A stretch of DNA of 64,000 nt from positions 1-64,000 of the forward strand of contig CAIVAT010000116.1 in NCBI GenBank assembly GCA_903903985.1, written 5' to 3'. The notes under the pieces are model-generated. The model was given only the letters and a program-made list of their open reading frames with translations, was not told the DNA's origin and did no database searches. The position numbers and the translations under genes are program-made. Source of the stretch: an uncultured Bacteroidales bacterium. Its GTDB lineage: Bacteria; Bacteroidota; Bacteroidia; Bacteroidales; FEN-979. Shown here one piece after another: positions 1 through 64,000 of this stretch (position 1 is its first letter; the number at the start of each line of letters is the position of its first letter).

Positions 1-360
1 GCTTTGGCTCCCGGTAAGAATGCGATTCCGTTTTCGTAAACGATCTTTTGCTTCATCATAACAAACTTTCTTGTTATTGAATTCGACGATCAGCCGGATA
101 TGGAGTTTTCTTTTCTGCCCGTTGGGTAAAAGGATGTTCCTGGTTGAATTGACCCAGTGGTTGGGATCTTTTGTAATCCTGTCATCGACAGGGAAGTTCA
201 TTTTTGCTGCAAAGATTTCCTTTCCCTTTTTCGTTCTTACTGAGCATTTGCAGGCATCATTCAGTTCTATGACCTCTCCACCGGTTTTCTCCGACCTGTT
301 TGCAGTGACAAATTTCAACTGGAATCTGACCGGCTTTCCATGACCATCAAAAGAGTCCAT
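1..360 (-). CDS. Hypothetical protein, 3' part cut by window edge
   Basis: An open minus-strand frame begins with ATG at 360 and is still open at base 1, giving 120 residues. An in-frame TGA lies 18 bases upstream of that ATG and a purine-rich CTGGAGATC sits just before it, so the start is well placed. The protein begins MDSFDGHGKPVRFQLKFVTA and continues with a basic, hydrophilic sequence including a KDPNHWVNSTRNILLPNG stretch. There is no signal peptide or membrane segment. The segment resembles small soluble proteins on mobile elements in general character, but I do not recognise the family and assign no function. It is divergent from the exporter operon that starts at 623. Confidence 0.7.
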   Translation of the reverse strand, partial: MDSFDGHGKPVRFQLKFVTANRSEKTGGEVIELNDACKCSVRTKKGKEIFAAKMNFPVDDRITKDPNHWVNSTRNILLPNGQKRKLHIRLIVEFNNKKVCYDEAKDRLRKRNRILTGSQS

Positions 361-622
361 GATCTCCAGGACATCTCACAACCGTATAAAAGTTGAATTC
401 ATGGGAGCAAGAATACAATGGAGGGAAGGAAAAATAAAGGACACATATTTTCCTATGGATTTACGACTACAAGTAATTGTAGATTTAGAAGTGTAACGAG
501 ATCTCCTCGAAAACTCAGAAAATGATAGAAAAACTGGGGCTTTCCGTGGATGGATATAATATGTAACATTTTCCCGGGGGAGAGTTTAGTTTATTAAATT
601 TGTACAGTTAACAAATTTAATC
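361..622. other. Divergent intergenic region, no gene seen
   Basis: About 260 bases separate the divergent hypothetical gene from the exporter operon. It contains a short hairpin CTACAA-gtaa-TTGTAG at 467-482 and, at its right end, the promoter and inverted repeat listed separately. Confidence 0.6.
594..620. promoter_or_regulatory. Promoter -7 box inside a perfect 10-bp inverted repeat before the exporter operon
   Basis: TAAATTTG at 595-602 matches the Bacteroidota -7 consensus TAnnTTTG. It is embedded in a perfect inverted repeat, TTAAATTTGT at 594-603 and ACAAATTTAA at 611-620, with a 7-base spacer; the right arm ends two bases before the ATG at 623. The position suits an operator for a repressor, or a hairpin that sequesters the translation start. 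Which one applies is inference. Confidence 0.55.
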
Positions 623-1432
623 ATGTTCAACAGGGAAATATTCAGAAAAAAAGCTCTTGAAAAATTATCCACACCTGATGATCTTGATGAGCTATTGCAA
701 GTTAATTCAAGATTATCATGGATTCTGCTTTTATCGCTGCTTTGCCTGATCCTTGGCGGAGTCGTTTGGGTCGTCTTTGGACAGATAGTAAACAAGGTCG
801 TAATGATAGGAATCATTCAACCTGTCAATCCACCCCATTTGTTAATTGTTAGCGAATCGGGGCAGGTTGATTCAATCTTTCACCAAACGGGTGACAGTGT
901 ATTTAAAGGCCAACCCATCGTGAGATATATACATGAAAACGCGAACACTGCGAAATACATTTTATCGCCATGTAACGGAGAACTTGTTGAACTGGATATC
1001 CGCCAGGGAGTCTTTCTTTTACCCGGCACCACGATTGCAAAAATCGGAAGATTTCACAGAGAACAACTGTTATATCCGGAATTTCTGTTTTTTGCATCTG
1101 AAAAATCAATGAGTAATCTATCTATAGGACAAAATGTTAACATCCTGATGAAGCTACATGAATCTGAATCCCTCAGGATTAGTACCCGGATCATTTACAT
1201 CGGTAAAATACCCCTTTCTGATGCTTCAATCGATAATACAATGCCCGACAAAGAGGTGAGGTCACAATTAAAAAAAGGAAATTATTTTCTGGTTCGCACT
1301 GTCTATATTCCTGCATTGGGTAAAACTGATCCATATAAAGGTTTCTCAGTAAATGATTTTTATGGTAAGGTCCTCAATGGAGAAGCAATAATTTCACAAG
1401 ACAGCCCGATTGCAAATCTACTTGCTCCATAA
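623..1432 (+). CDS. NHLM-type bacteriocin system secretion protein (HlyD-like)
   Basis: A 269-residue HlyD-family adaptor, expected to link an inner-membrane peptide exporter to the outer envelope. Residues about 30-55 form a single strongly hydrophobic membrane anchor (LSWILLLSLLCLILGGVVWV), followed by a biotinyl-lipoyl-like beta segment with a repeated 'gqvdsifhqtGDsVfkGQPIv' type motif and a C-terminal beta-barrel-like part. The short length and absence of a long coiled coil fit the NHLM secretion protein subfamily rather than classical HlyD (about 400-480 residues). It is first in a tight operon (19 bases to the next ATG) with two NHLP-type ABC exporters, which supports the assignment. 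Promoter and inverted repeat lie immediately upstream. Confidence 0.8.
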   Translation: MFNREIFRKKALEKLSTPDDLDELLQVNSRLSWILLLSLLCLILGGVVWVVFGQIVNKVVMIGIIQPVNPPHLLIVSESGQVDSIFHQTGDSVFKGQPIVRYIHENANTAKYILSPCNGELVELDIRQGVFLLPGTTIAKIGRFHREQLLYPEFLFFASEKSMSNLSIGQNVNILMKLHESESLRISTRIIYIGKIPLSDASIDNTMPDKEVRSQLKKGNYFLVRTVYIPALGKTDPYKGFSVNDFYGKVLNGEAIISQDSPIANLLAP

Positions 1433-1451
1433 AAATTAAAATAACCGATCC

Positions 1452-3647
1452 ATGCTGATCAAACGCTACAGTTTTCTGGAAAAAACCATCCAACATTACC
1501 GTGGAATTCGCCGGGTCAAAACACCGACTTATCTGCAAATGGAGATGATGGAGTGTGGTGCAGCTTCTCTCGGAATTATTTTATCTTACTATGGTTGCCA
1601 TATTCCATTGGAGAAATTACGGGTCGATTGCGGGGTCTCTCGCAATGGAAGCAATGCCGCAAATTTAGCCCAAGCAGCTCGTATGTACGGACTCGAAGTC
1701 AAGGCCTTCAGGAAGGAGCCCGAACAATTAAAAAAAATTGGCTTCCCTGCAATATTGTTCTGGCGGTTCGGCCATTTTCTTGTACTGGAAGGATTCGGTA
1801 AAAATAAGGTTTTCCTGAACGATCCTGCCTCAGGTCCGAGAGTTGTTGATGATAAAACCTTTGATGAAAATTTTACCGGTGTGGTATTAATCATTCAACC
1901 AGGGCCAGGATTTAGGAAGTCGGGCAGTAAGGAGATGTTCATGCCACTGTTAAAAACCTGGTTCAAGGGATACGGAAAAGATCTTTTATTTCTGTTTCTG
2001 ACAAGCATCGGGATGGTTATCCCCGGCTTATTAATCCCTATATTTTCAAAAATATTTGTCGACCAGGTGTTTCTGAGTGACTCGTCTTCATGGTTCGTTC
2101 CCCTGGTGATTGGTTTGACCTTTTCAGCCATTTTGCGGTTACTCTTTACCTGGGTACAACAAGGAAGCCTTGTAAGGTTTGAGGCAAGTTTATCCATTGG
2201 TTTTAGCAGTAAGTTTTTTTGGCGGCTGCTCCACCTGCCGGTTAACTTTCATATTCAGAGGCCACCCGGCGATCTGGCCTTGCGGCTTGGCTCCAACAAC
2301 GATGTAGCAATGCAGCTTTCTGGTCAGCTGGGGAATACCCTGATAAGCTTGTTTACTATTGTGATCTATACCATTTTGATGGCATTTTACAGTATCCCCC
2401 TCACCATCATTGGGATATTGCTTTCATTGCTAAATTTTGCTGCATTAAAACACATTTCCCGAAAACGAAAAGATATTAATCAGCAGATGCTACAGGAGAA
2501 TGGGAGAATTTTCGGTTTGGCCGCCTCAGGACTAAGGATGATTGAAAGTATCAAAGCCAATGCCTCCGAGCAGGAATTTTTTAGCCGATGGTCAGGCTTT
2601 CAGACTAAACTGTTGAACCTCCAGCAAAAGTTAGGGCTGTTATCGCAGACTCTTCAGATTGCACCGTTATTTCTGGGATTACTCACCACTGCCCTTGTGC
2701 TGGTAGCAGGTAGTTTCTATATCATCAACGGGACCATGTCAGTAGGCACATTTGTAGCTTTTCAGGCATTACTTATTAGTTTTACACAACCCATCATTAC
2801 ACTGGTTAATCTTGGAGGTACCCTTCAGGAAGTTGAGGGTAGTATGCGGCGTATTGCCGATGTATATCAATATCCTTCCTCTGCAACAGAACAGGAAAAG
2901 AATTCAAATTCAGGAAAGCTAGTAATCAAAACTGAAGGATATGTTGAATTGAAGAATATCGTTTTTGGTTACAGTCTGCTGGAATCGCCATTGATCAAGG
3001 ATTTTTCACTTCGTCTTAATCCGGGATTCCGTGTTGCCATTGTGGGGCAATCGGGTTCCGGAAAGTCCACTGTGGCAGCACTTGTATCCGGGTTATACCA
3101 ACCCTGGTCAGGGGAGATACGCTTTGACGGGAGAAAGACAGATGAAATTTCGCCATTGTTGTTGCATCAATCTGTTTCCATCGTTGATCAGAGTATATTT
3201 TTGTTCGGTGGAACTATTCGCGAAAATCTGACCATGTGGGATCCCTCAGTACCGGAAAAACAGATCCATCAGGCCGCCATGGATGCATGCATTTATGAAG
3301 ATATTGCTTCGCGCCCGGGTGGGTTTGATAGTGAAGTAGAAGAAAACGGGCGAAATTTCAGCGGGGGACAAAGGCAAAGAATCGAAATCGCCCGGGCACT
3401 GGTTAATAACCCCTCGGTTATTATCTTAGATGAAGCCACTAGCGCGCTTGATGCCAAAACAGAACATCTTATCGATTTGAATCTGAGGCGACGAGGCTGC
3501 ACCTGTCTGATCATTGCACATAGGTTAAGTACTATCCGTGATTGTGATGAGATAATCGTGTTAAAAAAGGGCGAGATTGTTCAACGTGGAACACATGAAT
3601 CGCTTATATTGGAGAAAGGATTATACATGGATTTAATTCAAGAATGA
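1452..3647 (+). CDS. NHLP bacteriocin export ABC transporter with C39 leader peptidase
   Basis: A 731-residue fused peptidase, permease and ATPase. The N-terminal C39 domain shows the catalytic cysteine in MEMMECGAASLG (Cys35), the histidine in FGHFLVLEG (His108) and the aspartate in LNDPASGPR (Asp124). Such peptidases cut precursors after a double-glycine site and the transporter exports the core. Residues about 160-440 contain the six-helix ABC membrane domain. The ATPase has Walker A GQSGSGKST near residue 531, signature FSGGQRQR near 635, Walker B VIILDEATSALD near 657 and the switch histidine in IIAHRLST. The neighbouring precursors end their leaders with VSGG, VAGG or VVGG, an obvious substrate match. 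Localised to the inner membrane. Confidence 0.92.
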   Translation: MLIKRYSFLEKTIQHYRGIRRVKTPTYLQMEMMECGAASLGIILSYYGCHIPLEKLRVDCGVSRNGSNAANLAQAARMYGLEVKAFRKEPEQLKKIGFPAILFWRFGHFLVLEGFGKNKVFLNDPASGPRVVDDKTFDENFTGVVLIIQPGPGFRKSGSKEMFMPLLKTWFKGYGKDLLFLFLTSIGMVIPGLLIPIFSKIFVDQVFLSDSSSWFVPLVIGLTFSAILRLLFTWVQQGSLVRFEASLSIGFSSKFFWRLLHLPVNFHIQRPPGDLALRLGSNNDVAMQLSGQLGNTLISLFTIVIYTILMAFYSIPLTIIGILLSLLNFAALKHISRKRKDINQQMLQENGRIFGLAASGLRMIESIKANASEQEFFSRWSGFQTKLLNLQQKLGLLSQTLQIAPLFLGLLTTALVLVAGSFYIINGTMSVGTFVAFQALLISFTQPIITLVNLGGTLQEVEGSMRRIADVYQYPSSATEQEKNSNSGKLVIKTEGYVELKNIVFGYSLLESPLIKDFSLRLNPGFRVAIVGQSGSGKSTVAALVSGLYQPWSGEIRFDGRKTDEISPLLLHQSVSIVDQSIFLFGGTIRENLTMWDPSVPEKQIHQAAMDACIYEDIASRPGGFDSEVEENGRNFSGGQRQRIEIARALVNNPSVIILDEATSALDAKTEHLIDLNLRRRGCTCLIIAHRLSTIRDCDEIIVLKKGEIVQRGTHESLILEKGLYMDLIQE

Positions 3648-3665
3648 CCATTCAATATAATCTAA

Positions 3666-6566
3666 ATGGATAAAGCCGCTCAGCTCTTTAAAAATGAATC
3701 ACATATACGGGTAGAAAGTAACCACCCTTTCCTTCTTAATAAACCAGGCTGGGGATGGTACATAGTTGAAGGAAGAATTGATGTGTTCTCTGTCAGGATT
3801 GAGCAGGGTATTGCTAAAGGAGCCCGGACGCATTATTTTACAGCTGAAAAAGGAGAAATTCTACTTTCAATTCCAATGATTGAGGAGGAAGCGGATATCC
3901 ATTTTCTTGCAGTAGCAACACAAAATACTGTTATAGTTGAATTCAGGTTGTCTGCATTAAGAGAATTTTCTACAGATAGTGCTAATAATCAAATCATTAT
4001 TCCCCTTATCGAAAGATGGATTACCCACTTGGCCACAGGCGTATCGCTCGGCGGTATGGAAACCTCGGGAAAAAGTATACTAGCGGGATTAGATCAATCA
4101 TTTCGGGCGAATTCATATATTCATAGCAGAAAACAGGTTCTGTGGATTGAGATAACAGATGGCAATGCACTTTTACTTGGGTTGAATGAAGTACGAAAAA
4201 CAGGGATGAAAACATTGATTCCGGTTACAGGCGAATTGTATCTCCAACCGCTTAATGAAGTTCGGGGACATTGCCACCCCACTGATGAAGCATTGAAAAT
4301 TCCATTTTTCTGGGACTTGCTCGAACAGTTCTACTACCTGCTGCTACTTTGTCTGGAGTATAAAGATAAGTTTTCCAGAGTTGATGAATTAAACCTTTTG
4401 AATGAGAAATCAGGATATGCCAAACTAAGCCAATCTGATACTTTATACAGGATGGCCTCAGTAGTCAACACTAAAATAAGAAAGAGTTTTTACGAAAGCC
4501 GTGAAGATCCTATGCTTGCAACATGTAAGCTGGTTGCACAATATACCGGGATTCATGTTAAAAAACCAGTCAAACCCAGAACAGAAGAACAGCAACCCTT
4601 TTCGTTGAATGATGTTTTGCATGCATCAGGTTTCAGAGCAAGGAAAGTAAGACTTGAAGCCGATTGGTGGCGGAAGGATACAGGTTCTCTTCTTGCTTTT
4701 ACAGTCGAAGGTCAAAATCCGGTAGCTCTGGTGCAGAAAATTCCAGGTCAGATTGAATACATTGACCTTGTTGCCGGAATCCGGAAACGAATGTCTACCT
4801 CGTTATCAGCATTAATTCAGCCATTTGCTTATCAGTTTTATCCTCCTTTACCAGATAAGGTGATTACTGGAAGCGAGCTCATCAAATTTGGCATAAAAAA
4901 TTGCCGACACGAAATTATTTTTGTTTGCATCCTTGCCCTGGTAGGCGGATTACTTAATTTGCTCATTCCGGTAGTGACAGGAGTAGTATTCGATCAGGTA
5001 ATTCCTCAAGGGAATCTCAGCTTACTTTGGGTTTTTGGTATTATCCTGATACTTACCGGAATTTCGATATCCCTGTTTCAATTGATGCGAAGTATTGCCA
5101 TGGTCCGAATTGAAACTAAAATGGATTTCTTCCTTCAGTCTGCTATCTGGGACAGGTTGTTAAACCTTCCTATTCCGTTTTTCAGAAAATATACTTCAGG
5201 AGAACTTGCACTAAAAACCAACAGCATTCTGATGCTGCGAAAGGCAATCTCGGATACGGTGGTATTCGCCTTGCTTAGTTCTGTTACGCTCGTATTTAAT
5301 GTAATTTTTCTCTTCTGGTTCAATTTTTTCCTGGGATTTCTGACCGTTGGGATTTTATTTCTAAGCGTGTTCGTAGTCGGACTTATCGGAGTTCGAATGA
5401 AAAAACTGCAAACAGCACAGATTGGTTTTCAAAATACTCTTTATGGTATCATTACCCAATTGTTAACCAGCATCACTAAAATTAAAACATCCGGGTCCGA
5501 AATACATGCATTCGAGCAATGGGCTAACCGCTTTGCCAACCAGAAAAGGGAAGTCATCGCTTTAAGGAAATTGACTATTGTGGTCCAGCAGATACTTACC
5601 TTTACTCCGGTTCTGGTTTTAATTCTTATATTCATCTATATTCATTTGTTGGTATCCAAAAAAATGTCAACTGGCGAATTCATGACTTTTTTCACGGCAC
5701 TCAATATTACTATTATGGCCTGTATGGGGGCTGCCGCAGCTATTGTCTCATTTTTTCTCGCGATACCCTTGTTCGATAATGTCAAGCCTATTCTGGAAAC
5801 CTTGCCTGAAAATTATCAGGCCAAACCTGCCAGTGCTCCCTTGCATGGCACCGTTGATGTATCCAACCTGAATTTCAGGTATCAAGATAAATCGCCGTTG
5901 GTGCTCCAAAATGTTTCAATTCATGTCGACTCCGGGGAATTTGTGGCCATTGTGGGACCATCAGGATCGGGGAAATCAACACTGCTGCGGTTACTACTTG
6001 GCTTTGAACCTCCTGAAACAGGGACCGTTTGTTATGACCGGCACGATCTCTCAATGGTAGACCCCGAATCAATCAGAAGGCAGATAGGTACCGTTTTGCA
6101 AAGCTCTCAACTTTTTCCCGGAACCATATTTTCGAATATTGCAGGAATTACAGATGCAACACTCGATGATGTGTATGAGGTCGCCAACCTTGCTGGTCTT
6201 GGCGAGGATATTGAGATGATGCCAATGGGCATGCTCACCCCAATTTCAGAAGGGATAAGTACACTATCCGGCGGGCAGAGGCAGCGCATCCTGATAGCGA
6301 GGGCCCTGGTTACAAAACCCCGGATTCTTTTTCTTGATGAGGCAACCAGCGCCCTCGACAACAAAACACAATGTATTGTAACTGACAGTCTGAACAATAT
6401 ACAGGCAACCAGGGTTGTTATTGCCCACCGCCTGAGCACAATTTCAAAAGCTGACAGAATCTATGTTTTAGAAAATGGGCGGATTGTTGAAGAAGGTACC
6501 TACCAGGATCTGATATTGGGAAATGGGCACTTTGCTTCACTGGTGAAACGTCAAATGATTGGTTGA
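3666..6566 (+). CDS. NHLP bacteriocin export ABC transporter, second permease/ATPase subunit
   Basis: A 966-residue half-transporter that lacks the C39 cysteine motif. The first roughly 400 residues are soluble, beginning with a cyclic-nucleotide-binding-like beta-rich section, as in the NHLM ABC2 family. Residues about 415-715 form the membrane domain. The ATPase carries Walker A GPSGSGKST near residue 764, signature LSGGQRQRILIARAL near 867, Walker B LFLDEATSALD near 890 and VIAHRLST. It follows the peptidase exporter by 18 bases and presumably pairs with it as a heterodimer or works as a second exporter. It ends 28 bases from the convergent stop of the cyclase-like gene. Confidence 0.9.
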   Translation: MDKAAQLFKNESHIRVESNHPFLLNKPGWGWYIVEGRIDVFSVRIEQGIAKGARTHYFTAEKGEILLSIPMIEEEADIHFLAVATQNTVIVEFRLSALREFSTDSANNQIIIPLIERWITHLATGVSLGGMETSGKSILAGLDQSFRANSYIHSRKQVLWIEITDGNALLLGLNEVRKTGMKTLIPVTGELYLQPLNEVRGHCHPTDEALKIPFFWDLLEQFYYLLLLCLEYKDKFSRVDELNLLNEKSGYAKLSQSDTLYRMASVVNTKIRKSFYESREDPMLATCKLVAQYTGIHVKKPVKPRTEEQQPFSLNDVLHASGFRARKVRLEADWWRKDTGSLLAFTVEGQNPVALVQKIPGQIEYIDLVAGIRKRMSTSLSALIQPFAYQFYPPLPDKVITGSELIKFGIKNCRHEIIFVCILALVGGLLNLLIPVVTGVVFDQVIPQGNLSLLWVFGIILILTGISISLFQLMRSIAMVRIETKMDFFLQSAIWDRLLNLPIPFFRKYTSGELALKTNSILMLRKAISDTVVFALLSSVTLVFNVIFLFWFNFFLGFLTVGILFLSVFVVGLIGVRMKKLQTAQIGFQNTLYGIITQLLTSITKIKTSGSEIHAFEQWANRFANQKREVIALRKLTIVVQQILTFTPVLVLILIFIYIHLLVSKKMSTGEFMTFFTALNITIMACMGAAAAIVSFFLAIPLFDNVKPILETLPENYQAKPASAPLHGTVDVSNLNFRYQDKSPLVLQNVSIHVDSGEFVAIVGPSGSGKSTLLRLLLGFEPPETGTVCYDRHDLSMVDPESIRRQIGTVLQSSQLFPGTIFSNIAGITDATLDDVYEVANLAGLGEDIEMMPMGMLTPISEGISTLSGGQRQRILIARALVTKPRILFLDEATSALDNKTQCIVTDSLNNIQATRVVIAHRLSTISKADRIYVLENGRIVEEGTYQDLILGNGHFASLVKRQMIG

Positions 6567-6572
6567 TTGGTC

Positions 6573-6592
6573 AAGCTGGCAGCTTTTTAAAC
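6573..6592. terminator. Possible weak bidirectional terminator between convergent operons
   Basis: AAGCT-ggc-AGCTT followed by a T run lies between the exporter stop codon and the convergent cyclase-like stop codon. The stem is only about five base pairs, so this is a weak call supported mainly by position. Confidence 0.3.
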
Positions 6593-6593
6593 C

Positions 6594-7631
6594 TCATTCA
6601 TCTGTATTGAAAAGATTGTTATACATAACCAGTGTCTTTAGAACGGTTGCTGTAGTAAACAATCCATTCTGATCCAGGCAAAGTTCTCCCCATGGTTGTT
6701 TGATACCAATTTCCCATTCTGAATACTGGTCAGGATCTGTCACCCATGGTGATGGCACACGAAGTATTGCCGAAGAGAGCCATGATCCGTTCGGCATTTG
6801 TTGTCGTAGTAACCAATTTATCCCTCTTTTTAACATCGCTGTATTTGGGTTGCTTCTTTCAGAAAACAACAGAACCCTTAATCCCAGAGCGGTTGCAAAT
6901 GGTGAGCCGTCGATAAAGAACTTATTGGAAATATAACCTTTTGATTGGAGTTTTGCAGCCACCCAAGATGAAGCAAGTTCAATAATTTTGTCCCTGGGAT
7001 CAATCTGTGAACACGCGATTGCCTCTGTAGCAAACCCCGTAGCATATTCATCATCGTACCACCAATAACCTTTCCAATGGCCAGGTTCTTGTTGTTTCTC
7101 AACCAAATATGGTATTGTAAAGGTTTTAACCCCTTTTAAACCAGCGGAAGCCGCAGTAACACAATTATGTGCCTGCAACCATCCCTGGCGCATTTTAATT
7201 ATTTCTTCTGTTAACACCATACCTGAAATATCATTGCGAGTATACGTTGAGATTCCCCCATCTGAAGTCAGATGTTGTTGTAGAATCTTTTTTGCAGATT
7301 CTGCAACGAGATGATCACCTTTCCCAAGTATTTCAGCAAGGTTAAGGCACCATATAGTGGAATCGGCATCAACTATTGCTTTTCCGCTGTAGCCCCATCC
7401 CTGCTTGCCGTTAATATATCGCCAACCAAGGACATTCCATGCATCCTGTGCAAAAAATATTGCCAAAGAATCATCCGTTTCACACAATATGGCTCCAATA
7501 TATCCAGATACCCATTCATCGCTTTCGCCGGGGTCCAGTGAAAAATCTCTCCATAAGTGGTCTTTCCCTACGCTACCACAAAGGTAAGTAGTAGCCTTTT
7601 GAACTATCTTTCTTAAAGTAGAAACGGGCAT
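6594..7631 (-). CDS. Squalene-cyclase/prenyltransferase-repeat protein of the RiPP cluster
   Basis: A 345-residue soluble protein built of repeated helix pairs with QW-like and related signatures, for example WLLRQQMPNGSW, LVEKQQEPGHWKGYWWYDDE and CLNLAEILGKGDH. This pattern is that of the alpha/alpha toroid seen in squalene cyclases, prenyltransferase beta subunits and related proteins. I see no clear DXDD catalytic motif of class II terpene cyclases, so a terpene cyclase activity is not supported; a peptide-binding or accessory maturation role is more likely. The ATG directly abuts the TAA stop of the radical SAM gene (TAAATG), implying translational coupling and a shared substrate. Confidence 0.7.
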   Translation of the reverse strand: MPVSTLRKIVQKATTYLCGSVGKDHLWRDFSLDPGESDEWVSGYIGAILCETDDSLAIFFAQDAWNVLGWRYINGKQGWGYSGKAIVDADSTIWCLNLAEILGKGDHLVAESAKKILQQHLTSDGGISTYTRNDISGMVLTEEIIKMRQGWLQAHNCVTAASAGLKGVKTFTIPYLVEKQQEPGHWKGYWWYDDEYATGFATEAIACSQIDPRDKIIELASSWVAAKLQSKGYISNKFFIDGSPFATALGLRVLLFSERSNPNTAMLKRGINWLLRQQMPNGSWLSSAILRVPSPWVTDPDQYSEWEIGIKQPWGELCLDQNGLFTTATVLKTLVMYNNLFNTDE

Positions 7632-8939
7632 TTACAAGTGAAAAGATATGTTTTTCTTAAGGAATAATTTATCAACTTCAAATTTGTAAAGGATATCGCA
7701 GAATTCATCCTCAGCAGCAATGGTTCCCTTGGTATAGAATGCTGATGCCCTGCACCCACCTGCGCATGTTGCTACAAAAGGGCATTCTTTACACTTCGGG
7801 ATTTCATATGCTCTTAAGCGGGTTTTGCTATTCCTACCCTTTTCCAGGATATCCGGGAAATCTTCTTCGAGTATATTTCCGAGGATGAATTCCTTTTCGC
7901 GAAGAAGGTGGCAGGGATAAACGTCGCCGTTCCAATCGATATCCACATTATACCATGCATTCCCGCAAACATACCGGCAACGGGTATCCCGGATGTTTTC
8001 ACTGTTGCTGTCATACATTTTTGGTTCGTCTGTATGGTCAAATTCTTTGTGAATTTTCTCAAAGGTTTCAATAATGATATTCCTCAGGGAATCCGGTTCA
8101 AGGCTGATGTTACAGGCATTTGGTGCATGAGGAAACTTACGCAGATGATTTGGGTCAAATAAGCCACCGTTACGGTATGCAAAACGCGCTATGTCAAGTA
8201 TTTCATGAAGGTTTCCTTCATGAACAGTCGGTGCAAGAGAAACACACACCTTGTATTTAGCAAGGATATTAATACCCCTGATTGTTGCCTCATAGCTGTT
8301 TCCGCGGGTAATGGAATGAACTTCGGGGGTAATTCCATCCAGACTTACCTGTACATGCACCAGATTCAAATATCCCTTAAGTTTTTTGGCAAAAGATTCA
8401 TCTATCAGGTTTGCATTAGTTGCGATCGAAAACTGAAGGTTATTGCTTTCCAGGATATCCAGAATATCGAGTATTTTTGGGTGAGTAAGGGGTTCACCAC
8501 CTGTAACCATTACCCGGGCAGAAGGACTTTGACTGCGTATTTTTTGAATGATAGTTTCCACTTCTCGTATTTTCATGGAATGGTCAGCAACGCGTCTGTT
8601 ATCACCTATATAACAATACGAACAGGAAAGGTTACAGGATGTAGTTACAGTAAGGTAAACAACCTGTAGGCAAGGGACTTCAGTTTCAATCCTCTCATTC
8701 CTGAACCAACCCTGCTGCTTCAGTTTCCTCAGAAAAATGCCTGAGAAATTTGCTATTTCTTCTTCTTTGCAGCCATGAGACGCAAGAGTACGTTTCACCA
8801 CTTCCCCGGGATCTTCACCACCTGCCTTGGAAATAGCCTCAAATGCCAGATATTCAGCGGGAGAGAAAAGACTCATCGCCCCAGTAGAGGAAGAACTTAC
8901 CAGGTAATGCCCGTTGATAATCTTACTGTTAAAATTCAT
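7632..8939 (-). CDS. Radical SAM/SPASM peptide maturase
   Basis: A 435-residue enzyme predicted to modify a ribosomal peptide by radical chemistry. Residues about 10-80 look like a PqqD-type leader-recognition segment. The radical SAM cluster motif CNLSCSYC gives Cys102, Cys106 and Cys109, and TGGEP follows at 146-150. The C-terminal SPASM domain shows Cys325 to Cys343, then CKEC (383, 386), Cys392, Cys396 and Cys414, which fits CX2CX5CX3C and two auxiliary Fe-S clusters. It lies directly downstream of four precursor genes and is coupled to the cyclase-repeat gene. Which precursor it acts on, and whether it makes a thioether, carbon-carbon link or epimer, cannot be read from the sequence. Confidence 0.88.
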   Translation of the reverse strand: MNFNSKIINGHYLVSSSSTGAMSLFSPAEYLAFEAISKAGGEDPGEVVKRTLASHGCKEEEIANFSGIFLRKLKQQGWFRNERIETEVPCLQVVYLTVTTSCNLSCSYCYIGDNRRVADHSMKIREVETIIQKIRSQSPSARVMVTGGEPLTHPKILDILDILESNNLQFSIATNANLIDESFAKKLKGYLNLVHVQVSLDGITPEVHSITRGNSYEATIRGINILAKYKVCVSLAPTVHEGNLHEILDIARFAYRNGGLFDPNHLRKFPHAPNACNISLEPDSLRNIIIETFEKIHKEFDHTDEPKMYDSNSENIRDTRCRYVCGNAWYNVDIDWNGDVYPCHLLREKEFILGNILEEDFPDILEKGRNSKTRLRAYEIPKCKECPFVATCAGGCRASAFYTKGTIAAEDEFCDILYKFEVDKLFLKKNISFHL

Positions 8940-9109
8940 TATCTTTTAATATTACTATGAGTGTTGTCTATTAACAGTATCAGTGCTCAAAAAGATAATC
9001 CAAACTTCTATATTTTTCAAGAATAAGGAAGCAAAAACATTGGAATAGATGATAGAAAACTATTTGTAACTTTTTAAGCAACCGCCAAATAGAATCCTTA
9101 TTTTGACGA

Positions 9110-9304
9110 TTAACCGACAGTCGGACCTGAACCCGGAAGTCCTGTTTTCGTACACTCCGAATTCAAACCTCCAACTTCTCCGCAGGTTGGATTATTTCCG
9201 CCGACAACTTGTTCCAACTCTTTCTCACTCAAGGTAAGATCAAGTTTTTCTGGATTTAGCCCCAACTCAGGTGATTTTTCGTTCTGGTTTATAGAATCTT
9301 CCAT
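9110..9304 (-). CDS. Short double-Gly RiPP precursor, non-NHLP class
   Basis: A 64-residue peptide with an acidic leader whose end reads LTLSEKELEQVVGG, a classical bacteriocin double-glycine site. The predicted 28-residue remainder contains two Cys, four Thr and two Ser and is rich in Gly and Pro. It lacks the long nitrile-hydratase-like leader of its three neighbours. It sits between those precursors and the radical SAM gene, so it may be the radical SAM substrate or a second LanM substrate. The C39 exporter at 1452 would be able to cut after GG. Small size makes this call inferential, but codon frame, position and GG motif agree. Confidence 0.72.
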   Translation of the reverse strand: MEDSINQNEKSPELGLNPEKLDLTLSEKELEQVVGGNNPTCGEVGGLNSECTKTGLPGSGPTVG

Positions 9305-9370
9305 TTTGTTAAATATTAATTGGTGAATTGGAAATTAAATTAAATTTAGGAGTTAAAATAAGCATGTGAA

Positions 9371-9424
9371 GGCAGTGGCTATTTGTCCGAATAAATCCAC
9401 TACCATCAATCCTTTTGTTGACTA
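9371..9424 (-). repeat. Intercistronic repeat, copy 1, 3' of first NHLP precursor
   Basis: About 54 bases beginning at the stop codon of the 9422-9733 precursor are nearly identical to 9783-9836. On the transcribed strand the arms GGTAGTGG and CCACTGCC can form an 8-bp stem. It is probably part of the duplicated precursor unit and may stabilise or end transcripts. Confidence 0.65.
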
Positions 9425-9733
9425 TCCGCCGGTAATCGTACAGCAAGAAGGTTTACAATCGCAAGTTCCTCCAGACCAACCACCAGATACTGACTCCAAC
9501 TCTAACTGGGTGATCTCATCTTCTTGTTGAACATTTTGAGGAATGACCAAATACACTTCATTTTCTTTCTCCTCAACAATCTTTACAGACAAATGATCAG
9601 GCAACACTATACCCAATTCTTGCCCAATAGCGCCTTTAGGATCTTTCAGGAGTTGCTCCCTGAACGTTGAATCTTTCAAAGCTTTTAAAATAATTTTTTC
9701 TTCTAATTCTTTCATTTGGTTTTTCGTTTCCAT
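9422..9733 (-). CDS. NHLP-leader lanthipeptide precursor, copy 1
   Basis: A 103-residue precursor. Residues 1-85 form a long charged leader similar to nitrile hydratase alpha subunits, including LKDSTFREQLLKDPKGAIGQ and the IVEEKENEVYLVIPQ segment, and the leader ends ELESVSGG. The core reads WSGGTCDCKPSCCTITGG, with four Cys, three Thr and two Ser available for lanthionine or methyllanthionine rings. LanM at 11700 is the expected modifying enzyme and the C39 transporter the expected protease and exporter. The leader is almost identical to the copy at 10175 while the core differs, which is the usual pattern of a combinatorial NHLP family. Confidence 0.88.
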   Translation of the reverse strand: METKNQMKELEEKIILKALKDSTFREQLLKDPKGAIGQELGIVLPDHLSVKIVEEKENEVYLVIPQNVQQEDEITQLELESVSGGWSGGTCDCKPSCCTITGG

Positions 9734-9782
9734 GCTAAATTTGATTACGAGTGTGAATTAAGAGTTTAATTAATAATATACA

Positions 9783-9836
9783 GGCAGTGGCTATTTGTCC
9801 GAAAACATCCACTACTATCAACCATTTTGCTGATTA
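9783..9836 (-). repeat. Intercistronic repeat, copy 2, 3' of second NHLP precursor
   Basis: Second copy of the element at 9371-9424, again starting at the stop codon of a precursor gene and sharing the GGCAGTGGCTATTTGTCCGA stretch. Its stem arms are slightly decayed (CCACTACT in place of CCACTACC on the plus strand). Confidence 0.65.
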
Positions 9837-10147
9837 GCCAGTGGTAATCCCACAGCAAGAAGGAGGAGTACAACCACAATCTGACCCTGACCAACCGCCA
9901 GATACTGACTCCAGCTCTAACTGGGTGATCTCATCTTCTTGTTGAGCTTGTTGAGAGATGACCAAATACACCTCGTTTCCCTTTTCTTCAACCACTTTGA
10001 TAACGAGGTTTTCTGGCAACGTAACATCTAATTCTTTTCCCGTGCTTCCCTTGGATTTTCAAGGAGGGTTTTCCTGAAATTTTCATCTTTCAGCGACTGC
10101 TCTATAAGCTTCTCCTCAAGAGCTTTACGAGATTGTTTTGGTTCCAT
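9834..10147 (-). pseudogene. NHLP-leader lanthipeptide precursor, copy 2, frameshifted
   Basis: The leader starts at ATG 10147 (MEPKQSRKALEEKLIEQSLK) and is open up to ENPRE..., then hits TAG after the shift. From about 10050 downwards the homologous frame continues as GSTGKELDVTLPENLV, then the leader end ELESVSGG and core WSGSDCGCTPPSCCGITTG. The paralogues read DPKGAIGQELG at this point, so loss of one A in CCAAAGGG (now CCAAGGG, plus-strand 10048-10054) explains everything. With four Cys, three Ser and three Thr the core itself is intact. It is either a real inactivating frameshift or a base-calling error in a short A/G run. Confidence 0.85.
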
Positions 10148-10174
10148 AGAATAAAATTTAGTAATGAGTGAATA

Positions 10175-10486
10175 TTAACCACCACCAGGCATGCAATGGG
10201 TACATGATCCGCAATCACTGTCACCCGTCCATCCTCCTGCGACTGATTCAAGCTCTAACTGGGTGATCTCATCTTCTTGTTGAGCTATTTGAGGAATGAC
10301 CAGAACCACTTCATTTTCTTTCTCCTCAACAATCTTTACCGACAAATGATCAGGTAGTGCGATACCCAATTCTTGTCCAATAGCGCCTTTAGGATCTTTG
10401 AGGAGTTGCTCCCTGAATGTTGAATCTTTCAAAGCTTTTAAAATAATCCGTTCTTCTAATTCTTTCATTGTGTTTTTCGTTTCCAT
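10175..10486 (-). CDS. NHLP-leader lanthipeptide precursor, copy 3
   Basis: A 103-residue precursor with a leader almost identical to that of copy 1 (shared KDSTFREQLLKDPKGAIGQ), ending ELESVAGG. The core is WTGDSDCGSCTHCMPGGG with three Cys, two Thr and two Ser. All three NHLP cores start with Trp then Ser or Thr and Gly, and the Cys spacing differs among copies. It is the first precursor downstream of the 356-residue unknown gene (31 bases apart) and is expected to be a LanM substrate exported by the NHLP transporters. Confidence 0.88.
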   Translation of the reverse strand: METKNTMKELEERIILKALKDSTFREQLLKDPKGAIGQELGIALPDHLSVKIVEEKENEVVLVIPQIAQQEDEITQLELESVAGGWTGDSDCGSCTHCMPGGG

Positions 10487-10517
10487 AATAATAGTTTATA
10501 AAAAGAGACAGTAATGT

Positions 10518-11588
10518 TTATTGTTTGAAGTTCCTGATATAGATTCCGAAATAAGCTTTTACCGCTGCAACTTCAGCATTTTTAAATACGATCTTGACAT
10601 GGTTCACACTGTTCAGATAGTTAAGTTTATAGAAGTGTTCAACTTTATGCATACCGGAATATTGTAATAATCCGTCTTTTTTCCCGGGTAAACACCATCC
10701 TTTACTTACCATCCAGTTCAGATTAGATTCCCATCGGGCATCATCAGAAGGTTGTGTCATGTTGTTTAAATAACATTCGATCCCTAAATTTGGGTAAATT
10801 TCGCTTCCCACATCCAGATTAAAAACAAAATAATCGAAACGGTCTTTTATTTCACCCAGTGTTGTCTGCAATCTGCTGATGTCACCAGTCCAGTTAATCG
10901 CTTGTAAGTACTGTATGAGTGACGGGAATTCAATGTTAACCAGTACGAGTCTTACCGCAATCAATTTCGTTGAGAGATAAAATCCGAAATGGTAGAGTCT
11001 TGCCTTTTCAGGCAGAAGTGTGATGCACTGGGTTATTTTCTGCCGGAGATCGATGTTGATGGGATTTTCTGACAATACCCGGGAGAAATTATAAAGCAGG
11101 TCAGATGCAAAAGAAACCCTGTTCAAAGAGATTTGCTCCTGGGATTGAGCAATGCCCAGGAACATCTTTGGAATTTCCGACAGAGAATCAACCCCATGAT
11201 CAAATTCAAACCAGATGGTATCGATGCAATTGTTGAAAAAACTCCCCGGAGTAATCCACTCGCTTGAAAAGCGTTGAATTTTTCCCCATGCGTATTGCAA
11301 AGCAGGGGTCGCAGACACACCTGTAAAAGGAAATTCTCCGGCCAGGATCTTTGCGCCTGAGGATCGTTTAGTCACACTGAAAAGAAAGTCCACCCAACCG
11401 TGGCTTTCAGCCAAATGACTCTCAAAACCGACATCTCTGGTGATATCGTAAGGAAATTGCAGTGCAAAATGTTTAACCTGCCCGATGTTATCTTTCGATA
11501 ACAGTGAGGGATGAAAATCATTTTCAACTACTTCAATATGATCCGCTAAAGTGAGCATTGCAATATCATATTTTTTTGATAATCCCAA
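10518..11588 (-). CDS. Uncharacterised protein between lanM and the precursors
   Basis: A 356-residue soluble protein that I do not recognise. It starts MGLSKKYDIAMLTLADHIEV and has no signal peptide, membrane segment or Cys-rich motif. Alternating beta-like stretches such as YHFGFYLSTKLIAVRLVLVN, FDYFVFNLDVGSEIYPNLGI and VKIVFKNAEVAAVKAYFGIY give a beta-alpha repeat feel loosely like ABBA-fold prenyltransferases of cyanobactin pathways, but no diagnostic residues confirm this. Its place in a tight RiPP operon, between the lanthipeptide synthetase and its precursors, argues for a tailoring or leader-handling role. Function remains open. Confidence 0.75.
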   Translation of the reverse strand: MGLSKKYDIAMLTLADHIEVVENDFHPSLLSKDNIGQVKHFALQFPYDITRDVGFESHLAESHGWVDFLFSVTKRSSGAKILAGEFPFTGVSATPALQYAWGKIQRFSSEWITPGSFFNNCIDTIWFEFDHGVDSLSEIPKMFLGIAQSQEQISLNRVSFASDLLYNFSRVLSENPINIDLRQKITQCITLLPEKARLYHFGFYLSTKLIAVRLVLVNIEFPSLIQYLQAINWTGDISRLQTTLGEIKDRFDYFVFNLDVGSEIYPNLGIECYLNNMTQPSDDARWESNLNWMVSKGWCLPGKKDGLLQYSGMHKVEHFYKLNYLNSVNHVKIVFKNAEVAAVKAYFGIYIRNFKQ

Positions 11589-11655
11589 CCAAATAAGAGA
11601 AAGAAGCTAAAAGAGCATACTTAGTTTAGAATCAAGTAATTAGTTGGATACCTTG

Positions 11656-11663
11656 CAAAGTTA
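11656..11663 (-). promoter_or_regulatory. Candidate -7 box for the precursor operon
   Basis: On the minus strand this reads TAACTTTG, an exact TAnnTTTG match, about 68 bases upstream of the 356-residue gene. If used, the precursors would be transcribed separately from, and more strongly than, lanM. Confidence 0.4.
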
Positions 11664-11699
11664 AATCAAATAATAAAGAATAACAAATATTCAGGATAT

Positions 11700-14600
11700 T
11701 TATTCAAAAATCAAAACAGATCGGATCATTTCGGGGTATGCAAGCCTTAACAACTCATATCCAATCCCTGAAAGTCCTTGGAAGAAACCAAAATTCTGAA
11801 TATTCGACCGGGTATAATGGTAAAGTGAGTAATACCCATTGTCGTTTTCATTGTGAATGACAGAGGCAGCGATTTTTAATGCCACTGATCTGAGATCAGG
11901 AGCATTCAGTTTTTGAGAAGCATAAAGAAGTATATCCGCCCGGCCAAGGTTGCCGCAGCACAGATGATCAACGCTAATTACAGGATAATTGCGGGTCGTT
12001 TCAATAGCAGTGTTGATATCAAACGAAATCTGATCATTATTCAGCAGGTGTATGGATGCGAGCCTCCCAAGTCCAATTCCCGGTGCGCCGTGGCACCAGC
12101 TAACCATGAAGTTTGGTTTTTCAGGGTCTCCATATCTTTGCAACAATCTAATATCCAGCCAGTTTTTGATATCCGGCACATACAAGCTATCTTCATACCG
12201 GATGGCTTCCTCTGCTACGTTGAAATATCCTTCGTCTTTTGTCAATTCATATAGGCAGAAAAGGCTATAGGCAATACCTGCCACTCCATGTGAAAAACCA
12301 GCCAGGATTTTACCTCCCAGGAAAGGCCATCCGCACATACCCTTGCCGATGATTGTCCTTGAATGAACGAGATGGTCCCCGCAAATCTTTGCTTTTTCAA
12401 GCATTCCAGGGTTTTGTGTTTGCTTGTAAAGTTTTATAAAACCGAGTATTGCGCCTGCAGAACCTGACATGACATCATAGTCTGTACCACTCTTTATAAA
12501 GTCAACGCTTATTTTATCGGCCAGTAATTCAGCCTCAGCGGTAAGATCCGGGTCATCAAGGTATTCAGATAACAGGACAAGGCTATACATAATGGAAGTG
12601 AGGCCTGCAGCAATTCCAATCTGAAATAGTTTTAGGTGAAGCGTGTATTCATCCATTATCCTGAGCGATTTTCGGATGGAGGCTATTGCAGTATAAGCCA
12701 TTTCCCTGTAACGTTCTTCTCCGGTAACCTTAAACAATGCGCCCATGTATAGTGCCACCCCGCTAATACCATCATAGAGTGTTAATGACATAGGGCACAT
12801 CTGCAATTTCCTCGCTTCAACAAGTGTGCCTACAGTAATCCACGATGCGCTGTTATCAGCCGAAAGTATCGCATTCTCCATAATCTGACCACCTATTTTC
12901 TTCGAAGCTTCAATCAATTGTTCCCGACTAACGGGAGGTACTATTTTTACTTGTTTATGTCCTGTCTGATCGACAGCGGCATTAAACCCTTCATTATAAT
13001 TTTCAAAAAATAAAGAGGCCCTGATAAACTTAATTTGAATATTTAAATCATCCTCATGCAATAAATTAATCCTATTTTTCACCTCTTCAAGGATAGGTCC
13101 ATTCATGAAATCCTTTACAACTATCTTCCCTTCTGTACTAATATCTATCCCGTTACTGTTTGCTGTAAAAATAGGAATATCAAGATCTTCCATCTGCCGG
13201 AGTTCAGATTTACAGATATTCCAATAATCGTTCTTTCCTTTATTGTGAAGAAAGGCGCGGCTTAATCCTTCCATCTGTATGCTGCGGTCTACACCTGACC
13301 GCATATACCTCGGATTCTGCAACTTTTTCATTATCAAAGCATAAATTCTTGTACTCCGGAAGATGAATCTGACATCCTGCTCTTCAAATTCAACCAATGG
13401 TACCTTTTCCATATTAGCCATTAAAAACCTGTACAACCGGGTGAATCCCTCTGTAATTTCCACCTCAAAGGCTGATGGTAAGTATTTTTGGGTTGCTATC
13501 CTTGGGATATTATCAAATTCACGGGTAATGATCCTTTTTAAAGATGCATTCATCAGGTCGGTATTCAGGTGCTTCCACTCAATTGAGTAAAAGGGAGTTA
13601 ATGCGAGTCCTTCAGCACCTGTTCCGCTTGGATCGTAGGAATAATCACCTTTACCTGCATTCCAGGACGGTAACAATCCTGTTTTAAAAACAGAATCTCC
13701 AAACTGTTCATAGGCCAGATAGGTTGCACTTTCCACATCTTCACCCATTATACCTTTAGCGGTATGATGCATGATGGTTTCCAGATCAATGATCACTGGA
13801 AATTCCCCGCAAGCTATCAAATTCTCATAATGACAATCATTCCCCTTCAAGGCATAGATTATACAGATTAACATTCCCACTCTTCTGTAATAATCCCGGA
13901 TCTGCTCTTCGCTTTCACATTCCCTGAATTCAACAAACCCAACCCAACCATAATCATCTCCTCTCAAAACTTCGAGTGGTTTCAATGCAGGAAATTCTCC
14001 GGAATTATTGATCCAATCCAGTAAATTTGAATAGGCGGATTCCAAAGCCAGCTCTTTCGGTTTATAGACGATTTTCAAACCATTTTCAAAACAGAGAATT
14101 GATACTCTTTTCCCATGATTGTGCGAGTCTGAAAGACCGCCAGTGATCGTTTCCACCTTCCCCAAAGGGAGTTGAGGAGAGAAATGATCCTTGATCTTAT
14201 CAATATCAGTAGTGAGTCTGGACAATAATATGACAGTATTGCTTACCCAATGCTCAACAGTCATTGCAATCATTTTGGCAAGCACTGAATATTCACGAAA
14301 AAACTCCATCCAGCCACCCTGGAATAACGTGCACACAAATTCATCATATAACCCGGTGCCAGGATCTGCTTTGCTGATAGAAATTAATCGCTCCATTGAA
14401 CTCTGCCGTTGGGTTCTAAAAACTAAAAATTCAAGGTAAAAAGTTTGAGCAGTATAAGAAGATAAAATAAATAACAGCTGTTTTTTAAGAAGTGTGACAA
14501 CATTGTTCCCTACAATCTCCATGCTTTTGCCGGCTCGGGTCTGCAAGTCATTAACCCCATAGTTAACAAAGGGAAGCAAAAGATCAGGGAAGGGAACTTT

Positions 14601-14954
14601 TGCAAATTCTTCATCCTGTAAGAGTATTCTGGCCTCAGCTTTAATGTCATTATAATCAACTAACAGGAGGTTTTCAAGAATCATATCAAATTTCAAGGCC
14701 CATTCAGGCAACGTTAGTGAATGTATATTGGTTGTTTCACTAAGGATTTGAAGGAGTTCAGATTCCATTATATCATCGTTGACAAGTCTTCGTTGGAAAA
14801 TTTCTTCTTCGCCGAGAGCGCACGCTTCTTTCCATTCCTGTAACCGAGCCTGAGCAATATTGGATAATTCCTGTTTTTCGAGCGCGTTTTTATGCTCAAT
14901 CCGTTCATGCAATGTCTCAGCTCTCAAAACAATTTCATGGATTATCTCATTCAT
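11700..14954 (-). CDS. lanM: Class II lanthipeptide synthetase LanM
   Basis: A bifunctional enzyme of 1084 residues from the chosen ATG at 14954; a longer version from ATG 15020 (1106 residues) is possible, with an AAAGGAGG lying between the two. Numbers here use the longer form. The N-terminal dehydratase phosphorylates and eliminates Ser/Thr: SDSHNHGKRVS, the lysine in YKPKE near 320, GNDCHYEN at 393-400 and IDLET near 411 are visible. The C-terminal LanC-like cyclase shows SWCHGAPGIGLG (Cys976) and HLCCGNLG (Cys1021, Cys1022), giving the three-Cys zinc site of the CCG group typified by ProcM. That group is known for accepting many precursors, which suits three NHLP peptides here. Confidence 0.95.
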   Translation of the reverse strand: MNEIIHEIVLRAETLHERIEHKNALEKQELSNIAQARLQEWKEACALGEEEIFQRRLVNDDIMESELLQILSETTNIHSLTLPEWALKFDMILENLLLVDYNDIKAEARILLQDEEFAKVPFPDLLLPFVNYGVNDLQTRAGKSMEIVGNNVVTLLKKQLLFILSSYTAQTFYLEFLVFRTQRQSSMERLISISKADPGTGLYDEFVCTLFQGGWMEFFREYSVLAKMIAMTVEHWVSNTVILLSRLTTDIDKIKDHFSPQLPLGKVETITGGLSDSHNHGKRVSILCFENGLKIVYKPKELALESAYSNLLDWINNSGEFPALKPLEVLRGDDYGWVGFVEFRECESEEQIRDYYRRVGMLICIIYALKGNDCHYENLIACGEFPVIIDLETIMHHTAKGIMGEDVESATYLAYEQFGDSVFKTGLLPSWNAGKGDYSYDPSGTGAEGLALTPFYSIEWKHLNTDLMNASLKRIITREFDNIPRIATQKYLPSAFEVEITEGFTRLYRFLMANMEKVPLVEFEEQDVRFIFRSTRIYALIMKKLQNPRYMRSGVDRSIQMEGLSRAFLHNKGKNDYWNICKSELRQMEDLDIPIFTANSNGIDISTEGKIVVKDFMNGPILEEVKNRINLLHEDDLNIQIKFIRASLFFENYNEGFNAAVDQTGHKQVKIVPPVSREQLIEASKKIGGQIMENAILSADNSASWITVGTLVEARKLQMCPMSLTLYDGISGVALYMGALFKVTGEERYREMAYTAIASIRKSLRIMDEYTLHLKLFQIGIAAGLTSIMYSLVLLSEYLDDPDLTAEAELLADKISVDFIKSGTDYDVMSGSAGAILGFIKLYKQTQNPGMLEKAKICGDHLVHSRTIIGKGMCGWPFLGGKILAGFSHGVAGIAYSLFCLYELTKDEGYFNVAEEAIRYEDSLYVPDIKNWLDIRLLQRYGDPEKPNFMVSWCHGAPGIGLGRLASIHLLNNDQISFDINTAIETTRNYPVISVDHLCCGNLGRADILLYASQKLNAPDLRSVALKIAASVIHNENDNGYYSLYHYTRSNIQNFGFFQGLSGIGYELLRLAYPEMIRSVLIFE

Positions 14955-15453
14955 AGTTATCTCTATTTTGGTTATGTTAGAATTATTTACCTCCTTTTTA
15001 ACTACCTGGTAAATGAACACCTAATATATGACATGTTTTTATGAAATCAGGACTTATCTTCAATTGATTTTAACTTTTAGCTCACCTAATACAGTCAATG
15101 TTGACAATTGCATGAGCAAATGCTTGGTATTTTTTATCAGTATGTATTTTTTGGATATATTGAATTTCTTTGAAGAATTGGTCGGATCAGAAGGTTTAAT
15201 CAACCCGGAATCACAACTAAAACAGAGGCTTTCAGAAAACATGGAAACTTTTTTTATGCATGTGCCTACAAATGTGCCTACAAATGAAATATTCCGGATC
15301 TTTACGTTAGCTGTTATTTCATGGTGGGAATAATTCTAAAATTATGATTCCCGAAGTAGAACTAATCTACTCCGGGAACTATCGATTAACTTAACAGAAC
15401 TTCACAAGGTCAGTCTATACGAAGGTCATCCACACGAAAATGACGTCCTATAA
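14955..15453. other. Intergenic region between lanM and the T9SS remnant
   Basis: No convincing gene. A 101-codon plus-strand frame at 15028-15333 has low-complexity and implausible composition in its first half; its second half (about 15120-15333) reads more protein-like and contains a 12-bp tandem duplication at 15260-15283. A hairpin at 15350-15376 is listed separately. Confidence 0.5.
15350..15376. repeat. Hairpin near the island edge
   Basis: CCCGAAGTAGA and TCTACTCCGGG pair over 11 bases with one mismatch around a 5-base loop. No U tract follows, so it is not a standard terminator. It could be a recombination or insertion-sequence end remnant. Confidence 0.45.
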
Positions 15454-16440
15454 CTACTGCTTGATGATCTTTGCAGTTTCAGACTTGTCACCAGTGATTA
15501 CCCGGATAAAATAGATTCCAGTTGGTCTCTCCGATAAAGAGAACTCATGTTTGCGTTCCCCTGCTATTCCTGCGGAAAACACCTTTTCTCCCCTCATTTC
15601 AAAGATGTCAACTGTAACTTTTCCAACCGGAACATCCCCTTTAAATTCAAGAATGAAGCTTCCAGTGGTTGGGTTTGGATAGATTATGAAGGATGATGTT
15701 TCTACACCAAGAATAGGTCCATCTTGGCTTGCTATAACTGCAGGCATTGAGGGAGTGGGACACCATGGACCATTTTGTGCAATATGACCCCACATATAGC
15801 CTCCGGATTGAACTGAAGTTGTTGACAAGTACTTTATATTCTGTCCAGCAATCATGTTCGCAATACCTCCGCTTTGCACTGTCAATGAAGTAGCACCCCC
15901 CGCCACAGTAATTGTTTGCAAGGCATTATAACACACCATTCCTGATACCGTACCGGAAACTGTATTTGTTAAAGGAGTAGATGAACAATAAACAGGTGTT
16001 TCCCAGAGCCCTCTGCCATAAGTAGCTGCTTTAAGTTTATTATTAGAAGAGTTCAATGGATTATAAAATATTTCAAGTTCACTAATATGTACATTCGGTA
16101 AACCATTATTAAAAGACATCCAGTTTGTCATTGTTGCATCCTTATAAAACACTCCTGTTTTTGTGCCAACATATAATCCTTCATTGCTGTTCTTGTCATA
16201 TACAATACAATTAATTCCGATCCAAGGCAAATTGCCAGAAATATTCGTCCAGCTGACACCCTTATTCGTTGATTTATAAACCCCTGCAGGATTTATATAA
16301 CCCGAACTTGTAACAACATAAACAATGTTCGGATCCGTTGGATGGGCAGTGATTGATTGAATGTATCCGTAACCGGACATATTAAGACTTATCCATATTG
16401 GGAATGTATCACTTAGGTTTCTCTTGCTATTGGCAGTGCA
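15454..16440 (-). pseudogene. 5'-truncated T9SS-secreted beta-propeller protein
   Basis: The frame from ATG 16380 gives 308 residues: a sortilin/BNR-type propeller end (ITAHPTDPNIVYVV, GVYKSTNKGVSWTNISGNLP, AATYGRGLWETPVY), a Gly-rich 3-coathanger-like stack (VSGMVCYNALQTITVAGG) and a Por sorting tail starting at FIIYPNPTTGSF. The same frame continues upstream of that ATG through NLSDTFPIWISLN, wording typical of complete homologues, until a TGA at 16441. Full-length relatives carry many more propeller blades and a signal peptide, both missing here. It is therefore a 3' remnant, probably cut by a rearrangement, and cannot be secreted as it stands. Confidence 0.75.
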
Positions 16441-16508
16441 TCATGGGTGAAATGTTCAAATACTTTCTTTGCCAGTTGAAGGGCTTTTTGTTCGCTTTCT
16501 GTTATCAT
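16413..16508 (-). other. 31-codon open frame fused upstream of the truncated propeller gene
   Basis: MITESEQKALQLAKKVFEHF is the first part of a clean 31-residue helical, charged peptide that overlaps the broken start of the T9SS remnant in another frame. It may be the 5' end of an unrelated gene joined here by deletion. Too short to identify. Confidence 0.3.
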
Positions 16509-16604
16509 TTTGTTTGATTTTGTTTTTATTAATTACATTTACTCTTCCATTCTATTTGAAAACGAACTGTAAATCATTTATTAACCAGCCAATAGCATTT
16601 GACC

Positions 16605-17465
16605 ATGAAACAATCTCTCCTATTTATTCTTTTACTCCTGCTGTTTAGCAGGGCATTGTTTGCACAGATAGCCGTTAATACTGATGGTAGCCAGCCTGAT
16701 AATTCTGCAATCTTGGATGTCAAATCATTTGAAAAAGGTGTGCTTGTCCCACGTATGACCTTAGACCAAATAAGCATGATCCCAAATCCTGTAGACGGAC
16801 TGATTGTCTATTGCACCACAGACCATAAATTTTATGCTTACACAGGCACTACTTATACATGGAGGGACTTGATGTTTGGCTCAAATAATATCGCTCCTGT
16901 ATTATGTGGTTCTCCTTTCATTGATAACCGAGATGGTAAATTATATCATACTGTCCAAATTGGTAATAATTGTTGGATGAAAGAGAATCTTAATGTTGGA
17001 GAAAGAATTGATGGAACAGTTTCCCAAACGAATAACAACATTATTGAAAAATACTGTTATGCTGATGTTGAAAATAATTGCACTACTTATGGTGGATTAT
17101 ATACATGGAATGAAATGATGCAATATTCAATAACCGAAGGTGTCCAAGGGATTTGCCCTACAGGGTGGCATGTTTCTACGTTTGACGAATGGTGGTATTT
17201 AAATATTTATTTAGGAGGTGACTTAAAGGAATTAGGAACAGTGCACTGGGCGTCACCAAATACTGGAGCGACAAATAGCAGCGGTTTTACTGCTCTTCCT
17301 TCTGGAAACATGTCAACAGGACCGACACTATTTACTGATTTTTGGATATCACATGGAAGCGGAACTGATGCATATTATCGTGAACTTTACTATAATACTG
17401 CCACTTTGATTTCGGGAGCTGGTACAACGAGCATTCCTATGTCGGTAAGATGTGTACGTAATTGA
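16605..17465 (+). CDS. Secreted FISUMP-domain protein
   Basis: A 286-residue exported protein; ATG 16605 is preferred over the TTG six bases upstream because it directly precedes the signal peptide KQSLLFILLLLLFSRALFAQ. Residues about 95-286 form a Fibrobacter succinogenes major paralogous (FISUMP) domain: DGKLYHTVQIGNNCWMKENL, YTWNEMMQY, GICPTGWHVSTFDEW and the closing SVRCVRN. The region before it (TDGSQPDNSAILDVKS ... GVLVPRMT) is the tail-fibre-like N-terminal motif frequent in Bacteroidota surface proteins. The family is abundant and secreted or surface located, with no defined biochemical role. It lies among truncated genes at an island edge. Confidence 0.85.
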   Translation: MKQSLLFILLLLLFSRALFAQIAVNTDGSQPDNSAILDVKSFEKGVLVPRMTLDQISMIPNPVDGLIVYCTTDHKFYAYTGTTYTWRDLMFGSNNIAPVLCGSPFIDNRDGKLYHTVQIGNNCWMKENLNVGERIDGTVSQTNNNIIEKYCYADVENNCTTYGGLYTWNEMMQYSITEGVQGICPTGWHVSTFDEWWYLNIYLGGDLKELGTVHWASPNTGATNSSGFTALPSGNMSTGPTLFTDFWISHGSGTDAYYRELYYNTATLISGAGTTSIPMSVRCVRN

Positions 17466-17509
17466 TGGGTGCAGGTTGCTACAGTTTCATGCAATTCATT
17501 AATACAGAA

Positions 17510-17887
17510 TTACAGTGCCCCTTCATCCGTAAAAGAGTAGTAACCATCATCTGTGATGATTATATGATCCAATACAACGATTTCCAATAACTGCCCAGCG
17601 TTGACAATCTTCTTGGTAATCTTCTGATCCGCTTCGCTTGGAGCTGTTACCCCTGAAGGATGATTATGTCCCAGGATGATTCCTGATGCATGATGATCAA
17701 GGGCTATTTTAAACACCTTCTTAGGATCAACAACAGTACCTGATATTCCTCCTTCACTGATCAATTTTTGTCCAATAACACGGTTTGAACGGTTAAGCAG
17801 AATAATCCAGAATTCCTCGTAAGGCTTGTCAGTTAAAACAGAGCGTAAGATATCATTGGCATCTTTTGATGGACTATACCGTGCCAC
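17510..17887 (-). pseudogene. radC: N-terminally truncated RadC/JAB-domain protein
   Basis: A 125-residue JAMM domain with the metal-binding motif GHNHPSGVTAPSEAD (H-x-H-x7-S-x2-D) and the C-terminal VLDHIIITDDGYYSFTDEG, all normal for RadC. Full-length RadC is about 220-230 residues and mobile-element forms about 150; the helix-hairpin-helix half is absent here. The frame is blocked by TGA just before the GTG at 17887, about 50 bases from the presumed end of the IS21 element, so the gene was probably cut when that element arrived. RadC proteins of this kind are common on integrative elements in the phylum. Confidence 0.65.
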
Positions 17888-18047
17888 TCATTCCGGAGCA
17901 AACCATGCCAATTTTATTTGCTAAAAAAAGTAAGGAAGTGTAAAAATTCGGTTTTCTATCTGAATAACGCACCTGACATTCCGGCATAAAGTGAGCCAGT
18001 AGTATCAAAGGCAACATGGGCTCGTATAAAGAATAAATCTTTATACG

Positions 18048-19607
18048 ATGTCAAACAAGCCAATAACCATGTTGCAAATCAGACGCATTCTGCAATTAAA
18101 ATCACAGGGCAAATCCAATCGTGATATAGCCGTGGAAATTCACGGGTCACGCAATGCCGTGAATGACTACGTGAAGCTTATTCAACGGTTGAATAAAAGC
18201 ACCGAAGAGCTTTTAAAGCTTACTGACGAAGAACTATCATCACTGGTTTATGATGAACCACCCTCTGCTGAATTGGATCGAAAATTTGCTGATTTTCAGC
18301 AGCGGATACCAGGATTGTGTGATGAGCTTAAAAAGCCCCATACAACCCGGATGATTTTATGGGAAGAGTATCGGCAGATGGTTCATGATGGTTACGGTTA
18401 TACTCAGTTTTGTGAACATCTGAGCCGTTTTCTTGAAACCCGTAAAGCCGTTATGATTTTTGACCATGAACCTGCTGCCAGTATGATGTTTGACTTTGCA
18501 GGAGATAAGATCTCGTTTGTGGATTATCAAACGGGTGAGATCATCTGGTGTGTGGTACTTGTCTGTACACTGCCCTTTTCAGGCTACACATACATCGAGG
18601 CCATGCTTTCTGCAAAGCGGCCATTTCTTATTAAAACACTGAACAATGCTTTAAGTTTTTTTGATGGGGTTCCTCTCTCAGCCAAGACTGATAACATGTT
18701 ACAGATTGTAAAAAAGAGTAACCGGTATGAGCCTGCTTTCGAAGAACTCGCCCAGCAGTGGTCATTGCATTATGGCACAACCCTGATGGCAGCGCGGGTG
18801 GCAAAACCGCGGGATAAAGCTTCGGTTGAAAGTCATGTGAATGCTGTTTATAACAGGATCTACGCTCCATTGCGCAACAGCATCTTTCATAGTCTGGATC
18901 AAATGAATGAGGCTTTATGGAAGGAGTTGGACAGGTTCAACAGCCGTAACCTCCAGCGTTGTGATTACAGCCGTCGAGACCGCTTCATGCTTCACGAAAA
19001 AACCTTGTTGCGCCCATTACCTGCCGGGCAATTTGTACCTAAAAACAAGGTTGAAGTAAAGGTCCAACGAAACTCTCATGTCACCCTTGGAGAGGATTGG
19101 CATCACTACAGTATTCCATACCAGCACATCGGTAAAACGGTACATCTCATTTATGACACGGATCATGTGGAAATCTACCTTGATACGGTTCGCATTGCTT
19201 GTCACCGGCGGAACTACCACCGAAACGGGCACGCCACCCTTGAAGAGCATATGCCATCGGACCAAAATCATTACGCCAGGATCAAGGGCTATACCCGTGA
19301 ATACTTTATCGAAAAAGGCATGCAGACAGGAGAAAGTACAGCCAGTGCAATCAGCAAGATACTCGAACAGAAGATCTTTATTGAACAGACATACAACTCA
19401 TGCCTGGGCGTTCTACGCCTGTGTTATAAATACGGCAATGATCGTCTTGAAGCAGCCTGTCGGCGTGCACTTGCGGCATCCAAAGTAACTTATATGGGAA
19501 TTAAGAACATTCTGGAACGTAATCTTGACAAAGCCATTTTACAAACAGATTTGTTTACCCACATCCCGGACCATGAAAATATCCGGGGCGCGGAATCATA
19601 TCAATAA
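18048..19607 (+). CDS. istA: IS21-family transposase IstA
   Basis: A 519-residue transposase. The N-terminal helix-turn-helix (IRRILQLKSQGKSNRDIAVE) is followed by a DDE catalytic core with Asp in FDFAGDKISF, Asp in SAKTDNM and Glu in KASVESHVNAVYNR, then a C-terminal beta-rich domain (GEDWHHYSIPYQHIGKTVHL). Size and order match IS21 IstA. The protein appears intact. It would need the IstB ATPase for efficient transposition, and only a fragment of istB follows 29 bases downstream. Confidence 0.93.
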   Translation: MSNKPITMLQIRRILQLKSQGKSNRDIAVEIHGSRNAVNDYVKLIQRLNKSTEELLKLTDEELSSLVYDEPPSAELDRKFADFQQRIPGLCDELKKPHTTRMILWEEYRQMVHDGYGYTQFCEHLSRFLETRKAVMIFDHEPAASMMFDFAGDKISFVDYQTGEIIWCVVLVCTLPFSGYTYIEAMLSAKRPFLIKTLNNALSFFDGVPLSAKTDNMLQIVKKSNRYEPAFEELAQQWSLHYGTTLMAARVAKPRDKASVESHVNAVYNRIYAPLRNSIFHSLDQMNEALWKELDRFNSRNLQRCDYSRRDRFMLHEKTLLRPLPAGQFVPKNKVEVKVQRNSHVTLGEDWHHYSIPYQHIGKTVHLIYDTDHVEIYLDTVRIACHRRNYHRNGHATLEEHMPSDQNHYARIKGYTREYFIEKGMQTGESTASAISKILEQKIFIEQTYNSCLGVLRLCYKYGNDRLEAACRRALAASKVTYMGIKNILERNLDKAILQTDLFTHIPDHENIRGAESYQ

Positions 19608-19636
19608 ATCCAGTTATCCACCTAAACCTACAACAA

Positions 19637-19786
19637 ATGATCAACACAGACCAAACCCTTGAACATACCATGGAAGTGAGGCAAATCGCATCTTCCCGGA
19701 CCAGGGCCCATCGTAAAGAATTAACGCACGGTTCAATGCAGAATGTTATGAGGAAATTGAAATTTTTAATTAAGAAAGGGGGTTGA
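19637..19786 (+). pseudogene. istB: istB remnant
   Basis: The frame begins MINTDQTLEHTMEVRQIASS, whose first part resembles the start of IstB proteins (N-terminal NTDQTLEKM-like), but it stops after 49 codons whereas IstB is about 245 residues with a AAA+ ATPase domain. No Walker motif remains. The element is probably immobile unless helped in trans. Confidence 0.6.
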
Positions 19787-19861
19787 TTTATTGAAGTTTT
19801 ATTCATATCTTCGTTGCTTCCATAAAATGAACGATACAGTTATTCACAAAAATCCAAGACC

Positions 19862-22800
19862 ATGAAAAAGTTTTACACCTTGTTCATCACGTTGCTGTTA
19901 CTCGCTTTTTTGGGTGTAACAAACTGCTTTGCCCAGGTTGATGTTTCAACCGGCGGCCCATCCACTCCTTACACAACGCTTAAATTGGCATTTGATGCGA
20001 TCAATGCCGGTATACACACCGGCTCCATAACCATTGGCATTTCTGGAAACCCGATAGAAACGGCATCAGCAGTGCTGAATTTCAGCGGTAGCGGGCCAGC
20101 TTCCTATACCGATATCCTGATCCGTCCTACAGGAGGCCTTCCACGGAGCATTTCAGGCAATATTCCCGGTCATCTGATTGATTTGAACGGCGCTGACAAC
20201 GTTACGATCGACGGGTTGGATCTGCTCACCATTACAAATATCAGCACGATCGGTTCAAGTACGATCCGTTTTACAGCCGATGCTACCAACAACACAGTTA
20301 CTCACTGCTTCCTTCAGGGAGCCACCGCAATTTTTGGCGTAGTCTATTTCGGTTCAGGCACCGCAACCGGGAATGACGACAATGTCATCAGCAACTGCAA
20401 CATCGGCCCCACCAGCGAAGGCAACCCGCTCAACGGCATTTATTCGATGAACCTCAGTGCCGGAACCGACAACAGCGGAAACAATATTTTAAACAATAAC
20501 ATCTTTGATTATTTCAACACTGGTTTAGCCACCTGCGGGATGAATATCAACTCAGGCAATTCGGCCTGGATCATTACCAATAACAAATTATATCAAACGG
20601 TAACCAGGCTTTATTCATCTCCATCCACCCATAACGGTATTTTCATTACCTCGGGCTCGGGTTATACCATCACTGACAACATAATCGGATTTGCAAATTC
20701 CCTCGGAACCGGAACAACCAACATGATAGGCCTTACTTCCGGTTCTGTGTCAGGAATATTTCCCACTGCATATACTGTGACCGGCGCTGCCAATGCAACC
20801 AAATATGTGGGCATCAATTGTGCTTTTGCAGCAGGAGGCACAGTTTCCTCCATCCAGAATAATCTGATCGCGGGTTTTGCCCTTTATACTTCAAGCAGTA
20901 CCTCAAGCGCATTGGGCGTTTTCTGCGGAATCGCTGTCAACACCGGGAATGTCAACATCGGCACCCTAACCGGAAATACCATCGGATCGCCCGCCAGCAG
21001 CATTTATACGGTATGTACTTCCTCCGGCGGTGCCATTGGCGGTATCTATGTGACCAGCTCAAACACGGTGAACATACAAAACAACGTCCTTCAAAACCTT
21101 GACGCGATGGGAGCCACTGCAACAACATGCGGCAGTATCAACGGTATCAACACGGACGGAGCCAACGGAACATTCGTTGTTTCAGGAAATACGATTGGCA
21201 ACCCCATCTATCCGAATCTCAGGATGGGGAACCTGATGACAGGAGCCAATCTGTCGAATATTGGTACGACTTTCAGCACCACATCAGGAACATCGCTTTT
21301 CCAGGGAATCCGCAACGCTCAAACCGGGAATGTCACCATCGGGACGATCACCGCACCGAATATTGTCAGGAACGCATATCTGAATTCTTCCGGGTCTGTC
21401 GCACTTTTAAGAGGAATTTATTCAACCGGCGGAACAACCAATATCTCTTATAATACCGTAACAAGCCTGACCTCAGCAAGCTCCGGCACGTCTTATACAT
21501 CCGCCGGTTTAGCCGGTATCGGGATCCTGGTGACCGCAACTACAAATCCTGTAATATCCAACAACACCATCAGCGGGTTAAGCCTGACAAACATAGGTAC
21601 AGGAGGCTACACCCTGGCAGGCATCGTTTACAATACACCTTCTGGAATCATTACCGTTGCGAACAATACTATTTCCGAGTTAAGCAACGCAAGTACTTCA
21701 ATTTCAGCTACTGCCCCCGGAACTGCCACCGGTATTTTCATCAGGGATGGCGGCGGTGCCAATACCAATATTTACAACAACATGATTTCACTGGGGAACG
21801 GGCAAACCAGCAACACTGCTTTTATAGGCATCTGGTCGCAATCCAATGCCTCAGTAGCAACGACCTTAAAGATATACTATAATTCGATCAATATCGAGGG
21901 CATTGTAATCGCTGGCGCCCAACCTTCCATGTGTTTTCAGAGAGGTGAATTTTCAACAACTGCCGGAACTGTCTTTACGATTGATGCCAGGAATAATATT
22001 TTCAACAACACCCGGTCGGGCGGAACAGGGAAACACTATGCTCTGACGAATAACTACGGAGTAGCAATCAGCAGCCCAATCGGCTGGGGGGCAAATGCTA
22101 CCGATTACAATGTGCTTAACAGCAATGCGGCGACAATAGGGTATTGGTCGGGCGATCAGACATTTGCATCCTGGAAAACCGCTTCTTCCTGCGACGGGAA
22201 CAGCATATCCGCAGTTCCAATCACTTTTACCAATGCACCGAAAGGGAACCTGCACCTGAACATGGGAACCACCCCTACTCATTTAGAATCTGGCGGAACC
22301 GTCATTCCTGCCGTGACCACCGATTATGATGGCCAGAACAGGCCGGGGCCAACCGGTTCCGTCAATGGCGGAGCTACTGCTCCCGATTTCGGAGCCGATG
22401 AGTTTGATGGTGTGCCATTTAACATTCCACTTACCCTGACAGGAACTGTAGCCAATGTCACCTGTAACGGCATGTCGAACGGATCGATCACCACCGTGAC
22501 CGGTGGCGGCCAGCCACCTTATACCTATTTATGGAGCAATTCTGCAACAACTGCCGATATAAGCGGACTTACTGCCGGTATTTATACGGTTACGGTAACC
22601 GATTTTCTGAGCGCCACAATAACAGGAAGCTGGACCATCACTGAGCCAGCCGCAATCATCTTGTCGGCTGTGGTAAGAGATGAGCTTTGCCCGCAGGCTA
22701 GTGATGGAGACATCAACCTTACTGTTACCGGTGGCACCCCGCCCTACACGTATCTCTGGAGCAACCTGGCCCTGTCTGAGGATATTGCAGGACTTACTGC

Positions 22801-23410
22801 CGGCACCTATTCAGTGACTGTTACCGATGCCGCATTTTGTGCGACCACCGGCAGTTGGACAGTTGTATTGACCCATAACCTTTGCGAGATCATTTATGTC
22901 TCAGGAAATATTACAACAACGGATTGTTACAATGCCCACAAGACTATTTATGTGGGCGGAGCCGCTACGCCCTTTACAGTGGTTAGCGGCGGAGCTGCCA
23001 CCTTTATCGCAGGGGAGTCGATCACCTTCCTGGAGGGAACCCAGGTGTTGCCAGGCGGAAATATGCTCGCCTACATCTCATCCGGAACTTATTGCGGCGG
23101 TTTGATATACTATATACCTGCTGTTGTTCCTGTCCAGGAGGAGGCTCCGGTGAAGCTCGAACAAACCTGGTTCACCATTTACCCGAACCCGACCAGCGGG
23201 AATTTCACCATCGTGCAAAAGGGCGACAGGCAATATGGAAATGTCAAAGTTGAAGTCTACGGCATGCGCGGGAACAAGGTACTAAACTCGAATATGACCG
23301 GCATTGACAAGCAGGAATTCGCGACTTCGGGCTTGCCCGCCGGTCTGTACATTATAAAGGTGATTGCCGATGATTATACGGAAACCATCAAACTGATCAA
23401 GACAAGGTAG
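19862..23410 (+). CDS. Large T9SS-secreted parallel beta-helix protein
   Basis: An 1182-residue surface or secreted protein. The signal peptide is KKFYTLFITLLLLAFLGV followed by NCFAQ. Residues about 25-840 are a right-handed beta-helix with many NNTI, NNIF and TGNTIG turns (pectate-lyase-like or adhesin-like). Two SprB-type repeats follow near 855-1010, each with GGxPPYTYLWSN and GLTAGxYxVTVTD. A 3-coathanger-like stack (ITTTDCYNAHKTIYVGGAA) precedes the Por sorting tail that starts at FTIYPNPTSGNF and ends with a Lys/Arg-rich end. No catalytic residues can be assigned. The end modules match those of the truncated gene at 15454, showing a shared module set. Confidence 0.88.
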   Translation: MKKFYTLFITLLLLAFLGVTNCFAQVDVSTGGPSTPYTTLKLAFDAINAGIHTGSITIGISGNPIETASAVLNFSGSGPASYTDILIRPTGGLPRSISGNIPGHLIDLNGADNVTIDGLDLLTITNISTIGSSTIRFTADATNNTVTHCFLQGATAIFGVVYFGSGTATGNDDNVISNCNIGPTSEGNPLNGIYSMNLSAGTDNSGNNILNNNIFDYFNTGLATCGMNINSGNSAWIITNNKLYQTVTRLYSSPSTHNGIFITSGSGYTITDNIIGFANSLGTGTTNMIGLTSGSVSGIFPTAYTVTGAANATKYVGINCAFAAGGTVSSIQNNLIAGFALYTSSSTSSALGVFCGIAVNTGNVNIGTLTGNTIGSPASSIYTVCTSSGGAIGGIYVTSSNTVNIQNNVLQNLDAMGATATTCGSINGINTDGANGTFVVSGNTIGNPIYPNLRMGNLMTGANLSNIGTTFSTTSGTSLFQGIRNAQTGNVTIGTITAPNIVRNAYLNSSGSVALLRGIYSTGGTTNISYNTVTSLTSASSGTSYTSAGLAGIGILVTATTNPVISNNTISGLSLTNIGTGGYTLAGIVYNTPSGIITVANNTISELSNASTSISATAPGTATGIFIRDGGGANTNIYNNMISLGNGQTSNTAFIGIWSQSNASVATTLKIYYNSINIEGIVIAGAQPSMCFQRGEFSTTAGTVFTIDARNNIFNNTRSGGTGKHYALTNNYGVAISSPIGWGANATDYNVLNSNAATIGYWSGDQTFASWKTASSCDGNSISAVPITFTNAPKGNLHLNMGTTPTHLESGGTVIPAVTTDYDGQNRPGPTGSVNGGATAPDFGADEFDGVPFNIPLTLTGTVANVTCNGMSNGSITTVTGGGQPPYTYLWSNSATTADISGLTAGIYTVTVTDFLSATITGSWTITEPAAIILSAVVRDELCPQASDGDINLTVTGGTPPYTYLWSNLALSEDIAGLTAGTYSVTVTDAAFCATTGSWTVVLTHNLCEIIYVSGNITTTDCYNAHKTIYVGGAATPFTVVSGGAATFIAGESITFLEGTQVLPGGNMLAYISSGTYCGGLIYYIPAVVPVQEEAPVKLEQTWFTIYPNPTSGNFTIVQKGDRQYGNVKVEVYGMRGNKVLNSNMTGIDKQEFATSGLPAGLYIIKVIADDYTETIKLIKTR

Positions 23411-23414
23411 CCTC

Positions 23415-23491
23415 CTTCACCGGGAAGGCGCGAAGACGCTGATAAAATGATGATTTTCAATCATTCATGTCTTCGCTCCTTCGCGGTGAAG
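23415..23491. repeat. 23-bp imperfect inverted repeat
   Basis: Arms 23415-23437 and 23469-23491 pair at 21 of 23 positions (CTTCACCGGGAAGGCGCGAA against its counterpart) around a 31-base loop. It lies just after the beta-helix gene stop and may act as a terminator or be a dispersed palindromic repeat; similar GAAG/CGCAAAG-rich elements occur elsewhere in the window. Confidence 0.6.
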
Positions 23492-23570
23492 AAAATGATG
23501 CCGGCCGATCACATTCCGGTACCTTCCCTGTATCTTCCCTAAAGCTGGCCTGTAGGTGCCGGTAAGGTTG

Positions 23571-23620
23571 TTCAAGCTTTCCCAAGCTTTCCCAAGCTTT
23601 CTCAAGCATGTTCAAGCATG
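23571..23620. repeat. Five tandem 10-bp repeats upstream of the desaturase
   Basis: Five consecutive decamers share the form YYCAAGCWTK (TTCAAGCTTT, CCCAAGCTTT twice, CTCAAGCATG, TTCAAGCATG). The period equals about one helical turn, and the array ends about 90 bases before the -7 box. It could bind a multimeric regulator on one face of the DNA. Confidence 0.7.
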
Positions 23621-23711
23621 TTCTGACATAACTTTTCCGCTCAAGGCGCTATCCCCGGACAGTTTGCCTATTTTAATTTAATCTAAACAAGATTTCGTCC
23701 GGTTTTTGTCG

Positions 23712-23719
23712 TATCTTTG
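23712..23719 (+). promoter_or_regulatory. -7 box of the desaturase gene
   Basis: TATCTTTG is an exact match to TAnnTTTG, 29 bases before the ATG at 23749. Confidence 0.6.
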
Positions 23720-23748
23720 TACGAATATTAACCAACAACATTTTTCAG

Positions 23749-24786
23749 ATGGATTCACTTAGCAATCAGCGTGAAACATCAAACACCTCCTGGACAAAAA
23801 TAATAGCGAAATACAACCGCCCCGATGCTGTGAAAAGCTGGTGGCAACTCTCCGGTAACCTTTTTCTTTATGCTCTTGCCTGGTTTTTGATGTATGAAAG
23901 TCTTTCCATTTCCGTGTGGATTTCTGTCGGACTTTCTATTCCTGCTGCCGGTATGCTCGTCCGGCTTTTTATCATATACCATGATTGCGGGCATGGTTCT
24001 TTTTTCAAGACAGGCAGGTTGAATGATGCGGTCGGATTATTTATCGGCATCCTGACATTTACCCCTTATTACAGCTGGTCGCACGAACATTATATCCATC
24101 ACGAAACAGCCGGGAATCTTGATAAACGCGATATCGGAGACGTATGGACCCTCACGGTGGATGAATACCTGAAAGGCTCTAAATGGACCAGGATCAAATA
24201 CCGTTTTTACCGGCACCCGGTGACCATGTTCGGGCTCGGGGCATTTCTTGTGTTTGTGATCGTCAACCGGTTCACCAGGAAAACCATGGACCATAAAGGC
24301 CGGATTGGAGTTTACGCCACCAATGCGGGTTTGGTTGTTTTTGCTTTTTTAATGAGCCTGCTGATGGGTTTTACAACGTTCCTGCTCATCCAACTGCTCA
24401 TCATCTCCATTGCCGGGATCATGGGTTTCTGGCTTTTCTATGTACAGCACCAGTTCAACCCGATTTACTGGGCACGGAACAATGACTGGGATTATAAAAG
24501 AATGGCCCTGGAAGGCAGCTCCTTTTACAAACTCCCGCGGATACTCCGTTTTTTTTCCGGGAATATCGGATTTCACCATATCCATCACCTCAGTCCGATG
24601 ATCCCGAATTATAAACTGGCAAAGTGCCATCGGGAGAATCCCATGTTCCGGGAGATCAAACCCCTGACCTTTTGGGCCAGTTTCAGGACCCTCACCTACC
24701 GTTTGTTTGATGAAAAGGCCAACAGGATGGTCAGTTTCAGGAAACTGACACGGATCAGGATTGAATCTTCTGATTTTTCATCGTAA
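23749..24786 (+). CDS. Membrane fatty acid desaturase (omega-6/Delta12-like)
   Basis: A 345-residue integral membrane desaturase that would insert a cis double bond in acyl chains using a di-iron centre. The three histidine boxes are HDCGHGSFF, HEHYIHH and GFHHIHHLSP, in the order and spacing of DesA-type enzymes. Hydrophobic helices flank the first box and lie at about residues 165-215. It is preceded by a perfect -7 box and the 10-bp repeat array, suggesting regulated expression, perhaps by temperature or lipid state (inference). Its stop codon is only 16 bases from the stop of the convergent DUF2807 gene. Confidence 0.9.
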   Translation: MDSLSNQRETSNTSWTKIIAKYNRPDAVKSWWQLSGNLFLYALAWFLMYESLSISVWISVGLSIPAAGMLVRLFIIYHDCGHGSFFKTGRLNDAVGLFIGILTFTPYYSWSHEHYIHHETAGNLDKRDIGDVWTLTVDEYLKGSKWTRIKYRFYRHPVTMFGLGAFLVFVIVNRFTRKTMDHKGRIGVYATNAGLVVFAFLMSLLMGFTTFLLIQLLIISIAGIMGFWLFYVQHQFNPIYWARNNDWDYKRMALEGSSFYKLPRILRFFSGNIGFHHIHHLSPMIPNYKLAKCHRENPMFREIKPLTFWASFRTLTYRLFDEKANRMVSFRKLTRIRIESSDFSS

Positions 24787-24802
24787 TCCACACGAAGAAA
24801 GA

Positions 24803-25552
24803 TTATTTCTTCATCGGAAGCACGGCTCCGGAACCGTAGATATAGGTTGTAACGGTATTCGGATGTCCTGTGTAATAAATGTTGCCGACCGAACCAACCG
24901 TCGCCTCCAGGTATTGTGATGCCTTGACATAGCAATCGTTTGTTCCGTAATTTTTTGTGAACGAATATCCGGTTTGCAGGTCACTGCATTGAATCAGGCC
25001 AAAATCTCCTGCAAAAATTGAACAGATGTTGCATATTCCATGGAGGCGAATATCCGCTGTTCCAATGTGCTGGATAAAAAACCCTTCGGTTACCCGGAGG
25101 GTGAGTTCAATCGTCCCGCATCCGCCCCATGCATCGATCATCAGCATGGGAGACCGGATGGTATCCGTGCTGGTGATATTCCCCGAGGAGTTATAATAAA
25201 GGGAGCGCAGGTTTTTCACAGAGACATGGGCATTGACCGGTTTGTCATAGCTGCGAAGCCAGTTGCATTGATTGAGATTCCTGATGATCAGCACACGGTT
25301 CACCACTTCAGTCGTTATTCCGCTGATGATGTTCTGACCTGCTTCTACGGTCACCCGGTTGAGAGAATCCTGGGTGAGGATTACGTTCACATGGTCATAC
25401 ATCGCGATCGTGTCGAAATCTCCAAGTTCCCTTTCCTGCATGATCACCTGCCCTGAATTGGTGATGCAGTTCCCCCCATCCTTGGAACAGGAGGCGATCA
25501 GCACCAAAACAGGAAGAAGCGATAATAAGATCTGATGGCAACACCTGTGCAT
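24803..25552 (-). CDS. DUF2807 (GIN domain) lipoprotein
   Basis: A 249-residue predicted lipoprotein; the signal LLSLLPVLVLIASC ends in a good lipobox with Cys23 or nearby. The rest is a repetitive beta-rich domain with the DUF2807 pattern: GDFDTIAMYDHVNVILTQDS, VEAGQNIISGITTEVVNRVL, LRSLYYNSSGNITS and YTGHPNTVTTYIYGSGAV. Proteins of this family are found in the envelope of Bacteroidota and have a head-domain-like stack; no activity is known. It follows the GT39 gene by about 29 bases and may be cotranscribed with it. Confidence 0.85.
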   Translation of the reverse strand: MHRCCHQILLSLLPVLVLIASCSKDGGNCITNSGQVIMQERELGDFDTIAMYDHVNVILTQDSLNRVTVEAGQNIISGITTEVVNRVLIIRNLNQCNWLRSYDKPVNAHVSVKNLRSLYYNSSGNITSTDTIRSPMLMIDAWGGCGTIELTLRVTEGFFIQHIGTADIRLHGICNICSIFAGDFGLIQCSDLQTGYSFTKNYGTNDCYVKASQYLEATVGSVGNIYYTGHPNTVTTYIYGSGAVLPMKK

Positions 25553-25580
25553 CTGGTCAATTCAATAAGTGCAACAATGG

Positions 25581-27050
25581 TTAATTTTCAAACACATACA
25601 AGGCAAATATTTCAGGGAAATTGTATTTTTTATATTTTGGAAATCGCTGGGATAAAAAAGTAAAAATGTTGTTTTCAGGATATAAAAAATCTGCTGCTGC
25701 ATCGATAAAAAGAATTTTATCAGCATGGCTGATCAAATTTGTGTCAATCTGATCCTGATCAATTACCGGGTATATCCGGTCCTGAGCCAGCAACTGATGC
25801 ATTTTACCGGGAAAATCTGTCCCGTTTACATCTTTGAAATAACCAGCGTTGTAATAATAAACAAAGTTACAATCAAAATTTGGAGGACAGAAATAAGTGA
25901 CTGTTTCCCCGGTTTTAATTTCTTTCACTTTATCCATCAACTCTCCGACATGTCTTTTATTATCAACGTCGGGTTTACAGGTGATCATGATGAATGCGAC
26001 CGGCAAAAAAATCAAATAGCTGCCATATCTGTGTTGTGAAAATAGATAGTCTGACGAAACAGCTACCGTCAGATAAAACCCGATGGATATAAAGGCAACG
26101 TACCTGTCAAAAAAAACAGGCACATTGAATGGCAGGTATTTCATAGAAACGAGAAACATGAGAAAATAAGGAAACAAAAACCAAAAAAGAATCACTTTGC
26201 CGTAAATGGATATTCCCCTGAAGTGTTTCCGGGTTAATTGAATGAATGCACCCGCCAGAACAATTAAGAAAATGACTGTTGTAACAGGTGCATTTGAAAA
26301 GCGCCACAACATGGTGTATAAATCCTCCCATACCGAAGGCTGCACCCATGTTCCATTGGATGCTGCATCAATAAACCTGGTCAATATTACAGTCAGATAA
26401 GGCAAGTAGGAAAGGATTATAAAACCGACTACAATAAAATATGTTTTCAAAATTTTTATTCGAATTTCTTTGAAAAATATGCAGCAAAGCAATTGAATAA
26501 GCGGAATAAAGAGGCCAAAGAAATGGGCATAGATCAGCAGGATATTTACCAGGATCAAAACAACCAGGTAAGGTTTCTGATGCTTATTTTCAATGAGTTT
26601 GAAATATGCAAACATGGATATTGCCGTGAGCAAAGCAAAGAGCGAATAGACTCTCACTTCATGCGAAAAATATATCTGGTAGTTGGAAAATGTATACAAT
26701 AACCCTGAAATAACGGCTACTTTTTCATTGAAAAAATCAATGCCGGTTTTGTAAATAAAAAAAACAGTGGCCACGCTGAAAAGCAGGGGCAAAAATCGTG
26801 TTGAAAAGGCGGAAATACCGAAGAGTCTGATCCAAAAATGCAAAATGATTTCAAACAATGGCGGGTTGTTCCCTCCCCTTAATTGCGATACAATGGAGTG
26901 AACATCCATTTGTGCAATATAAATTGAAAAAGGTTCATCGTTTGCGATGGAAGTTTTATCGAGGTAAATTACTTTCAGGATGAAATTCAAAAGCAACAGC
27001 CCGGCCGGAACAGAGTATTTGGAAAAGGCTATTTTATTTATAATCACCAA
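25581..27050 (-). CDS. GT39-type membrane glycosyltransferase
   Basis: A 489-residue polytopic protein with about ten to twelve hydrophobic helices. The first periplasmic loop shows the acidic motif NDEPFSIYIAQMD, and the second carries GGNNPPLFEIILHFWIRLFG, characteristic of ArnT/PMT_2-like enzymes that transfer a sugar from a polyprenyl phosphate donor. The C-terminal 100 residues form a small soluble domain. The acceptor (lipid A, protein or glycan) cannot be predicted. Confidence 0.82.
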   Translation of the reverse strand: MVIINKIAFSKYSVPAGLLLLNFILKVIYLDKTSIANDEPFSIYIAQMDVHSIVSQLRGGNNPPLFEIILHFWIRLFGISAFSTRFLPLLFSVATVFFIYKTGIDFFNEKVAVISGLLYTFSNYQIYFSHEVRVYSLFALLTAISMFAYFKLIENKHQKPYLVVLILVNILLIYAHFFGLFIPLIQLLCCIFFKEIRIKILKTYFIVVGFIILSYLPYLTVILTRFIDAASNGTWVQPSVWEDLYTMLWRFSNAPVTTVIFLIVLAGAFIQLTRKHFRGISIYGKVILFWFLFPYFLMFLVSMKYLPFNVPVFFDRYVAFISIGFYLTVAVSSDYLFSQHRYGSYLIFLPVAFIMITCKPDVDNKRHVGELMDKVKEIKTGETVTYFCPPNFDCNFVYYYNAGYFKDVNGTDFPGKMHQLLAQDRIYPVIDQDQIDTNLISHADKILFIDAAADFLYPENNIFTFLSQRFPKYKKYNFPEIFALYVFEN

Positions 27051-27095
27051 TACTGTGTTTTTCTCAAACAGGGACTTTCATTAAGTCTGAATTAA

Positions 27096-27170
27096 CTTCT
27101 TTAGCGCAAAGAGGGAAAATTGAAATTTAATAACATTATTTTGCATCGTTGCGTCTTACGGTGACACCTG
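27096..27170. repeat. Degenerate GCAAAG/TTGCG intergenic repeat
   Basis: The segment from TTAGCGCAAAGAGG to CATCGTTGCGTCTTACGGTG resembles the dispersed CGCAAAG/CGCAGAG palindromic elements also seen near 46.07 kb. Pairing is imperfect. Confidence 0.35.
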
Positions 27171-27187
27171 GCTTTGGAAACTGCCTT

Positions 27188-30118
27188 TTATTTCATTATC
27201 ACGAGTTTCTTCACCAATATACTGGTTTCTGTCTTTACAATGATGTTATACGTGCCCTGTGATGCTTCAGAAAGGTCGATCTGATAGTCTTTTTCGCCCT
27301 TGCAGTGCTTGTTAAGAATGACCTTGCCGCTGTAATCCTGAACGCTCACATCCATGGCACGGCCATCTGCCCGGCCCGGAACGATTTTAAAAATTCCACA
27401 GGTAGGATTTGGATAAATGCGGATGGTGCCGGCAACATTTTCTTCCACGCCAATGCTTGATTTTGCCTGGGTCACGGTGACGGTCTGCACCGGCAGTCCG
27501 GCTATGGTCACTTCAATGTTTGCCACCCGGGGCTGATTGGTGGTATTTTGAGTATAATCAGCAACAAGGGTTCCATTTCCGGAACCTGAATTCGTAAAGA
27601 CGCACCAGGATGCATTCCCGGTTACAGTCCAGATGGTATTTGAAGTAATTGCGAAAGCTGTACTGCCTGCGATCGAAGAAACATTCTGGTTCAGCGGGGA
27701 AATTGCCAAAATCGGAGCAGCCCCTGCCTGGGTTACAGTGACGGTTTGGGGGGCAAGTCCGGATACAGTAACAGCAATATTACACACCCTTGGAGCTATG
27801 GAAATATTTTCTTCATAGGTTGCTGCGACCGGTTCACTGTTAGAACCTGCAGGTGTTACGGTACACCAGGATGCATCGCTGGTAACCGTCCAGGCAGTAT
27901 TGGAAGCCACATCGAACTGCGTGATTCCGGCTGCAGGTGAAACTCCCTGGTTGGCGGGAGAAACGGAAAGTACTGGCGCAGCTGCCTCCTGGTATACGGT
28001 AACCAGTTGCGTACCGGCATTTGCACCGGTAACGGTGATGGACGCCATACGAGCCGTTACGGTAGGATTATCGCCATACAGTACACGGATGGTGTCATTG
28101 CCTGACCCCGCTGGTGTAGGGGTGCACCATGACGCATCGCTTTGTGTCGTCCAGGTTGTGTTGGAGGCAACGATGAACTCGGTATTGCCCGAAATGGCAG
28201 GCACGTTCTGGGTGATGGGTGTAACGTTAACAAACGGTGCAGCAGGAGTCGTCAATTTCACCCTGAGACCTGTAGCGGTTCCTCCTGAACTAACGGCCAC
28301 AATTCTGAAGAAATAGTTTGTGTCGCTCAACAAGCCGGTCACATCAGCAGTTACATTGAGGCTGTCGGAACCGGAACCTGCTGAAACGGACGGGGTGATA
28401 AAATTCATCGTTCCAGGGGTATTGCCATATTCAAAATGGTAATCGGTTGGTATCCCATTGGGGTTCACCATGCCATTCAGGGTTGCCGTGGTAGATGTAA
28501 CAGCGGAAGCAGGCCGTGTTAACACTCCGGGTGCAAATTGATATCTGAATGAGGCGATTTTTGTTTTGCGGCTGCCGCCACTGCCAATATATTCACTTGT
28601 AAACCAGAAAGTTTTATCATCGGTGGGATCGACAGAAAGCTGAGCATAGTCGCCCCATCTGTTGGCTCCGGTTTGAGAATATGCCCCCAGCTGGATCGTA
28701 TCCTCAGCGATATCAAGAATGCCTGATGCACTTTCATAGGCCCCGGCTGATTGTCCGCAATAGAAAATACTGGGGAACATGGTGGAACTTGAAACCGAAT
28801 AACCCAGTCCGATTTCATTGAACCCGTTGAGCATGATGCTGCCCATCCATCGGCTTTGTAAATCGGGGGCATAGGTTCCCTGCTGCCGTACTTCCCAGTT
28901 GCCCGTGCTTTTCCGCAGTTCATACCAGCGGATCCCTGCATGGCGTACCCCATCAACATTGACAGTATGACAACAAACAATGGTTTGATAGGAACCGAAA
29001 TTGCGATATTGCGGCACATTCATGATGCATTGCGGAATTCCATCCACACGCTGGCTTGTATTTTTCTGCTCAATATTATTCCAGTTATTACCAAAATTGC
29101 TGCTGAATGGCTGCACATCCAATTGTTGGGTACGCACAAAGCCTGAGTTCGCCGGGGTCGTCCAGTCAACAGTCAGTTCATAGAGCCAAAGCTGGTCGGT
29201 ACCTCCACCCAGGGCATCATCATTGAATGCAACGTACATGCCTGGTGTCCCGGCGGGGGCCAGCGGGCCATCATTGTCAATTGGCGGAACGCACATAAAA
29301 CCATCCACGGAGCTCGGGAGCCAGGCATTGACGAATCCGATTGCCAGCGCCGTTCCACCGGTAAGCATCTGTTCCCGTTGAAACACATAAATGTCGTTGG
29401 CCCCAGCATTGTTGTCGCCCATGTAATATCCATCGCGCCAAACGCTGAATTTCGGGTAGTCGGGCATCGAAGCCACCGGGAAGGAATACTGATGCCAGGT
29501 ACCGGTTGGATCGTTGGTGGAAGAAACCGCCATGAGCATATAGTTGGTCCCTGAATAGGGGATCGAGAACTCGGTAACCAACCACCGGTCAGCTGCCTCA
29601 TCATACAGAATAATCGGGTCTCCGTCGTTCCGGTTGGCTCCCGGCACATTTCCAAACAATTGGTTTATATTGGTCGGGCCGGCAACCAGCGTTCCTGATT
29701 TATCATAGATGGCATAAACCGTATTGATGGTCTGCATATAATGGTTGGGGCCGGCAACTCCATTGTCATCGGGGGGGTAATAGGGAGAGGTTTGTCCATT
29801 GAAATTTTTAAGCGGGTCTTTATTGCCGATGGTAGCGCCCATGAAGTCCTGGGTTGCAGGATCGATCCCTTTAGGCAATGCGGTGGCCGCATAAGGGAAA
29901 ATACGGTTTTTCAGGTCTTTGTTCAGTGTGCGCTGCAACCCCTTTAATTCAAGCTGATGAAATTCAGCAGCCGTCATTGCCGGTATATCACGTAAAGGTT
30001 TGCTCAACCCATAATAGGTTCCCTTGCAAATGTCGGTAGGATGAACAGGCATATTTTGAGCATGCAACGCAAGCAACAACAAGGAAAAAACGGTTGTAAA
30101 AAGTAAATTTCGCACCAT
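27188..30118 (-). CDS. T9SS-secreted multidomain protein with BACON repeats
   Basis: A 976-residue exported protein. Signal peptide at residues 1-20 (NLLFTTVFSLLLLALHAQ). Residues about 100-530 form a large beta-propeller-like domain that begins PDDNGVAGPNHYMQTINTVY and contains WLVTEFSIPY, DNDGPLAPAGTPGMYVAFND and RWGDYAQLSVDPTDDKTFW. A fibronectin-type segment (ATLNGMVNPNGIPTDYHFEY) is next. Three BACON-like repeats follow, each with an ASWCTxTPAGS or similar core, and a Por sorting tail (IRIYPNPTCGIFKI ... VKKLVIMK) closes the protein. Surface or secreted; the binding partner is unknown. Confidence 0.88.
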   Translation of the reverse strand: MVRNLLFTTVFSLLLLALHAQNMPVHPTDICKGTYYGLSKPLRDIPAMTAAEFHQLELKGLQRTLNKDLKNRIFPYAATALPKGIDPATQDFMGATIGNKDPLKNFNGQTSPYYPPDDNGVAGPNHYMQTINTVYAIYDKSGTLVAGPTNINQLFGNVPGANRNDGDPIILYDEAADRWLVTEFSIPYSGTNYMLMAVSSTNDPTGTWHQYSFPVASMPDYPKFSVWRDGYYMGDNNAGANDIYVFQREQMLTGGTALAIGFVNAWLPSSVDGFMCVPPIDNDGPLAPAGTPGMYVAFNDDALGGGTDQLWLYELTVDWTTPANSGFVRTQQLDVQPFSSNFGNNWNNIEQKNTSQRVDGIPQCIMNVPQYRNFGSYQTIVCCHTVNVDGVRHAGIRWYELRKSTGNWEVRQQGTYAPDLQSRWMGSIMLNGFNEIGLGYSVSSSTMFPSIFYCGQSAGAYESASGILDIAEDTIQLGAYSQTGANRWGDYAQLSVDPTDDKTFWFTSEYIGSGGSRKTKIASFRYQFAPGVLTRPASAVTSTTATLNGMVNPNGIPTDYHFEYGNTPGTMNFITPSVSAGSGSDSLNVTADVTGLLSDTNYFFRIVAVSSGGTATGLRVKLTTPAAPFVNVTPITQNVPAISGNTEFIVASNTTWTTQSDASWCTPTPAGSGNDTIRVLYGDNPTVTARMASITVTGANAGTQLVTVYQEAAAPVLSVSPANQGVSPAAGITQFDVASNTAWTVTSDASWCTVTPAGSNSEPVAATYEENISIAPRVCNIAVTVSGLAPQTVTVTQAGAAPILAISPLNQNVSSIAGSTAFAITSNTIWTVTGNASWCVFTNSGSGNGTLVADYTQNTTNQPRVANIEVTIAGLPVQTVTVTQAKSSIGVEENVAGTIRIYPNPTCGIFKIVPGRADGRAMDVSVQDYSGKVILNKHCKGEKDYQIDLSEASQGTYNIIVKTETSILVKKLVIMK

Positions 30119-30143
30119 CGTCAGATTGTTTTAAATTATTTGG

Positions 30144-30151
30144 CAAATATA
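30144..30151 (-). promoter_or_regulatory. -7 box of the BACON-repeat T9SS gene
   Basis: On the minus strand TATATTTG, an exact TAnnTTTG match, lies 26 bases upstream of the ATG at 30118; a TTTTTG run precedes it. Confidence 0.6.
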
Positions 30152-30390
30152 ACAAAAATAATAGGTGTTAGGCTGCGTTTTCGAACCAGGGTTCCCCATG
30201 AGTCCCTCCTGCCCAAGCCAGGGCAGGGAATTGAAAAACATTTCTTTGATATGGCACATAAAAAGTGTATATTTGATTTTCTGTTTACGATTATTAAAAC
30301 CTACTGGCGGAGATTACACAGACCTGTTTCACTAAACTAAAAGCATCAAAAACATCCGATGTTTCCTTTTCAATATTCTGACTGTGGCAA

Positions 30391-30406
30391 CCCGCCAATT
30401 GACGGG
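30391..30406. promoter_or_regulatory. 16-bp near-palindrome upstream of the sensor kinase
   Basis: CCCGCCAATTGACGGG is symmetric about CAATTG apart from one pair, and ends 30 bases before the ATG at 30436. Position and symmetry suit a dimeric regulator site; no regulator is known. Confidence 0.4.
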
Positions 30407-30435
30407 TTCTGGGCAATGGTAACCTTCTTGTTTCC

Positions 30436-33400
30436 ATGAATATAGATCTTCATACCCTCGTCATCCTTTTGGGGCTCACCCATCTGATCCAGGTACTGGT
30501 TTTCTATCACCAGTATATGGTGAATAAATCCTATAACGGGCCTGGCTGGTGGCTGGCATGGAGTGCAGCAGAGGTAATCGGTTTCGGAATCATCCCCTTC
30601 CGGGAAGTAACGCTATGGCTGCCGGTGATCATTATCATTCAAAATTCCATGATCGTTGCCGGAACTGTTTTCCTGTACATCGGGGTGAGACGGTTCTTCA
30701 ACCTGAAGGTCAACCTGTGGGTAATCGTTCCTGTTCTGGCGATATTTTTCATGCTCTTAACCTACTTTTTATTCTTTGACAATAATATTCAGATTCGTTC
30801 AGGTTTGTTTAGTATCACCCTGGCGATCATGTCATTTATCACCGCACAAAGTTTTTTTATTCATAAAACCAAATCCATTGTTTCATCTTCCAATTTCAAT
30901 GCTTTTGTATTCATCGTGCACGGTGGCATTTTTACATACCGTGCATTGATGATCTTCACCGGCACACCGGTTGAGAATTTTTTCACCCCTTCATTGTTCA
31001 ATCTTATCCCTTATCTCGATGCACTTATCGTGAGCCTGTTATGGACATTCGGGCTGATCATCATGCTCAACCAGCGACTGAACGGCGGATTGGCGGAGGC
31101 CAAAGAGGATCTTCAATTGATTTTCAACACAAGCCCCGATGCAGCAGTCATCACCCGTTTGAATGATGGCATGATCGTGGATGTAAACGAAGGATATTGC
31201 ACCATCACCGGGTATACCCGTGACGAGATTGTTGGTAAATCATCTTTGGAAATCAATATCTGGAAAAATTCAGATGACCGGCAGACAATCGTCAGCATTC
31301 TGCAGGAAAAGGGGTCATGTGAAAACTTTGAAGCCAGGTTTCTGATAAAAGACCAGACTGAGATTTTCGGTTTGATGTCAGCCACAGTCATCAATCTGCA
31401 TGACGTTCCGCATATTATCAGCATAACGCGTGATATCACAGGCCGCAAGATGGATGAAGACAAGCTTCGCATCAGTGAAGAAAAGTTCAGGGCTGCGTTT
31501 GACAATATCCTTGAAGGAGTCCAGATAATCGGATTCGATTGGAAATATATTTATCTCAACGGCACCGCGGGATTGCACAGCCGGCGACCGAAAGAAGAAC
31601 TGCTAGGCAGAACCTATTTGGAGGTGTGGCCGGATGGCACCAATACGAACCTTTTCCATCTGATGGAGCAAACGATGAAGGAGCGTGTTCCTCTCAAATT
31701 GGAAAATGAATTTTTTTTCCCTGACAGATCTGCCGGATGGTTCGACCTCAGCATCCAGCCTTCGCCTGAAGGATTATTCATCCTTTCAATTGATATCACC
31801 GAACGGAAAAAGGCTGAGATTGCGTTGCGTGAGAGTGAGCAGAAATTCCGCCAGCACATCATGCATCTCGACGAGGGGTTTTATAGTGTCACTCCTGAAG
31901 GAACCTTGCTGGAACACAACGAGGCATTCAACCGCCTCCTGGGATTTGACAAAACAGAGGATATGAGGGGGAGGCATCTCCCCGATTTTTGGGTGAATCC
32001 TCAAAAACGCTTCGAATATGTCGAAATATTGAAATCCTCGGGTTATATATCAAAATACCCGATTGATGTTAAAACAAAAACCGGAAACATTGTCAACATC
32101 CTGGCAAGTGCACACACGGTCAAAGATAAAGATAATCAAACTGTCAGGATTGAGGGTGTCTTCCTTGATATTTCCGAGCGGAAACGCGAGGAACAGGCAT
32201 TGAAAGAAAGCGAGCACGGCAAATCCATCCTCCTGGCAAAGATGAACGAAGCCCAGAAAATTGCCTTGATCGGAAGCTGGGAATGGAATATGCAAACAGA
32301 TGAGGTATGGTGGTCGGATGAATGTTACCGGATTTTCGGCGTATCCCGATCGGATTACGTTCCAGGATTTGAAACAAACGGAAAGTACATTCATCCTGAC
32401 GATCTGGGACGCTACAATTCATCCTTTGAGCATTCACTTAAATCACATGAGCCGCTGGATTTGAAAATCAGGTTGCTGGCAAATGACGGACGGTTGAAAT
32501 ATTGCCAGGTTAAGGGAAACCCAATTTACAACGATTCGGGGCAACCGGTATGTTTTTCCGGAACGGTGATGGATATCACCAGTTTCCATCATGCGGAAGC
32601 GATGCTTGTAAAAGCGAATCGTGTTTATGCGGTCATCAGTCACATCAACAAAGCAATTGTACACCTGAAAGATAAAAATGAGCTCTTTCAGGAGGTTTGC
32701 CAGATTGCTTTTGGGATTGGGAAATTCCAGCTTTCATGGATCGGATTGGTTTCAGAAGAACAATTTGTCGTACCGGTTGCTTATGCGGGCCATGAACAAG
32801 ATTATCTTAATCAGATCATTGAAATTTCCATTAACGATATCCCTGAGGGGCATGGTCCTACAGGCATAGCGATCAGGGAAGGGCGGCATCATGTGAGCCA
32901 TGATATCGAAAATGACCCCTGTATGATCCTCTGGAAGGAAGAGGCGATTAAACACGGTTATCGTTCTTCCATTGCTTTACCCATCAAAGTATTCGGCAAG
33001 GTTATTGGTTCATTGAACATTTATTCGGATATTCCGTATTTCTTTGACAAAGAAGAAATTGAACTCCTTGATGAAGTAACCAGTGACCTTGGTTTTGCCA
33101 TCGAAAAATTTGAAACGGAAGAGGAATTGCGGCTGAGTGCTGAAAAATTCAAGAATGTTTTCGAACATGCCGCAGTTGGTAAATCAATGACCTACATGGA
33201 CGGGAGTGTGAAGGTGAATATTGCTTTTTGCGATATGCTCGGTTATAGCATGGAAGAGATGTCTATGATCAAATGGCAGGAAATTACCCATGCGGACGAT
33301 ATTGAAGAAGACACCGCTGTCATTGAATCACTCATCAATTTTAAAAGCGAAAAAGCACGATGGGTAAAAAGGTACATTCATAAAAATGGCAGTATGGTAT

Positions 33401-34278
33401 GGGTCGACGTATCCACCGTCTTGCAAAGGGACAAGCAGGGTAAGGGGATGTATTTTATCACCACCATCAATGATATCACAAACCAGGTACTGATACGGGA
33501 GAAGCTACTCGCTGCCTATGATGAAATTAAAGACCTGAATGTTACGCTGGAACAACGGGTTGCGCAACGTACAGCCCAGCTCGAAGCATCCAATAAGGAA
33601 CTGGAAGCATTCACTTACTCTGTGTCGCACGACCTGCGGGCTCCACTGCGCCACATCAGCGGATATGTTGACCTGATCATCCAGCGGTTTCACAGTTTGC
33701 TTCCCGAACAGGGAACACATTACCTTGATATCATTTCAGAATCAGCAAACCAGATGGGTTCGTTGATTGACGACCTGCTGCAATTCTCAAAAAACAGCCG
33801 CCAGGAGATGCAGGTGTCTGAGGTAGATATGAACAACCTGGTGCAGGACGTGATTCAAAACATGAACGACGATTGTCATGGCCGGAACTTCAAATGGGTT
33901 GTTGCCGGCTTGCCGAATGTTGTGGTGGATTATTCACTCATGCGTTTGGTATGGATCAACCTCTTAAGCAACGCCATCAAGTTTACAAGGCAAAGAAAAA
34001 TTGCCAGGATAGAAATCGGATTCCATCAAGACAAAAATGAATTCGTCTTTTTTATTCGTGACAACGGAGCCGGGTTCGATATGCGATATGCACATAAATT
34101 ATTCGGCGTATTTCAACGCATGCATGCCACCGAAGAATTTGAAGGGACCGGTATCGGGCTTGCCAATGTGCGCAGGATCATCCTGAGGCATGGAGGCCGC
34201 ACCTGGGCGGAGGCGGAAGTGGATAAGGGTGCGACCATCTTTTTTTCTTTGCCTGTGGTGATGGGAGGGGATGTATAG
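30436..34278 (+). CDS. Multi-PAS/GAF membrane sensor histidine kinase
   Basis: A 1280-residue hybrid-length sensor. Residues about 1-215 contain seven hydrophobic helices forming a membrane sensor. PAS domains follow at about 225-345, 345-460, 460-585 and 590-715 (each ending with a SxRKxxE/ITERKKAE linker), then a GAF domain at about 725-895 (GRHHVSHDIENDP, GSLNIYSD) and another PAS near 900-1020. A coiled coil (VTLEQRVAQRTAQLEASNKE) leads to the HisKA box SHDLRAPLRH with His1065, and the ATPase has N box NLLSNAIKF, G1 DNGAGFDM, F box FGVFQRMH and G2 GTGIGLANV. No receiver domain is attached; the regulator at 34365 is the obvious partner. Confidence 0.93.
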   Translation: MNIDLHTLVILLGLTHLIQVLVFYHQYMVNKSYNGPGWWLAWSAAEVIGFGIIPFREVTLWLPVIIIIQNSMIVAGTVFLYIGVRRFFNLKVNLWVIVPVLAIFFMLLTYFLFFDNNIQIRSGLFSITLAIMSFITAQSFFIHKTKSIVSSSNFNAFVFIVHGGIFTYRALMIFTGTPVENFFTPSLFNLIPYLDALIVSLLWTFGLIIMLNQRLNGGLAEAKEDLQLIFNTSPDAAVITRLNDGMIVDVNEGYCTITGYTRDEIVGKSSLEINIWKNSDDRQTIVSILQEKGSCENFEARFLIKDQTEIFGLMSATVINLHDVPHIISITRDITGRKMDEDKLRISEEKFRAAFDNILEGVQIIGFDWKYIYLNGTAGLHSRRPKEELLGRTYLEVWPDGTNTNLFHLMEQTMKERVPLKLENEFFFPDRSAGWFDLSIQPSPEGLFILSIDITERKKAEIALRESEQKFRQHIMHLDEGFYSVTPEGTLLEHNEAFNRLLGFDKTEDMRGRHLPDFWVNPQKRFEYVEILKSSGYISKYPIDVKTKTGNIVNILASAHTVKDKDNQTVRIEGVFLDISERKREEQALKESEHGKSILLAKMNEAQKIALIGSWEWNMQTDEVWWSDECYRIFGVSRSDYVPGFETNGKYIHPDDLGRYNSSFEHSLKSHEPLDLKIRLLANDGRLKYCQVKGNPIYNDSGQPVCFSGTVMDITSFHHAEAMLVKANRVYAVISHINKAIVHLKDKNELFQEVCQIAFGIGKFQLSWIGLVSEEQFVVPVAYAGHEQDYLNQIIEISINDIPEGHGPTGIAIREGRHHVSHDIENDPCMILWKEEAIKHGYRSSIALPIKVFGKVIGSLNIYSDIPYFFDKEEIELLDEVTSDLGFAIEKFETEEELRLSAEKFKNVFEHAAVGKSMTYMDGSVKVNIAFCDMLGYSMEEMSMIKWQEITHADDIEEDTAVIESLINFKSEKARWVKRYIHKNGSMVWVDVSTVLQRDKQGKGMYFITTINDITNQVLIREKLLAAYDEIKDLNVTLEQRVAQRTAQLEASNKELEAFTYSVSHDLRAPLRHISGYVDLIIQRFHSLLPEQGTHYLDIISESANQMGSLIDDLLQFSKNSRQEMQVSEVDMNNLVQDVIQNMNDDCHGRNFKWVVAGLPNVVVDYSLMRLVWINLLSNAIKFTRQRKIARIEIGFHQDKNEFVFFIRDNGAGFDMRYAHKLFGVFQRMHATEEFEGTGIGLANVRRIILRHGGRTWAEAEVDKGATIFFSLPVVMGGDV

Positions 34279-34286
34279 GAACATCA

Positions 34287-34306
34287 CGGACCCTCCAAGG
34301 GTCGGT
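34287..34306. terminator. Hairpin between sensor kinase and response regulator
   Basis: GGACCCT-cca-AGGGTC forms a short GC-rich stem after the kinase stop. There is no U tract, so it may only stabilise the upstream message or partly end transcription. Confidence 0.35.
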
Positions 34307-34364
34307 TAATGCAATAAATTAAATGACAGTTGAATAATATCACTAACAGAAGGGAGTTTTACCC

Positions 34365-34811
34365 ATGATTGAATTAAAAACAATCCTGCTGGCTGAAGAC
34401 AATCCAAAGGATGTCGAATTGACTCTTGAAGCACTGAAGGAGCATAGCCTTGCAAACAAAGTTGTTGTTGTCAGGGACGGGGTGGAGGCATTCGAATACC
34501 TGCGCTGCGAAGGGAAATACAAGATGCGTAAAAAAGGGAACCCTGCGGTTTTGCTTTTGGACCTGAAAATGCCGCGCATGGATGGACATGAATTGCTCCA
34601 AGCCATTCGAAGCGATCCCATGTTCAAAACGCTCCCGGTCGTAATCCTTTCCTCTTCAAAAGAAGAACCAGATCTGCAGAAATGTTATGAACTGGGGGTC
34701 AACGCCTATGTGGTGAAACCCGTAAATTTCAAGGATTTCATGGAGGCGGTTAAAAATATTGGTATTTTCTGGGCTTTATTGAACGAGTTGCCACCAGATA
34801 AACGGGATTGA
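34365..34811 (+). CDS. Single-domain response regulator (Rcp1-like)
   Basis: A 148-residue receiver domain without an output domain. Key residues are the acidic pair in LLAEDNPKD, the phosphoacceptor Asp66 in LLLDLKMPRMDG, Ser in VVILSSSKEE and Lys in YVVKPVNFKDF. The length, the NPKD start and the C-terminal extension are typical of Rcp1-type regulators that pair with phytochrome or PAS kinases lacking receivers. It overlaps functionally with the kinases on either side and its stop is one base from the next ATG. Confidence 0.92.
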   Translation: MIELKTILLAEDNPKDVELTLEALKEHSLANKVVVVRDGVEAFEYLRCEGKYKMRKKGNPAVLLLDLKMPRMDGHELLQAIRSDPMFKTLPVVILSSSKEEPDLQKCYELGVNAYVVKPVNFKDFMEAVKNIGIFWALLNELPPDKRD

Positions 34812-34812
34812 C

Positions 34813-36390
34813 ATGGATATAAACAGCAGCAACACCGAGATTTTAAATATATTGTCCCTGGAGGATAATGTGAGGGACTTTGAACTGATAAGGGAACAAC
34901 TGATCGAAGCCGGTTTTTCATTTGACATTACCCGTGTCGATACAGAGAGTTCATTTGTTAATTCACTCCGTACCTGTAAATACGATATCATCCTGGCTGA
35001 TTTCAAATTGCCCGGGTTTGACGCATTCGGAGCATTGAGCATGTGCAATGAAATCAGCCCGGAGATTCCGTTTATTTGCGTTTCCGGGTCCATCGGGGAG
35101 GAAAAGGCCATCGAACTGATAAAAATGGGTGCGGTCGATTATGTTTTCAAAGACAAGCCAAAAAGACTTCCATTGGCCATCAGGCGTGCACTTGAAGAAG
35201 CCAGGGAAAAACTGCTAATCAACCAGAGTGAGGAAAAATTGCGCGACAGTGAACGGAATTATCGGATACTCGCTGATTCAGGCCAGGCATTGATCTGGAC
35301 TGCAGGAACCGATAAACTTTGCAACTATTTCAACAGGGTTTGGCTTGCTTTTACCGGCCGGGCCCTTGACCAGGAACTGGGCAACGGCTGGACGGAAAGT
35401 GTTCATCCGGGTGACCTGCAGCATTGCATGGAAATTTACCTGAACGCTTTTGATCGTCGAAAGACATTTTCTATGGAATACAGGTTGAAGCGGTATGATG
35501 GCGAGTACCGGTGGTTCATTGACGATGGCTGCCCCCGTTATGACAGCAAAGGGGAATTCATTGGCTATATCGGCCACTGTCTCGATATTACTGAGCGGAA
35601 AAAAGCAGAAGCTGAGATAAAAATCCTTAATGAATCCCTGGAACAACGGATTCAGGAACGGACGGCCCAGCTTCTTGCTGCAAACAAAGAAATGGAAGCA
35701 TTTTCATATACTGTTTCCCATGACCTGCGCGCACCACTGCGGGGAATTCACGGATTTACGCAAATCCTGATGGAGGATTATGCAAAATACCTTGATGAAG
35801 AAGGAAGGCGGATTTGTACTGTGATCAAGGATAATTCGTTGAAAATGGGTCATCTGATCGAAGATCTTCTTTCATTTTCCCGGTTAAACCGTATCGAATT
35901 ACAACCATCTGAAACCAATATGAAAGATGTACTGTCTTCTGTTTTCCTGGAATTGACCGACGAAACATCCCGCAAACGGATCACCCTGAATATTGGCAAG
36001 ATCTGCCATGCCCCTGCCGACCCTGTGATGATCAGGCAAGTGTGGTCGAACCTGCTTTCCAATGCCATAAAATACAGTTCCAAAAAGGAGAAAGCGATCA
36101 TTTCAGTTTCTTCATTCCAGGAAAACGGAAAATGCATATTTTGTATCAAAGACAATGGCGCCGGATTCGATATGCAATATTCAAGTAAATTGTTCGGCGT
36201 ATTCCAGCGGCTGCACAACGAACAGGAATACGAAGGAACGGGCGTAGGACTTGCCATTGTTCAGCGGATCGTTCAACGGCATGGTGGGGAAGTTTGGGCG
36301 GAAGGAGAAGTGGGTGAGGGAGCTGCTTTTTATTTTTCGCTGCCGATATGGGACGTGGAAAGTGGCCGCCTGTCTTCCTTTGCAATCTAA
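34813..36390 (+). CDS. Receiver-PAS-histidine kinase
   Basis: A 525-residue soluble kinase: N-terminal receiver (Asp63 in ILADFKLPGFD, Lys in VDYVFKDKPKRLP) at about 10-130, a PAS domain at about 150-265 (LADSGQALIWTAGTDKLCN to YIGHCLDITERKKAE), a coiled coil and a HisKA box SHDLRAPLRGIHGF with His303, then an ATPase with NLLSNAIKYS, DNGAGFDM, FGVFQRLH and GTGVGLAIVQ. Its start is one base after the regulator stop, so the two are coupled. The kinase cores at 33.6 kb and 35.7 kb are close paralogues, and a phosphorelay from the membrane kinase through the small regulator to this protein is plausible. Confidence 0.92.
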   Translation: MDINSSNTEILNILSLEDNVRDFELIREQLIEAGFSFDITRVDTESSFVNSLRTCKYDIILADFKLPGFDAFGALSMCNEISPEIPFICVSGSIGEEKAIELIKMGAVDYVFKDKPKRLPLAIRRALEEAREKLLINQSEEKLRDSERNYRILADSGQALIWTAGTDKLCNYFNRVWLAFTGRALDQELGNGWTESVHPGDLQHCMEIYLNAFDRRKTFSMEYRLKRYDGEYRWFIDDGCPRYDSKGEFIGYIGHCLDITERKKAEAEIKILNESLEQRIQERTAQLLAANKEMEAFSYTVSHDLRAPLRGIHGFTQILMEDYAKYLDEEGRRICTVIKDNSLKMGHLIEDLLSFSRLNRIELQPSETNMKDVLSSVFLELTDETSRKRITLNIGKICHAPADPVMIRQVWSNLLSNAIKYSSKKEKAIISVSSFQENGKCIFCIKDNGAGFDMQYSSKLFGVFQRLHNEQEYEGTGVGLAIVQRIVQRHGGEVWAEGEVGEGAAFYFSLPIWDVESGRLSSFAI

Positions 36391-36426
36391 TTGCAATACT
36401 AATTTGGAATTTGTCCGGTTACTGAT

Positions 36427-36434
36427 TATTTTTG
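36427..36434 (+). promoter_or_regulatory. -7 box of mscL
   Basis: TATTTTTG matches TAnnTTTG, 22 bases before the mscL ATG at 36457. Confidence 0.55.
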
Positions 36435-36456
36435 CGGCTAAAATAAAAACTCAGCC

Positions 36457-36879
36457 ATGAAATTAGTAAAAGAGTTCAAGGAATTTGCCATGCGTGGCAA
36501 TGTGATCGACCTCGCCGTTGGTGTGATCATCGGTGCTGCCTTCGGCAAGGTAGTCGGATCACTTGTCAATGATGTCATCATGCCCCCGATCGGGGTATTG
36601 GTTGGAGGTATGGACTTTAAAAGCCTCGCCTTCACCATTCGCGAGGCAGTAATGGATCCTGCAACCGGTAAAGTTGCAAAGGAAGCAGTCACTTTGAAAT
36701 ATGGCAACTTCATTCAGACGCTGGTCGATTTCACCATTGTTGCATTTGCGATTTTCATGATGGTAAAAGCCGTGATGAACCTCAGCAGAAAGAAAGCGGA
36801 AGAGGCCCCTGCCCCACCCCCGGCTCCGACCAAAGACCAGGAACTCCTTACGGAGATAAGGGATCTGCTGAAGAAATAA
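36457..36879 (+). CDS. mscL: Large-conductance mechanosensitive channel
   Basis: A 140-residue channel that opens under membrane tension to release solutes in osmotic downshock. It shows the conserved start [20 protein letters not shown], then [20 protein letters not shown], a periplasmic loop and the second helix [18 protein letters not shown]. The C-terminal helix has the usual Lys-rich amphipathic end with a Pro/Ala linker. Length and motifs match the family throughout. It is a single gene with its own promoter. Confidence 0.97.
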
Positions 36880-37048
36880 TTACGATTTATTATTGAAAAC
36901 GACCACATCAGGTACATTAGATCACAAAGATTTGATTTATCGAATATGAAATTGCCTTCCCGATAAATTTCAATGATGGTTCTTTTCTGTTCGAATGTGC
37001 CTGTCGTGGTGAAAGATGCTTTATTTAACTTCCTAAAACTGCTATAAA

Positions 37049-38026
37049 ATGAAAAAAATCTCAATAATTCTGTTCAGTATTTTGTTTGGAGGGACTATTT
37101 TGGCCCAGGAAATCCAGAAAGTTGCAAAAGTCAAATCGGATGTACTGGCCGAAGCCCCGGCAGATACCTCCAAAAAACATTGGCTGGTTCAGGGCACCAG
37201 CTCTTTGCAGTTTACCCAGGCCTCCTTTACCAACTGGGCTGCAGGTGGTCAAAACTCGGTCGGCCTGGTCGCCTGGGTGAATTTCAAGGCAAACTACCGG
37301 AACGGCAAACATGTATGGGGCAACACAGTCGACCTGGGATATGGTTTCAATATCCTGGGAAAAGGCAGCGATGCCACTTACAACAAAACGAATGATAAAA
37401 TTGAGCTGACCACCGCATACGGATACGAACTGCATCCCAATAAGAAATGGTATCTCACTTTTCTGGCCAATTTCCGCTCCCAGTTTTCCGCCGGGTACAA
37501 TTATCCGGATGACAGTACGGTTGTCTCCACATTCATGGCTCCCGGGTATCTGATTGCAGGGGCAGGTATTACGTATGCACCGGTGAAATGGTTCTACGTC
37601 TATCTTTCGCCTTCTTCAGGCCGGTTTACCTTTGTGACCGACCAGCGCCTGGCAGATTCAGGGGCCTATGGCGTAGAGCGCTCGTATATTGATTCCTCGG
37701 GCTTTCATCATGGGAAAACAGCACGGGGCGAATTTGGCCCTTATCTCCGGGTCGACCTGAACAAGGATCTTGCAAAGAATATCAATATTTCATCCACACT
37801 CGAACTTTTTACCGACTACTTACATCAATTCGGAAATATCGACGTCAACTGGAGCCTCCTGCTCAGCTTAAAGGTTAACAAATGGCTTGCGGCATCCATT
37901 CAAACCCAGCTGATCTATGACGATGACATCAATATTGTCACCGATCCGGTGAAACAGCCAAAAGGTGGCCCGCGAACGCAATTCAAAGAACTGCTGGGAG
38001 TTGGGCTGACGTATAAATTCAAATAG
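37049..38026 (+). CDS. DUF3078 outer membrane protein
   Basis: A 325-residue exported protein with signal peptide KKISIILFSILFGGTILAQ. The remainder is beta-rich with alternating aromatic patterns (HWLVQGTSSLQFTQASFTNW, AGGQNSVGLVAWVNFKANYR, GNTVDLGYGFNILGKG) and ends in a C-terminal beta strand finishing LLGVGLTYKFK, like an outer membrane barrel. These features match DUF3078. Function unknown; envelope located. Confidence 0.85.
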   Translation: MKKISIILFSILFGGTILAQEIQKVAKVKSDVLAEAPADTSKKHWLVQGTSSLQFTQASFTNWAAGGQNSVGLVAWVNFKANYRNGKHVWGNTVDLGYGFNILGKGSDATYNKTNDKIELTTAYGYELHPNKKWYLTFLANFRSQFSAGYNYPDDSTVVSTFMAPGYLIAGAGITYAPVKWFYVYLSPSSGRFTFVTDQRLADSGAYGVERSYIDSSGFHHGKTARGEFGPYLRVDLNKDLAKNINISSTLELFTDYLHQFGNIDVNWSLLLSLKVNKWLAASIQTQLIYDDDINIVTDPVKQPKGGPRTQFKELLGVGLTYKFK

Positions 38027-38151
38027 GAAGACGTGGGACGTCAGATTTAAATGGAAAGACATAGCCTTTAGGGCTGACCGCGGACAATTGGATGTTTTCG
38101 CGATTGTTTTATCCGGTTGATAATTTAATTCAATTTTCGGTTGTTTTTTAT

Positions 38152-38159
38152 TACTTTTG
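38152..38159 (+). promoter_or_regulatory. -7 box before the small membrane protein
   Basis: TACTTTTG matches TAnnTTTG and ends 19 bases before the ATG at 38179, which favours that ATG over the in-frame one at 38092 that would lie upstream of the promoter. Confidence 0.55.
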
Positions 38160-38178
38160 GGTCTCAAAGACAAATAGT

Positions 38179-38451
38179 ATGGCACATCATTCTGAACACA
38201 ACGAACATCTGACACACGAACAGCTTAAATTCAGGGAACACACAGAACGGGCGGCGAATTTCATCAAAATCGACCTGTTTCGTTCTGCCCGCGAGGAGTT
38301 CAAGGCTGCACTGCAATACCACCCGGGAGATGAAACCTGTCTCCGTCAAATTGATGTGATGAACGCCAACATCGCCCGCGACCGTAAAACAGTGTTGGTG
38401 GTTGCACCATTGGTGATCATCCTTATTCTAGTCATTGCACTCTTCGTTTAG
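38179..38451 (+). CDS. Small tail-anchored protein of unknown function
   Basis: A 90-residue protein starting MAHHSEHNEHLTHEQLKFRE. The first 65 residues are charged and helical with one TPR-like unit (IDLFRSAREEFKAALQYHPG), and the last 20 are a hydrophobic anchor (VLVVAPLVIILILVIALFV), so a cytoplasmic domain held by a C-terminal membrane helix is likely. It has its own promoter and lies 72 bases before glgB. I do not recognise a named family. Confidence 0.75.
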   Translation: MAHHSEHNEHLTHEQLKFREHTERAANFIKIDLFRSAREEFKAALQYHPGDETCLRQIDVMNANIARDRKTVLVVAPLVIILILVIALFV

Positions 38452-38523
38452 CTCGTTTTCACAGTTGAGGTTTTCTCTTGATAGTAATAAGATATTTTAA
38501 GATAGATCATCTTGCCAGGAACA

Positions 38524-40563
38524 ATGAAAGAAAAAAAAATCAAACAGCTTGCACTGGTCCGAAACGACCCCTGGCTCGAACCCGTTGCAGATGATATTGC
38601 TGCCCGTTACACGAGGTACCAGCAAACATTGCAGGAAATTGAAGGGAATTGGAACAGTCTGAATGAATTTGCCAATGCCTACCAGTACTACGGATTTCAT
38701 TATGACCGTTCACTCAAAGGGTGGTACTACCGGGAATGGGCGCCCAAAGCCCAGGACCTTTACCTGTTTGGTGATTTCAACAACTGGCAGCGCTATTTGC
38801 ACCGGATGACCCCGAATAAATATGGCCAATGGGAAATTTTCCTTCCGGATGAACAATACAAGGACAGGTTTACACACCAGAGCAGGGTCAAGGTAATGGT
38901 TCATTCAGATGCTGGCTGGCATGAAAAAATACCCGCCTATATCCACCGGGTAATTCAGGATCCTGCCACCCTGGGTTTTTCCGGGCAACACTGGGCACCA
39001 TCCCGGACCTTCGACTGGTCAGGCGACCGCTTTGACATCCGCAACCTGGATGAGATGCTCATCTATGAGTGCCATGTAGGGATGGCGCAGGAGCAGGAAT
39101 CGGTCGGCACCTTTGCCGAATTTGCCGATCACCTGATTCCTTACATTAAAAACTCGGGCTACAATACGATCCAGTTGATGGCCATTGCCGAGCATCCCTA
39201 TTATGGATCTTTCGGCTACCATGTAACCAATTTTTTTGCAGTTTCTTCCCGGTTTGGCACCCCCGAGGAGCTGAAATACCTGATCAAAAAAGCACATGAA
39301 CAGGACATTGCCGTTCTGATGGATGTAGTGCATTCCCACAGCGCTAAAAATACCATAGAAGGACTCAACCAGTTCGATGGCTCAGATGATCAGTATTTTC
39401 ATCCCGGCGACCGGGGAAATCATCCCCACTGGGATTCGAAATGCTTCAATTATGGCAAGCGGGAAGTATTGCAGTTCCTGCTATCCAATATCAAATACTG
39501 GTTAAAGGAGTTTCATTTCGATGGTTTCCGGTTTGATGGCGTCACCTCCATGATGTATTTCGACCACGGATACCGTGAAGTCTGGGATCGTGACGGTTAC
39601 TTTAAAGATGGGGTTGAATGGGATGCCCTGATCTACATGCAACTCGCCAACACCCTGATACACAAAGTAAAACCGCACGCTGTTACCATTGCTGAAGACG
39701 TCAGCGGAATGCCGGGACTTTGCCGGCCTGTGAACGAAGGCGGCATCGGCTTTGACTACAGGCTTGCCATGGCCATTCCAGACTACTGGATCAAAGTTTT
39801 AAAAGAAAAAAAAGACGAAGACTGGGACATCCATGAATTATGGTCTGTCATGACCGACCGCTTACCCGACGTTAAAACCGTGGCATATTGTGAATCGCAT
39901 GACCAGGCGCTGGTCGGCGATCAGACCATCGCCTTCCGGCTGATGCAGAGCGAAATTTATTTTAAAATGAGCAGGAATGACGAAAGCCACGTGATCGACC
40001 GCGGCATCGCCCTGCATAAGATGATCAGGCTGATCACCATCGGGCTGGGCGGGCAGGCATACCTGAACTTCATCGGCAATGAATTTGGCCATCCCGACTG
40101 GGTAGATTTTCCGCGTGAAGGAAACAACTGGAGTTTCAAATATGCACGGCGCCAATGGTCGTTGCTGGCAAATCCTGAACTGAAATACCGGTTCCTGGCA
40201 GCCTTCGACCGGGAAATGATCGCCCTGGTGAAATCACACAAACTTTTTAATGTCGGTTTTGGCGACCAGATGAACATGGATGGTGATAACCAAACCATCA
40301 TATTCAAACGGCAAGGACTTATTTTTGTGTTCAACTTTCATGTGAGCAAGTCCATCCCCGATTACACTTTTGCGGTTCCGGAACCGGGGGATTACCAAAT
40401 CGTGCTCAATTCCGACCGTGCTGAATTCGGAGGCCCTGACAGGGTGAACGACAAACTGATCTACACGACCCTGCATCATCCTGAAGATGGTTCACACCAC
40501 CTCTCCATTTATAATACCAATCGCACCGCGCTGGTCTTCGAACGTGTGGTCCAGCCTTCATAA
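38524..40563 (+). CDS. glgB: 1,4-alpha-glucan branching enzyme (GH13_8-like)
   Basis: A 679-residue cytoplasmic enzyme that makes alpha-1,6 branches in glycogen. ATG 38524 is preferred over the TTG twelve bases upstream. Residues about 50-150 form the CBM48 module (YYREWAPKAQDLYLFGDFNN). The GH13 barrel has the nucleophile Asp338 in DGFRFDGVTSMMYFDHG, Glu391 in TIAEDVSGMPG and Asp in CESHDQALVGD. The FDGVTSM/YFDHG wording and length are those of the eukaryote-type GH13_8 group, which Bacteroidota often carry, rather than classical bacterial GlgB. It is placed at the start of an alpha-glucan gene region. Confidence 0.93.
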   Translation: MKEKKIKQLALVRNDPWLEPVADDIAARYTRYQQTLQEIEGNWNSLNEFANAYQYYGFHYDRSLKGWYYREWAPKAQDLYLFGDFNNWQRYLHRMTPNKYGQWEIFLPDEQYKDRFTHQSRVKVMVHSDAGWHEKIPAYIHRVIQDPATLGFSGQHWAPSRTFDWSGDRFDIRNLDEMLIYECHVGMAQEQESVGTFAEFADHLIPYIKNSGYNTIQLMAIAEHPYYGSFGYHVTNFFAVSSRFGTPEELKYLIKKAHEQDIAVLMDVVHSHSAKNTIEGLNQFDGSDDQYFHPGDRGNHPHWDSKCFNYGKREVLQFLLSNIKYWLKEFHFDGFRFDGVTSMMYFDHGYREVWDRDGYFKDGVEWDALIYMQLANTLIHKVKPHAVTIAEDVSGMPGLCRPVNEGGIGFDYRLAMAIPDYWIKVLKEKKDEDWDIHELWSVMTDRLPDVKTVAYCESHDQALVGDQTIAFRLMQSEIYFKMSRNDESHVIDRGIALHKMIRLITIGLGGQAYLNFIGNEFGHPDWVDFPREGNNWSFKYARRQWSLLANPELKYRFLAAFDREMIALVKSHKLFNVGFGDQMNMDGDNQTIIFKRQGLIFVFNFHVSKSIPDYTFAVPEPGDYQIVLNSDRAEFGGPDRVNDKLIYTTLHHPEDGSHHLSIYNTNRTALVFERVVQPS

Positions 40564-40569
40564 TTTTCG

Positions 40570-40577
40570 TATCTTTG
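40570..40577 (+). promoter_or_regulatory. -7 box of the T9SS gene after glgB
   Basis: TATCTTTG, an exact TAnnTTTG, 31 bases before the ATG at 40609. Confidence 0.55.
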
Positions 40578-40608
40578 CCCGATAATCCTGAGCTAAATTT
40601 ACGATCAT

Positions 40609-42246
40609 ATGAATTTCCTTGTTCGTCCGGCCTTTATCCGGAAAATCATGCTGGCACTGACACTAATTTCGACCGTGTGCCTCCTGTTTCCTTTCGCTGA
40701 TCATGCTGCAAACCCAGATACCACGTGGTCGGTTTCATTCCAGCTGAATATGACCAAAGCTGTAAACCAGCACATTTTCAATCCGGATTCAGATTTTGTT
40801 TACCTCATCATGGACCATGATATCCAACCCCTGTCGCTTGTCGAGGGGCCCGGGTACAATTATACAGGGATCCTTTTTAACCAGCTTGATTCAGGTGCAA
40901 CGTACCATTATAATTTCAGGATCAACAATTCGTTATCAGAAACGGTAAACCGTTCGGTCACCGCCAGGCCTGGCATGGTAAATGTATCGGCATGGTGGAA
41001 CAATGAACCGCTCAACATCACGACTTTTACCGTAAACATGAAGTACGCCGTGCAATACGGCTTGTTCAACCCTTTGACCGATTCGGTTTACATGATCGGC
41101 ACCATCAACAACATGAAAGGGTCCCCGAAAATGCAGCAGGTTGGCACAACCCTGAATTTTTCTTATGTGGATACACTTCTTGATCCGGGCTCGGTGCAGC
41201 AATACAAATATCGCATCAATGAAGGAGACAGTGCTTCCGGGCATACAGAATTGCTCTACCTGCCAAACCGGATGGTCCGGATCCCGGATACATTGCTGGA
41301 GGTAGCAAGTGATTATAACAATTACAACCCGGCTAAAAGACTGATGACCTTCGAATGCGACATGGGTTATTACGTGAAAGCCCATCATTTCGATGCGGCA
41401 GGCGACTACCTGGATGTTGCCGGTAATTTCAATGGAAACGGGGCCAATGATGTTTTATTCGATACGGATGGAGACACGATATATTCTCTTGGCCTGTTTA
41501 TAGATACTACCTGGATCCAACAGGGTCCGCTGCAATTCAAATACAGGATCAACGGAAACTGGAATACTGCCGAACTTGCTGGAAAGCCCAACCGGACTTA
41601 TGCTTTCCACGATACCATCCATCAGAATCCCAACCTGTTCAGCTGCTATTACAACAACTACAACCCGGCCATTCCCATGCGGCCATGGGTTTATAACGTT
41701 GATATCCAGGGACTCCTTATTTATAAAAAATTCCTCAGCGGCGTTTATGGTTATGAAAACGTAAATGGTATTCCGGAGGGGATTTCCACGTACCGGTGGC
41801 TGCGAAGCTCCAATGCCCAGGGCACCGACGCGGTTCCCATTGATTCTGCAACAAAAATCACCTATGTGGTCGACACCCTCGACATCACCAAATGGCTTGT
41901 TTTCGAGGTCACCCCGATGGCTGCAAGCGGCGATTCAGCTGCCGGTTTACCGGTCAGGGTTGTTTCCTCAACCAACATTTCTGCATGGGATCTGGGATTT
42001 GGTGATCATAACCTGATCACACGGGTGTATCCAAATCCTGCCACCGAGTATTTATTCATTGAAACAAAAAAAGAGATCGAGCGGGTTGAAGTTATAAACC
42101 TTTTAAATCAGGCAGTCCTTGTAAAAGATGACATCGGTTTAAAATCGCTCAAGATTGCATGCGGGTCATTACCTCGCGGGTTGTATCTTATTAAGGCTAC
42201 GACAAAATCGGGACAGACTGGCATGGTGCGGGTGATAAAGTATTAA
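40609..42246 (+). CDS. T9SS-tailed secreted protein with three glycan-binding-like repeats
   Basis: A 545-residue exported protein: signal peptide within residues 1-36 (IMLALTLISTVCLLFPFADHAA). Three beta-sandwich repeats of about 110 residues follow; each begins with VSFQLNMTKAVNQHIFNPDSDFVYL, NMKYAVQYGLFNP or CDMGYYVKAHHFDAAGD and ends with a YNNYNP or WNNEP motif. They resemble modules often found with alpha-glucan-active secreted proteins in Bacteroidota. A Por tail (ITRVYPNPATEYLFIETKK) closes the protein. It sits between glgB and an MFS/malQ set, hence a surface alpha-glucan binder is a reasonable guess. Confidence 0.8.
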   Translation: MNFLVRPAFIRKIMLALTLISTVCLLFPFADHAANPDTTWSVSFQLNMTKAVNQHIFNPDSDFVYLIMDHDIQPLSLVEGPGYNYTGILFNQLDSGATYHYNFRINNSLSETVNRSVTARPGMVNVSAWWNNEPLNITTFTVNMKYAVQYGLFNPLTDSVYMIGTINNMKGSPKMQQVGTTLNFSYVDTLLDPGSVQQYKYRINEGDSASGHTELLYLPNRMVRIPDTLLEVASDYNNYNPAKRLMTFECDMGYYVKAHHFDAAGDYLDVAGNFNGNGANDVLFDTDGDTIYSLGLFIDTTWIQQGPLQFKYRINGNWNTAELAGKPNRTYAFHDTIHQNPNLFSCYYNNYNPAIPMRPWVYNVDIQGLLIYKKFLSGVYGYENVNGIPEGISTYRWLRSSNAQGTDAVPIDSATKITYVVDTLDITKWLVFEVTPMAASGDSAAGLPVRVVSSTNISAWDLGFGDHNLITRVYPNPATEYLFIETKKEIERVEVINLLNQAVLVKDDIGLKSLKIACGSLPRGLYLIKATTKSGQTGMVRVIKY

Positions 42247-42262
42247 ACCATCATCCGCCTGA

Positions 42263-42325
42263 CCCCGTCCCCTCATAGGGAAGGAACGACAATCTGCTCC
42301 CTGGCTGGTGAGGGGTTCAGGGTGT
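42263..42325. repeat. Dispersed GGGGTTCAGGG-type intergenic repeat
   Basis: CTGACCCCGTCCCCTCA and TGAGGGGTTCAGGG at the ends of this segment can pair in part; it fills the gap between convergent genes. A related element lies at 47.99 kb. Confidence 0.4.
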
Positions 42326-43060
42326 GTTCAACAAAAAATCCAGATTCTCGTTTTCCTGAAACTCCTGCGCTTCCATCCCATACCGGAATACACGCAATGA
42401 ACGGTTGCCGGTCATGTTCATGGTGTCACCGATCACTTTAAGCAAACATCCTTCACGCAGGCCCACGACCGTAACCTCACGATTTACCGTGAGAAACTCC
42501 AGGATGCGCTGCTCCCGGGTCTCCCCGGCATGGCCTTCCGGATTGTCATCAAGGTAATGCGGGTTGATCTGAAACGGAACAAATTTGAGGCAATTGAACG
42601 AAGGTGGTTCGCAAATAGGCATATCATTGGTGGTTTTCATGGTCGGACAAGCAACATTTGCGCCTGCACTCCACCCAACGAAAGGGATTCCCCTGGAAAT
42701 TTTACGCCGGATGGCTTCCATCACACCCAGTTCCTGCATCATCAAAGCCAGGTGAAATGTATTTCCGCCGCCAATTACGATCGATTCTGCTTCATTTACC
42801 GCGACCACCGGGTTGGGTTCTCGATGGATGGAATGCAACAGGAACCCCATCTCCCTGAAGATCTTTTTCACGCGGTCTTCATAAAGATCAAATGATTTTT
42901 CAACACCCGATGTGGTCAGGTTTACGCCGGCATAAGGGATGAAAAGTACTTTGCGCACCCCGAATCCCGAGAGAAATTCCTTGATATGGGTACGTGGCCA
43001 GGCAAGATATTCCTCTCCGGCATTGGTTGAATTACTGATCAATAAAAGATTTCGGATCAT
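42317..43060 (-). CDS. pepE: Dipeptidase E (peptidase S51)
   Basis: A 247-residue serine peptidase for N-terminal Asp dipeptides. The start MIRNLLLISNSTNAGEEYL at 43060 is the classical one; an ATG 18 bases upstream would add six residues. Visible motifs are VIGGGNTFHL, the nucleophile Ser in GWSAGANV, PTMKTTNDMPI and the INPHYLD histidine region. Length is that of the family. It is convergent with the T9SS gene before it and divergent from the MFS gene, and has no evident link with the sugar genes. Confidence 0.9.
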   Translation of the reverse strand: MIRNLLLISNSTNAGEEYLAWPRTHIKEFLSGFGVRKVLFIPYAGVNLTTSGVEKSFDLYEDRVKKIFREMGFLLHSIHREPNPVVAVNEAESIVIGGGNTFHLALMMQELGVMEAIRRKISRGIPFVGWSAGANVACPTMKTTNDMPICEPPSFNCLKFVPFQINPHYLDDNPEGHAGETREQRILEFLTVNREVTVVGLREGCLLKVIGDTMNMTGNRSLRVFRYGMEAQEFQENENLDFLLNTP

Positions 43061-43097
43061 ACATGAAATTTGGGCCATAAAAGTAATAGAAAGTTCT

Positions 43098-43105
43098 TAT
43101 TTTTG
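43098..43105 (+). promoter_or_regulatory. -7 box of the first sugar MFS transporter
   Basis: TATTTTTG, an exact TAnnTTTG, 31 bases before the ATG at 43137. Confidence 0.55.
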
Positions 43106-43136
43106 AACACTGAAAATGATAAAATTATAAAACCTG

Positions 43137-44459
43137 ATGAAGGAAAAACCTGCATTGAACTTTTGGCAAATCTGGAACATGAGTTTCGGATTTCTGGGGA
43201 TCCAGTTCGGATGGGGCTTGCAGATGGCCAATATGAGCGCAATTTATTCTTATCTTGGGGCCAAGCCAAGTCAAATCGCACTTCTCTGGCTTGCTGCCCC
43301 TGTTACCGGAGTGATCATACAACCCCTGATAGGGCAGGCCAGCGACCGAACCTGGACAAGGCTGGGCCGCCGCAGGCCCTATATCCTGGCGGGAGCCATC
43401 CTGGCATCCCTTGCCCTGATATTCATGCCCAATTCTCCGACTTTCTGGATTGCAGCAGGGCTGCTATGGGTACTCGACGGAACGATCAATGCCAGCATGC
43501 AACCTTTCAGGGCGATGGTGGCTGACAACCTGCCGGAAGAACAAAATTCGAAGGGTTTCGCCATCCAGTCACTGTTCATCGGCCTGGGTGGCACGATCGC
43601 TTCGGCGCTTCCATGGATGATGACCAACTGGTTCGGAATTGCCAGGGATACGGCCGGTCAGGGTCATATTCCCGCATCCGTCACATTATCGTTTTACATC
43701 GGTGCCGTGGCATTTATCGGCGCTGTTCTGTGGACCGTTTTCACCACCAAAGAACTTCCGCCTGATGAGAACGAACTTGGTTCGATCCGGTCGCAGAAGT
43801 TCGACTGGACCTTAGGCATGGGAGAAATCGTCAAACTTCTTGGGCACTTGCCCAGGCGCATGTGGGAACTGGGGCTGGTGCAATTCTTTACCTGGATCGG
43901 CATGTTCTGCCTGTGGGTCTATTTTTCACCGGCAATTTCGGGCAATGTGTTCCATGCCCATGAAGGAACTGTGGAAATGGAAGCTTCGGGGGCCTGGGCA
44001 GGTTTTTGTTTCGCCATGTACAATGCCGTCTGTTTTTTATTTTCCTTTGCACTGATGCGGGTTACGAAATTTTCCAGTCCCAGGATGATCCATGCACTAT
44101 GCCTGGCTATGGGTGCCATCGGACTGCTCAGCATTCCATTGATGACCGATAAATATGGATTACTCTTTTCAATGGCCTGCATCGGTATCGCCTGGTCAAG
44201 CATTCTCTCCATGCCTTATGCCATGCTCGCACCCGCTTTACCTCCCGATAAACTTGGGGTCATGATGGGGATTTTCAACCTGTTCATCGTTGCACCACAA
44301 GTAATTGCATCTAGCCTGCTCGGGTATGTCGTTGGACTTTTCTTTGAAGGTAAACCCATGAGTGCGATGTTCATCGGAGGATTCTCCTTTGCCATTGCCT
44401 CCATAGCCACACTGCTTGTTGTAACATACAAAAATAATAAAAAGCTTCAGCCTGCCTGA
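43137..44459 (+). CDS. MFS sugar transporter (SUC/maltose type), copy 1
   Basis: A 440-residue membrane protein with about twelve helices. The SLC45/GPH-type sugar symporter motif RTWTRLGRRRPYILAGA is in the loop after helix two, and the start MSFGFLGIQFGWGLQMANMS is that of proton-coupled sucrose/maltose carriers. The adjacent malQ and GH13 genes argue for malto-oligosaccharide import from periplasm to cytoplasm. It shares length and layout with the second MFS at 48065, so one may differ in oligomer size. Confidence 0.88.
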   Translation: MKEKPALNFWQIWNMSFGFLGIQFGWGLQMANMSAIYSYLGAKPSQIALLWLAAPVTGVIIQPLIGQASDRTWTRLGRRRPYILAGAILASLALIFMPNSPTFWIAAGLLWVLDGTINASMQPFRAMVADNLPEEQNSKGFAIQSLFIGLGGTIASALPWMMTNWFGIARDTAGQGHIPASVTLSFYIGAVAFIGAVLWTVFTTKELPPDENELGSIRSQKFDWTLGMGEIVKLLGHLPRRMWELGLVQFFTWIGMFCLWVYFSPAISGNVFHAHEGTVEMEASGAWAGFCFAMYNAVCFLFSFALMRVTKFSSPRMIHALCLAMGAIGLLSIPLMTDKYGLLFSMACIGIAWSSILSMPYAMLAPALPPDKLGVMMGIFNLFIVAPQVIASSLLGYVVGLFFEGKPMSAMFIGGFSFAIASIATLLVVTYKNNKKLQPA

Positions 44460-44538
44460 TCAAATTCAACCGGTCGTGAATATAAAATTTTCAATAATCA
44501 ATATGAACCCTCATTAATAATTTAATACTACAGCTAAA

Positions 44539-46050
44539 ATGATGAATGAACGCGCATCAGGAATATTGCTCCATCCCACTTCATTGCCTGGTAAATATGG
44601 AATAGGAACTTTGGGAACATCGGCTTATGAATTCATTGACTTCCTGGTGAAGGCAAAACAGCAATACTGGCAGATTTTACCCCTGGGTCCTACCGGTTAT
44701 GCCGATTCACCCTATCAATGTTTTTCAGCCCATGCAGGCAACCCGAACCTCATTGATCTCGATATCCTTGTTAAATCCAGGCTCCTTGCTGCTGATGATC
44801 TGGCTGATTATCCCCATTTTCCTGAGAGCACCATCGATTTCGAAGGTGTACAGCAAACCCGGTTGCCCTTGCTGCATAAAGCCTATCATTCATTTACCCT
44901 GAATGCGAACAATGTCGATAAAATGGCCTACCGGAATTTTTTAAAAGACCAGGCGATCTGGATCAATGATTACGCACTTTTCAGGGCCATCAAGGCGAAC
45001 CGGGATCAGAAACCATGGTACCTGTGGGAAAATCCGCTTAAAATGAGGGAACCGGAAGCCATCAAGGCCATCCAGACACTGCTTCACGAGGAGATCGATT
45101 TTCATAAATTCATGCAGTTCCTCTTCTTCAGGCAATGGATTGCAGTTAAAGACTATGCCCATACCCACAAGGTGAAAATCATCGGTGATATCCCGCTATA
45201 CGTTGCCCTCGACAGTGCAGACGCCTGGGCCAATCCTGAAATTTTTGAATTTGATGAAAACCTGAACCCGATCCGTGTTGGCGGTGTACCACCAGACTAT
45301 TTCAGCGAAACCGGCCAGCTATGGGGAAACCCGCTTTTCCGGTGGGATGTGCTAAAAGAGACGGGTTACCGCTGGTGGATCGATCGAATCCGGACCAGTC
45401 TTTTCCTTTATGACATCATTCGCATCGACCATTTCCGGGGTTTTGCGGCATACTGGGCCGTACCTGCTGCTGAAAAAACTGCCATCAAAGGCGAATGGAT
45501 CCCGTGCCCGGGAAAAGAATTCTTTGATGCCCTTCGTACGGAGTTTGGCATTTTACCGATCATCGCTGAAGACCTGGGTGTCATTACTCCTGATGTTGAG
45601 GAGCTTCGTGATGGTTTCGACCTTCCCGGCATGAAAATCCTGCAGTTCGCCTTCGATTCGTCGGAGGCCAACGACTATATCCCTCACAATTACGTTAAAA
45701 ATTGTATCGTCTACACCGGGACGCATGACAATGATACCGTTGTTGGTTGGTTTAATGCCGCCACTCCCGACGACCGCAAGTATGTGCTCGATTACATGAA
45801 TACGGTTGATCACGACATCCACTGGTCATTTATCCGGCTTGCCTGGTCATCGGTGGCTTATACTGCCATCGTTCCCATGCAGGACCTGCTCGGACTCGGC
45901 ACCACTGCACGGATGAACCTGCCAGGGACAACACAAAACAACTGGCAGTGGCGTGCACTTCCTGATGATTTCAGCCCGGAACTGGCTGCTAAGCTGGCAC
46001 ATCTCACGTTGCTTTATGGAAGAAGTAAGAAAATAAAAAGTAAAAAGTAA
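44539..46050 (+). CDS. malQ: 4-alpha-glucanotransferase (GH77)
   Basis: A 503-residue cytoplasmic amylomaltase that redistributes malto-oligosaccharides and releases glucose. It starts with SGILLHPTSLPGKYGIGTLG, then QILPLGPTGYADSPYQ, nucleophile Asp in IIRIDHFRGF, acid/base Glu in IIAEDLGVITPDV and Asp in TGTHDNDT. The first of two adjacent ATGs is used; the next adds no information. It lies 79 bases after the MFS gene and would process the imported sugars. The C-terminus ends in a Lys/Ser-rich tail. Confidence 0.96.
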   Translation: MMNERASGILLHPTSLPGKYGIGTLGTSAYEFIDFLVKAKQQYWQILPLGPTGYADSPYQCFSAHAGNPNLIDLDILVKSRLLAADDLADYPHFPESTIDFEGVQQTRLPLLHKAYHSFTLNANNVDKMAYRNFLKDQAIWINDYALFRAIKANRDQKPWYLWENPLKMREPEAIKAIQTLLHEEIDFHKFMQFLFFRQWIAVKDYAHTHKVKIIGDIPLYVALDSADAWANPEIFEFDENLNPIRVGGVPPDYFSETGQLWGNPLFRWDVLKETGYRWWIDRIRTSLFLYDIIRIDHFRGFAAYWAVPAAEKTAIKGEWIPCPGKEFFDALRTEFGILPIIAEDLGVITPDVEELRDGFDLPGMKILQFAFDSSEANDYIPHNYVKNCIVYTGTHDNDTVVGWFNAATPDDRKYVLDYMNTVDHDIHWSFIRLAWSSVAYTAIVPMQDLLGLGTTARMNLPGTTQNNWQWRALPDDFSPELAAKLAHLTLLYGRSKKIKSKK

Positions 46051-46065
46051 AAAGAACCGCAAAGG

Positions 46066-46100
46066 TCGCAGAGGTCTCCGCGTACTCTGCGGTTAAAATT
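46066..46100. repeat. CGCAAAG/CGCAGAG palindromic repeat
   Basis: AACCGCAAAGGTCGCAGAGG pairs imperfectly with the following CTCTGCGGTT, and an A/T run follows. This could serve as a terminator for malQ; the same kind of element appears at 27.1 and 53.5 kb. Confidence 0.5.
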
Positions 46101-46107
46101 TTTTATC

Positions 46108-47985
46108 ATGATTGATAATATTTATAATAATCAATTAATCAGGTTTCGTTTGATATTTTTATTTGTTCTATTTTCCCCGTTTGCTATTTATTCTCAGGAA
46201 ATTACCCTTGAAAGGGTTGAACCGCCCTTTTGGTGGACGGGGTTCATAAACACGGACCTTCAATTATTGGTTTATGGAAAAAATATCTCAACTACCACGG
46301 TTTCGATTGACTATCCCGGGTTGATCATCAGGAAGATCAACAAATTAAGCAATCCCAACTACCTGTTCCTGGATCTGACGGTTGGGAAAGGGACACGCCC
46401 GGGAATTGCTTCATTTCAATTTAAATCAAAAGGCAAGGTGATCGCCAAATACCTTTATGAATTGAAAGGCCGCAAAAAGGGTTCTGCAACCCGTCACGGA
46501 TTTTCGGCTTCCGACGTGCTGTACCTCCTGATGCCAGATCGGTTTGCCAACGGAGATCCATCAAACGACAACATGCCCGGAATGATCGAAACGGTTGACC
46601 GTGCCAACAAAGACGGACGTCACGGGGGAGATATCAAAGGCATTGCGGATCACCTGGATTATATCCGCGACCTGGGTGCAACCGCCATCTGGATCAACCC
46701 TTTGGTTGAAAACAACCAGAAAGTCTATTCTTATCATGGGTACTCCACAACCGATTATTATAAAATCGATCCAAGGTTCGGCACCAACGATGATTATGTG
46801 AAACTGTGTGATGGAATCCATCAACGCGGGATGAAGGTGATCATGGATATGATCTTCAACCATTGCGGAAGCGGACACTGGTGGATGGAAGACCTGCCCT
46901 CGGCCGACTGGGTGAATGAGTGGCCAGAATTTACGCGCACCAACTACCGGGCAGGAACAGCCTCGGATCCGTATGCCTCTGCAGCCGACAGCAATGTATT
47001 TGTTCGTGGATGGTTTGATAAAACCATGCCCGACATGAACCAGCACAACCCGTTCGTGATCAATTACCTGATCCAGAACAGCATCTGGTGGATTGAATAT
47101 GCAGGATTGGACGGCATCAGGCACGATACGCACCCGTACGCATTTAAAGACATGATGGCGGAATGGGGGAAACGGATCGCACAAGAGTATCCCGACTTCA
47201 ACATGGTAGGCGAATGCTGGATGAACTTCCCAGCCTCTGTCGCCTACTGGCAAAAAGATGCCAGGAACAAAGACGGGTATAATTCATGGCTGCCCAGCGT
47301 GTTTGACTTTCCAATGTATGATGCAATTGGTAAAGCCTTCAATGAAAAAGATGGATGGAATACCGGAATCCTTCGGCTGTATGACATTCTCACACAGGAT
47401 CTATCGTATGCGAATCCTTCGAACCTTGTTGTTTTTGCCGAAAATCATGATGTGAACCGCTTTCTTGACTCTCAAAATATCGATACCCGAAAGTTTAAAA
47501 TGGCAATGGCATTTATCCTGACTACCCGCGGAATTCCGCAACTCTATTATGGAAGCGAGGTGCTCATGTCGACCGGTACCGACAAAGGCGATGGGTGCAA
47601 ACGCAAAGATTTTCCCGGAGGGTGGCCCGGGGATCCACATAACGCATTCACCAGCCAGGGTCGCACTGATACAGAAAATGACATGTACGACTACCTCCAC
47701 AGGCTTCTGCAATGGCGTAAATCGAAAGAGGTCATTCACAGCGGAAAACTCCGGCACTTTATTCCCAGGGATGGAATATATGCCTATTTCCGTTACAATG
47801 CAAAAGAAGTGGTGATGGTGGTCATGAACAACAATGAAGAAGCCAAGACGATCGATACCGAACGATATAAAGAGTTTCTGAAGAAGTACAAGGCGGGAAC
47901 CGAAGTAATCAGTGGAAGTTCCATTAAAGACCTTTCGAAGCTGACTCTGGCCGGAAAGTCGGTGATGATAATAGAGCTTAAATAA
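46108..47985 (+). CDS. GH13 neopullulanase/cyclomaltodextrinase (SusA-like)
   Basis: A 625-residue exported alpha-glucan hydrolase with signal peptide (RFRLIFLFVLFSPFAIYSQ). Residues about 30-125 form the N-terminal cyclomaltodextrinase domain starting ITLERVEPPFWWTGF. The GH13 barrel starts DVLYLLMPDRFANGDPSND and has the catalytic Asp in GLDGIRHDTHPY, Glu in MVGECWMNF and Asp in FAENHDVNRF. Architecture and periplasmic location match SusA, which cuts malto-oligosaccharides after import. It is followed by a GC-rich hairpin and a second sugar MFS gene. Confidence 0.92.
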   Translation: MIDNIYNNQLIRFRLIFLFVLFSPFAIYSQEITLERVEPPFWWTGFINTDLQLLVYGKNISTTTVSIDYPGLIIRKINKLSNPNYLFLDLTVGKGTRPGIASFQFKSKGKVIAKYLYELKGRKKGSATRHGFSASDVLYLLMPDRFANGDPSNDNMPGMIETVDRANKDGRHGGDIKGIADHLDYIRDLGATAIWINPLVENNQKVYSYHGYSTTDYYKIDPRFGTNDDYVKLCDGIHQRGMKVIMDMIFNHCGSGHWWMEDLPSADWVNEWPEFTRTNYRAGTASDPYASAADSNVFVRGWFDKTMPDMNQHNPFVINYLIQNSIWWIEYAGLDGIRHDTHPYAFKDMMAEWGKRIAQEYPDFNMVGECWMNFPASVAYWQKDARNKDGYNSWLPSVFDFPMYDAIGKAFNEKDGWNTGILRLYDILTQDLSYANPSNLVVFAENHDVNRFLDSQNIDTRKFKMAMAFILTTRGIPQLYYGSEVLMSTGTDKGDGCKRKDFPGGWPGDPHNAFTSQGRTDTENDMYDYLHRLLQWRKSKEVIHSGKLRHFIPRDGIYAYFRYNAKEVVMVVMNNNEEAKTIDTERYKEFLKKYKAGTEVISGSSIKDLSKLTLAGKSVMIIELK

Positions 47986-47993
47986 CCCCATCC

Positions 47994-48014
47994 CCCCTCC
48001 CCTGGAGGGGAGGG
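47994..48014. terminator. GC-rich hairpin after the SusA-like gene
   Basis: CCCTCCCC-TGGA-GGGGAGGG forms a strong stem just after the stop, followed by the ATTCAGGG sequence of a common intergenic repeat. No U tract, so it may attenuate readthrough to the MFS gene or protect the message. Confidence 0.5.
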
Positions 48015-48064
48015 ATTCAGGGAGAGGTAATTAATCATATTTCATAAATCGTAAATTAAAAATC

Positions 48065-49423
48065 ATGTTATCAATCCAAAAGCGTCTCAGCAACTCGTTC
48101 TACATTATTCTCGGGCTTCCCAGCACAGCGATGGGGTTTGCCCTGTCGATCCAGATAGCGGTTTTAAGCTGGATTCTCCGCACCAAATACAACCTGGAAA
48201 TTGACCAGATCGGGATCGTTTGGGCAGCCGGGCCCATTGCCGGGATCCTTGGTCAGCCAATCATCGGTTTGATCAGCGACAAGGCCTGGTTCTGGGGTGG
48301 CCGGAGAAAGCCGTTCATCATCATCGGGGGATTGCTTGCTGCGCTGATGATCTTTGCATTGCCCAACATTGATAAGATCAGTAATTTCTTCGGGATTGCA
48401 AGCATCATGGCCGTGGCCGTTACGGTTGCCCTGACACTCGATCTCTCTATCAACATCAGCTTCAATCCAACGCGGTCGATCATTGCCGATGTCACCCCCG
48501 ATGGTCAGCCACGCACCAAAGGTTATACCTGGATGCAATCCATATCGAACCTTTTCGGAAGCGGGGCCTACCTGATGGGTGCACTGATCGGCAACTATTT
48601 CCTGATTTATGCCGGGGTTATCATCGTTCTTATCTTCTCGATCGGGCCATTGCTCTTCATTGAGGAACCCCGTTTTTTGAATGAGGAAGCCGGAAAATTA
48701 CATGAATCCGGATCCGGCGGAACATGGGCTCGGTTTTTAAATTGGTTCCGGGTCAATTTTTCAGCTGGGACTACTTTTTCATCCGTTTGGAAAAAGTTCA
48801 GCAACGGATTAAAGATCAATCTGCTTCAATACAACCAGCTTTACAGGATCTATTTTGCACATGCTTTCTCCTGGCTGGGCATTCAAACCATGTTTGTTTA
48901 TATGTTTGCCTTTCTCGAACAAAAATTACCGGCAATGCAGGGCATGGCAGTCGCTGATCGCAATGCGAGACTCGGGCAGATGATCGGATGGTCGTTCTTT
49001 ATCCTCAATGCTGTTGGCGCAATATGGCCTGCTTTCATGCTGGAACCGCTGAGCAAGAAACTGGGAAGGGTCAAAACACACGCTTCGATGGTAGCCATCA
49101 TGGCCCTCGGCTATTTTGGAATCGTATTTTTCGCCTCCAGCGCATTCATGCTTTATACAATGATGTGCGTCCTCACACTGGGATGGGCTGCGGTTGTAAG
49201 TCTTCCATTTGCAATCATGTCGGAAAAAGTGGATAAAAGCCGCATGGGATTTTTCATGGGGATTTTCAACCTGTCGGTTGTCCTGCCACAACTTGTTGCA
49301 AGCTCACTCATCGGGACTGTTGTTAAAAATGCAGGCGATAAAGGAATAATTTTCGTGATCAGTGGCGTTTCACTGGCAATTTCGGCAGTTCTGTGGTTAT
49401 TTGTATCTGAAAATAAAAAGTAA
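48065..49423 (+). CDS. MFS sugar transporter (SUC/maltose type), copy 2
   Basis: A 452-residue carrier with about twelve helices. It begins with FYIILGLPSTAMGFALSIQ and has the GPH/SLC45-like motif SDKAWFWGGRRKPFIIIGG. It is a distant paralogue of the copy at 43137 and has the same MGFFMGIFNLSVVLPQL family signature near the end. Its TAA stop overlaps the following ATG by one base, so it is coupled to the esterase gene. Likely imports malto-oligosaccharides made by the SusA-like enzyme. Confidence 0.86.
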   Translation: MLSIQKRLSNSFYIILGLPSTAMGFALSIQIAVLSWILRTKYNLEIDQIGIVWAAGPIAGILGQPIIGLISDKAWFWGGRRKPFIIIGGLLAALMIFALPNIDKISNFFGIASIMAVAVTVALTLDLSINISFNPTRSIIADVTPDGQPRTKGYTWMQSISNLFGSGAYLMGALIGNYFLIYAGVIIVLIFSIGPLLFIEEPRFLNEEAGKLHESGSGGTWARFLNWFRVNFSAGTTFSSVWKKFSNGLKINLLQYNQLYRIYFAHAFSWLGIQTMFVYMFAFLEQKLPAMQGMAVADRNARLGQMIGWSFFILNAVGAIWPAFMLEPLSKKLGRVKTHASMVAIMALGYFGIVFFASSAFMLYTMMCVLTLGWAAVVSLPFAIMSEKVDKSRMGFFMGIFNLSVVLPQLVASSLIGTVVKNAGDKGIIFVISGVSLAISAVLWLFVSENKK

Positions 49424-50871
49424 TGGTTCCCATCAGGCTGATTAAAACGATATTCCTGCTGATCCTGTCCGTTGCTGCAGGTCACACATCGAATGGCCAG
49501 ACCTTCGCGCAACTGCTCGACCGGTTAAATTCGCTTCCGGTATCGGAGCGGCAGGCGGTTGCCGACAGTTTTATGAATGCCGGGAATTCGTTCCCGTTTG
49601 TTGAATACGATACCCTGGTGCATTTCATATATAACTCACCAGCTCAATCGGCAGCCATGGCCGGCGATGCGACCGGCTGGAATCCAGACGCGCTCTTTAC
49701 GAACGTCAGCGGGTCGAATTTCAGGTACTTTACAACGACCTATGAAAGGGATGCAAGGCTTGACTATAAATTCGTCATCAATGGCTCAGACTGGATCCTG
49801 GACCCGAAAAATCCATATACCTGCGCGGGCGGGTTTGGGCCCAATTCGGAGTTGCGGATGCCTGGTTACAATTTTCCACCAGAGATCGCCTATTATAATA
49901 CCATACCCCATGGTATTTTGAAAGACACGATTTTCCAAAGCACCATTCTTGGCAACAGCCGGAAGGTACGGGTCTACCTTCCTCCGGGCTATCCAGCTGG
50001 CAGTGATGAATACCCCGTCATGTTATTTCATGATGGGCTTGATTACATCACCCTGTGCAAAGCCAACAACATCCTCGATTACCTGATCTCGGAACATATG
50101 ATGGCTCCGGTCATCGGGATTTTTGTCCCTCCTGTAGACCGTGCTGCAGAATATGCAGGAAATAAAATCGACCCATTCACCGAATTTATCACGAATGAAT
50201 TGATGCCGGTGATGGATAACCGGTATAAAACAAGTAAAGATCCCGCAAAAAGAGCCATGGCCGGCGCTTCCGATGGCGGAAATATTTCGCTTTACATCGG
50301 CATGAAACATCCGGAACAGTTTGGAAAAATTGCGGCACAGTCGAGCGATGTCATCCCGGCCATCAGTGAAACGTTTTCCGGCGGTCCTAAATTAAACCTT
50401 TCACTGTACATCGACATCGGCATTTACGATATAGCCATGCTGATCCCGATGGTTCACGGTTTGAGGGATATCCTGGAAGCAAAGGGTTACCCATATCAAT
50501 ACAGGGAATGGCACGAGGGCCATAGCTGGGGCAACTGGAGGGGACACCTGCGGTTGCCGCTGATGCAGTTTTTCCCCTGGGCGAGCGGGATGAATGGTGT
50601 GCAACCCAATCAAAAGGTTAAGCTGGAACAAAACAGGCCCAATCCATTTTACGGGCAAACAACAATTCCATTTTCGGCACCCATTGGGTCAAAAGTTGAA
50701 ATAACCCTTTATGACCTGGCCGGTAAAAAAATAGAAACCTTATTTTCCAGATCTGTTTCCTCAAAAGACAATATTGTTGAATATCATCACAAGAAACCGG
50801 CGGGACAGTATATTTTAACGCTGAAACAAGGCGGGACAATCAAGGACAGCATGATCATTCAGGCACTATAA
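49423..50871 (+). CDS. Secreted esterase with CBM48-like domain and T9SS tail
   Basis: A 482-residue exported protein with signal peptide in residues 1-27 (TIFLLILSVAAGHTSNGQ). Residues about 60-150 form an E-set/CBM48-like domain (FIYNSPAQSAAMAGDATGWN). The esterase D/Fes-type domain follows with MLFHDGLDYI, the nucleophile Ser in AGASDGGNIS and His in REWHEGHSWGNWRG. A Por-like sorting tail (NRPNPFYGQTTIPFSAPIG) ends the protein. It overlaps the MFS stop. Substrate unknown; acyl groups on dietary or stored glucan are possible. Confidence 0.88.
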   Translation: MVPIRLIKTIFLLILSVAAGHTSNGQTFAQLLDRLNSLPVSERQAVADSFMNAGNSFPFVEYDTLVHFIYNSPAQSAAMAGDATGWNPDALFTNVSGSNFRYFTTTYERDARLDYKFVINGSDWILDPKNPYTCAGGFGPNSELRMPGYNFPPEIAYYNTIPHGILKDTIFQSTILGNSRKVRVYLPPGYPAGSDEYPVMLFHDGLDYITLCKANNILDYLISEHMMAPVIGIFVPPVDRAAEYAGNKIDPFTEFITNELMPVMDNRYKTSKDPAKRAMAGASDGGNISLYIGMKHPEQFGKIAAQSSDVIPAISETFSGGPKLNLSLYIDIGIYDIAMLIPMVHGLRDILEAKGYPYQYREWHEGHSWGNWRGHLRLPLMQFFPWASGMNGVQPNQKVKLEQNRPNPFYGQTTIPFSAPIGSKVEITLYDLAGKKIETLFSRSVSSKDNIVEYHHKKPAGQYILTLKQGGTIKDSMIIQAL

Positions 50872-50906
50872 ACCTGTTTTTTAAACACATAGTCACAACA
50901 GAATAT

Positions 50907-50952
50907 CACAATAGAAAATCGTGCGAATGTGCCACCCATGTGGCCTATTGTG
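50907..50952. repeat. Nested inverted repeat before the first amylase lipoprotein gene
   Basis: CACAATAG (50907-50914) pairs with CTATTGTG (50945-50952), and inside them GCCAC-ccat-GTGGC (50931-50944) forms a second stem. It lies between the esterase stop and the amylase start; it could be a terminator-like or operator element. Confidence 0.5.
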
Positions 50953-51015
50953 CCTGATGTGCGAAATTTTGTATTTTTACGGGCGCACCCCACTAACAAA
51001 ATCAATTAAACAATC

Positions 51016-53400
51016 ATGAAAATCAAACATTTACCAATTATTGCCGCAGGCCTGGCCTTATGCCTCTGGAGCTGTAAATCAAATGATGATCTGCTCCTGT
51101 CAAAAGAGCCACAGATGCTCAAACTCTCCGCCCCCATCCTGATCAATGCCGACTCAACGGTAATTCAGCTCTCCGATTACCTTGTGAAGCCAACCTGGAT
51201 TGATTCGCTGGAGCTTGACAAATCGCTTCATGCTGCAATTTCTGCCGATTCGGTGTTCATGGTCATCAAACCGGCGGGCCGGGATTTTCCAAAACTCTCC
51301 GTGCTGAAAATATGGTCAAAGGGATTCCCCTATTCCCTGCTGCTCGAAAAATCGACCAAAATGAGATACCGGTTTACCTTTGATCCTCAAAACAAAAAAT
51401 ATAAACGCATCCAGATCAAGGGCCAGATGAATGAGTGGAATGCGGCATCAGGATATCTTTTTGAAAAAGATGGCAAATGGCATATTGACTTTCAACTCTT
51501 TCCCGGGAAATACCAGTACAAGCTGATTATTGACGGAAAAGAAAAGACAGACCCGAACTGCCGCGATTCGGTGAGCAACAACAACGGAGGGTACAATTCG
51601 CTGCTGACCCTCGGCAACCTCAACCCCTCCGGGTTACCTCTCCTTTTCACTTCGGTTGGTGATGGAAGAAAAATGGTGATCGGCCTGAAAAATAAGGCTG
51701 ATTCGATATTCGTATTGTGGCAGAATCATCTGCTTGATCAGAAATTCTGGAAAAGGGACAGTGCAGGAATTACCATTGAAATTCCCCGAAAAGCCAGGGA
51801 GTTCGATCGCAGTTTTATCCGTGTATGGGCCTATAACAACGCAGGCATTTCAAACGAAATCCTGGTGCCATTGAAGGATGGGAAGGTGCTCACGGATGCA
51901 AAAAACCTGACCAGGAACGACCATGAGGCGATGGTGATGTATTTCCTGATGGTCGACCGTTTTAAAAACGGCAAACCCGATAATGACGCCCCTGTGAAGG
52001 ACAAAGAGATCGATCCAAAAGTTAATTACATGGGTGGCGACCTTGCAGGGATCATCCGTGAGATTGAGGATGGCTATTTCACCAACCTTGGCATCAACAC
52101 ACTTTGGATATCGCCCATTACGCAAAACCCTACCATTGGATACAGGGAATACCCAGCACCTCACCGCAAATTTTCAGGATATCACGGGTATTGGCCCATC
52201 ACGCTTACAACCATTGACACCCGTTTTGGCAATGCCGATGAATTCCACAGGCTGGTGAATGAAGCCCATGGAAAGAACATCAACGTCATCCTCGATTTTG
52301 TTTCCCATCACGTGCACCAGGAATACCCTGTTCTGAAAGCCCATCCCGACTGGATTACGCAGGTCGATCTTCCAGGGAACAGGAAAAACATCCGGATATG
52401 GGATGAATACCGGCTTACAACATGGTTCGACGTGTTCCTGCCTACCTTTGATCTCACCAAGCCCGAAGTAGCGAACATGGTTTCCGATTCTGCCGCGTTT
52501 TGGATCAAAGAATATAAACTTGACGGTTTCCGTCACGATGCAGCCAAGCATGTTCCGGAAAACTATTGGAGGATGCTGACCCAAAAGCTGAACCAGCAGG
52601 TAGTAATCCCCGAAAACCGCAGTATTTATCAAATCGGTGAAACCTTCGGTAGCCGTGAGTTGATTGGCAGTTATATCAACCCGGGCATGCTCGACGCCCA
52701 GTTCGAATTCAATCTGTATTGGGATGCAAAATCGGCTTTTGCAATCGATAATATCTCGTTCCGCGATCTAAACTATTCCCTGCAGCAATGTTTCAGTTAT
52801 TACGGAGAGCATCACCTGATGGGCAACATCACCGGGAACCAGGATATGTCGCGGTTTATTTCCTATGCCGGCGGGGCACTTAGTTTTACTGAAGATGACC
52901 ACGAAGCAGGATGGAAAAGGGATATCCAGGTCAAAGATACCATGGGATACCAGAAACTTGCATCACTTGAAGCGTTTAACATGACCATCCCCGGCATCCC
53001 GGTTATTTATTACGGAGACGAACAGGGAATGGCAGGTGCCGCCGATCCTGATAACCGGCGCATGATGAAATTTGACAACCTCAACAAGCATGAACTGAAT
53101 CTTAAAATGACAACCGCCAAACTTGCCCATTTAAGAAATTCAAACATGGCGCTGGTTTATGGCGACTTCACTACATTGAAAGTCAATGAAAAGGTTTTCG
53201 TTTACCTCCGGTCGTATTTCGACAAGGCGGTTATTGTTGTCTTCAATAAAGATAAATCTTCAAGGAAAATCGAATTCGATCTACCAACCCGGTATATGGA
53301 AGGTAAATTCACCGCACAGTTTGGAAATAAATTCGTTTCCGAAAAGGGAAAGGTGAGCCTGGAACTCAAAGGGAATTCATTTGAAATATTATCAAATTAA
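51016..53400 (+). CDS. GH13 alpha-amylase lipoprotein with CBM48-like module
   Basis: A 794-residue surface or periplasmic lipoprotein. Signal KHLPIIAAGLALCLWSC ends in a good lipobox. Residues about 115-190 form a CBM48/E-set glycogen-binding module (KRIQIKGQMNEWNAASGYLF). The GH13 domain starts near residue 310 (AMVMYFLMVDRFKNGKPD) with catalytic Asp in LDGFRHDAAKHVP, Glu in YQIGETFGSREL and Asp in TGNQDMSRF. The Ser/Asn-rich spacing after the lipobox would allow surface exposure, as in SusG. It is a second alpha-amylase, larger than usual because of the N-terminal extension. Confidence 0.92.
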   Translation: MKIKHLPIIAAGLALCLWSCKSNDDLLLSKEPQMLKLSAPILINADSTVIQLSDYLVKPTWIDSLELDKSLHAAISADSVFMVIKPAGRDFPKLSVLKIWSKGFPYSLLLEKSTKMRYRFTFDPQNKKYKRIQIKGQMNEWNAASGYLFEKDGKWHIDFQLFPGKYQYKLIIDGKEKTDPNCRDSVSNNNGGYNSLLTLGNLNPSGLPLLFTSVGDGRKMVIGLKNKADSIFVLWQNHLLDQKFWKRDSAGITIEIPRKAREFDRSFIRVWAYNNAGISNEILVPLKDGKVLTDAKNLTRNDHEAMVMYFLMVDRFKNGKPDNDAPVKDKEIDPKVNYMGGDLAGIIREIEDGYFTNLGINTLWISPITQNPTIGYREYPAPHRKFSGYHGYWPITLTTIDTRFGNADEFHRLVNEAHGKNINVILDFVSHHVHQEYPVLKAHPDWITQVDLPGNRKNIRIWDEYRLTTWFDVFLPTFDLTKPEVANMVSDSAAFWIKEYKLDGFRHDAAKHVPENYWRMLTQKLNQQVVIPENRSIYQIGETFGSRELIGSYINPGMLDAQFEFNLYWDAKSAFAIDNISFRDLNYSLQQCFSYYGEHHLMGNITGNQDMSRFISYAGGALSFTEDDHEAGWKRDIQVKDTMGYQKLASLEAFNMTIPGIPVIYYGDEQGMAGAADPDNRRMMKFDNLNKHELNLKMTTAKLAHLRNSNMALVYGDFTTLKVNEKVFVYLRSYFDKAVIVVFNKDKSSRKIEFDLPTRYMEGKFTAQFGNKFVSEKGKVSLELKGNSFEILSN

Positions 53401-53426
53401 TAAATCCGACATCGATTGTTCTTGCG

Positions 53427-53466
53427 AATCAAGGGTTGAAATATGTTTAAATATCAACCCTTGATT
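53427..53466. repeat. Perfect 13-bp inverted repeat between the two amylase genes
   Basis: AATCAAGGGTTGA at 53427-53439 and TCAACCCTTGATT at 53454-53466 pair perfectly with a 14-base loop. It could end transcription of the first amylase gene or bind a regulator. Confidence 0.6.
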
Positions 53467-53481
53467 GATATTATTCACAAA

Positions 53482-53580
53482 TTTTGCCTCTGTGGCCTCT
53501 GTGAATCCTCACAGGTTCTCCATAAAAAAAATAATCATACGAGTATCACTGAGCAAATACAGAGGTTCACAGGGAAATAA
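53482..53580. repeat. Degenerate CCTCTGTGAA-type intergenic repeat
   Basis: CCTCTGTGGCCTCTGTGAA and, reversed near 53560, CAGAGGTTCACAGG are partial inverted copies. They belong to the same kind of dispersed palindromic elements as at 46.07 kb. Confidence 0.4.
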
Positions 53581-53627
53581 TGACTGGTCGAAAGTTTTGG
53601 TATTAACCGGCAATAAAAACAATTCGC

Positions 53628-54986
53628 ATGAAAAAATTATCTTTGATCTTTATCGGTGCCATCATGGGTATATCAGCCTGCAACCGGCCGGCTGCGACTG
53701 AAAACACCGGTCCTTCTCCTCATGTTTCCTGGAGTCGGAATGCAACAATTTACGAGGTGAACATCAGGCAATACACACCCGAAGGCACCTTCAATGCCTT
53801 TGAGAAGGAGTTGCCCCGGCTGCAGAAGATGGGAGTGGATATCCTCTGGCTGATGCCCATCAATCCACTGGGAGCAAAAAACCGCAAGGGAAGCCTTGGA
53901 AGTTACTACTCAGTAAGAGATTACCTTGCTGTTAACCCTGAATACGGAACCAAAAAGGATTTCATTGAGGTTGTGAAAAAGGCCCATGAACTTGGAATGA
54001 AGGTGATCATTGACTGGGTTGCCAACCACACTTCATGGGACAATAAGCTGATTTCCAAACATCCCGAATGGTACAAGAAGGACTCTACCGGGAAGATCAT
54101 CGCCCCTGCTGCCGACTTGACCGATGTGGCTGCACTTGACTACAGTCAGCCGGGTTTGTGCGAATACATGACCGATGCCCTGCTATACTGGATCAAAGAG
54201 GCCGATATCGACGGCTACCGCTGTGATGTTGCGGGAATGCTGCCGATATCCTTTTGGCACGACGCCATTCCAAAACTCAGGCAGGCAAAACAGATTTTCA
54301 TGCTGGCCGAAGATGAAAAACCCCGGATGCACGATACCGCATATTTCGATGCAACCTATTCGTGGAGACTTTACTGCATGATGAACGACATTGCCCAGAA
54401 AAAGAAAACGGCTGACAAAATTGACTCGCTATTCAGCGCTGAAAGCAGGGCCTATCCACCAGATGCCTACCGGATGCAATTTACCACCAACCATGATGAA
54501 AACTCCTGGAATGGAACCGAATATGAAAGGCTGGGCGCCGGGGCACGTACCTTTGCGGTACTTACCTTCACCTTCCCGGGCATTCCTTTGGTTTACAGCG
54601 GACAGGAGTCGGCAATGAGCAAACGCCTGCGCTTTTTTGATAAGGACACAATCCCATGGGGAGATTTCCCGCTGGAATCGTTTTATACCACCCTCATGCA
54701 TATGAAAAAGAGGAATGATCTTGTCGCGACCGGCGACAGTGGCGGTCAATTCATCAAGGTTGCCACAAGTAACGACAAAGCTGTTTATGCTTTCATCCGT
54801 AAAAAATCAGCTAAACAGATGCTGGTGATCCTTAACTTTTCCGAGACTGATCAGTCGCTGACCCTCAAAGGAAACAGCTTTACAGGAAAATACAAGGAGC
54901 TTTTTACAAGCCAGGTTAAGGAATTTAAAGCAGCTGAGAAAATTGCACTTTCACCCTGGCAATACCTGGTTTATGAAAGTCAATAG
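53628..54986 (+). CDS. GH13 alpha-amylase lipoprotein, compact
   Basis: A 452-residue lipoprotein: signal KKLSLIFIGAIMGISAC with lipobox ISAC. The GH13 barrel starts ATIYEVNIRQYTPEGTFNAF and shows catalytic Asp in IDGYRCDVAGMLP, Glu in MLAEDEKPRMHD and Asp in FTTNHDENSWNG. No extra binding module. Being short and with the YEVNIRQYTPEGT start, it resembles the alpha-amylases found next to sus operons in Bacteroidota. It is the last plus-strand gene before the bidirectional terminator. Confidence 0.92.
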   Translation: MKKLSLIFIGAIMGISACNRPAATENTGPSPHVSWSRNATIYEVNIRQYTPEGTFNAFEKELPRLQKMGVDILWLMPINPLGAKNRKGSLGSYYSVRDYLAVNPEYGTKKDFIEVVKKAHELGMKVIIDWVANHTSWDNKLISKHPEWYKKDSTGKIIAPAADLTDVAALDYSQPGLCEYMTDALLYWIKEADIDGYRCDVAGMLPISFWHDAIPKLRQAKQIFMLAEDEKPRMHDTAYFDATYSWRLYCMMNDIAQKKKTADKIDSLFSAESRAYPPDAYRMQFTTNHDENSWNGTEYERLGAGARTFAVLTFTFPGIPLVYSGQESAMSKRLRFFDKDTIPWGDFPLESFYTTLMHMKKRNDLVATGDSGGQFIKVATSNDKAVYAFIRKKSAKQMLVILNFSETDQSLTLKGNSFTGKYKELFTSQVKEFKAAEKIALSPWQYLVYESQ

Positions 54987-55026
54987 GATGCAGCAAGCTG
55001 TTTAAGAATAACAAGTGATAAGTGAC

Positions 55027-55065
55027 AAAAAAAAAAACTGCCCCGGATTCGGAGCAGTTTTTTTT
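55027..55065. terminator. Strong bidirectional intrinsic terminator
   Basis: Between the convergent amylase and susE genes, an A run leads into ACTGC, then CCG-GATT-CGG as the inner stem and GCAGT, followed by a T run. Both strands carry a hairpin plus U tract, so it can end transcription from either side. Confidence 0.85.
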
Positions 55066-55078
55066 GTACAAAACAGGA

Positions 55079-56140
55079 TTAGTTTTTCGTAAGCTTATAC
55101 TTGTAAATCGGATTGCTCAGGTTGAGTGTCACAATATAATTACCGGCTGCTGGTACGACAATATTGGCACCGCCCGCTTCAAGTGACCCATTCGCTCCAT
55201 CATCCCCGTAATTAATATCCCAGGCATTATTGGCACGGAATTTAATTTCGGCGGCTGTCAGCGCAACGGTTACCGTCCAAACTTTATTAGTGGCATCGTA
55301 CGTCATAGGTGTTTCTGTATCCCAACCACCAGGAGTACCGCTGCCGATAACAGCCCATGTGGTTTTAACAGCCGTATAGGTTAATCCCACGAGGTCAACG
55401 TTCAGCTTATAATATCCGGCTTCGGCGGCCTTGATGTTATCACCACCCTTATCCAGAGTTCCATTTGCACCGGTATCACCCCAGTTATTGTCCCAACTTG
55501 GTCCCTGGGTAAATTTATACTCGGTATTGGCATCCGGGAAGTTCATGTAACCTTCATATTTGCCATTGGATTTCAACGACGCAATGGTTGTTGAAGAATC
55601 TGCCGGATTCCATCCCTGGTAACTCCCGGGAACACCCAATAACGGGTAAACGATGGGTACATAATAGGGCGTGATCGCTTGTTTAACCACTGCCGAATAA
55701 ACCGGCTTGATGGAATCAATCGTAACCCCGTCTTTATTCTTCACGATCGTTACAACTCTGAACTCCATGGGTAATGGTTCCATTACCTTGGGATCAAATA
55801 ACAACGGCAGGAGTTTGGCATTCAGATCCTGGGTAAGTACAGCGTATGCGAGTTTGGTGTTGATCGCACCCAGTGATGATGGATCGGCAAAATTGTTTCC
55901 CTGTTTATCCATCTCAATCGTATACGAAGGAATGATCTGCGCACCATAATCGGCAGCTGCCCAATTATAGGTTAACAGTTCCAGCGCATTGGCTTCTAAA
56001 AGAACCAGGGAAGCACCGCCTGGAACCGTCAGGGTGGGTGCACCCGGTGAGGATTTCAGGATGGTTTTGGTTTCGTCCTTCTCACACGACAGCAAGCTGA
56101 ACAACCCAATGACCAGTAAAAATATTGATAGTTTTTTCAT
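55079..56140 (-). CDS. susE: SusE-like glycan-binding lipoprotein
   Basis: A 353-residue outer membrane lipoprotein: signal SIFLLVIGLFSLLSC with lipobox LLSC (Cys19). Residues about 30-155 form the N-terminal SusE domain (APTLTVPGGASLVLLEANAL). Two SusE/SusF-type domains follow at about 160-262 and 263-353, with LLGVPGSYQGWNP, EYKFTQGPSWDNNWGDTGANG, then TTWAVIGSGTPGGWDTETPM and IKFRANNAWDINYGDDGANG. Last in the susC-susD-susE operon. The two C-terminal domains are very like those inserted in SusD next door. Substrate alpha-glucan or galactan. Confidence 0.9.
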   Translation of the reverse strand: MKKLSIFLLVIGLFSLLSCEKDETKTILKSSPGAPTLTVPGGASLVLLEANALELLTYNWAAADYGAQIIPSYTIEMDKQGNNFADPSSLGAINTKLAYAVLTQDLNAKLLPLLFDPKVMEPLPMEFRVVTIVKNKDGVTIDSIKPVYSAVVKQAITPYYVPIVYPLLGVPGSYQGWNPADSSTTIASLKSNGKYEGYMNFPDANTEYKFTQGPSWDNNWGDTGANGTLDKGGDNIKAAEAGYYKLNVDLVGLTYTAVKTTWAVIGSGTPGGWDTETPMTYDATNKVWTVTVALTAAEIKFRANNAWDINYGDDGANGSLEAGGANIVVPAAGNYIVTLNLSNPIYKYKLTKN

Positions 56141-56160
56141 TGTATATCAGTTTTAACAGA

Positions 56161-58380
56161 TTAATATCCAAGGTTTTGTTTAAGATTTGGATTGGCGGTC
56201 ACGTCAGATGACGGAATTGGGAAAAGGTTATAGAATGGAGCAACCGGTTGTCCGGCTTTTGATCCGCCTTTCCACGGCCATACATAGTCGCCCGTGCTGA
56301 ATTGACCAAACCGGATGAGGTCGGTTCTGCGATGTCCTTCCCAATACAATTCCCTGGCCCGTTCATCGATAATGAATGGAAGCGTAAGTTCATCAGCAGT
56401 TATCTTGCCACGTTCATCATTGCTGTAGGCACGCATACGGAGGTTGTTAACCAGGGTGAGGGCTGTTGCGAGATCACCGCCGCCACCGCCGCGAAGGACA
56501 GCTTCGGCATACATCAGGTAAACATCACCAAGGCGGAACATGGGGAAGTCCGTATCAGTATAGGTAGCATTACTTCCAGCCACGCCTGCACTAGTGACAT
56601 TGGTGAATTTCGGGACGGCATAGCCATCGGTAAACATGCCGATATCATTGATTTCAAGCGATTGTCCGTTGGTATAGAACATACGGCGTGAATCGACCAA
56701 TGGTGGCGGAGGAGGTGTGTTCAGTACAATCGTGTAGGTATAATCCGGAGCGCCTAATTTCATGGTCACCTTATATTCACCAGCGGCAGGAACTGCAATG
56801 TTTGCTCCGCCAGCTTCCAGGATGCCGTTGGCACCATCATCTCCGTAATTGATATCCCAGCCACTGTTTGCACGGAATTTAACTTCACCTATTGTCAGGT
56901 TGATTACGATCGTCCAAACATCATTGGTGGCATCGTAGGTCATCGGCTTATCTGAATTCCAGCCATCGGGTGTTGCCGAGCCAATGATCCCCCAGGTGGT
57001 TTTCACCATCGTATACGTCAGGGCGTTGATATCAACGTTGAGTTTATAATATCCAGGATCAGCTGCCTTGATATTGGCGCCGGCAGGTTCAAGGGTACCA
57101 TTGGCACCATCATCGCCCCAGTTTACGGTCCAGTCTGGATTCTGGCAGAATTTGAATTCCGTATTGGCATCAGCGAAGTTCAGATAACCTTCGAATTTAT
57201 TATCGCTTGCCACTGATTTCAGCACGGTGGTGGTTTTTGCAGGATCCCATCCCTGGTATGAACCAGGAACATAAAGCATGGGATAGCTTCTCACACTCTT
57301 GGGAGGTTTGGGTGACGACCAGGGCATGTCTCCCGGAACAGGAAACTTATCTACCAGGGCGCTTGTGGTTCGGGTACCTCCCCATCCACCGGCAACACCA
57401 TAGTCGGCAGGAGCCATGCTGCCGCCAATTGCTGAGTGAATGATGAAGGTGGTGCCACCCCAGGATTGTGATTTGGAACCATCGAAATTGATCATGAAAA
57501 TTCCTTCAGTGGTTTTGTTGTTGTCGGCAGTAAAAAGATCCTTGTAATTGGGTTCCAGCGAATAACCGGCCTGGATCACCTTGTTGCAGTAGGTAACACA
57601 CTCCGTGTTTTTAGCCTGTCCGGTGTAAACCTCCGCATTCAGGTAAAGTTTGGCAAGTAGGGTCCACACGGCGGCTTGTCCGGCGCGTCCGTACTCTTCA
57701 CCCTTCACCGTCGACATCAGGGGTTCAATGGCGAGCAGTTCACTTTCCACATAAGCATACAGGTTTTCACGGGTGATCCGAATCGGGAAAAATTTACCCA
57801 CTGGGTCGTTCTCCGTTACAAAAGGAACATTACCGAAAAGGTCAAGTGCATGATAGTAGCTCAATGCTCTCAGGAACCGGGCTTCGTTGCGGTATTGCTC
57901 AACAGCTGTTTTAGCTGCACCCGTGATATTACGCTCAGCAAGTTTGCTTTCGGTGGATTCCCTGATAAATTCATTGCAAACAGAGACCTGGAAAAAGACC
58001 CTGTAGTACATGGCTGCAATGAACACATCGCTGGATCCCCAGTTCTGGCCATGGAAATTCTTAATGGTCTGGTCGTTCCAGCCGATAACGGCTTCGTCTG
58101 TAGTCAATTCCTGGTGATACCAGTAACCACGGATATATTCACCAAATCCCTCGTCGATTCCCTTGATATCGGGTTTCCCGGCAGGGCCTTGCTGACCCGA
58201 CATGGAAAGGCCGGCGTATAATTTGGCAAGAACCTGTTTGTAACCGGCTTGGTCCTTGTAGACATTGGCGGCGTTCATGTCGTTCGGATCAATGGGTTGT
58301 GTATCCAGATCCTTGACACAGGAGGCAAAGAACATGGTTAATGCCACAACCATGCTTGTTATTTTGAATATTCGTTTCAT
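56161..58380 (-). CDS. susD: SusD-like lipoprotein with inserted SusE-type domains
   Basis: A 739-residue SusD/RagB family protein (family usually about 500-550). Signal KITSMVVALTMFFASC with lipobox Cys21. The SusD helices are at 40-345 (EQYRNEARFLRALSYYHALD, LFGNVPFVTE) and 565-739 (FRLGDVYLMYAEAVLR, FIIDERARELYWEGHRRTDL). Between them, residues about 365-556 (about 56,700-57,290) form two SusE/SusF-type domains (YVPGSYQGWDPAKTTTVLKS to YKVTMKLGAPDYTYTIV), followed by a PPPPP linker. SusD and the insert are in frame and the SusD halves appear complete. Surface exposed and expected to cap the SusC barrel. Confidence 0.93.
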   Translation of the reverse strand: MKRIFKITSMVVALTMFFASCVKDLDTQPIDPNDMNAANVYKDQAGYKQVLAKLYAGLSMSGQQGPAGKPDIKGIDEGFGEYIRGYWYHQELTTDEAVIGWNDQTIKNFHGQNWGSSDVFIAAMYYRVFFQVSVCNEFIRESTESKLAERNITGAAKTAVEQYRNEARFLRALSYYHALDLFGNVPFVTENDPVGKFFPIRITRENLYAYVESELLAIEPLMSTVKGEEYGRAGQAAVWTLLAKLYLNAEVYTGQAKNTECVTYCNKVIQAGYSLEPNYKDLFTADNNKTTEGIFMINFDGSKSQSWGGTTFIIHSAIGGSMAPADYGVAGGWGGTRTTSALVDKFPVPGDMPWSSPKPPKSVRSYPMLYVPGSYQGWDPAKTTTVLKSVASDNKFEGYLNFADANTEFKFCQNPDWTVNWGDDGANGTLEPAGANIKAADPGYYKLNVDINALTYTMVKTTWGIIGSATPDGWNSDKPMTYDATNDVWTIVINLTIGEVKFRANSGWDINYGDDGANGILEAGGANIAVPAAGEYKVTMKLGAPDYTYTIVLNTPPPPPLVDSRRMFYTNGQSLEINDIGMFTDGYAVPKFTNVTSAGVAGSNATYTDTDFPMFRLGDVYLMYAEAVLRGGGGGDLATALTLVNNLRMRAYSNDERGKITADELTLPFIIDERARELYWEGHRRTDLIRFGQFSTGDYVWPWKGGSKAGQPVAPFYNLFPIPSSDVTANPNLKQNLGY
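56700..57290 (-). other. SusE-type double-domain insert within susD
   Basis: The translated segment matches SusE residues 160-353 in order, with shared wording such as VPGSYQGW, GDDGANGTLEPAGANIKAAD against GDTGANGTLDKGGDNIKAAE, and WDINYGDDGANG in both. Nucleotide similarity is also clear around 55.19-55.26 kb and 56.83-56.89 kb. This suggests duplication of the susE 3' half into susD, or fusion and domain exchange. Confidence 0.85.
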
Positions 58381-58401
58381 TTTTATATAAATTTTAGAAG
58401 G

Positions 58402-61400
58402 TTACAGTGAAAGATTTACACCCAAAACAAACACCCGTGAACGTGGATACACGTTGTTGTCGATACCGTTGTTGACTTCAGGATCGAGCCCTTTGTATTT
58501 GGTAATCGTGAACGCGTTGTTTACGGTAAAAGAAACCCGAAGGCCGCCAGTGTTCTTGATCACATTACCAAAATCATAAGCCAAAGTCAGATAGTCCAGT
58601 TTGAAGTAGGATCCGTTTTGAATATAATAATCTGACAGGTACTGCTGATTTACAAAATTCACATCGTATACATCAGAGGTTACATTGCCGAGATAAGGAC
58701 CTTCCGGGCGATACAGATTGGAATAAACGCCCCGGTTAGCTGAACCGTTATTATATATGTAGTTGCCTACTGCGGCATGACCGGCTGCTGATAAGGACAA
58801 CTTTTTGTAACTCAGTGTTGTAAATATTCCGAAGGTAGAAGTGGGGTTCGGGCTTTTGTAGTGGTACCGGTCGGCATCGGTAATTTTACCATCGCCGTTG
58901 CGGTCAACATACAAACCTTCGATCGGTTTGCCGTTTTCACCATAAACCTGCTGATAAACAAAGAAGGAGTTGATTGGATAACCAACGCTGTTGATCTGAA
59001 TGGTATTTCCAACACCACCCGAGATAGCACCTGTAAAGTTTCCGAGGAAAGCAGGATCATCATACGCGGTCAGTTTGGTGATTTCATTCTTGTTGAATGC
59101 CGCATTTACAGTGATATCCCATTTCCAGTCGGTGGAAACGATGGGTTTGCCACCCAGGCTGAACTCATACCCCTTGTTTTCCATATCGCCGATATTGGTA
59201 ACGATATAATTGGTAAGGTTTGTGCCCGCAGGAACCTGAATTTCATTGATCATGTCGGAAGTTTTGCGGATGTAGAAATCAGCAGATCCCGTGATCCTGT
59301 CTTTCAGGAATCCAAAGTCGAGACCGATGTTGGTGGTAGCGGTGGTTTCCCATTTGATATTGGCATCGTATCCGTTCGGACGAAGGGTCCTGAGCCATAC
59401 GTTTCCAAACTGATAGGTGGAATATTGATCGCTCAGGGTATAGATCGGCAAATAGGGATACCATGTTTGGGAGATATCCTGCTGTCCGGTTTCACCCCAG
59501 CCAAGCCTGAGTTTCAACTGTGATAAAACCTTGGAATCCCTGAGGAATGCTTCCTCGTTGATTTTCCATGCCAGGGCAACGGAGGGGAAAAGACCCCAGC
59601 GCGTATCTTTTGAAAACTTCGAAGAGCCGTCATCACGCAGGGTGAAGGTCAGCAGGTACCTGTTGGCCAGTGTATAATTGAAACGGCCGTAAAATGAAAC
59701 CAGGTAATATTCCTGCTTTGACTGAACGGTATTGTTGCGGCTTGAATCGTAAATGACCGCATTGTTTGAATTATAGGTATTGTTCTCAACATAAAAATGC
59801 TGCCAGGAATAACCGGCCATGACATCGAATTTGCTCTTGATGCTTTTTACCTCTTTCACATAGTTGAGATAAAAATCGAGGACACTGTTTTTCTTGGTCT
59901 GATCGTATTTGCGGGCAAGTCCGGAGTCAAGCCAGTTTCCGGTATAATCCGTCGGGATGTTGACTGTTCCTTTACTTTTAGTATAATCGAGTCCGAGGTT
60001 CAGCACCGCACGCATATCAGGGAAAAAGTGGAGTTTATAATCCAACTGTGCATTTCCAAGGAAACGGTTCACATCCGATTTATCCTCACGCATTTCGAGC
60101 ATAGCCACCGGGTTCGTTGTAGCCTGGTTAACCGGGTTTTGCTCTCCATCAGCATTGGCTGGCTGGAGCCATGCCCAATAACCGCCATAATATCGGTTGG
60201 TAAGGGTGCGGTTTTCCAGTACAGGTTTTGAGGGATCAAAACTGATGGCAGCTGCGATAGCGCCCTGATCGGCAAAGCGGTTCTTCTCATAAAGGTACTT
60301 TGCATTCACATTGAGTTTCAGGTAGTTCTTGAAGAAGGTCGGATTGAGATTGGCGCCGACCGAAACCCGCTGCATGTTATCGGTTTTAATCGTACCATCA
60401 TTGTAAGAATAACCCAGGGAGACGCGGTAAGGCATCGTGCTTACAGCGCCTGTAACTGCGATGTTCTGATCGGTACTGACAGCCGAACGGAAAATCTCTT
60501 TCTGCCAGTCTGTCGAGGTCGTGCTTGTTGTATCGAGGAGACCAAGAACATCGGCACGGCCGGGGTATCTTTGTTTAACGAGGGCACGGTATTCATCGCC
60601 GTTGAGGACGCTGGTGGTTTTTGGCACGGTGGCGACGGAAACATTTCCGGAATATTCCACACCAAATTTCTTGCTTCCTGCAGTCCCTTTTTTAGTGGTG
60701 ATCAGGATGACCCCGTTGGAAGCGCGTGAACCGTAGATTGCGGTTGCTGAGGCATCCTTCAGAACGACATACGTGGCAATATCATCCGGATTGAGCATAC
60801 TCAGGGATCCACGGGCGCCGGAGGTGCCGGCATTGTCGATGGGAACACCGTCGACAACAACAAGAGGATCGTTCGAAGCCGTTAGTGAAGAACCGCCCCT
60901 GATGCGGATGACGGCATCACCGCCGGGAGTACCTCCAAGAGTGGTTACCTGGACACCCGGAATTTTACCGATGATTGCCTGCTGAGGGGAAGTAATTCTG
61001 CCCTGGTTGAAGTCTTTTTCGCCAAGGGTTGAAACTGAACCGGTTGCATCCTGCTTTTTAACAGAACCATAACCGATCACAACTAATTCGTTCAGGCTTT
61101 TTACACCGGTAACCATGGACATGTTTATTGTTTTCTGTCCGGTGAATTCAACCTCCTTGGTTTCATAGCCTACGTAGGAGAATACCAGGACCGCTCCCGG
61201 ATGAACTTTAAGCGAATACTTACCGTCAATATCCGTAACGGTCCCGTTTGTTGTGTTCTTAATAACAACCGTTACTCCCGGTATTGAACTTCCATCTGAT
61301 GCATCCGTTACGAGTCCTGTCAAGGCTACTTCCTGTGCATAAACTACCGATGCGCATGCAAAGGTGACCACAAGAAACAGATAACGTAACCATAGTACAC

Positions 61401-61410
61401 GTTTCTTCAT
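58402..61410 (-). CDS. susC: SusC-like TonB-dependent outer membrane transporter
   Basis: A 1002-residue TonB-linked receptor. Signal in residues 1-25 (WLRYLFLVVTFACASVVYAQ). Residues about 27-115 form a carboxypeptidase-regulatory-like domain (VALTGLVTDASDGSSIPGVT). The plug follows with the SusC signature (LNELVVIGYGSVKKQDATGS, IRIRGGSSLTASNDPLVVVD, IYGSRASNGVILITTKKG), then a large barrel ending VFVLGVNLSL. It is first in the operon; susD follows by 21 bases. A near-consensus -7 box (CAAATTAA on the plus strand at about 61477) is a weak promoter candidate. Confidence 0.95.
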   Translation of the reverse strand: MKKRVLWLRYLFLVVTFACASVVYAQEVALTGLVTDASDGSSIPGVTVVIKNTTNGTVTDIDGKYSLKVHPGAVLVFSYVGYETKEVEFTGQKTINMSMVTGVKSLNELVVIGYGSVKKQDATGSVSTLGEKDFNQGRITSPQQAIIGKIPGVQVTTLGGTPGGDAVIRIRGGSSLTASNDPLVVVDGVPIDNAGTSGARGSLSMLNPDDIATYVVLKDASATAIYGSRASNGVILITTKKGTAGSKKFGVEYSGNVSVATVPKTTSVLNGDEYRALVKQRYPGRADVLGLLDTTSTTSTDWQKEIFRSAVSTDQNIAVTGAVSTMPYRVSLGYSYNDGTIKTDNMQRVSVGANLNPTFFKNYLKLNVNAKYLYEKNRFADQGAIAAAISFDPSKPVLENRTLTNRYYGGYWAWLQPANADGEQNPVNQATTNPVAMLEMREDKSDVNRFLGNAQLDYKLHFFPDMRAVLNLGLDYTKSKGTVNIPTDYTGNWLDSGLARKYDQTKKNSVLDFYLNYVKEVKSIKSKFDVMAGYSWQHFYVENNTYNSNNAVIYDSSRNNTVQSKQEYYLVSFYGRFNYTLANRYLLTFTLRDDGSSKFSKDTRWGLFPSVALAWKINEEAFLRDSKVLSQLKLRLGWGETGQQDISQTWYPYLPIYTLSDQYSTYQFGNVWLRTLRPNGYDANIKWETTATTNIGLDFGFLKDRITGSADFYIRKTSDMINEIQVPAGTNLTNYIVTNIGDMENKGYEFSLGGKPIVSTDWKWDITVNAAFNKNEITKLTAYDDPAFLGNFTGAISGGVGNTIQINSVGYPINSFFVYQQVYGENGKPIEGLYVDRNGDGKITDADRYHYKSPNPTSTFGIFTTLSYKKLSLSAAGHAAVGNYIYNNGSANRGVYSNLYRPEGPYLGNVTSDVYDVNFVNQQYLSDYYIQNGSYFKLDYLTLAYDFGNVIKNTGGLRVSFTVNNAFTITKYKGLDPEVNNGIDNNVYPRSRVFVLGVNLSL

Positions 61411-61624
61411 AAATTTAATTTTAACTAGTTTAACATTCCGTTTATTGATTATCTCTCATCTAAAATTAAAGCGGTGCAAATTAACAAAAAATTAACGTTC
61501 TTTCATAAAAAAAAATCAGTAGTTTTTTTTTTCACAGGCAGCATCAAAAATTGTTTGATCTTGCAACATATAAAGATTTGATTTAGATTGTTTTATCATA
61601 TTTACAATGCCACGATCCCTCCTC
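61411..61624. other. Intergenic region between GH53 and susC
   Basis: About 214 bases, AT rich, with runs of A and T at 61507-61532 that might end transcription of the GH53 gene. No gene seen. Confidence 0.5.
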
Positions 61625-62820
61625 TCAGAACTTATAAACTTTCTTCATGTAATCAGCTGAGGGTAAAATATTTCCGGTAAAATCAAAGAGCGTGCAATTG
61701 TCCCAGGATGAACCGGTACCCCATTTATCCTGCATGGGAGAGGTTATCCAGGCCGGTTCCCAGTACATCATGCCCGTTCCCCCGCCCGAGATAACTGCCT
61801 GTGAAAGTGCCTCCAGGTATTGAACCTGGCCCTCTTTTGTCAGTGGATACCCTGCAACACTGTCCGCCTGACCCATGATGTTTCCGTAAGTATCGGCATC
61901 GTCGCTGGTCCAGGGATATGCTGTCTCAACAATCATCACCTGCTTCCCATAAATCGACCGGATAGCCTTTGTGACCTGGGTGACCTTGTCCATGCCATTC
62001 ATGGTTGACCATTTTGAGTAATGGGAAATCCCGAGAATGTCGAAATTGGTGCCCCCCCCCTTCCTGGTGATCCCTTCAATAAACCATATTGCATTCTGAA
62101 ACTGGGCAACATGCAGGATGATTCTGGGCTTGATCTCCGATGCAGCCGAGAAATCCCTCACAGCCTTTATCCCGGCATTCAGTAATACTCCGAATGATTG
62201 CCAGTTATCGTTTTTCACCTCACCTGCCGGGAACAACATCCCCGAATTTGTTTCATTGCCCACCTGGACCATTTCCGGTGTGAGTCCCTTTGTTTTCAGG
62301 TATTCAAGAACACCCGTGGTATAATGATAGACTGAATCCTTCAACGCACTCAGCGACAGGCCAACCCATGCGGCAGGGGTTTCCTGGTGGGTTGGATCAA
62401 CCCAGGTGTCGGAATAATGAATGTCGAGACTGACTGCCATTCCTGCATTTTTTGCACGCCTGATGGTTTTTTCTACATCATAAAGGTCGCTGTATAATTT
62501 TCCACCGGTTATTGCAGCGATCCAGGTGGGATTGTGCCACAACCGAACCCTGACGGTGTTGGCCCCATGGTTTTTCATGATCACGAAGGGATCGGCCTTT
62601 TTTCCTGAATCACTGTAATGACCTCCATAATCCTCAATTTCATTCACATAGGAAAGGTCTGTTCCCATGCAGAATTTATCCCACTGATAAGGAACTTTAA
62701 CAGGAACACGACCGGACCCGGATCGGAACTTTTCTGACTGCACGACAGGATCAAAAAGCAGGTGGTTGTAAAGAGTACGATTGCCCGCAATGCCCATGAA
62801 GTAATTTTTTCCGGCCTCAT
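61625..62820 (-). CDS. GH53 arabinogalactan endo-beta-1,4-galactanase, start region frameshifted
   Basis: The catalytic frame (62797-61625, 390 residues) has GH53 features: KFCMGTDLSYVNEIEDYGG, NTVRVRLWHNPTW, the acid/base Glu in VQVGNETNSGMLFP and the nucleophile Glu in VMIVETAYPW. Its first 35 residues from ATG 62797 are not a signal peptide. Another frame starting at ATG 62820 reads MRPEKITSWALRAIVLFTTT then CFLILSCSQKSSDP, a clear lipoprotein signal. Joining them by a one-base shift in the linker (62655-62735, after the lipobox) gives a normal GH53 lipoprotein. Either a real frameshift or a sequencing error. Cleaves beta-1,4-galactan; close to susCDE and in the same direction. Confidence 0.88.
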
Positions 62821-62861
62821 TTTCTTCTTTTGTTATTTAATTCACATTCTTAATTGTTGTA

Positions 62862-62869
62862 CAAAATTA
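62862..62869 (-). promoter_or_regulatory. -7 box of the GH53 gene
   Basis: On the minus strand TAATTTTG, an exact TAnnTTTG match, 42 bases before the lipoprotein ATG at 62820. It supports 62820, not 62797, as the true start. Confidence 0.5.
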
Positions 62870-63054
62870 CGATTTAATTCCGCTTCTGAAAAAAAAGCAC
62901 TGATAACATCCAATGTGTCCTTTTCAATCTTATTTTTGTTCTGGCACAATCATACCGGTTACGATCAAGAAACCTTTGTCTGCATGTAAAGGACCCTTTA
63001 GAATCAAAATTCCATCAATTAATAACTACTGGTGTCATTTTGCCTAATCCTTCT

Positions 63055-63062
63055 TATTTTTG
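63055..63062 (+). promoter_or_regulatory. -7 box of the GH127-like gene
   Basis: TATTTTTG, an exact TAnnTTTG, 24 bases before the ATG at 63087. A second exact match, TATTTTTG at 62931-62938, lies further upstream. Confidence 0.55.
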
Positions 63063-63086
63063 TCAAATGTTGTTAATTCCCGAATC

Positions 63087-64000
63087 ATGTATAAATTTTT
63101 TGTTGTATGTCTTGGATGCCTTTTGTCGTTTGCGACCGGAAGCACCGTTCAAAGTCAGCCTGAGGTGAACGACCCGTTTCAAACCATTGGACCGGTTTCA
63201 CAACAAATGACACTACTCCCGTTCGGGGAGATCTTACCCCTGGGATGGATAAAAGCACAGATGCGCAAGGACCTTGACGGGTTCGTCGGTCATCTTGACG
63301 AACTGGTTCCTGATCTCATGCACGACAGCATTTACGGGAAAGACAGGCTGACACAATCAGTAAAATCCAAAGACATCGGCAACATCGGGCAGAAACTGGA
63401 CCCGCAATACCTTTGGTGGAACAGTGAAACCCAATCGAACTGGCGGGATGGTTACATCCGCAATGCCATCCTGCTCGACGATCAGGTTCATTTGAGGAAA
63501 ATTGAAAAATATATCCGCTATATCCTGTCATCACAGGATAAAAATGGTTACCTGGGTATCTATTCCACAGACCTCCGCTATCATTTCAAGGATGAAAACG
63601 GTGAATTATGGGCCAAAACAACCGTGTTGAGAGGGTTGCTTGCATGGTATGAATACACCGGAAACAAGGATATCCTTACCAGCATTGAAAAAGCAGTGGC
63701 AGATGTGATGGCCAATTACCCTGCTGGCAAGTCATCTCCGTTCCGGTCGGAAAAACCATTTGCAGGTGGTTTGACGCACGGGCTTGTGTTCACGGATGTA
63801 CTCGACCGGCTCTACCAGGTCACAGGCGATAAAACTTACTTGCAGTATGCATTGTTTCTTTACCAGGATTTTTCGGGAAATGTCCTGAACGAAGATGCCC
63901 GGTATCCTGAAATCATAGACCCCTCCTATAAATTAAAGGAGCATGGCGTTCATACCTACGAGCACCTGCGCCCGCTTACCGTTGCCTGGTTTGCCTCCGG
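63087..64000 (+). CDS. GH127-like (DUF1680) beta-L-arabinofuranosidase, cut by window end
   Basis: The frame opens at ATG 63087 and is still open at base 64000 (304 codons). A signal peptide is visible (KFFVVCLGCLLSFATGSTVQ). The following alpha/alpha-barrel segment has PFGEILPLGWIKAQMRKDLD, LDPQYLWWNSETQSNWRDGY, YIRYILSSQDKNGYLGIY, GELWAKTTVLRGLLAWYEYT and FAGGLTHGLVFTDVLDRLYQ, a pattern of the DUF1680/GH127 and related arabinosidase families. The family's catalytic Glu and zinc Cys are expected beyond the window. It would remove arabinose from arabinogalactan, in line with the adjacent GH53 gene. Family level is less sure than fold. Confidence 0.75.
   Translation, partial: MYKFFVVCLGCLLSFATGSTVQSQPEVNDPFQTIGPVSQQMTLLPFGEILPLGWIKAQMRKDLDGFVGHLDELVPDLMHDSIYGKDRLTQSVKSKDIGNIGQKLDPQYLWWNSETQSNWRDGYIRNAILLDDQVHLRKIEKYIRYILSSQDKNGYLGIYSTDLRYHFKDENGELWAKTTVLRGLLAWYEYTGNKDILTSIEKAVADVMANYPAGKSSPFRSEKPFAGGLTHGLVFTDVLDRLYQVTGDKTYLQYALFLYQDFSGNVLNEDARYPEIIDPSYKLKEHGVHTYEHLRPLTVAWFAS

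Follow-up and report, generated by a model that had tools for sequence, protein, structure and literature searches.

The gene cluster at positions 623-15020 of the window appears fairly probably to encode a lanthipeptide pathway in which Trp-bearing cores are prenylated and terpene-cyclised, together with a separate two-gene radical SAM RiPP unit that perhaps shares the exporter. A folded terpene on the Trp of a ring-forming peptide, the probable product, is a rare hybrid chemistry. The window is the whole stretch of 64,000 nucleotides analysed, positions 1-64,000 of the forward strand of contig CAIVAT010000116.1 (GCA_903903985.1) from an uncultured Bacteroidales bacterium (FEN-979); because it begins at the first base of the contig, the left flank of the cluster is invisible. 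The cluster contains LanM, NHLP precursors, an NHLM exporter, a radical SAM/SPASM enzyme, a toroid protein, and a 356-residue protein. Pfam matches comprise radical SAM, SPASM, LANC_like, DUF4135, Peptidase C39, and the squalene-cyclase C-terminal domain; together with the ORF content they agree with the original prediction of a radical SAM/SPASM enzyme, a squalene-cyclase-type toroid protein, and a 356-residue protein in this cluster. The computed basis consists of the gene content, the prenyltransferase fold, the homology of the cyclase with its catalytic residue kept, the linkage conserved between genomes, and the finding that the radical SAM-peptide pair also occurs on its own; from it we infer Trp as the target, the prenyl chain length, the sequence of the steps, the sharing of the exporter, and any product.

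The exporter genes lie on the forward strand. They encode a HlyD-type adaptor of the NHLP exporter (623-1432, 269 aa), an NHLP exporter with a C39 double-Gly peptidase domain (1452-3647, 731 aa; TIGR03796, 976 bits, cut-off 853; Peptidase_C39, E 2e-34), and a second exporter subunit (3666-6566, 966 aa; TIGR03797, 802 bits, cut-off 709). The adaptor scored 65 bits with TIGR03794, under the cut-off of 156, and is similar in length to HlyD relatives in related clusters (266-288 aa, 28-36% identity). The candidate gene run from the cyclase to LanM is located entirely on the reverse strand. LanM, a class II lanthionine synthetase of 1106 residues counted from a GTG (11700-15020), reached 867 bits with TIGR03897 against a cut-off of 304, and an in-frame ATG 22 codons downstream is a possible start. 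It has the dehydratase and LanC-like domains of class II enzymes, and its cyclase domain carries CHG and CCG motifs, the latter as in ProcM. Two NHLP precursors are intact, have Cys with Ser/Thr in their cores, and exceed the TIGR03793 cut-off of 50.9 bits, namely precursor 1 (9422-9733, 79.5 bits, core WSGGTCDCKPSCCTITGG) and precursor 3 (10175-10486, 77.3 bits, core WTGDSDCGSCTHCMPGGG). In precursor 2 (9834-10147), the TIGR03793 match is split by a frameshift over two frames (9894-10037 and 10034-10129), and the 3' part terminates in the core WSGSDCGCTPPSCCGITTG. The lanthipeptide set had been described as complete; this holds for LanM, both ABC subunits, and two NHLP leaders, all above curated cut-offs, but not for the frameshifted middle precursor.

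The 356-residue protein, encoded on the reverse strand at 10518-11588 from a TTG, is most likely an ABBA-fold prenyltransferase, as judged from its predicted structure. Its homologues point instead to a start at residue 11, an ATG near 11558. The AF2 model (pLDDT 82.3, pTM 0.85) consists of helix-helix-strand-strand repeats, and each of the best 50 of 462 fold matches in the PDB (E up to 10) is an ABBA prenyltransferase. These matches include DMATS1, LimF, KgpF, and PatF (4bg2), which we take to share the ABBA fold. The TM scores of about 0.40-0.55 to known ABBA enzymes support the fold, not the subfamily. According to the model and an alignment that left out the broken gene of L032, the invariant residues E56, E128, R213, E271, H330, K332, K344, and Y346 are placed in barrel strands. 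Searches at E up to 1 found no Pfam or NCBIfam family for the protein, including the cyanobactin prenyltransferase (PatF/LynF) families, and PDB searches by sequence and by profile gave no link to ABBA enzymes. The protein had been called unknown, which is correct as regards the curated families, but the modelled fold and its PDB matches would identify it as an ABBA prenyltransferase.

The toroid protein (6594-7631, reverse strand, 345 aa) is an MstE-type single-domain class II terpene cyclase by both sequence and modelled fold. MstE is its best PDB sequence match (E 2e-58, about 33% identity), and the top 7 Foldseek matches of its AF2 model (pLDDT 73.5) are all MstE chains, with TM scores of 0.78-0.79. 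The protein has one toroid domain and a catalytic Asp in a DxD-type motif, in that D109 of MstE aligns with the second Asp of DADST. This motif is present in all 5 aligned cyclase sequences, the one from the window included. The original prediction coupled the toroid protein directly to the radical SAM enzyme; the two genes do lie on the same strand with a zero-base gap, but the arrangement is not conserved, as homologous cyclases have other neighbours, either an AbiEii-like gene or an NHLP precursor. A role of the toroid protein as an accessory of the radical SAM enzyme was rejected, since it matches MstE in both sequence and fold and the gene adjoining it differs between clusters. Two further sets of candidate cyclase homologues found no support: the toroid-like protein of L045 has no sequence support, and the 597/598-aa toroid-like plasmid proteins of L011/L009 have no Pfam family and no significant match to the cyclase. 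Four plasmid records searched for the cyclase, without a positive control, gave no match.

Comparison of gene order with related loci, which had been proposed as a check, showed that the linkage between the prenyltransferase and NHLP genes is kept. Prenyltransferase homologues and NHLP leaders occur in the same 5 of 61 related genomes and in none of the others (Fisher 1.7e-7). An NHLP gene is found in 12 of the 13 GTDB loci with the prenyltransferase (two of the 12 being truncated), where the prenyltransferase often adjoins a precursor or LanM gene. The cyclase is present in 3 of the 61 genomes, each time within 3 kb of the prenyltransferase, and a 395-genome sample of the phylum yielded four other strong cyclase matches, none beside an ABBA prenyltransferase. 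LanM exceeds its cut-off in 4 of the 61 genomes, all of which also have the prenyltransferase. One genome (G029) contains the prenyltransferase, cyclase, and NHLP genes and gave no LanM match; lanthionines may therefore be dispensable for the terpene step.

Trp is the first core residue in all three NHLP precursors of the window. We compared cores from 20 partly overlapping prenyltransferase loci (identical cores counted once, the core of the frameshifted window precursor included) with those from 23 loci retrieved from genomes that had no prenyltransferase match, which represent a subset of the NHLP genes of those genomes. Peptides lacking a recognisable Gly-Gly/Gly-Ala site were left out (2 of 44 and 3 of 44, respectively), and one L008 row, probably a mis-cut Nif11-type peptide, was kept. 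Trp occurs in 28 of 42 prenyltransferase-locus cores vs 17 of 41 control cores, a modest difference (p 0.03) that ignores kinship and uses controls from more distant families. Under the same two limits, Trp or Tyr is found in 39 of 42 vs 29 of 41 (p 0.011).

In the proposed pathway, LanM would dehydrate and cyclise the NHLP-leader precursors, and the ABBA prenyltransferase would then add a prenyl chain, presumably to the Trp that opens the core. The MstE-type cyclase would protonate this chain via the DADST aspartate to give a polycycle on the indole, and the C39/ABC exporter would cleave after Gly-Gly and secrete the product.

Embedded among these genes, the radical SAM/SPASM peptide maturase (7632-8939, reverse strand, 435 aa; Radical_SAM, 7e-27; SPASM, 2e-11) would form a RiPP unit of its own with a short double-Gly precursor of 64 residues (9110-9304, reverse strand), which was overlooked earlier and is unrelated to the NHLP precursors. 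The enzyme carries CX3CX2C at residues 102-109 and, with the SPASM domain and the adjoining precursor, has the features of RiPP maturases. Close orthologues (60% and 57%) were found in 2 other genomes of the 61 (G016 and G009), in both cases directly beside a homologue of the short precursor (E 5e-16 and 1e-12). Neither LanM nor a cyclase lies in the 18-19 kb of sequence that was read there, though one of the two has an NHLP gene about 4 kb away. From these sequence comparisons, the radical SAM enzyme probably acts on the short peptide and probably stands outside the LanM/terpene pathway; the exporter may serve both units. A "short peptide" match in L022 was rejected, being the tail of an NHLP leader. 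Plasmids searched with the radical SAM enzyme at E 1e-30 gave no useful match, and PHROGs and viral-contig searches returned nothing of use.

The original prediction had suggested that the peptides could carry both lanthionine rings and a radical-derived crosslink. The idea of a hybrid lanthipeptide stands, with prenylation and terpene cyclisation, not a radical crosslink, as the most likely second chemistry. A single pathway, in which LanM and the radical SAM enzyme work on the same NHLP cores, the latter adding a crosslink, and the product perhaps also carries a cyclised terpene, seems unlikely to us. The shared strand and the zero-base junction would fit it, and the radical SAM orthologues are confined to genomes with prenyltransferase and NHLP genes (3 of 5, against 0 of 56 others; p 2.8e-4). 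Distant radical SAM-like genes also have NHLP, LanM, toroid, or cyclase genes in their vicinity in L070, L025, L045, and L148: in L070 such a gene adjoins an NHLP gene, L045 has two radical SAM genes with NHLP precursors and a prenyltransferase homologue, and L148 has a radical SAM gene, a P450, and a cyclase fusion, together with a GGNKICWLA peptide. Given this distribution, the radical SAM enzyme could belong to the pathway. However, its two close orthologues pair with the short peptide, the other two cyclase genomes of the 61 have no orthologue, and a close relative occurs at 0 of the 13 GTDB prenyltransferase loci, several of which are on short contigs. It is improbable, in our view, that the radical SAM enzyme, LanM, prenyltransferase, and cyclase all act on one precursor set to give lanthionine rings, a radical crosslink, and a polycyclic terpene on the N-terminal Trp; if they did, three macrocycle or lipid chemistries would meet in one RiPP.

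The product of the cyclase and prenyltransferase might instead be a free meroterpenoid or a membrane terpene unconnected with the peptides, the two genes lying in the RiPP cluster by chance, which we regard as quite unlikely. The substrate of MstE is a small aromatic, geranylgeranyl dihydroxybenzoate (PMC9401909), and the cyclase homologue of G107 stands alone with no prenyltransferase nearby. Against this, the prenyltransferase family follows NHLP leaders exactly across the 61 genomes and often sits beside the precursor or LanM gene, and NctPC is described as an enzyme pair of this kind with a peptide substrate (PMC13290415). Very improbable is a reading of the 356-residue protein as an ABBA-like barrel with another function, for example leader binding or a structural role, and of the cyclase as a remnant: sequence links to curated prenyltransferase families are absent, but the invariant charged residues sit in barrel strands and all 5 aligned cyclases keep the catalytic acid.

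The preferred reading, prenylation and terpene cyclisation of lanthipeptide cores, can be set beside known systems. Prochlorosin-type LanM systems with NHLP/Nif11 leaders have several precursors per LanM, a long structured leader, and a C39 exporter. The window shares these features but adds the prenyltransferase and cyclase and has three NHLP precursors only. To our knowledge, polycyclic terpenes on ribosomal peptides come from one fused enzyme system only, NctPC, which is cyanobacterial. NctPC (Hubrich et al. 2024) unites an ABBA prenyltransferase of low similarity to the cyanobactin enzymes with an MstE-like cyclase and acts on ribosomal-peptide Trp (PMC13290415). The window likewise has an ABBA-fold prenyltransferase in a RiPP cluster and an MstE-like class II cyclase, a likeness in the kinds of enzyme. 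Unlike in fused NctPC, these are separate genes here (10518-11588 and 6594-7631) and in L021, L023, and L024, and the system comes from Bacteroidota, where NHLP leaders, an NHLM exporter, and a neighbouring radical SAM gene accompany it. The NctPC-type step is C20 transfer to Trp followed by cyclisation; the window cores carry Trp, and transfer to it is predicted. The chemistry has its precedent in NctPC, and the split-gene Bacteroidota form is new. MppC/MppM, of a Moorena prenylated lanthipeptide, share LanM and an ABBA prenyltransferase with the window, and Trp prenylation there requires a structured leader; they differ in the Nif11 leader and the C10 chain, with no terpene cyclase described (PMC12715784). 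The window cyclase resembles MstE (PDB 6sbb-6sbg) in its single class II domain and catalytic Asp but has Y157 and R337 replaced. The 356-residue protein resembles cyanobactin PatF/LynF in its modelled ABBA barrel but not in any curated-family sequence match. The radical SAM enzyme shares CX3CX2C, SPASM, and an adjoining short Cys-bearing precursor with WgkB, StsB, and SkfB, but the core motif of its precursor differs, and the enzyme is far under the cut-offs of the best 25 of 103 curated families (top WgkB, 127 of 650 bits).

If the preferred reading is true, the split prenyltransferase and cyclase genes and the several Trp-leading cores would let each step be assayed singly, the Bacteroidota system would show the spread of peptide-acting terpene cyclases, and the prenyltransferase would represent a family without a name in Pfam and NCBIfam. 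Upstream of the prenyltransferase gene, a weak pattern match on the reverse strand (11656-11687) marks a possible Bacteroidota-type promoter, TTTG-N20-TAACTTTG, which we take as the consensus; the pattern occurs 9 times in the window vs 3.6 expected.

The window covers positions 1-64,000 of a 130-kb contig in a 5.2-Mb draft genome. NHLP exporter genes (623-6566) occupy the forward strand. On the reverse strand follow, in transcription order, LanM (11700-15020), the 356-residue protein (10518-11588), three NHLP precursors, a 64-residue double-glycine peptide (9110-9304), the radical SAM/SPASM enzyme (7632-8939) and the toroid protein (6594-7631). We consider it probable that these genes comprise a terpenoid lanthipeptide pathway and a separate unit of the radical SAM enzyme and the short peptide, whose gene was absent from the original prediction. 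The predicted set of LanM, three NHLP precursors and peptidase exporter is present, and LanM, both ABC subunits and two NHLP leaders score over the cut-off of curated models; the middle precursor, however, is frameshifted, its leader model matching in two frames and a DNA alignment showing its departure from the sister precursors. An assembly error could explain this, or the gene may be a pseudogene. The stretches 9346-9451 and 9758-9863, at the 3' end of and beyond NHLP precursors 1 and 2, form an 80% identical repeat, so the precursor units were probably duplicated together with downstream sequence.

The toroid protein had been described as a squalene-cyclase-repeat protein directly coupled to the radical SAM enzyme. 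Its best matches by sequence and by fold are chains of merosterolic acid synthase (MstE), which identify it as a predicted terpene cyclase. Among solved structures, MstE scored best (E 2e-58) in an alignment covering nearly the whole length, followed by 6ij1, 'Prenylcyclase' (E 1e-53). For the predicted model (pLDDT 73.5, pTM 0.82), the seven leading fold matches are all MstE (TM 0.78-0.79, 31-34% identity). According to a review, MstE cyclises geranylgeranyl dihydroxybenzoate via protonation of the terminal double bond (PMC9401909). The catalytic Asp is common to both enzymes: MstE D109, mutated in 6sbd/6sbe, aligns with the second Asp of the window's DADST, a motif found in all five aligned cyclase sequences, the window's included. 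MstE Y157 and R337, also mutated in solved structures, are replaced by other residues, changes that would suit a different aryl group.

The 356-residue protein had been called unknown, and indeed no Pfam or NCBIfam family matched at E up to 1, nor did sequence and profile searches against the PDB give a convincing match; its predicted fold, however, makes it a putative ABBA PRENYLTRANSFERASE. The structure prediction was built on 13 sequences, the 12 homologues being 27-34% identical to the window protein, and yielded a model (pLDDT 82.3, pTM 0.85) in which helix pairs alternate with strand pairs. Of the 462 PDB matches that Foldseek returned (E up to 10), 52 have E of 0.001 or less. The best 50 of the 462 include DMATS1, 6-DMATS, NphB-type enzymes, PriB, AmbP1 and the RiPP enzymes LimF, KgpF and PatF, and all 50 are prenyltransferases of the ABBA kind. 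TM-scores of 0.40-0.55 support membership of the ABBA fold in this model, not of a subfamily. Among the residues that never vary across the 13 sequences, those sited in barrel strands include E56, E128, R213, E271, H330, K332, K344 and Y346.

We then surveyed 61 related genomes, the window's included. The prenyltransferase family occurs in five, and NHLP leaders in the same five. LanM exceeds the cut-off in four of these and in no other genome (weaker partial matches in four further genomes), and the cyclase occurs in three, each time within 3 kb of the prenyltransferase. Fisher tests of co-occurrence with the prenyltransferase, which ignore shared ancestry, gave 1.7e-7 for NHLP, 9.6e-6 for LanM and 2.8e-4 for the cyclase. 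A GTDB contig scan yielded 13 prenyltransferase loci, several on short contigs: an NHLP gene lies at 12 (a 46-residue fragment in L032, a 62-residue coreless form in L020), LanM at eight (a 101-residue fragment in L032), the peptidase exporter at eight and the cyclase at three (two copies in L021). The two surveys overlap, since L023 is the G029 locus, L024 that of G008 and L020 that of G016, while L025 and L028 are the locus of G009. At L023:11075-12142 (-) and L024:11073-12140 (-), an AbiEii-like nucleotidyltransferase gene (Pfam match from L023) overlaps the cyclase gene by four bases.

In a 395-genome phylum sample, prenyltransferase profile matches were found in eight genomes and cyclase matches in 11, five of them strong (E below 1e-26), both counts including the window's genome. 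None of the four other strong cyclase matches lies beside an ABBA prenyltransferase; one is standalone and each of the remaining three makes up half of a larger fusion protein. The MstE-like domain is the C-terminal half of such proteins in three Bacteroidota genomes other than the window's, at L148:7932-9932 (-) and L149:7885-9840 (-) (666 and 651 residues) and L146:8049-9767 (+) (an open frame of 572 residues, broken by a stop). By eye, the N-terminal half resembles trans-isoprenyl diphosphate synthase, with one weak Pfam match (E 0.057, L149). Plasmids of Nostoc, Pseudanabaena, Acaryochloris and Azospirillum likewise carry prenyltransferase homologues, with LanM alongside in Pseudanabaena (by annotation) and, judged by eye, in Nostoc and Azospirillum; the Acaryochloris homologue has a Nif11 precursor and a radical SAM methyltransferase as neighbours. 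The Pseudanabaena homologue is within a 597-residue protein annotated as 2OG-Fe(II) oxygenase (L009:11983-13776 (+)). Next to it is a 598-residue protein of no named family (L009:13763-15559 (+)), 43% identical to the protein beside the Azospirillum homologue (L011:10199-11992 (+)).

Trp opens all three window cores, directly after Gly-Gly. From 20 prenyltransferase loci we took 42 cores, 28 with Trp and 39 with Trp or Tyr, compared with 17 and 29 of 41 control cores from 23 loci of genomes lacking the prenyltransferase (p 0.03 and 0.011, with distant control families and non-independent cores). At the cyclase loci (window, L013, L014, L021), a hand count found Trp in 16 of 19 distinct cores. 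This composition is suggestive of Trp as the prenylation target. The core TGWGGPGQGS, which adjoins the prenyltransferase in G008 as well as in G029, has Trp and no Cys, and so could be prenylated but not lanthionised. The ABBA prenyltransferase MppC is leader-dependent and attaches a geranyl group to Trp in a Nif11 peptide cyclised by LanM (PMC12715784). In NctPC, as outlined in a review citing Hubrich 2024 (PMC13290415), an ABBA prenyltransferase and an MstE-like cyclase are joined in one protein; C20 is attached to Trp and then cyclised. Going by that outline, the two systems would share both activities, but the Bacteroidota cluster splits them into two genes. We found no report of this split form in our searches of open-licence PMC papers, though such clusters may be listed in Hubrich 2024 or its supplement; the gene arrangement thus appears new, whereas prenyl-cyclase chemistry on peptide Trp is already known from NctPC.

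The radical SAM enzyme carries CX3CX2C at residues 102-109 and a SPASM domain, and scores far below cut-off among the NCBIfam families listed. Its stop codon abuts the cyclase start with no gap, so the direct coupling originally described holds in the window; in relatives the two part company. Close orthologues occur in two other genomes of the 61 (60% and 57% identity; next match 27%). Each adjoins a homologue of the short peptide (E 5e-16 and 1e-12), and neither LanM nor cyclase was found in the surrounding 18-19 kb. Conversely, the cyclase genomes G008 and G029 gave no orthologue in the 61-genome search, so the separation runs both ways. Only two other genomes of the phylum sample passed E 1e-35 for this enzyme (1e-37 to 1e-40). 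By eye, the short-peptide cores have in common a pair of Cys ten positions apart, in the pattern C-x-E-[IV]-G-x-x-N-x-[ED]-C-T-K-x-G, a block out of register in the machine alignment.

These pairings argue against a joint pathway, in which the radical SAM enzyme would act on the same peptides as LanM. Counting against separate units, all three radical SAM genomes fall among the five with prenyltransferase and NHLP (p 2.8e-4; all three of one genus), which would fit a shared exporter, but also a joint pathway or shared ancestry; no exporter genes were seen in the stretch of G016 examined. About 4 kb from the G009 orthologue is an NHLP gene, beside a second, distant radical SAM-like gene (25% identity), and at L025 another (24%) lies about 3.4 kb past LanM. 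At L045:364-7654 (G276), a different radical SAM gene overlaps a 319-residue toroid-like gene with DLDDT, opposite four NHLP precursors (GGxCW cores) and near a second radical SAM gene (493 residues), a prenyltransferase homologue and exporter genes; LanM was not found in 16 kb of L045, and the 319-residue protein has no detectable homology to the window cyclase. The cyclase fusion at L148 (G117) has among its neighbours genes for a radical SAM enzyme and a P450, as well as a small peptide that ends in GGNKICWLA; this locus may represent a second type of peptide prenyl-cyclase RiPP, on an unrelated prenyltransferase fold. The abutting genes and the L045, L148 and L025 arrangements keep a joint pathway in consideration, but we regard it as unlikely and prefer two separate units.

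The G+C content of the cluster (window 1-18000) is 0.38-0.43, lower than the 0.42-0.51 of most of the remaining window. An open reading frame at 18048-19607, 3 kb beyond LanM, resembles an IS21-type transposase by eye, and together these features make horizontal gain of the cluster possible. Further along (38512-62797) lie apparent starch/maltose use genes, identified by eye as glycosidases, SusC/SusD-like proteins and transporters, which are unrelated to the cluster.
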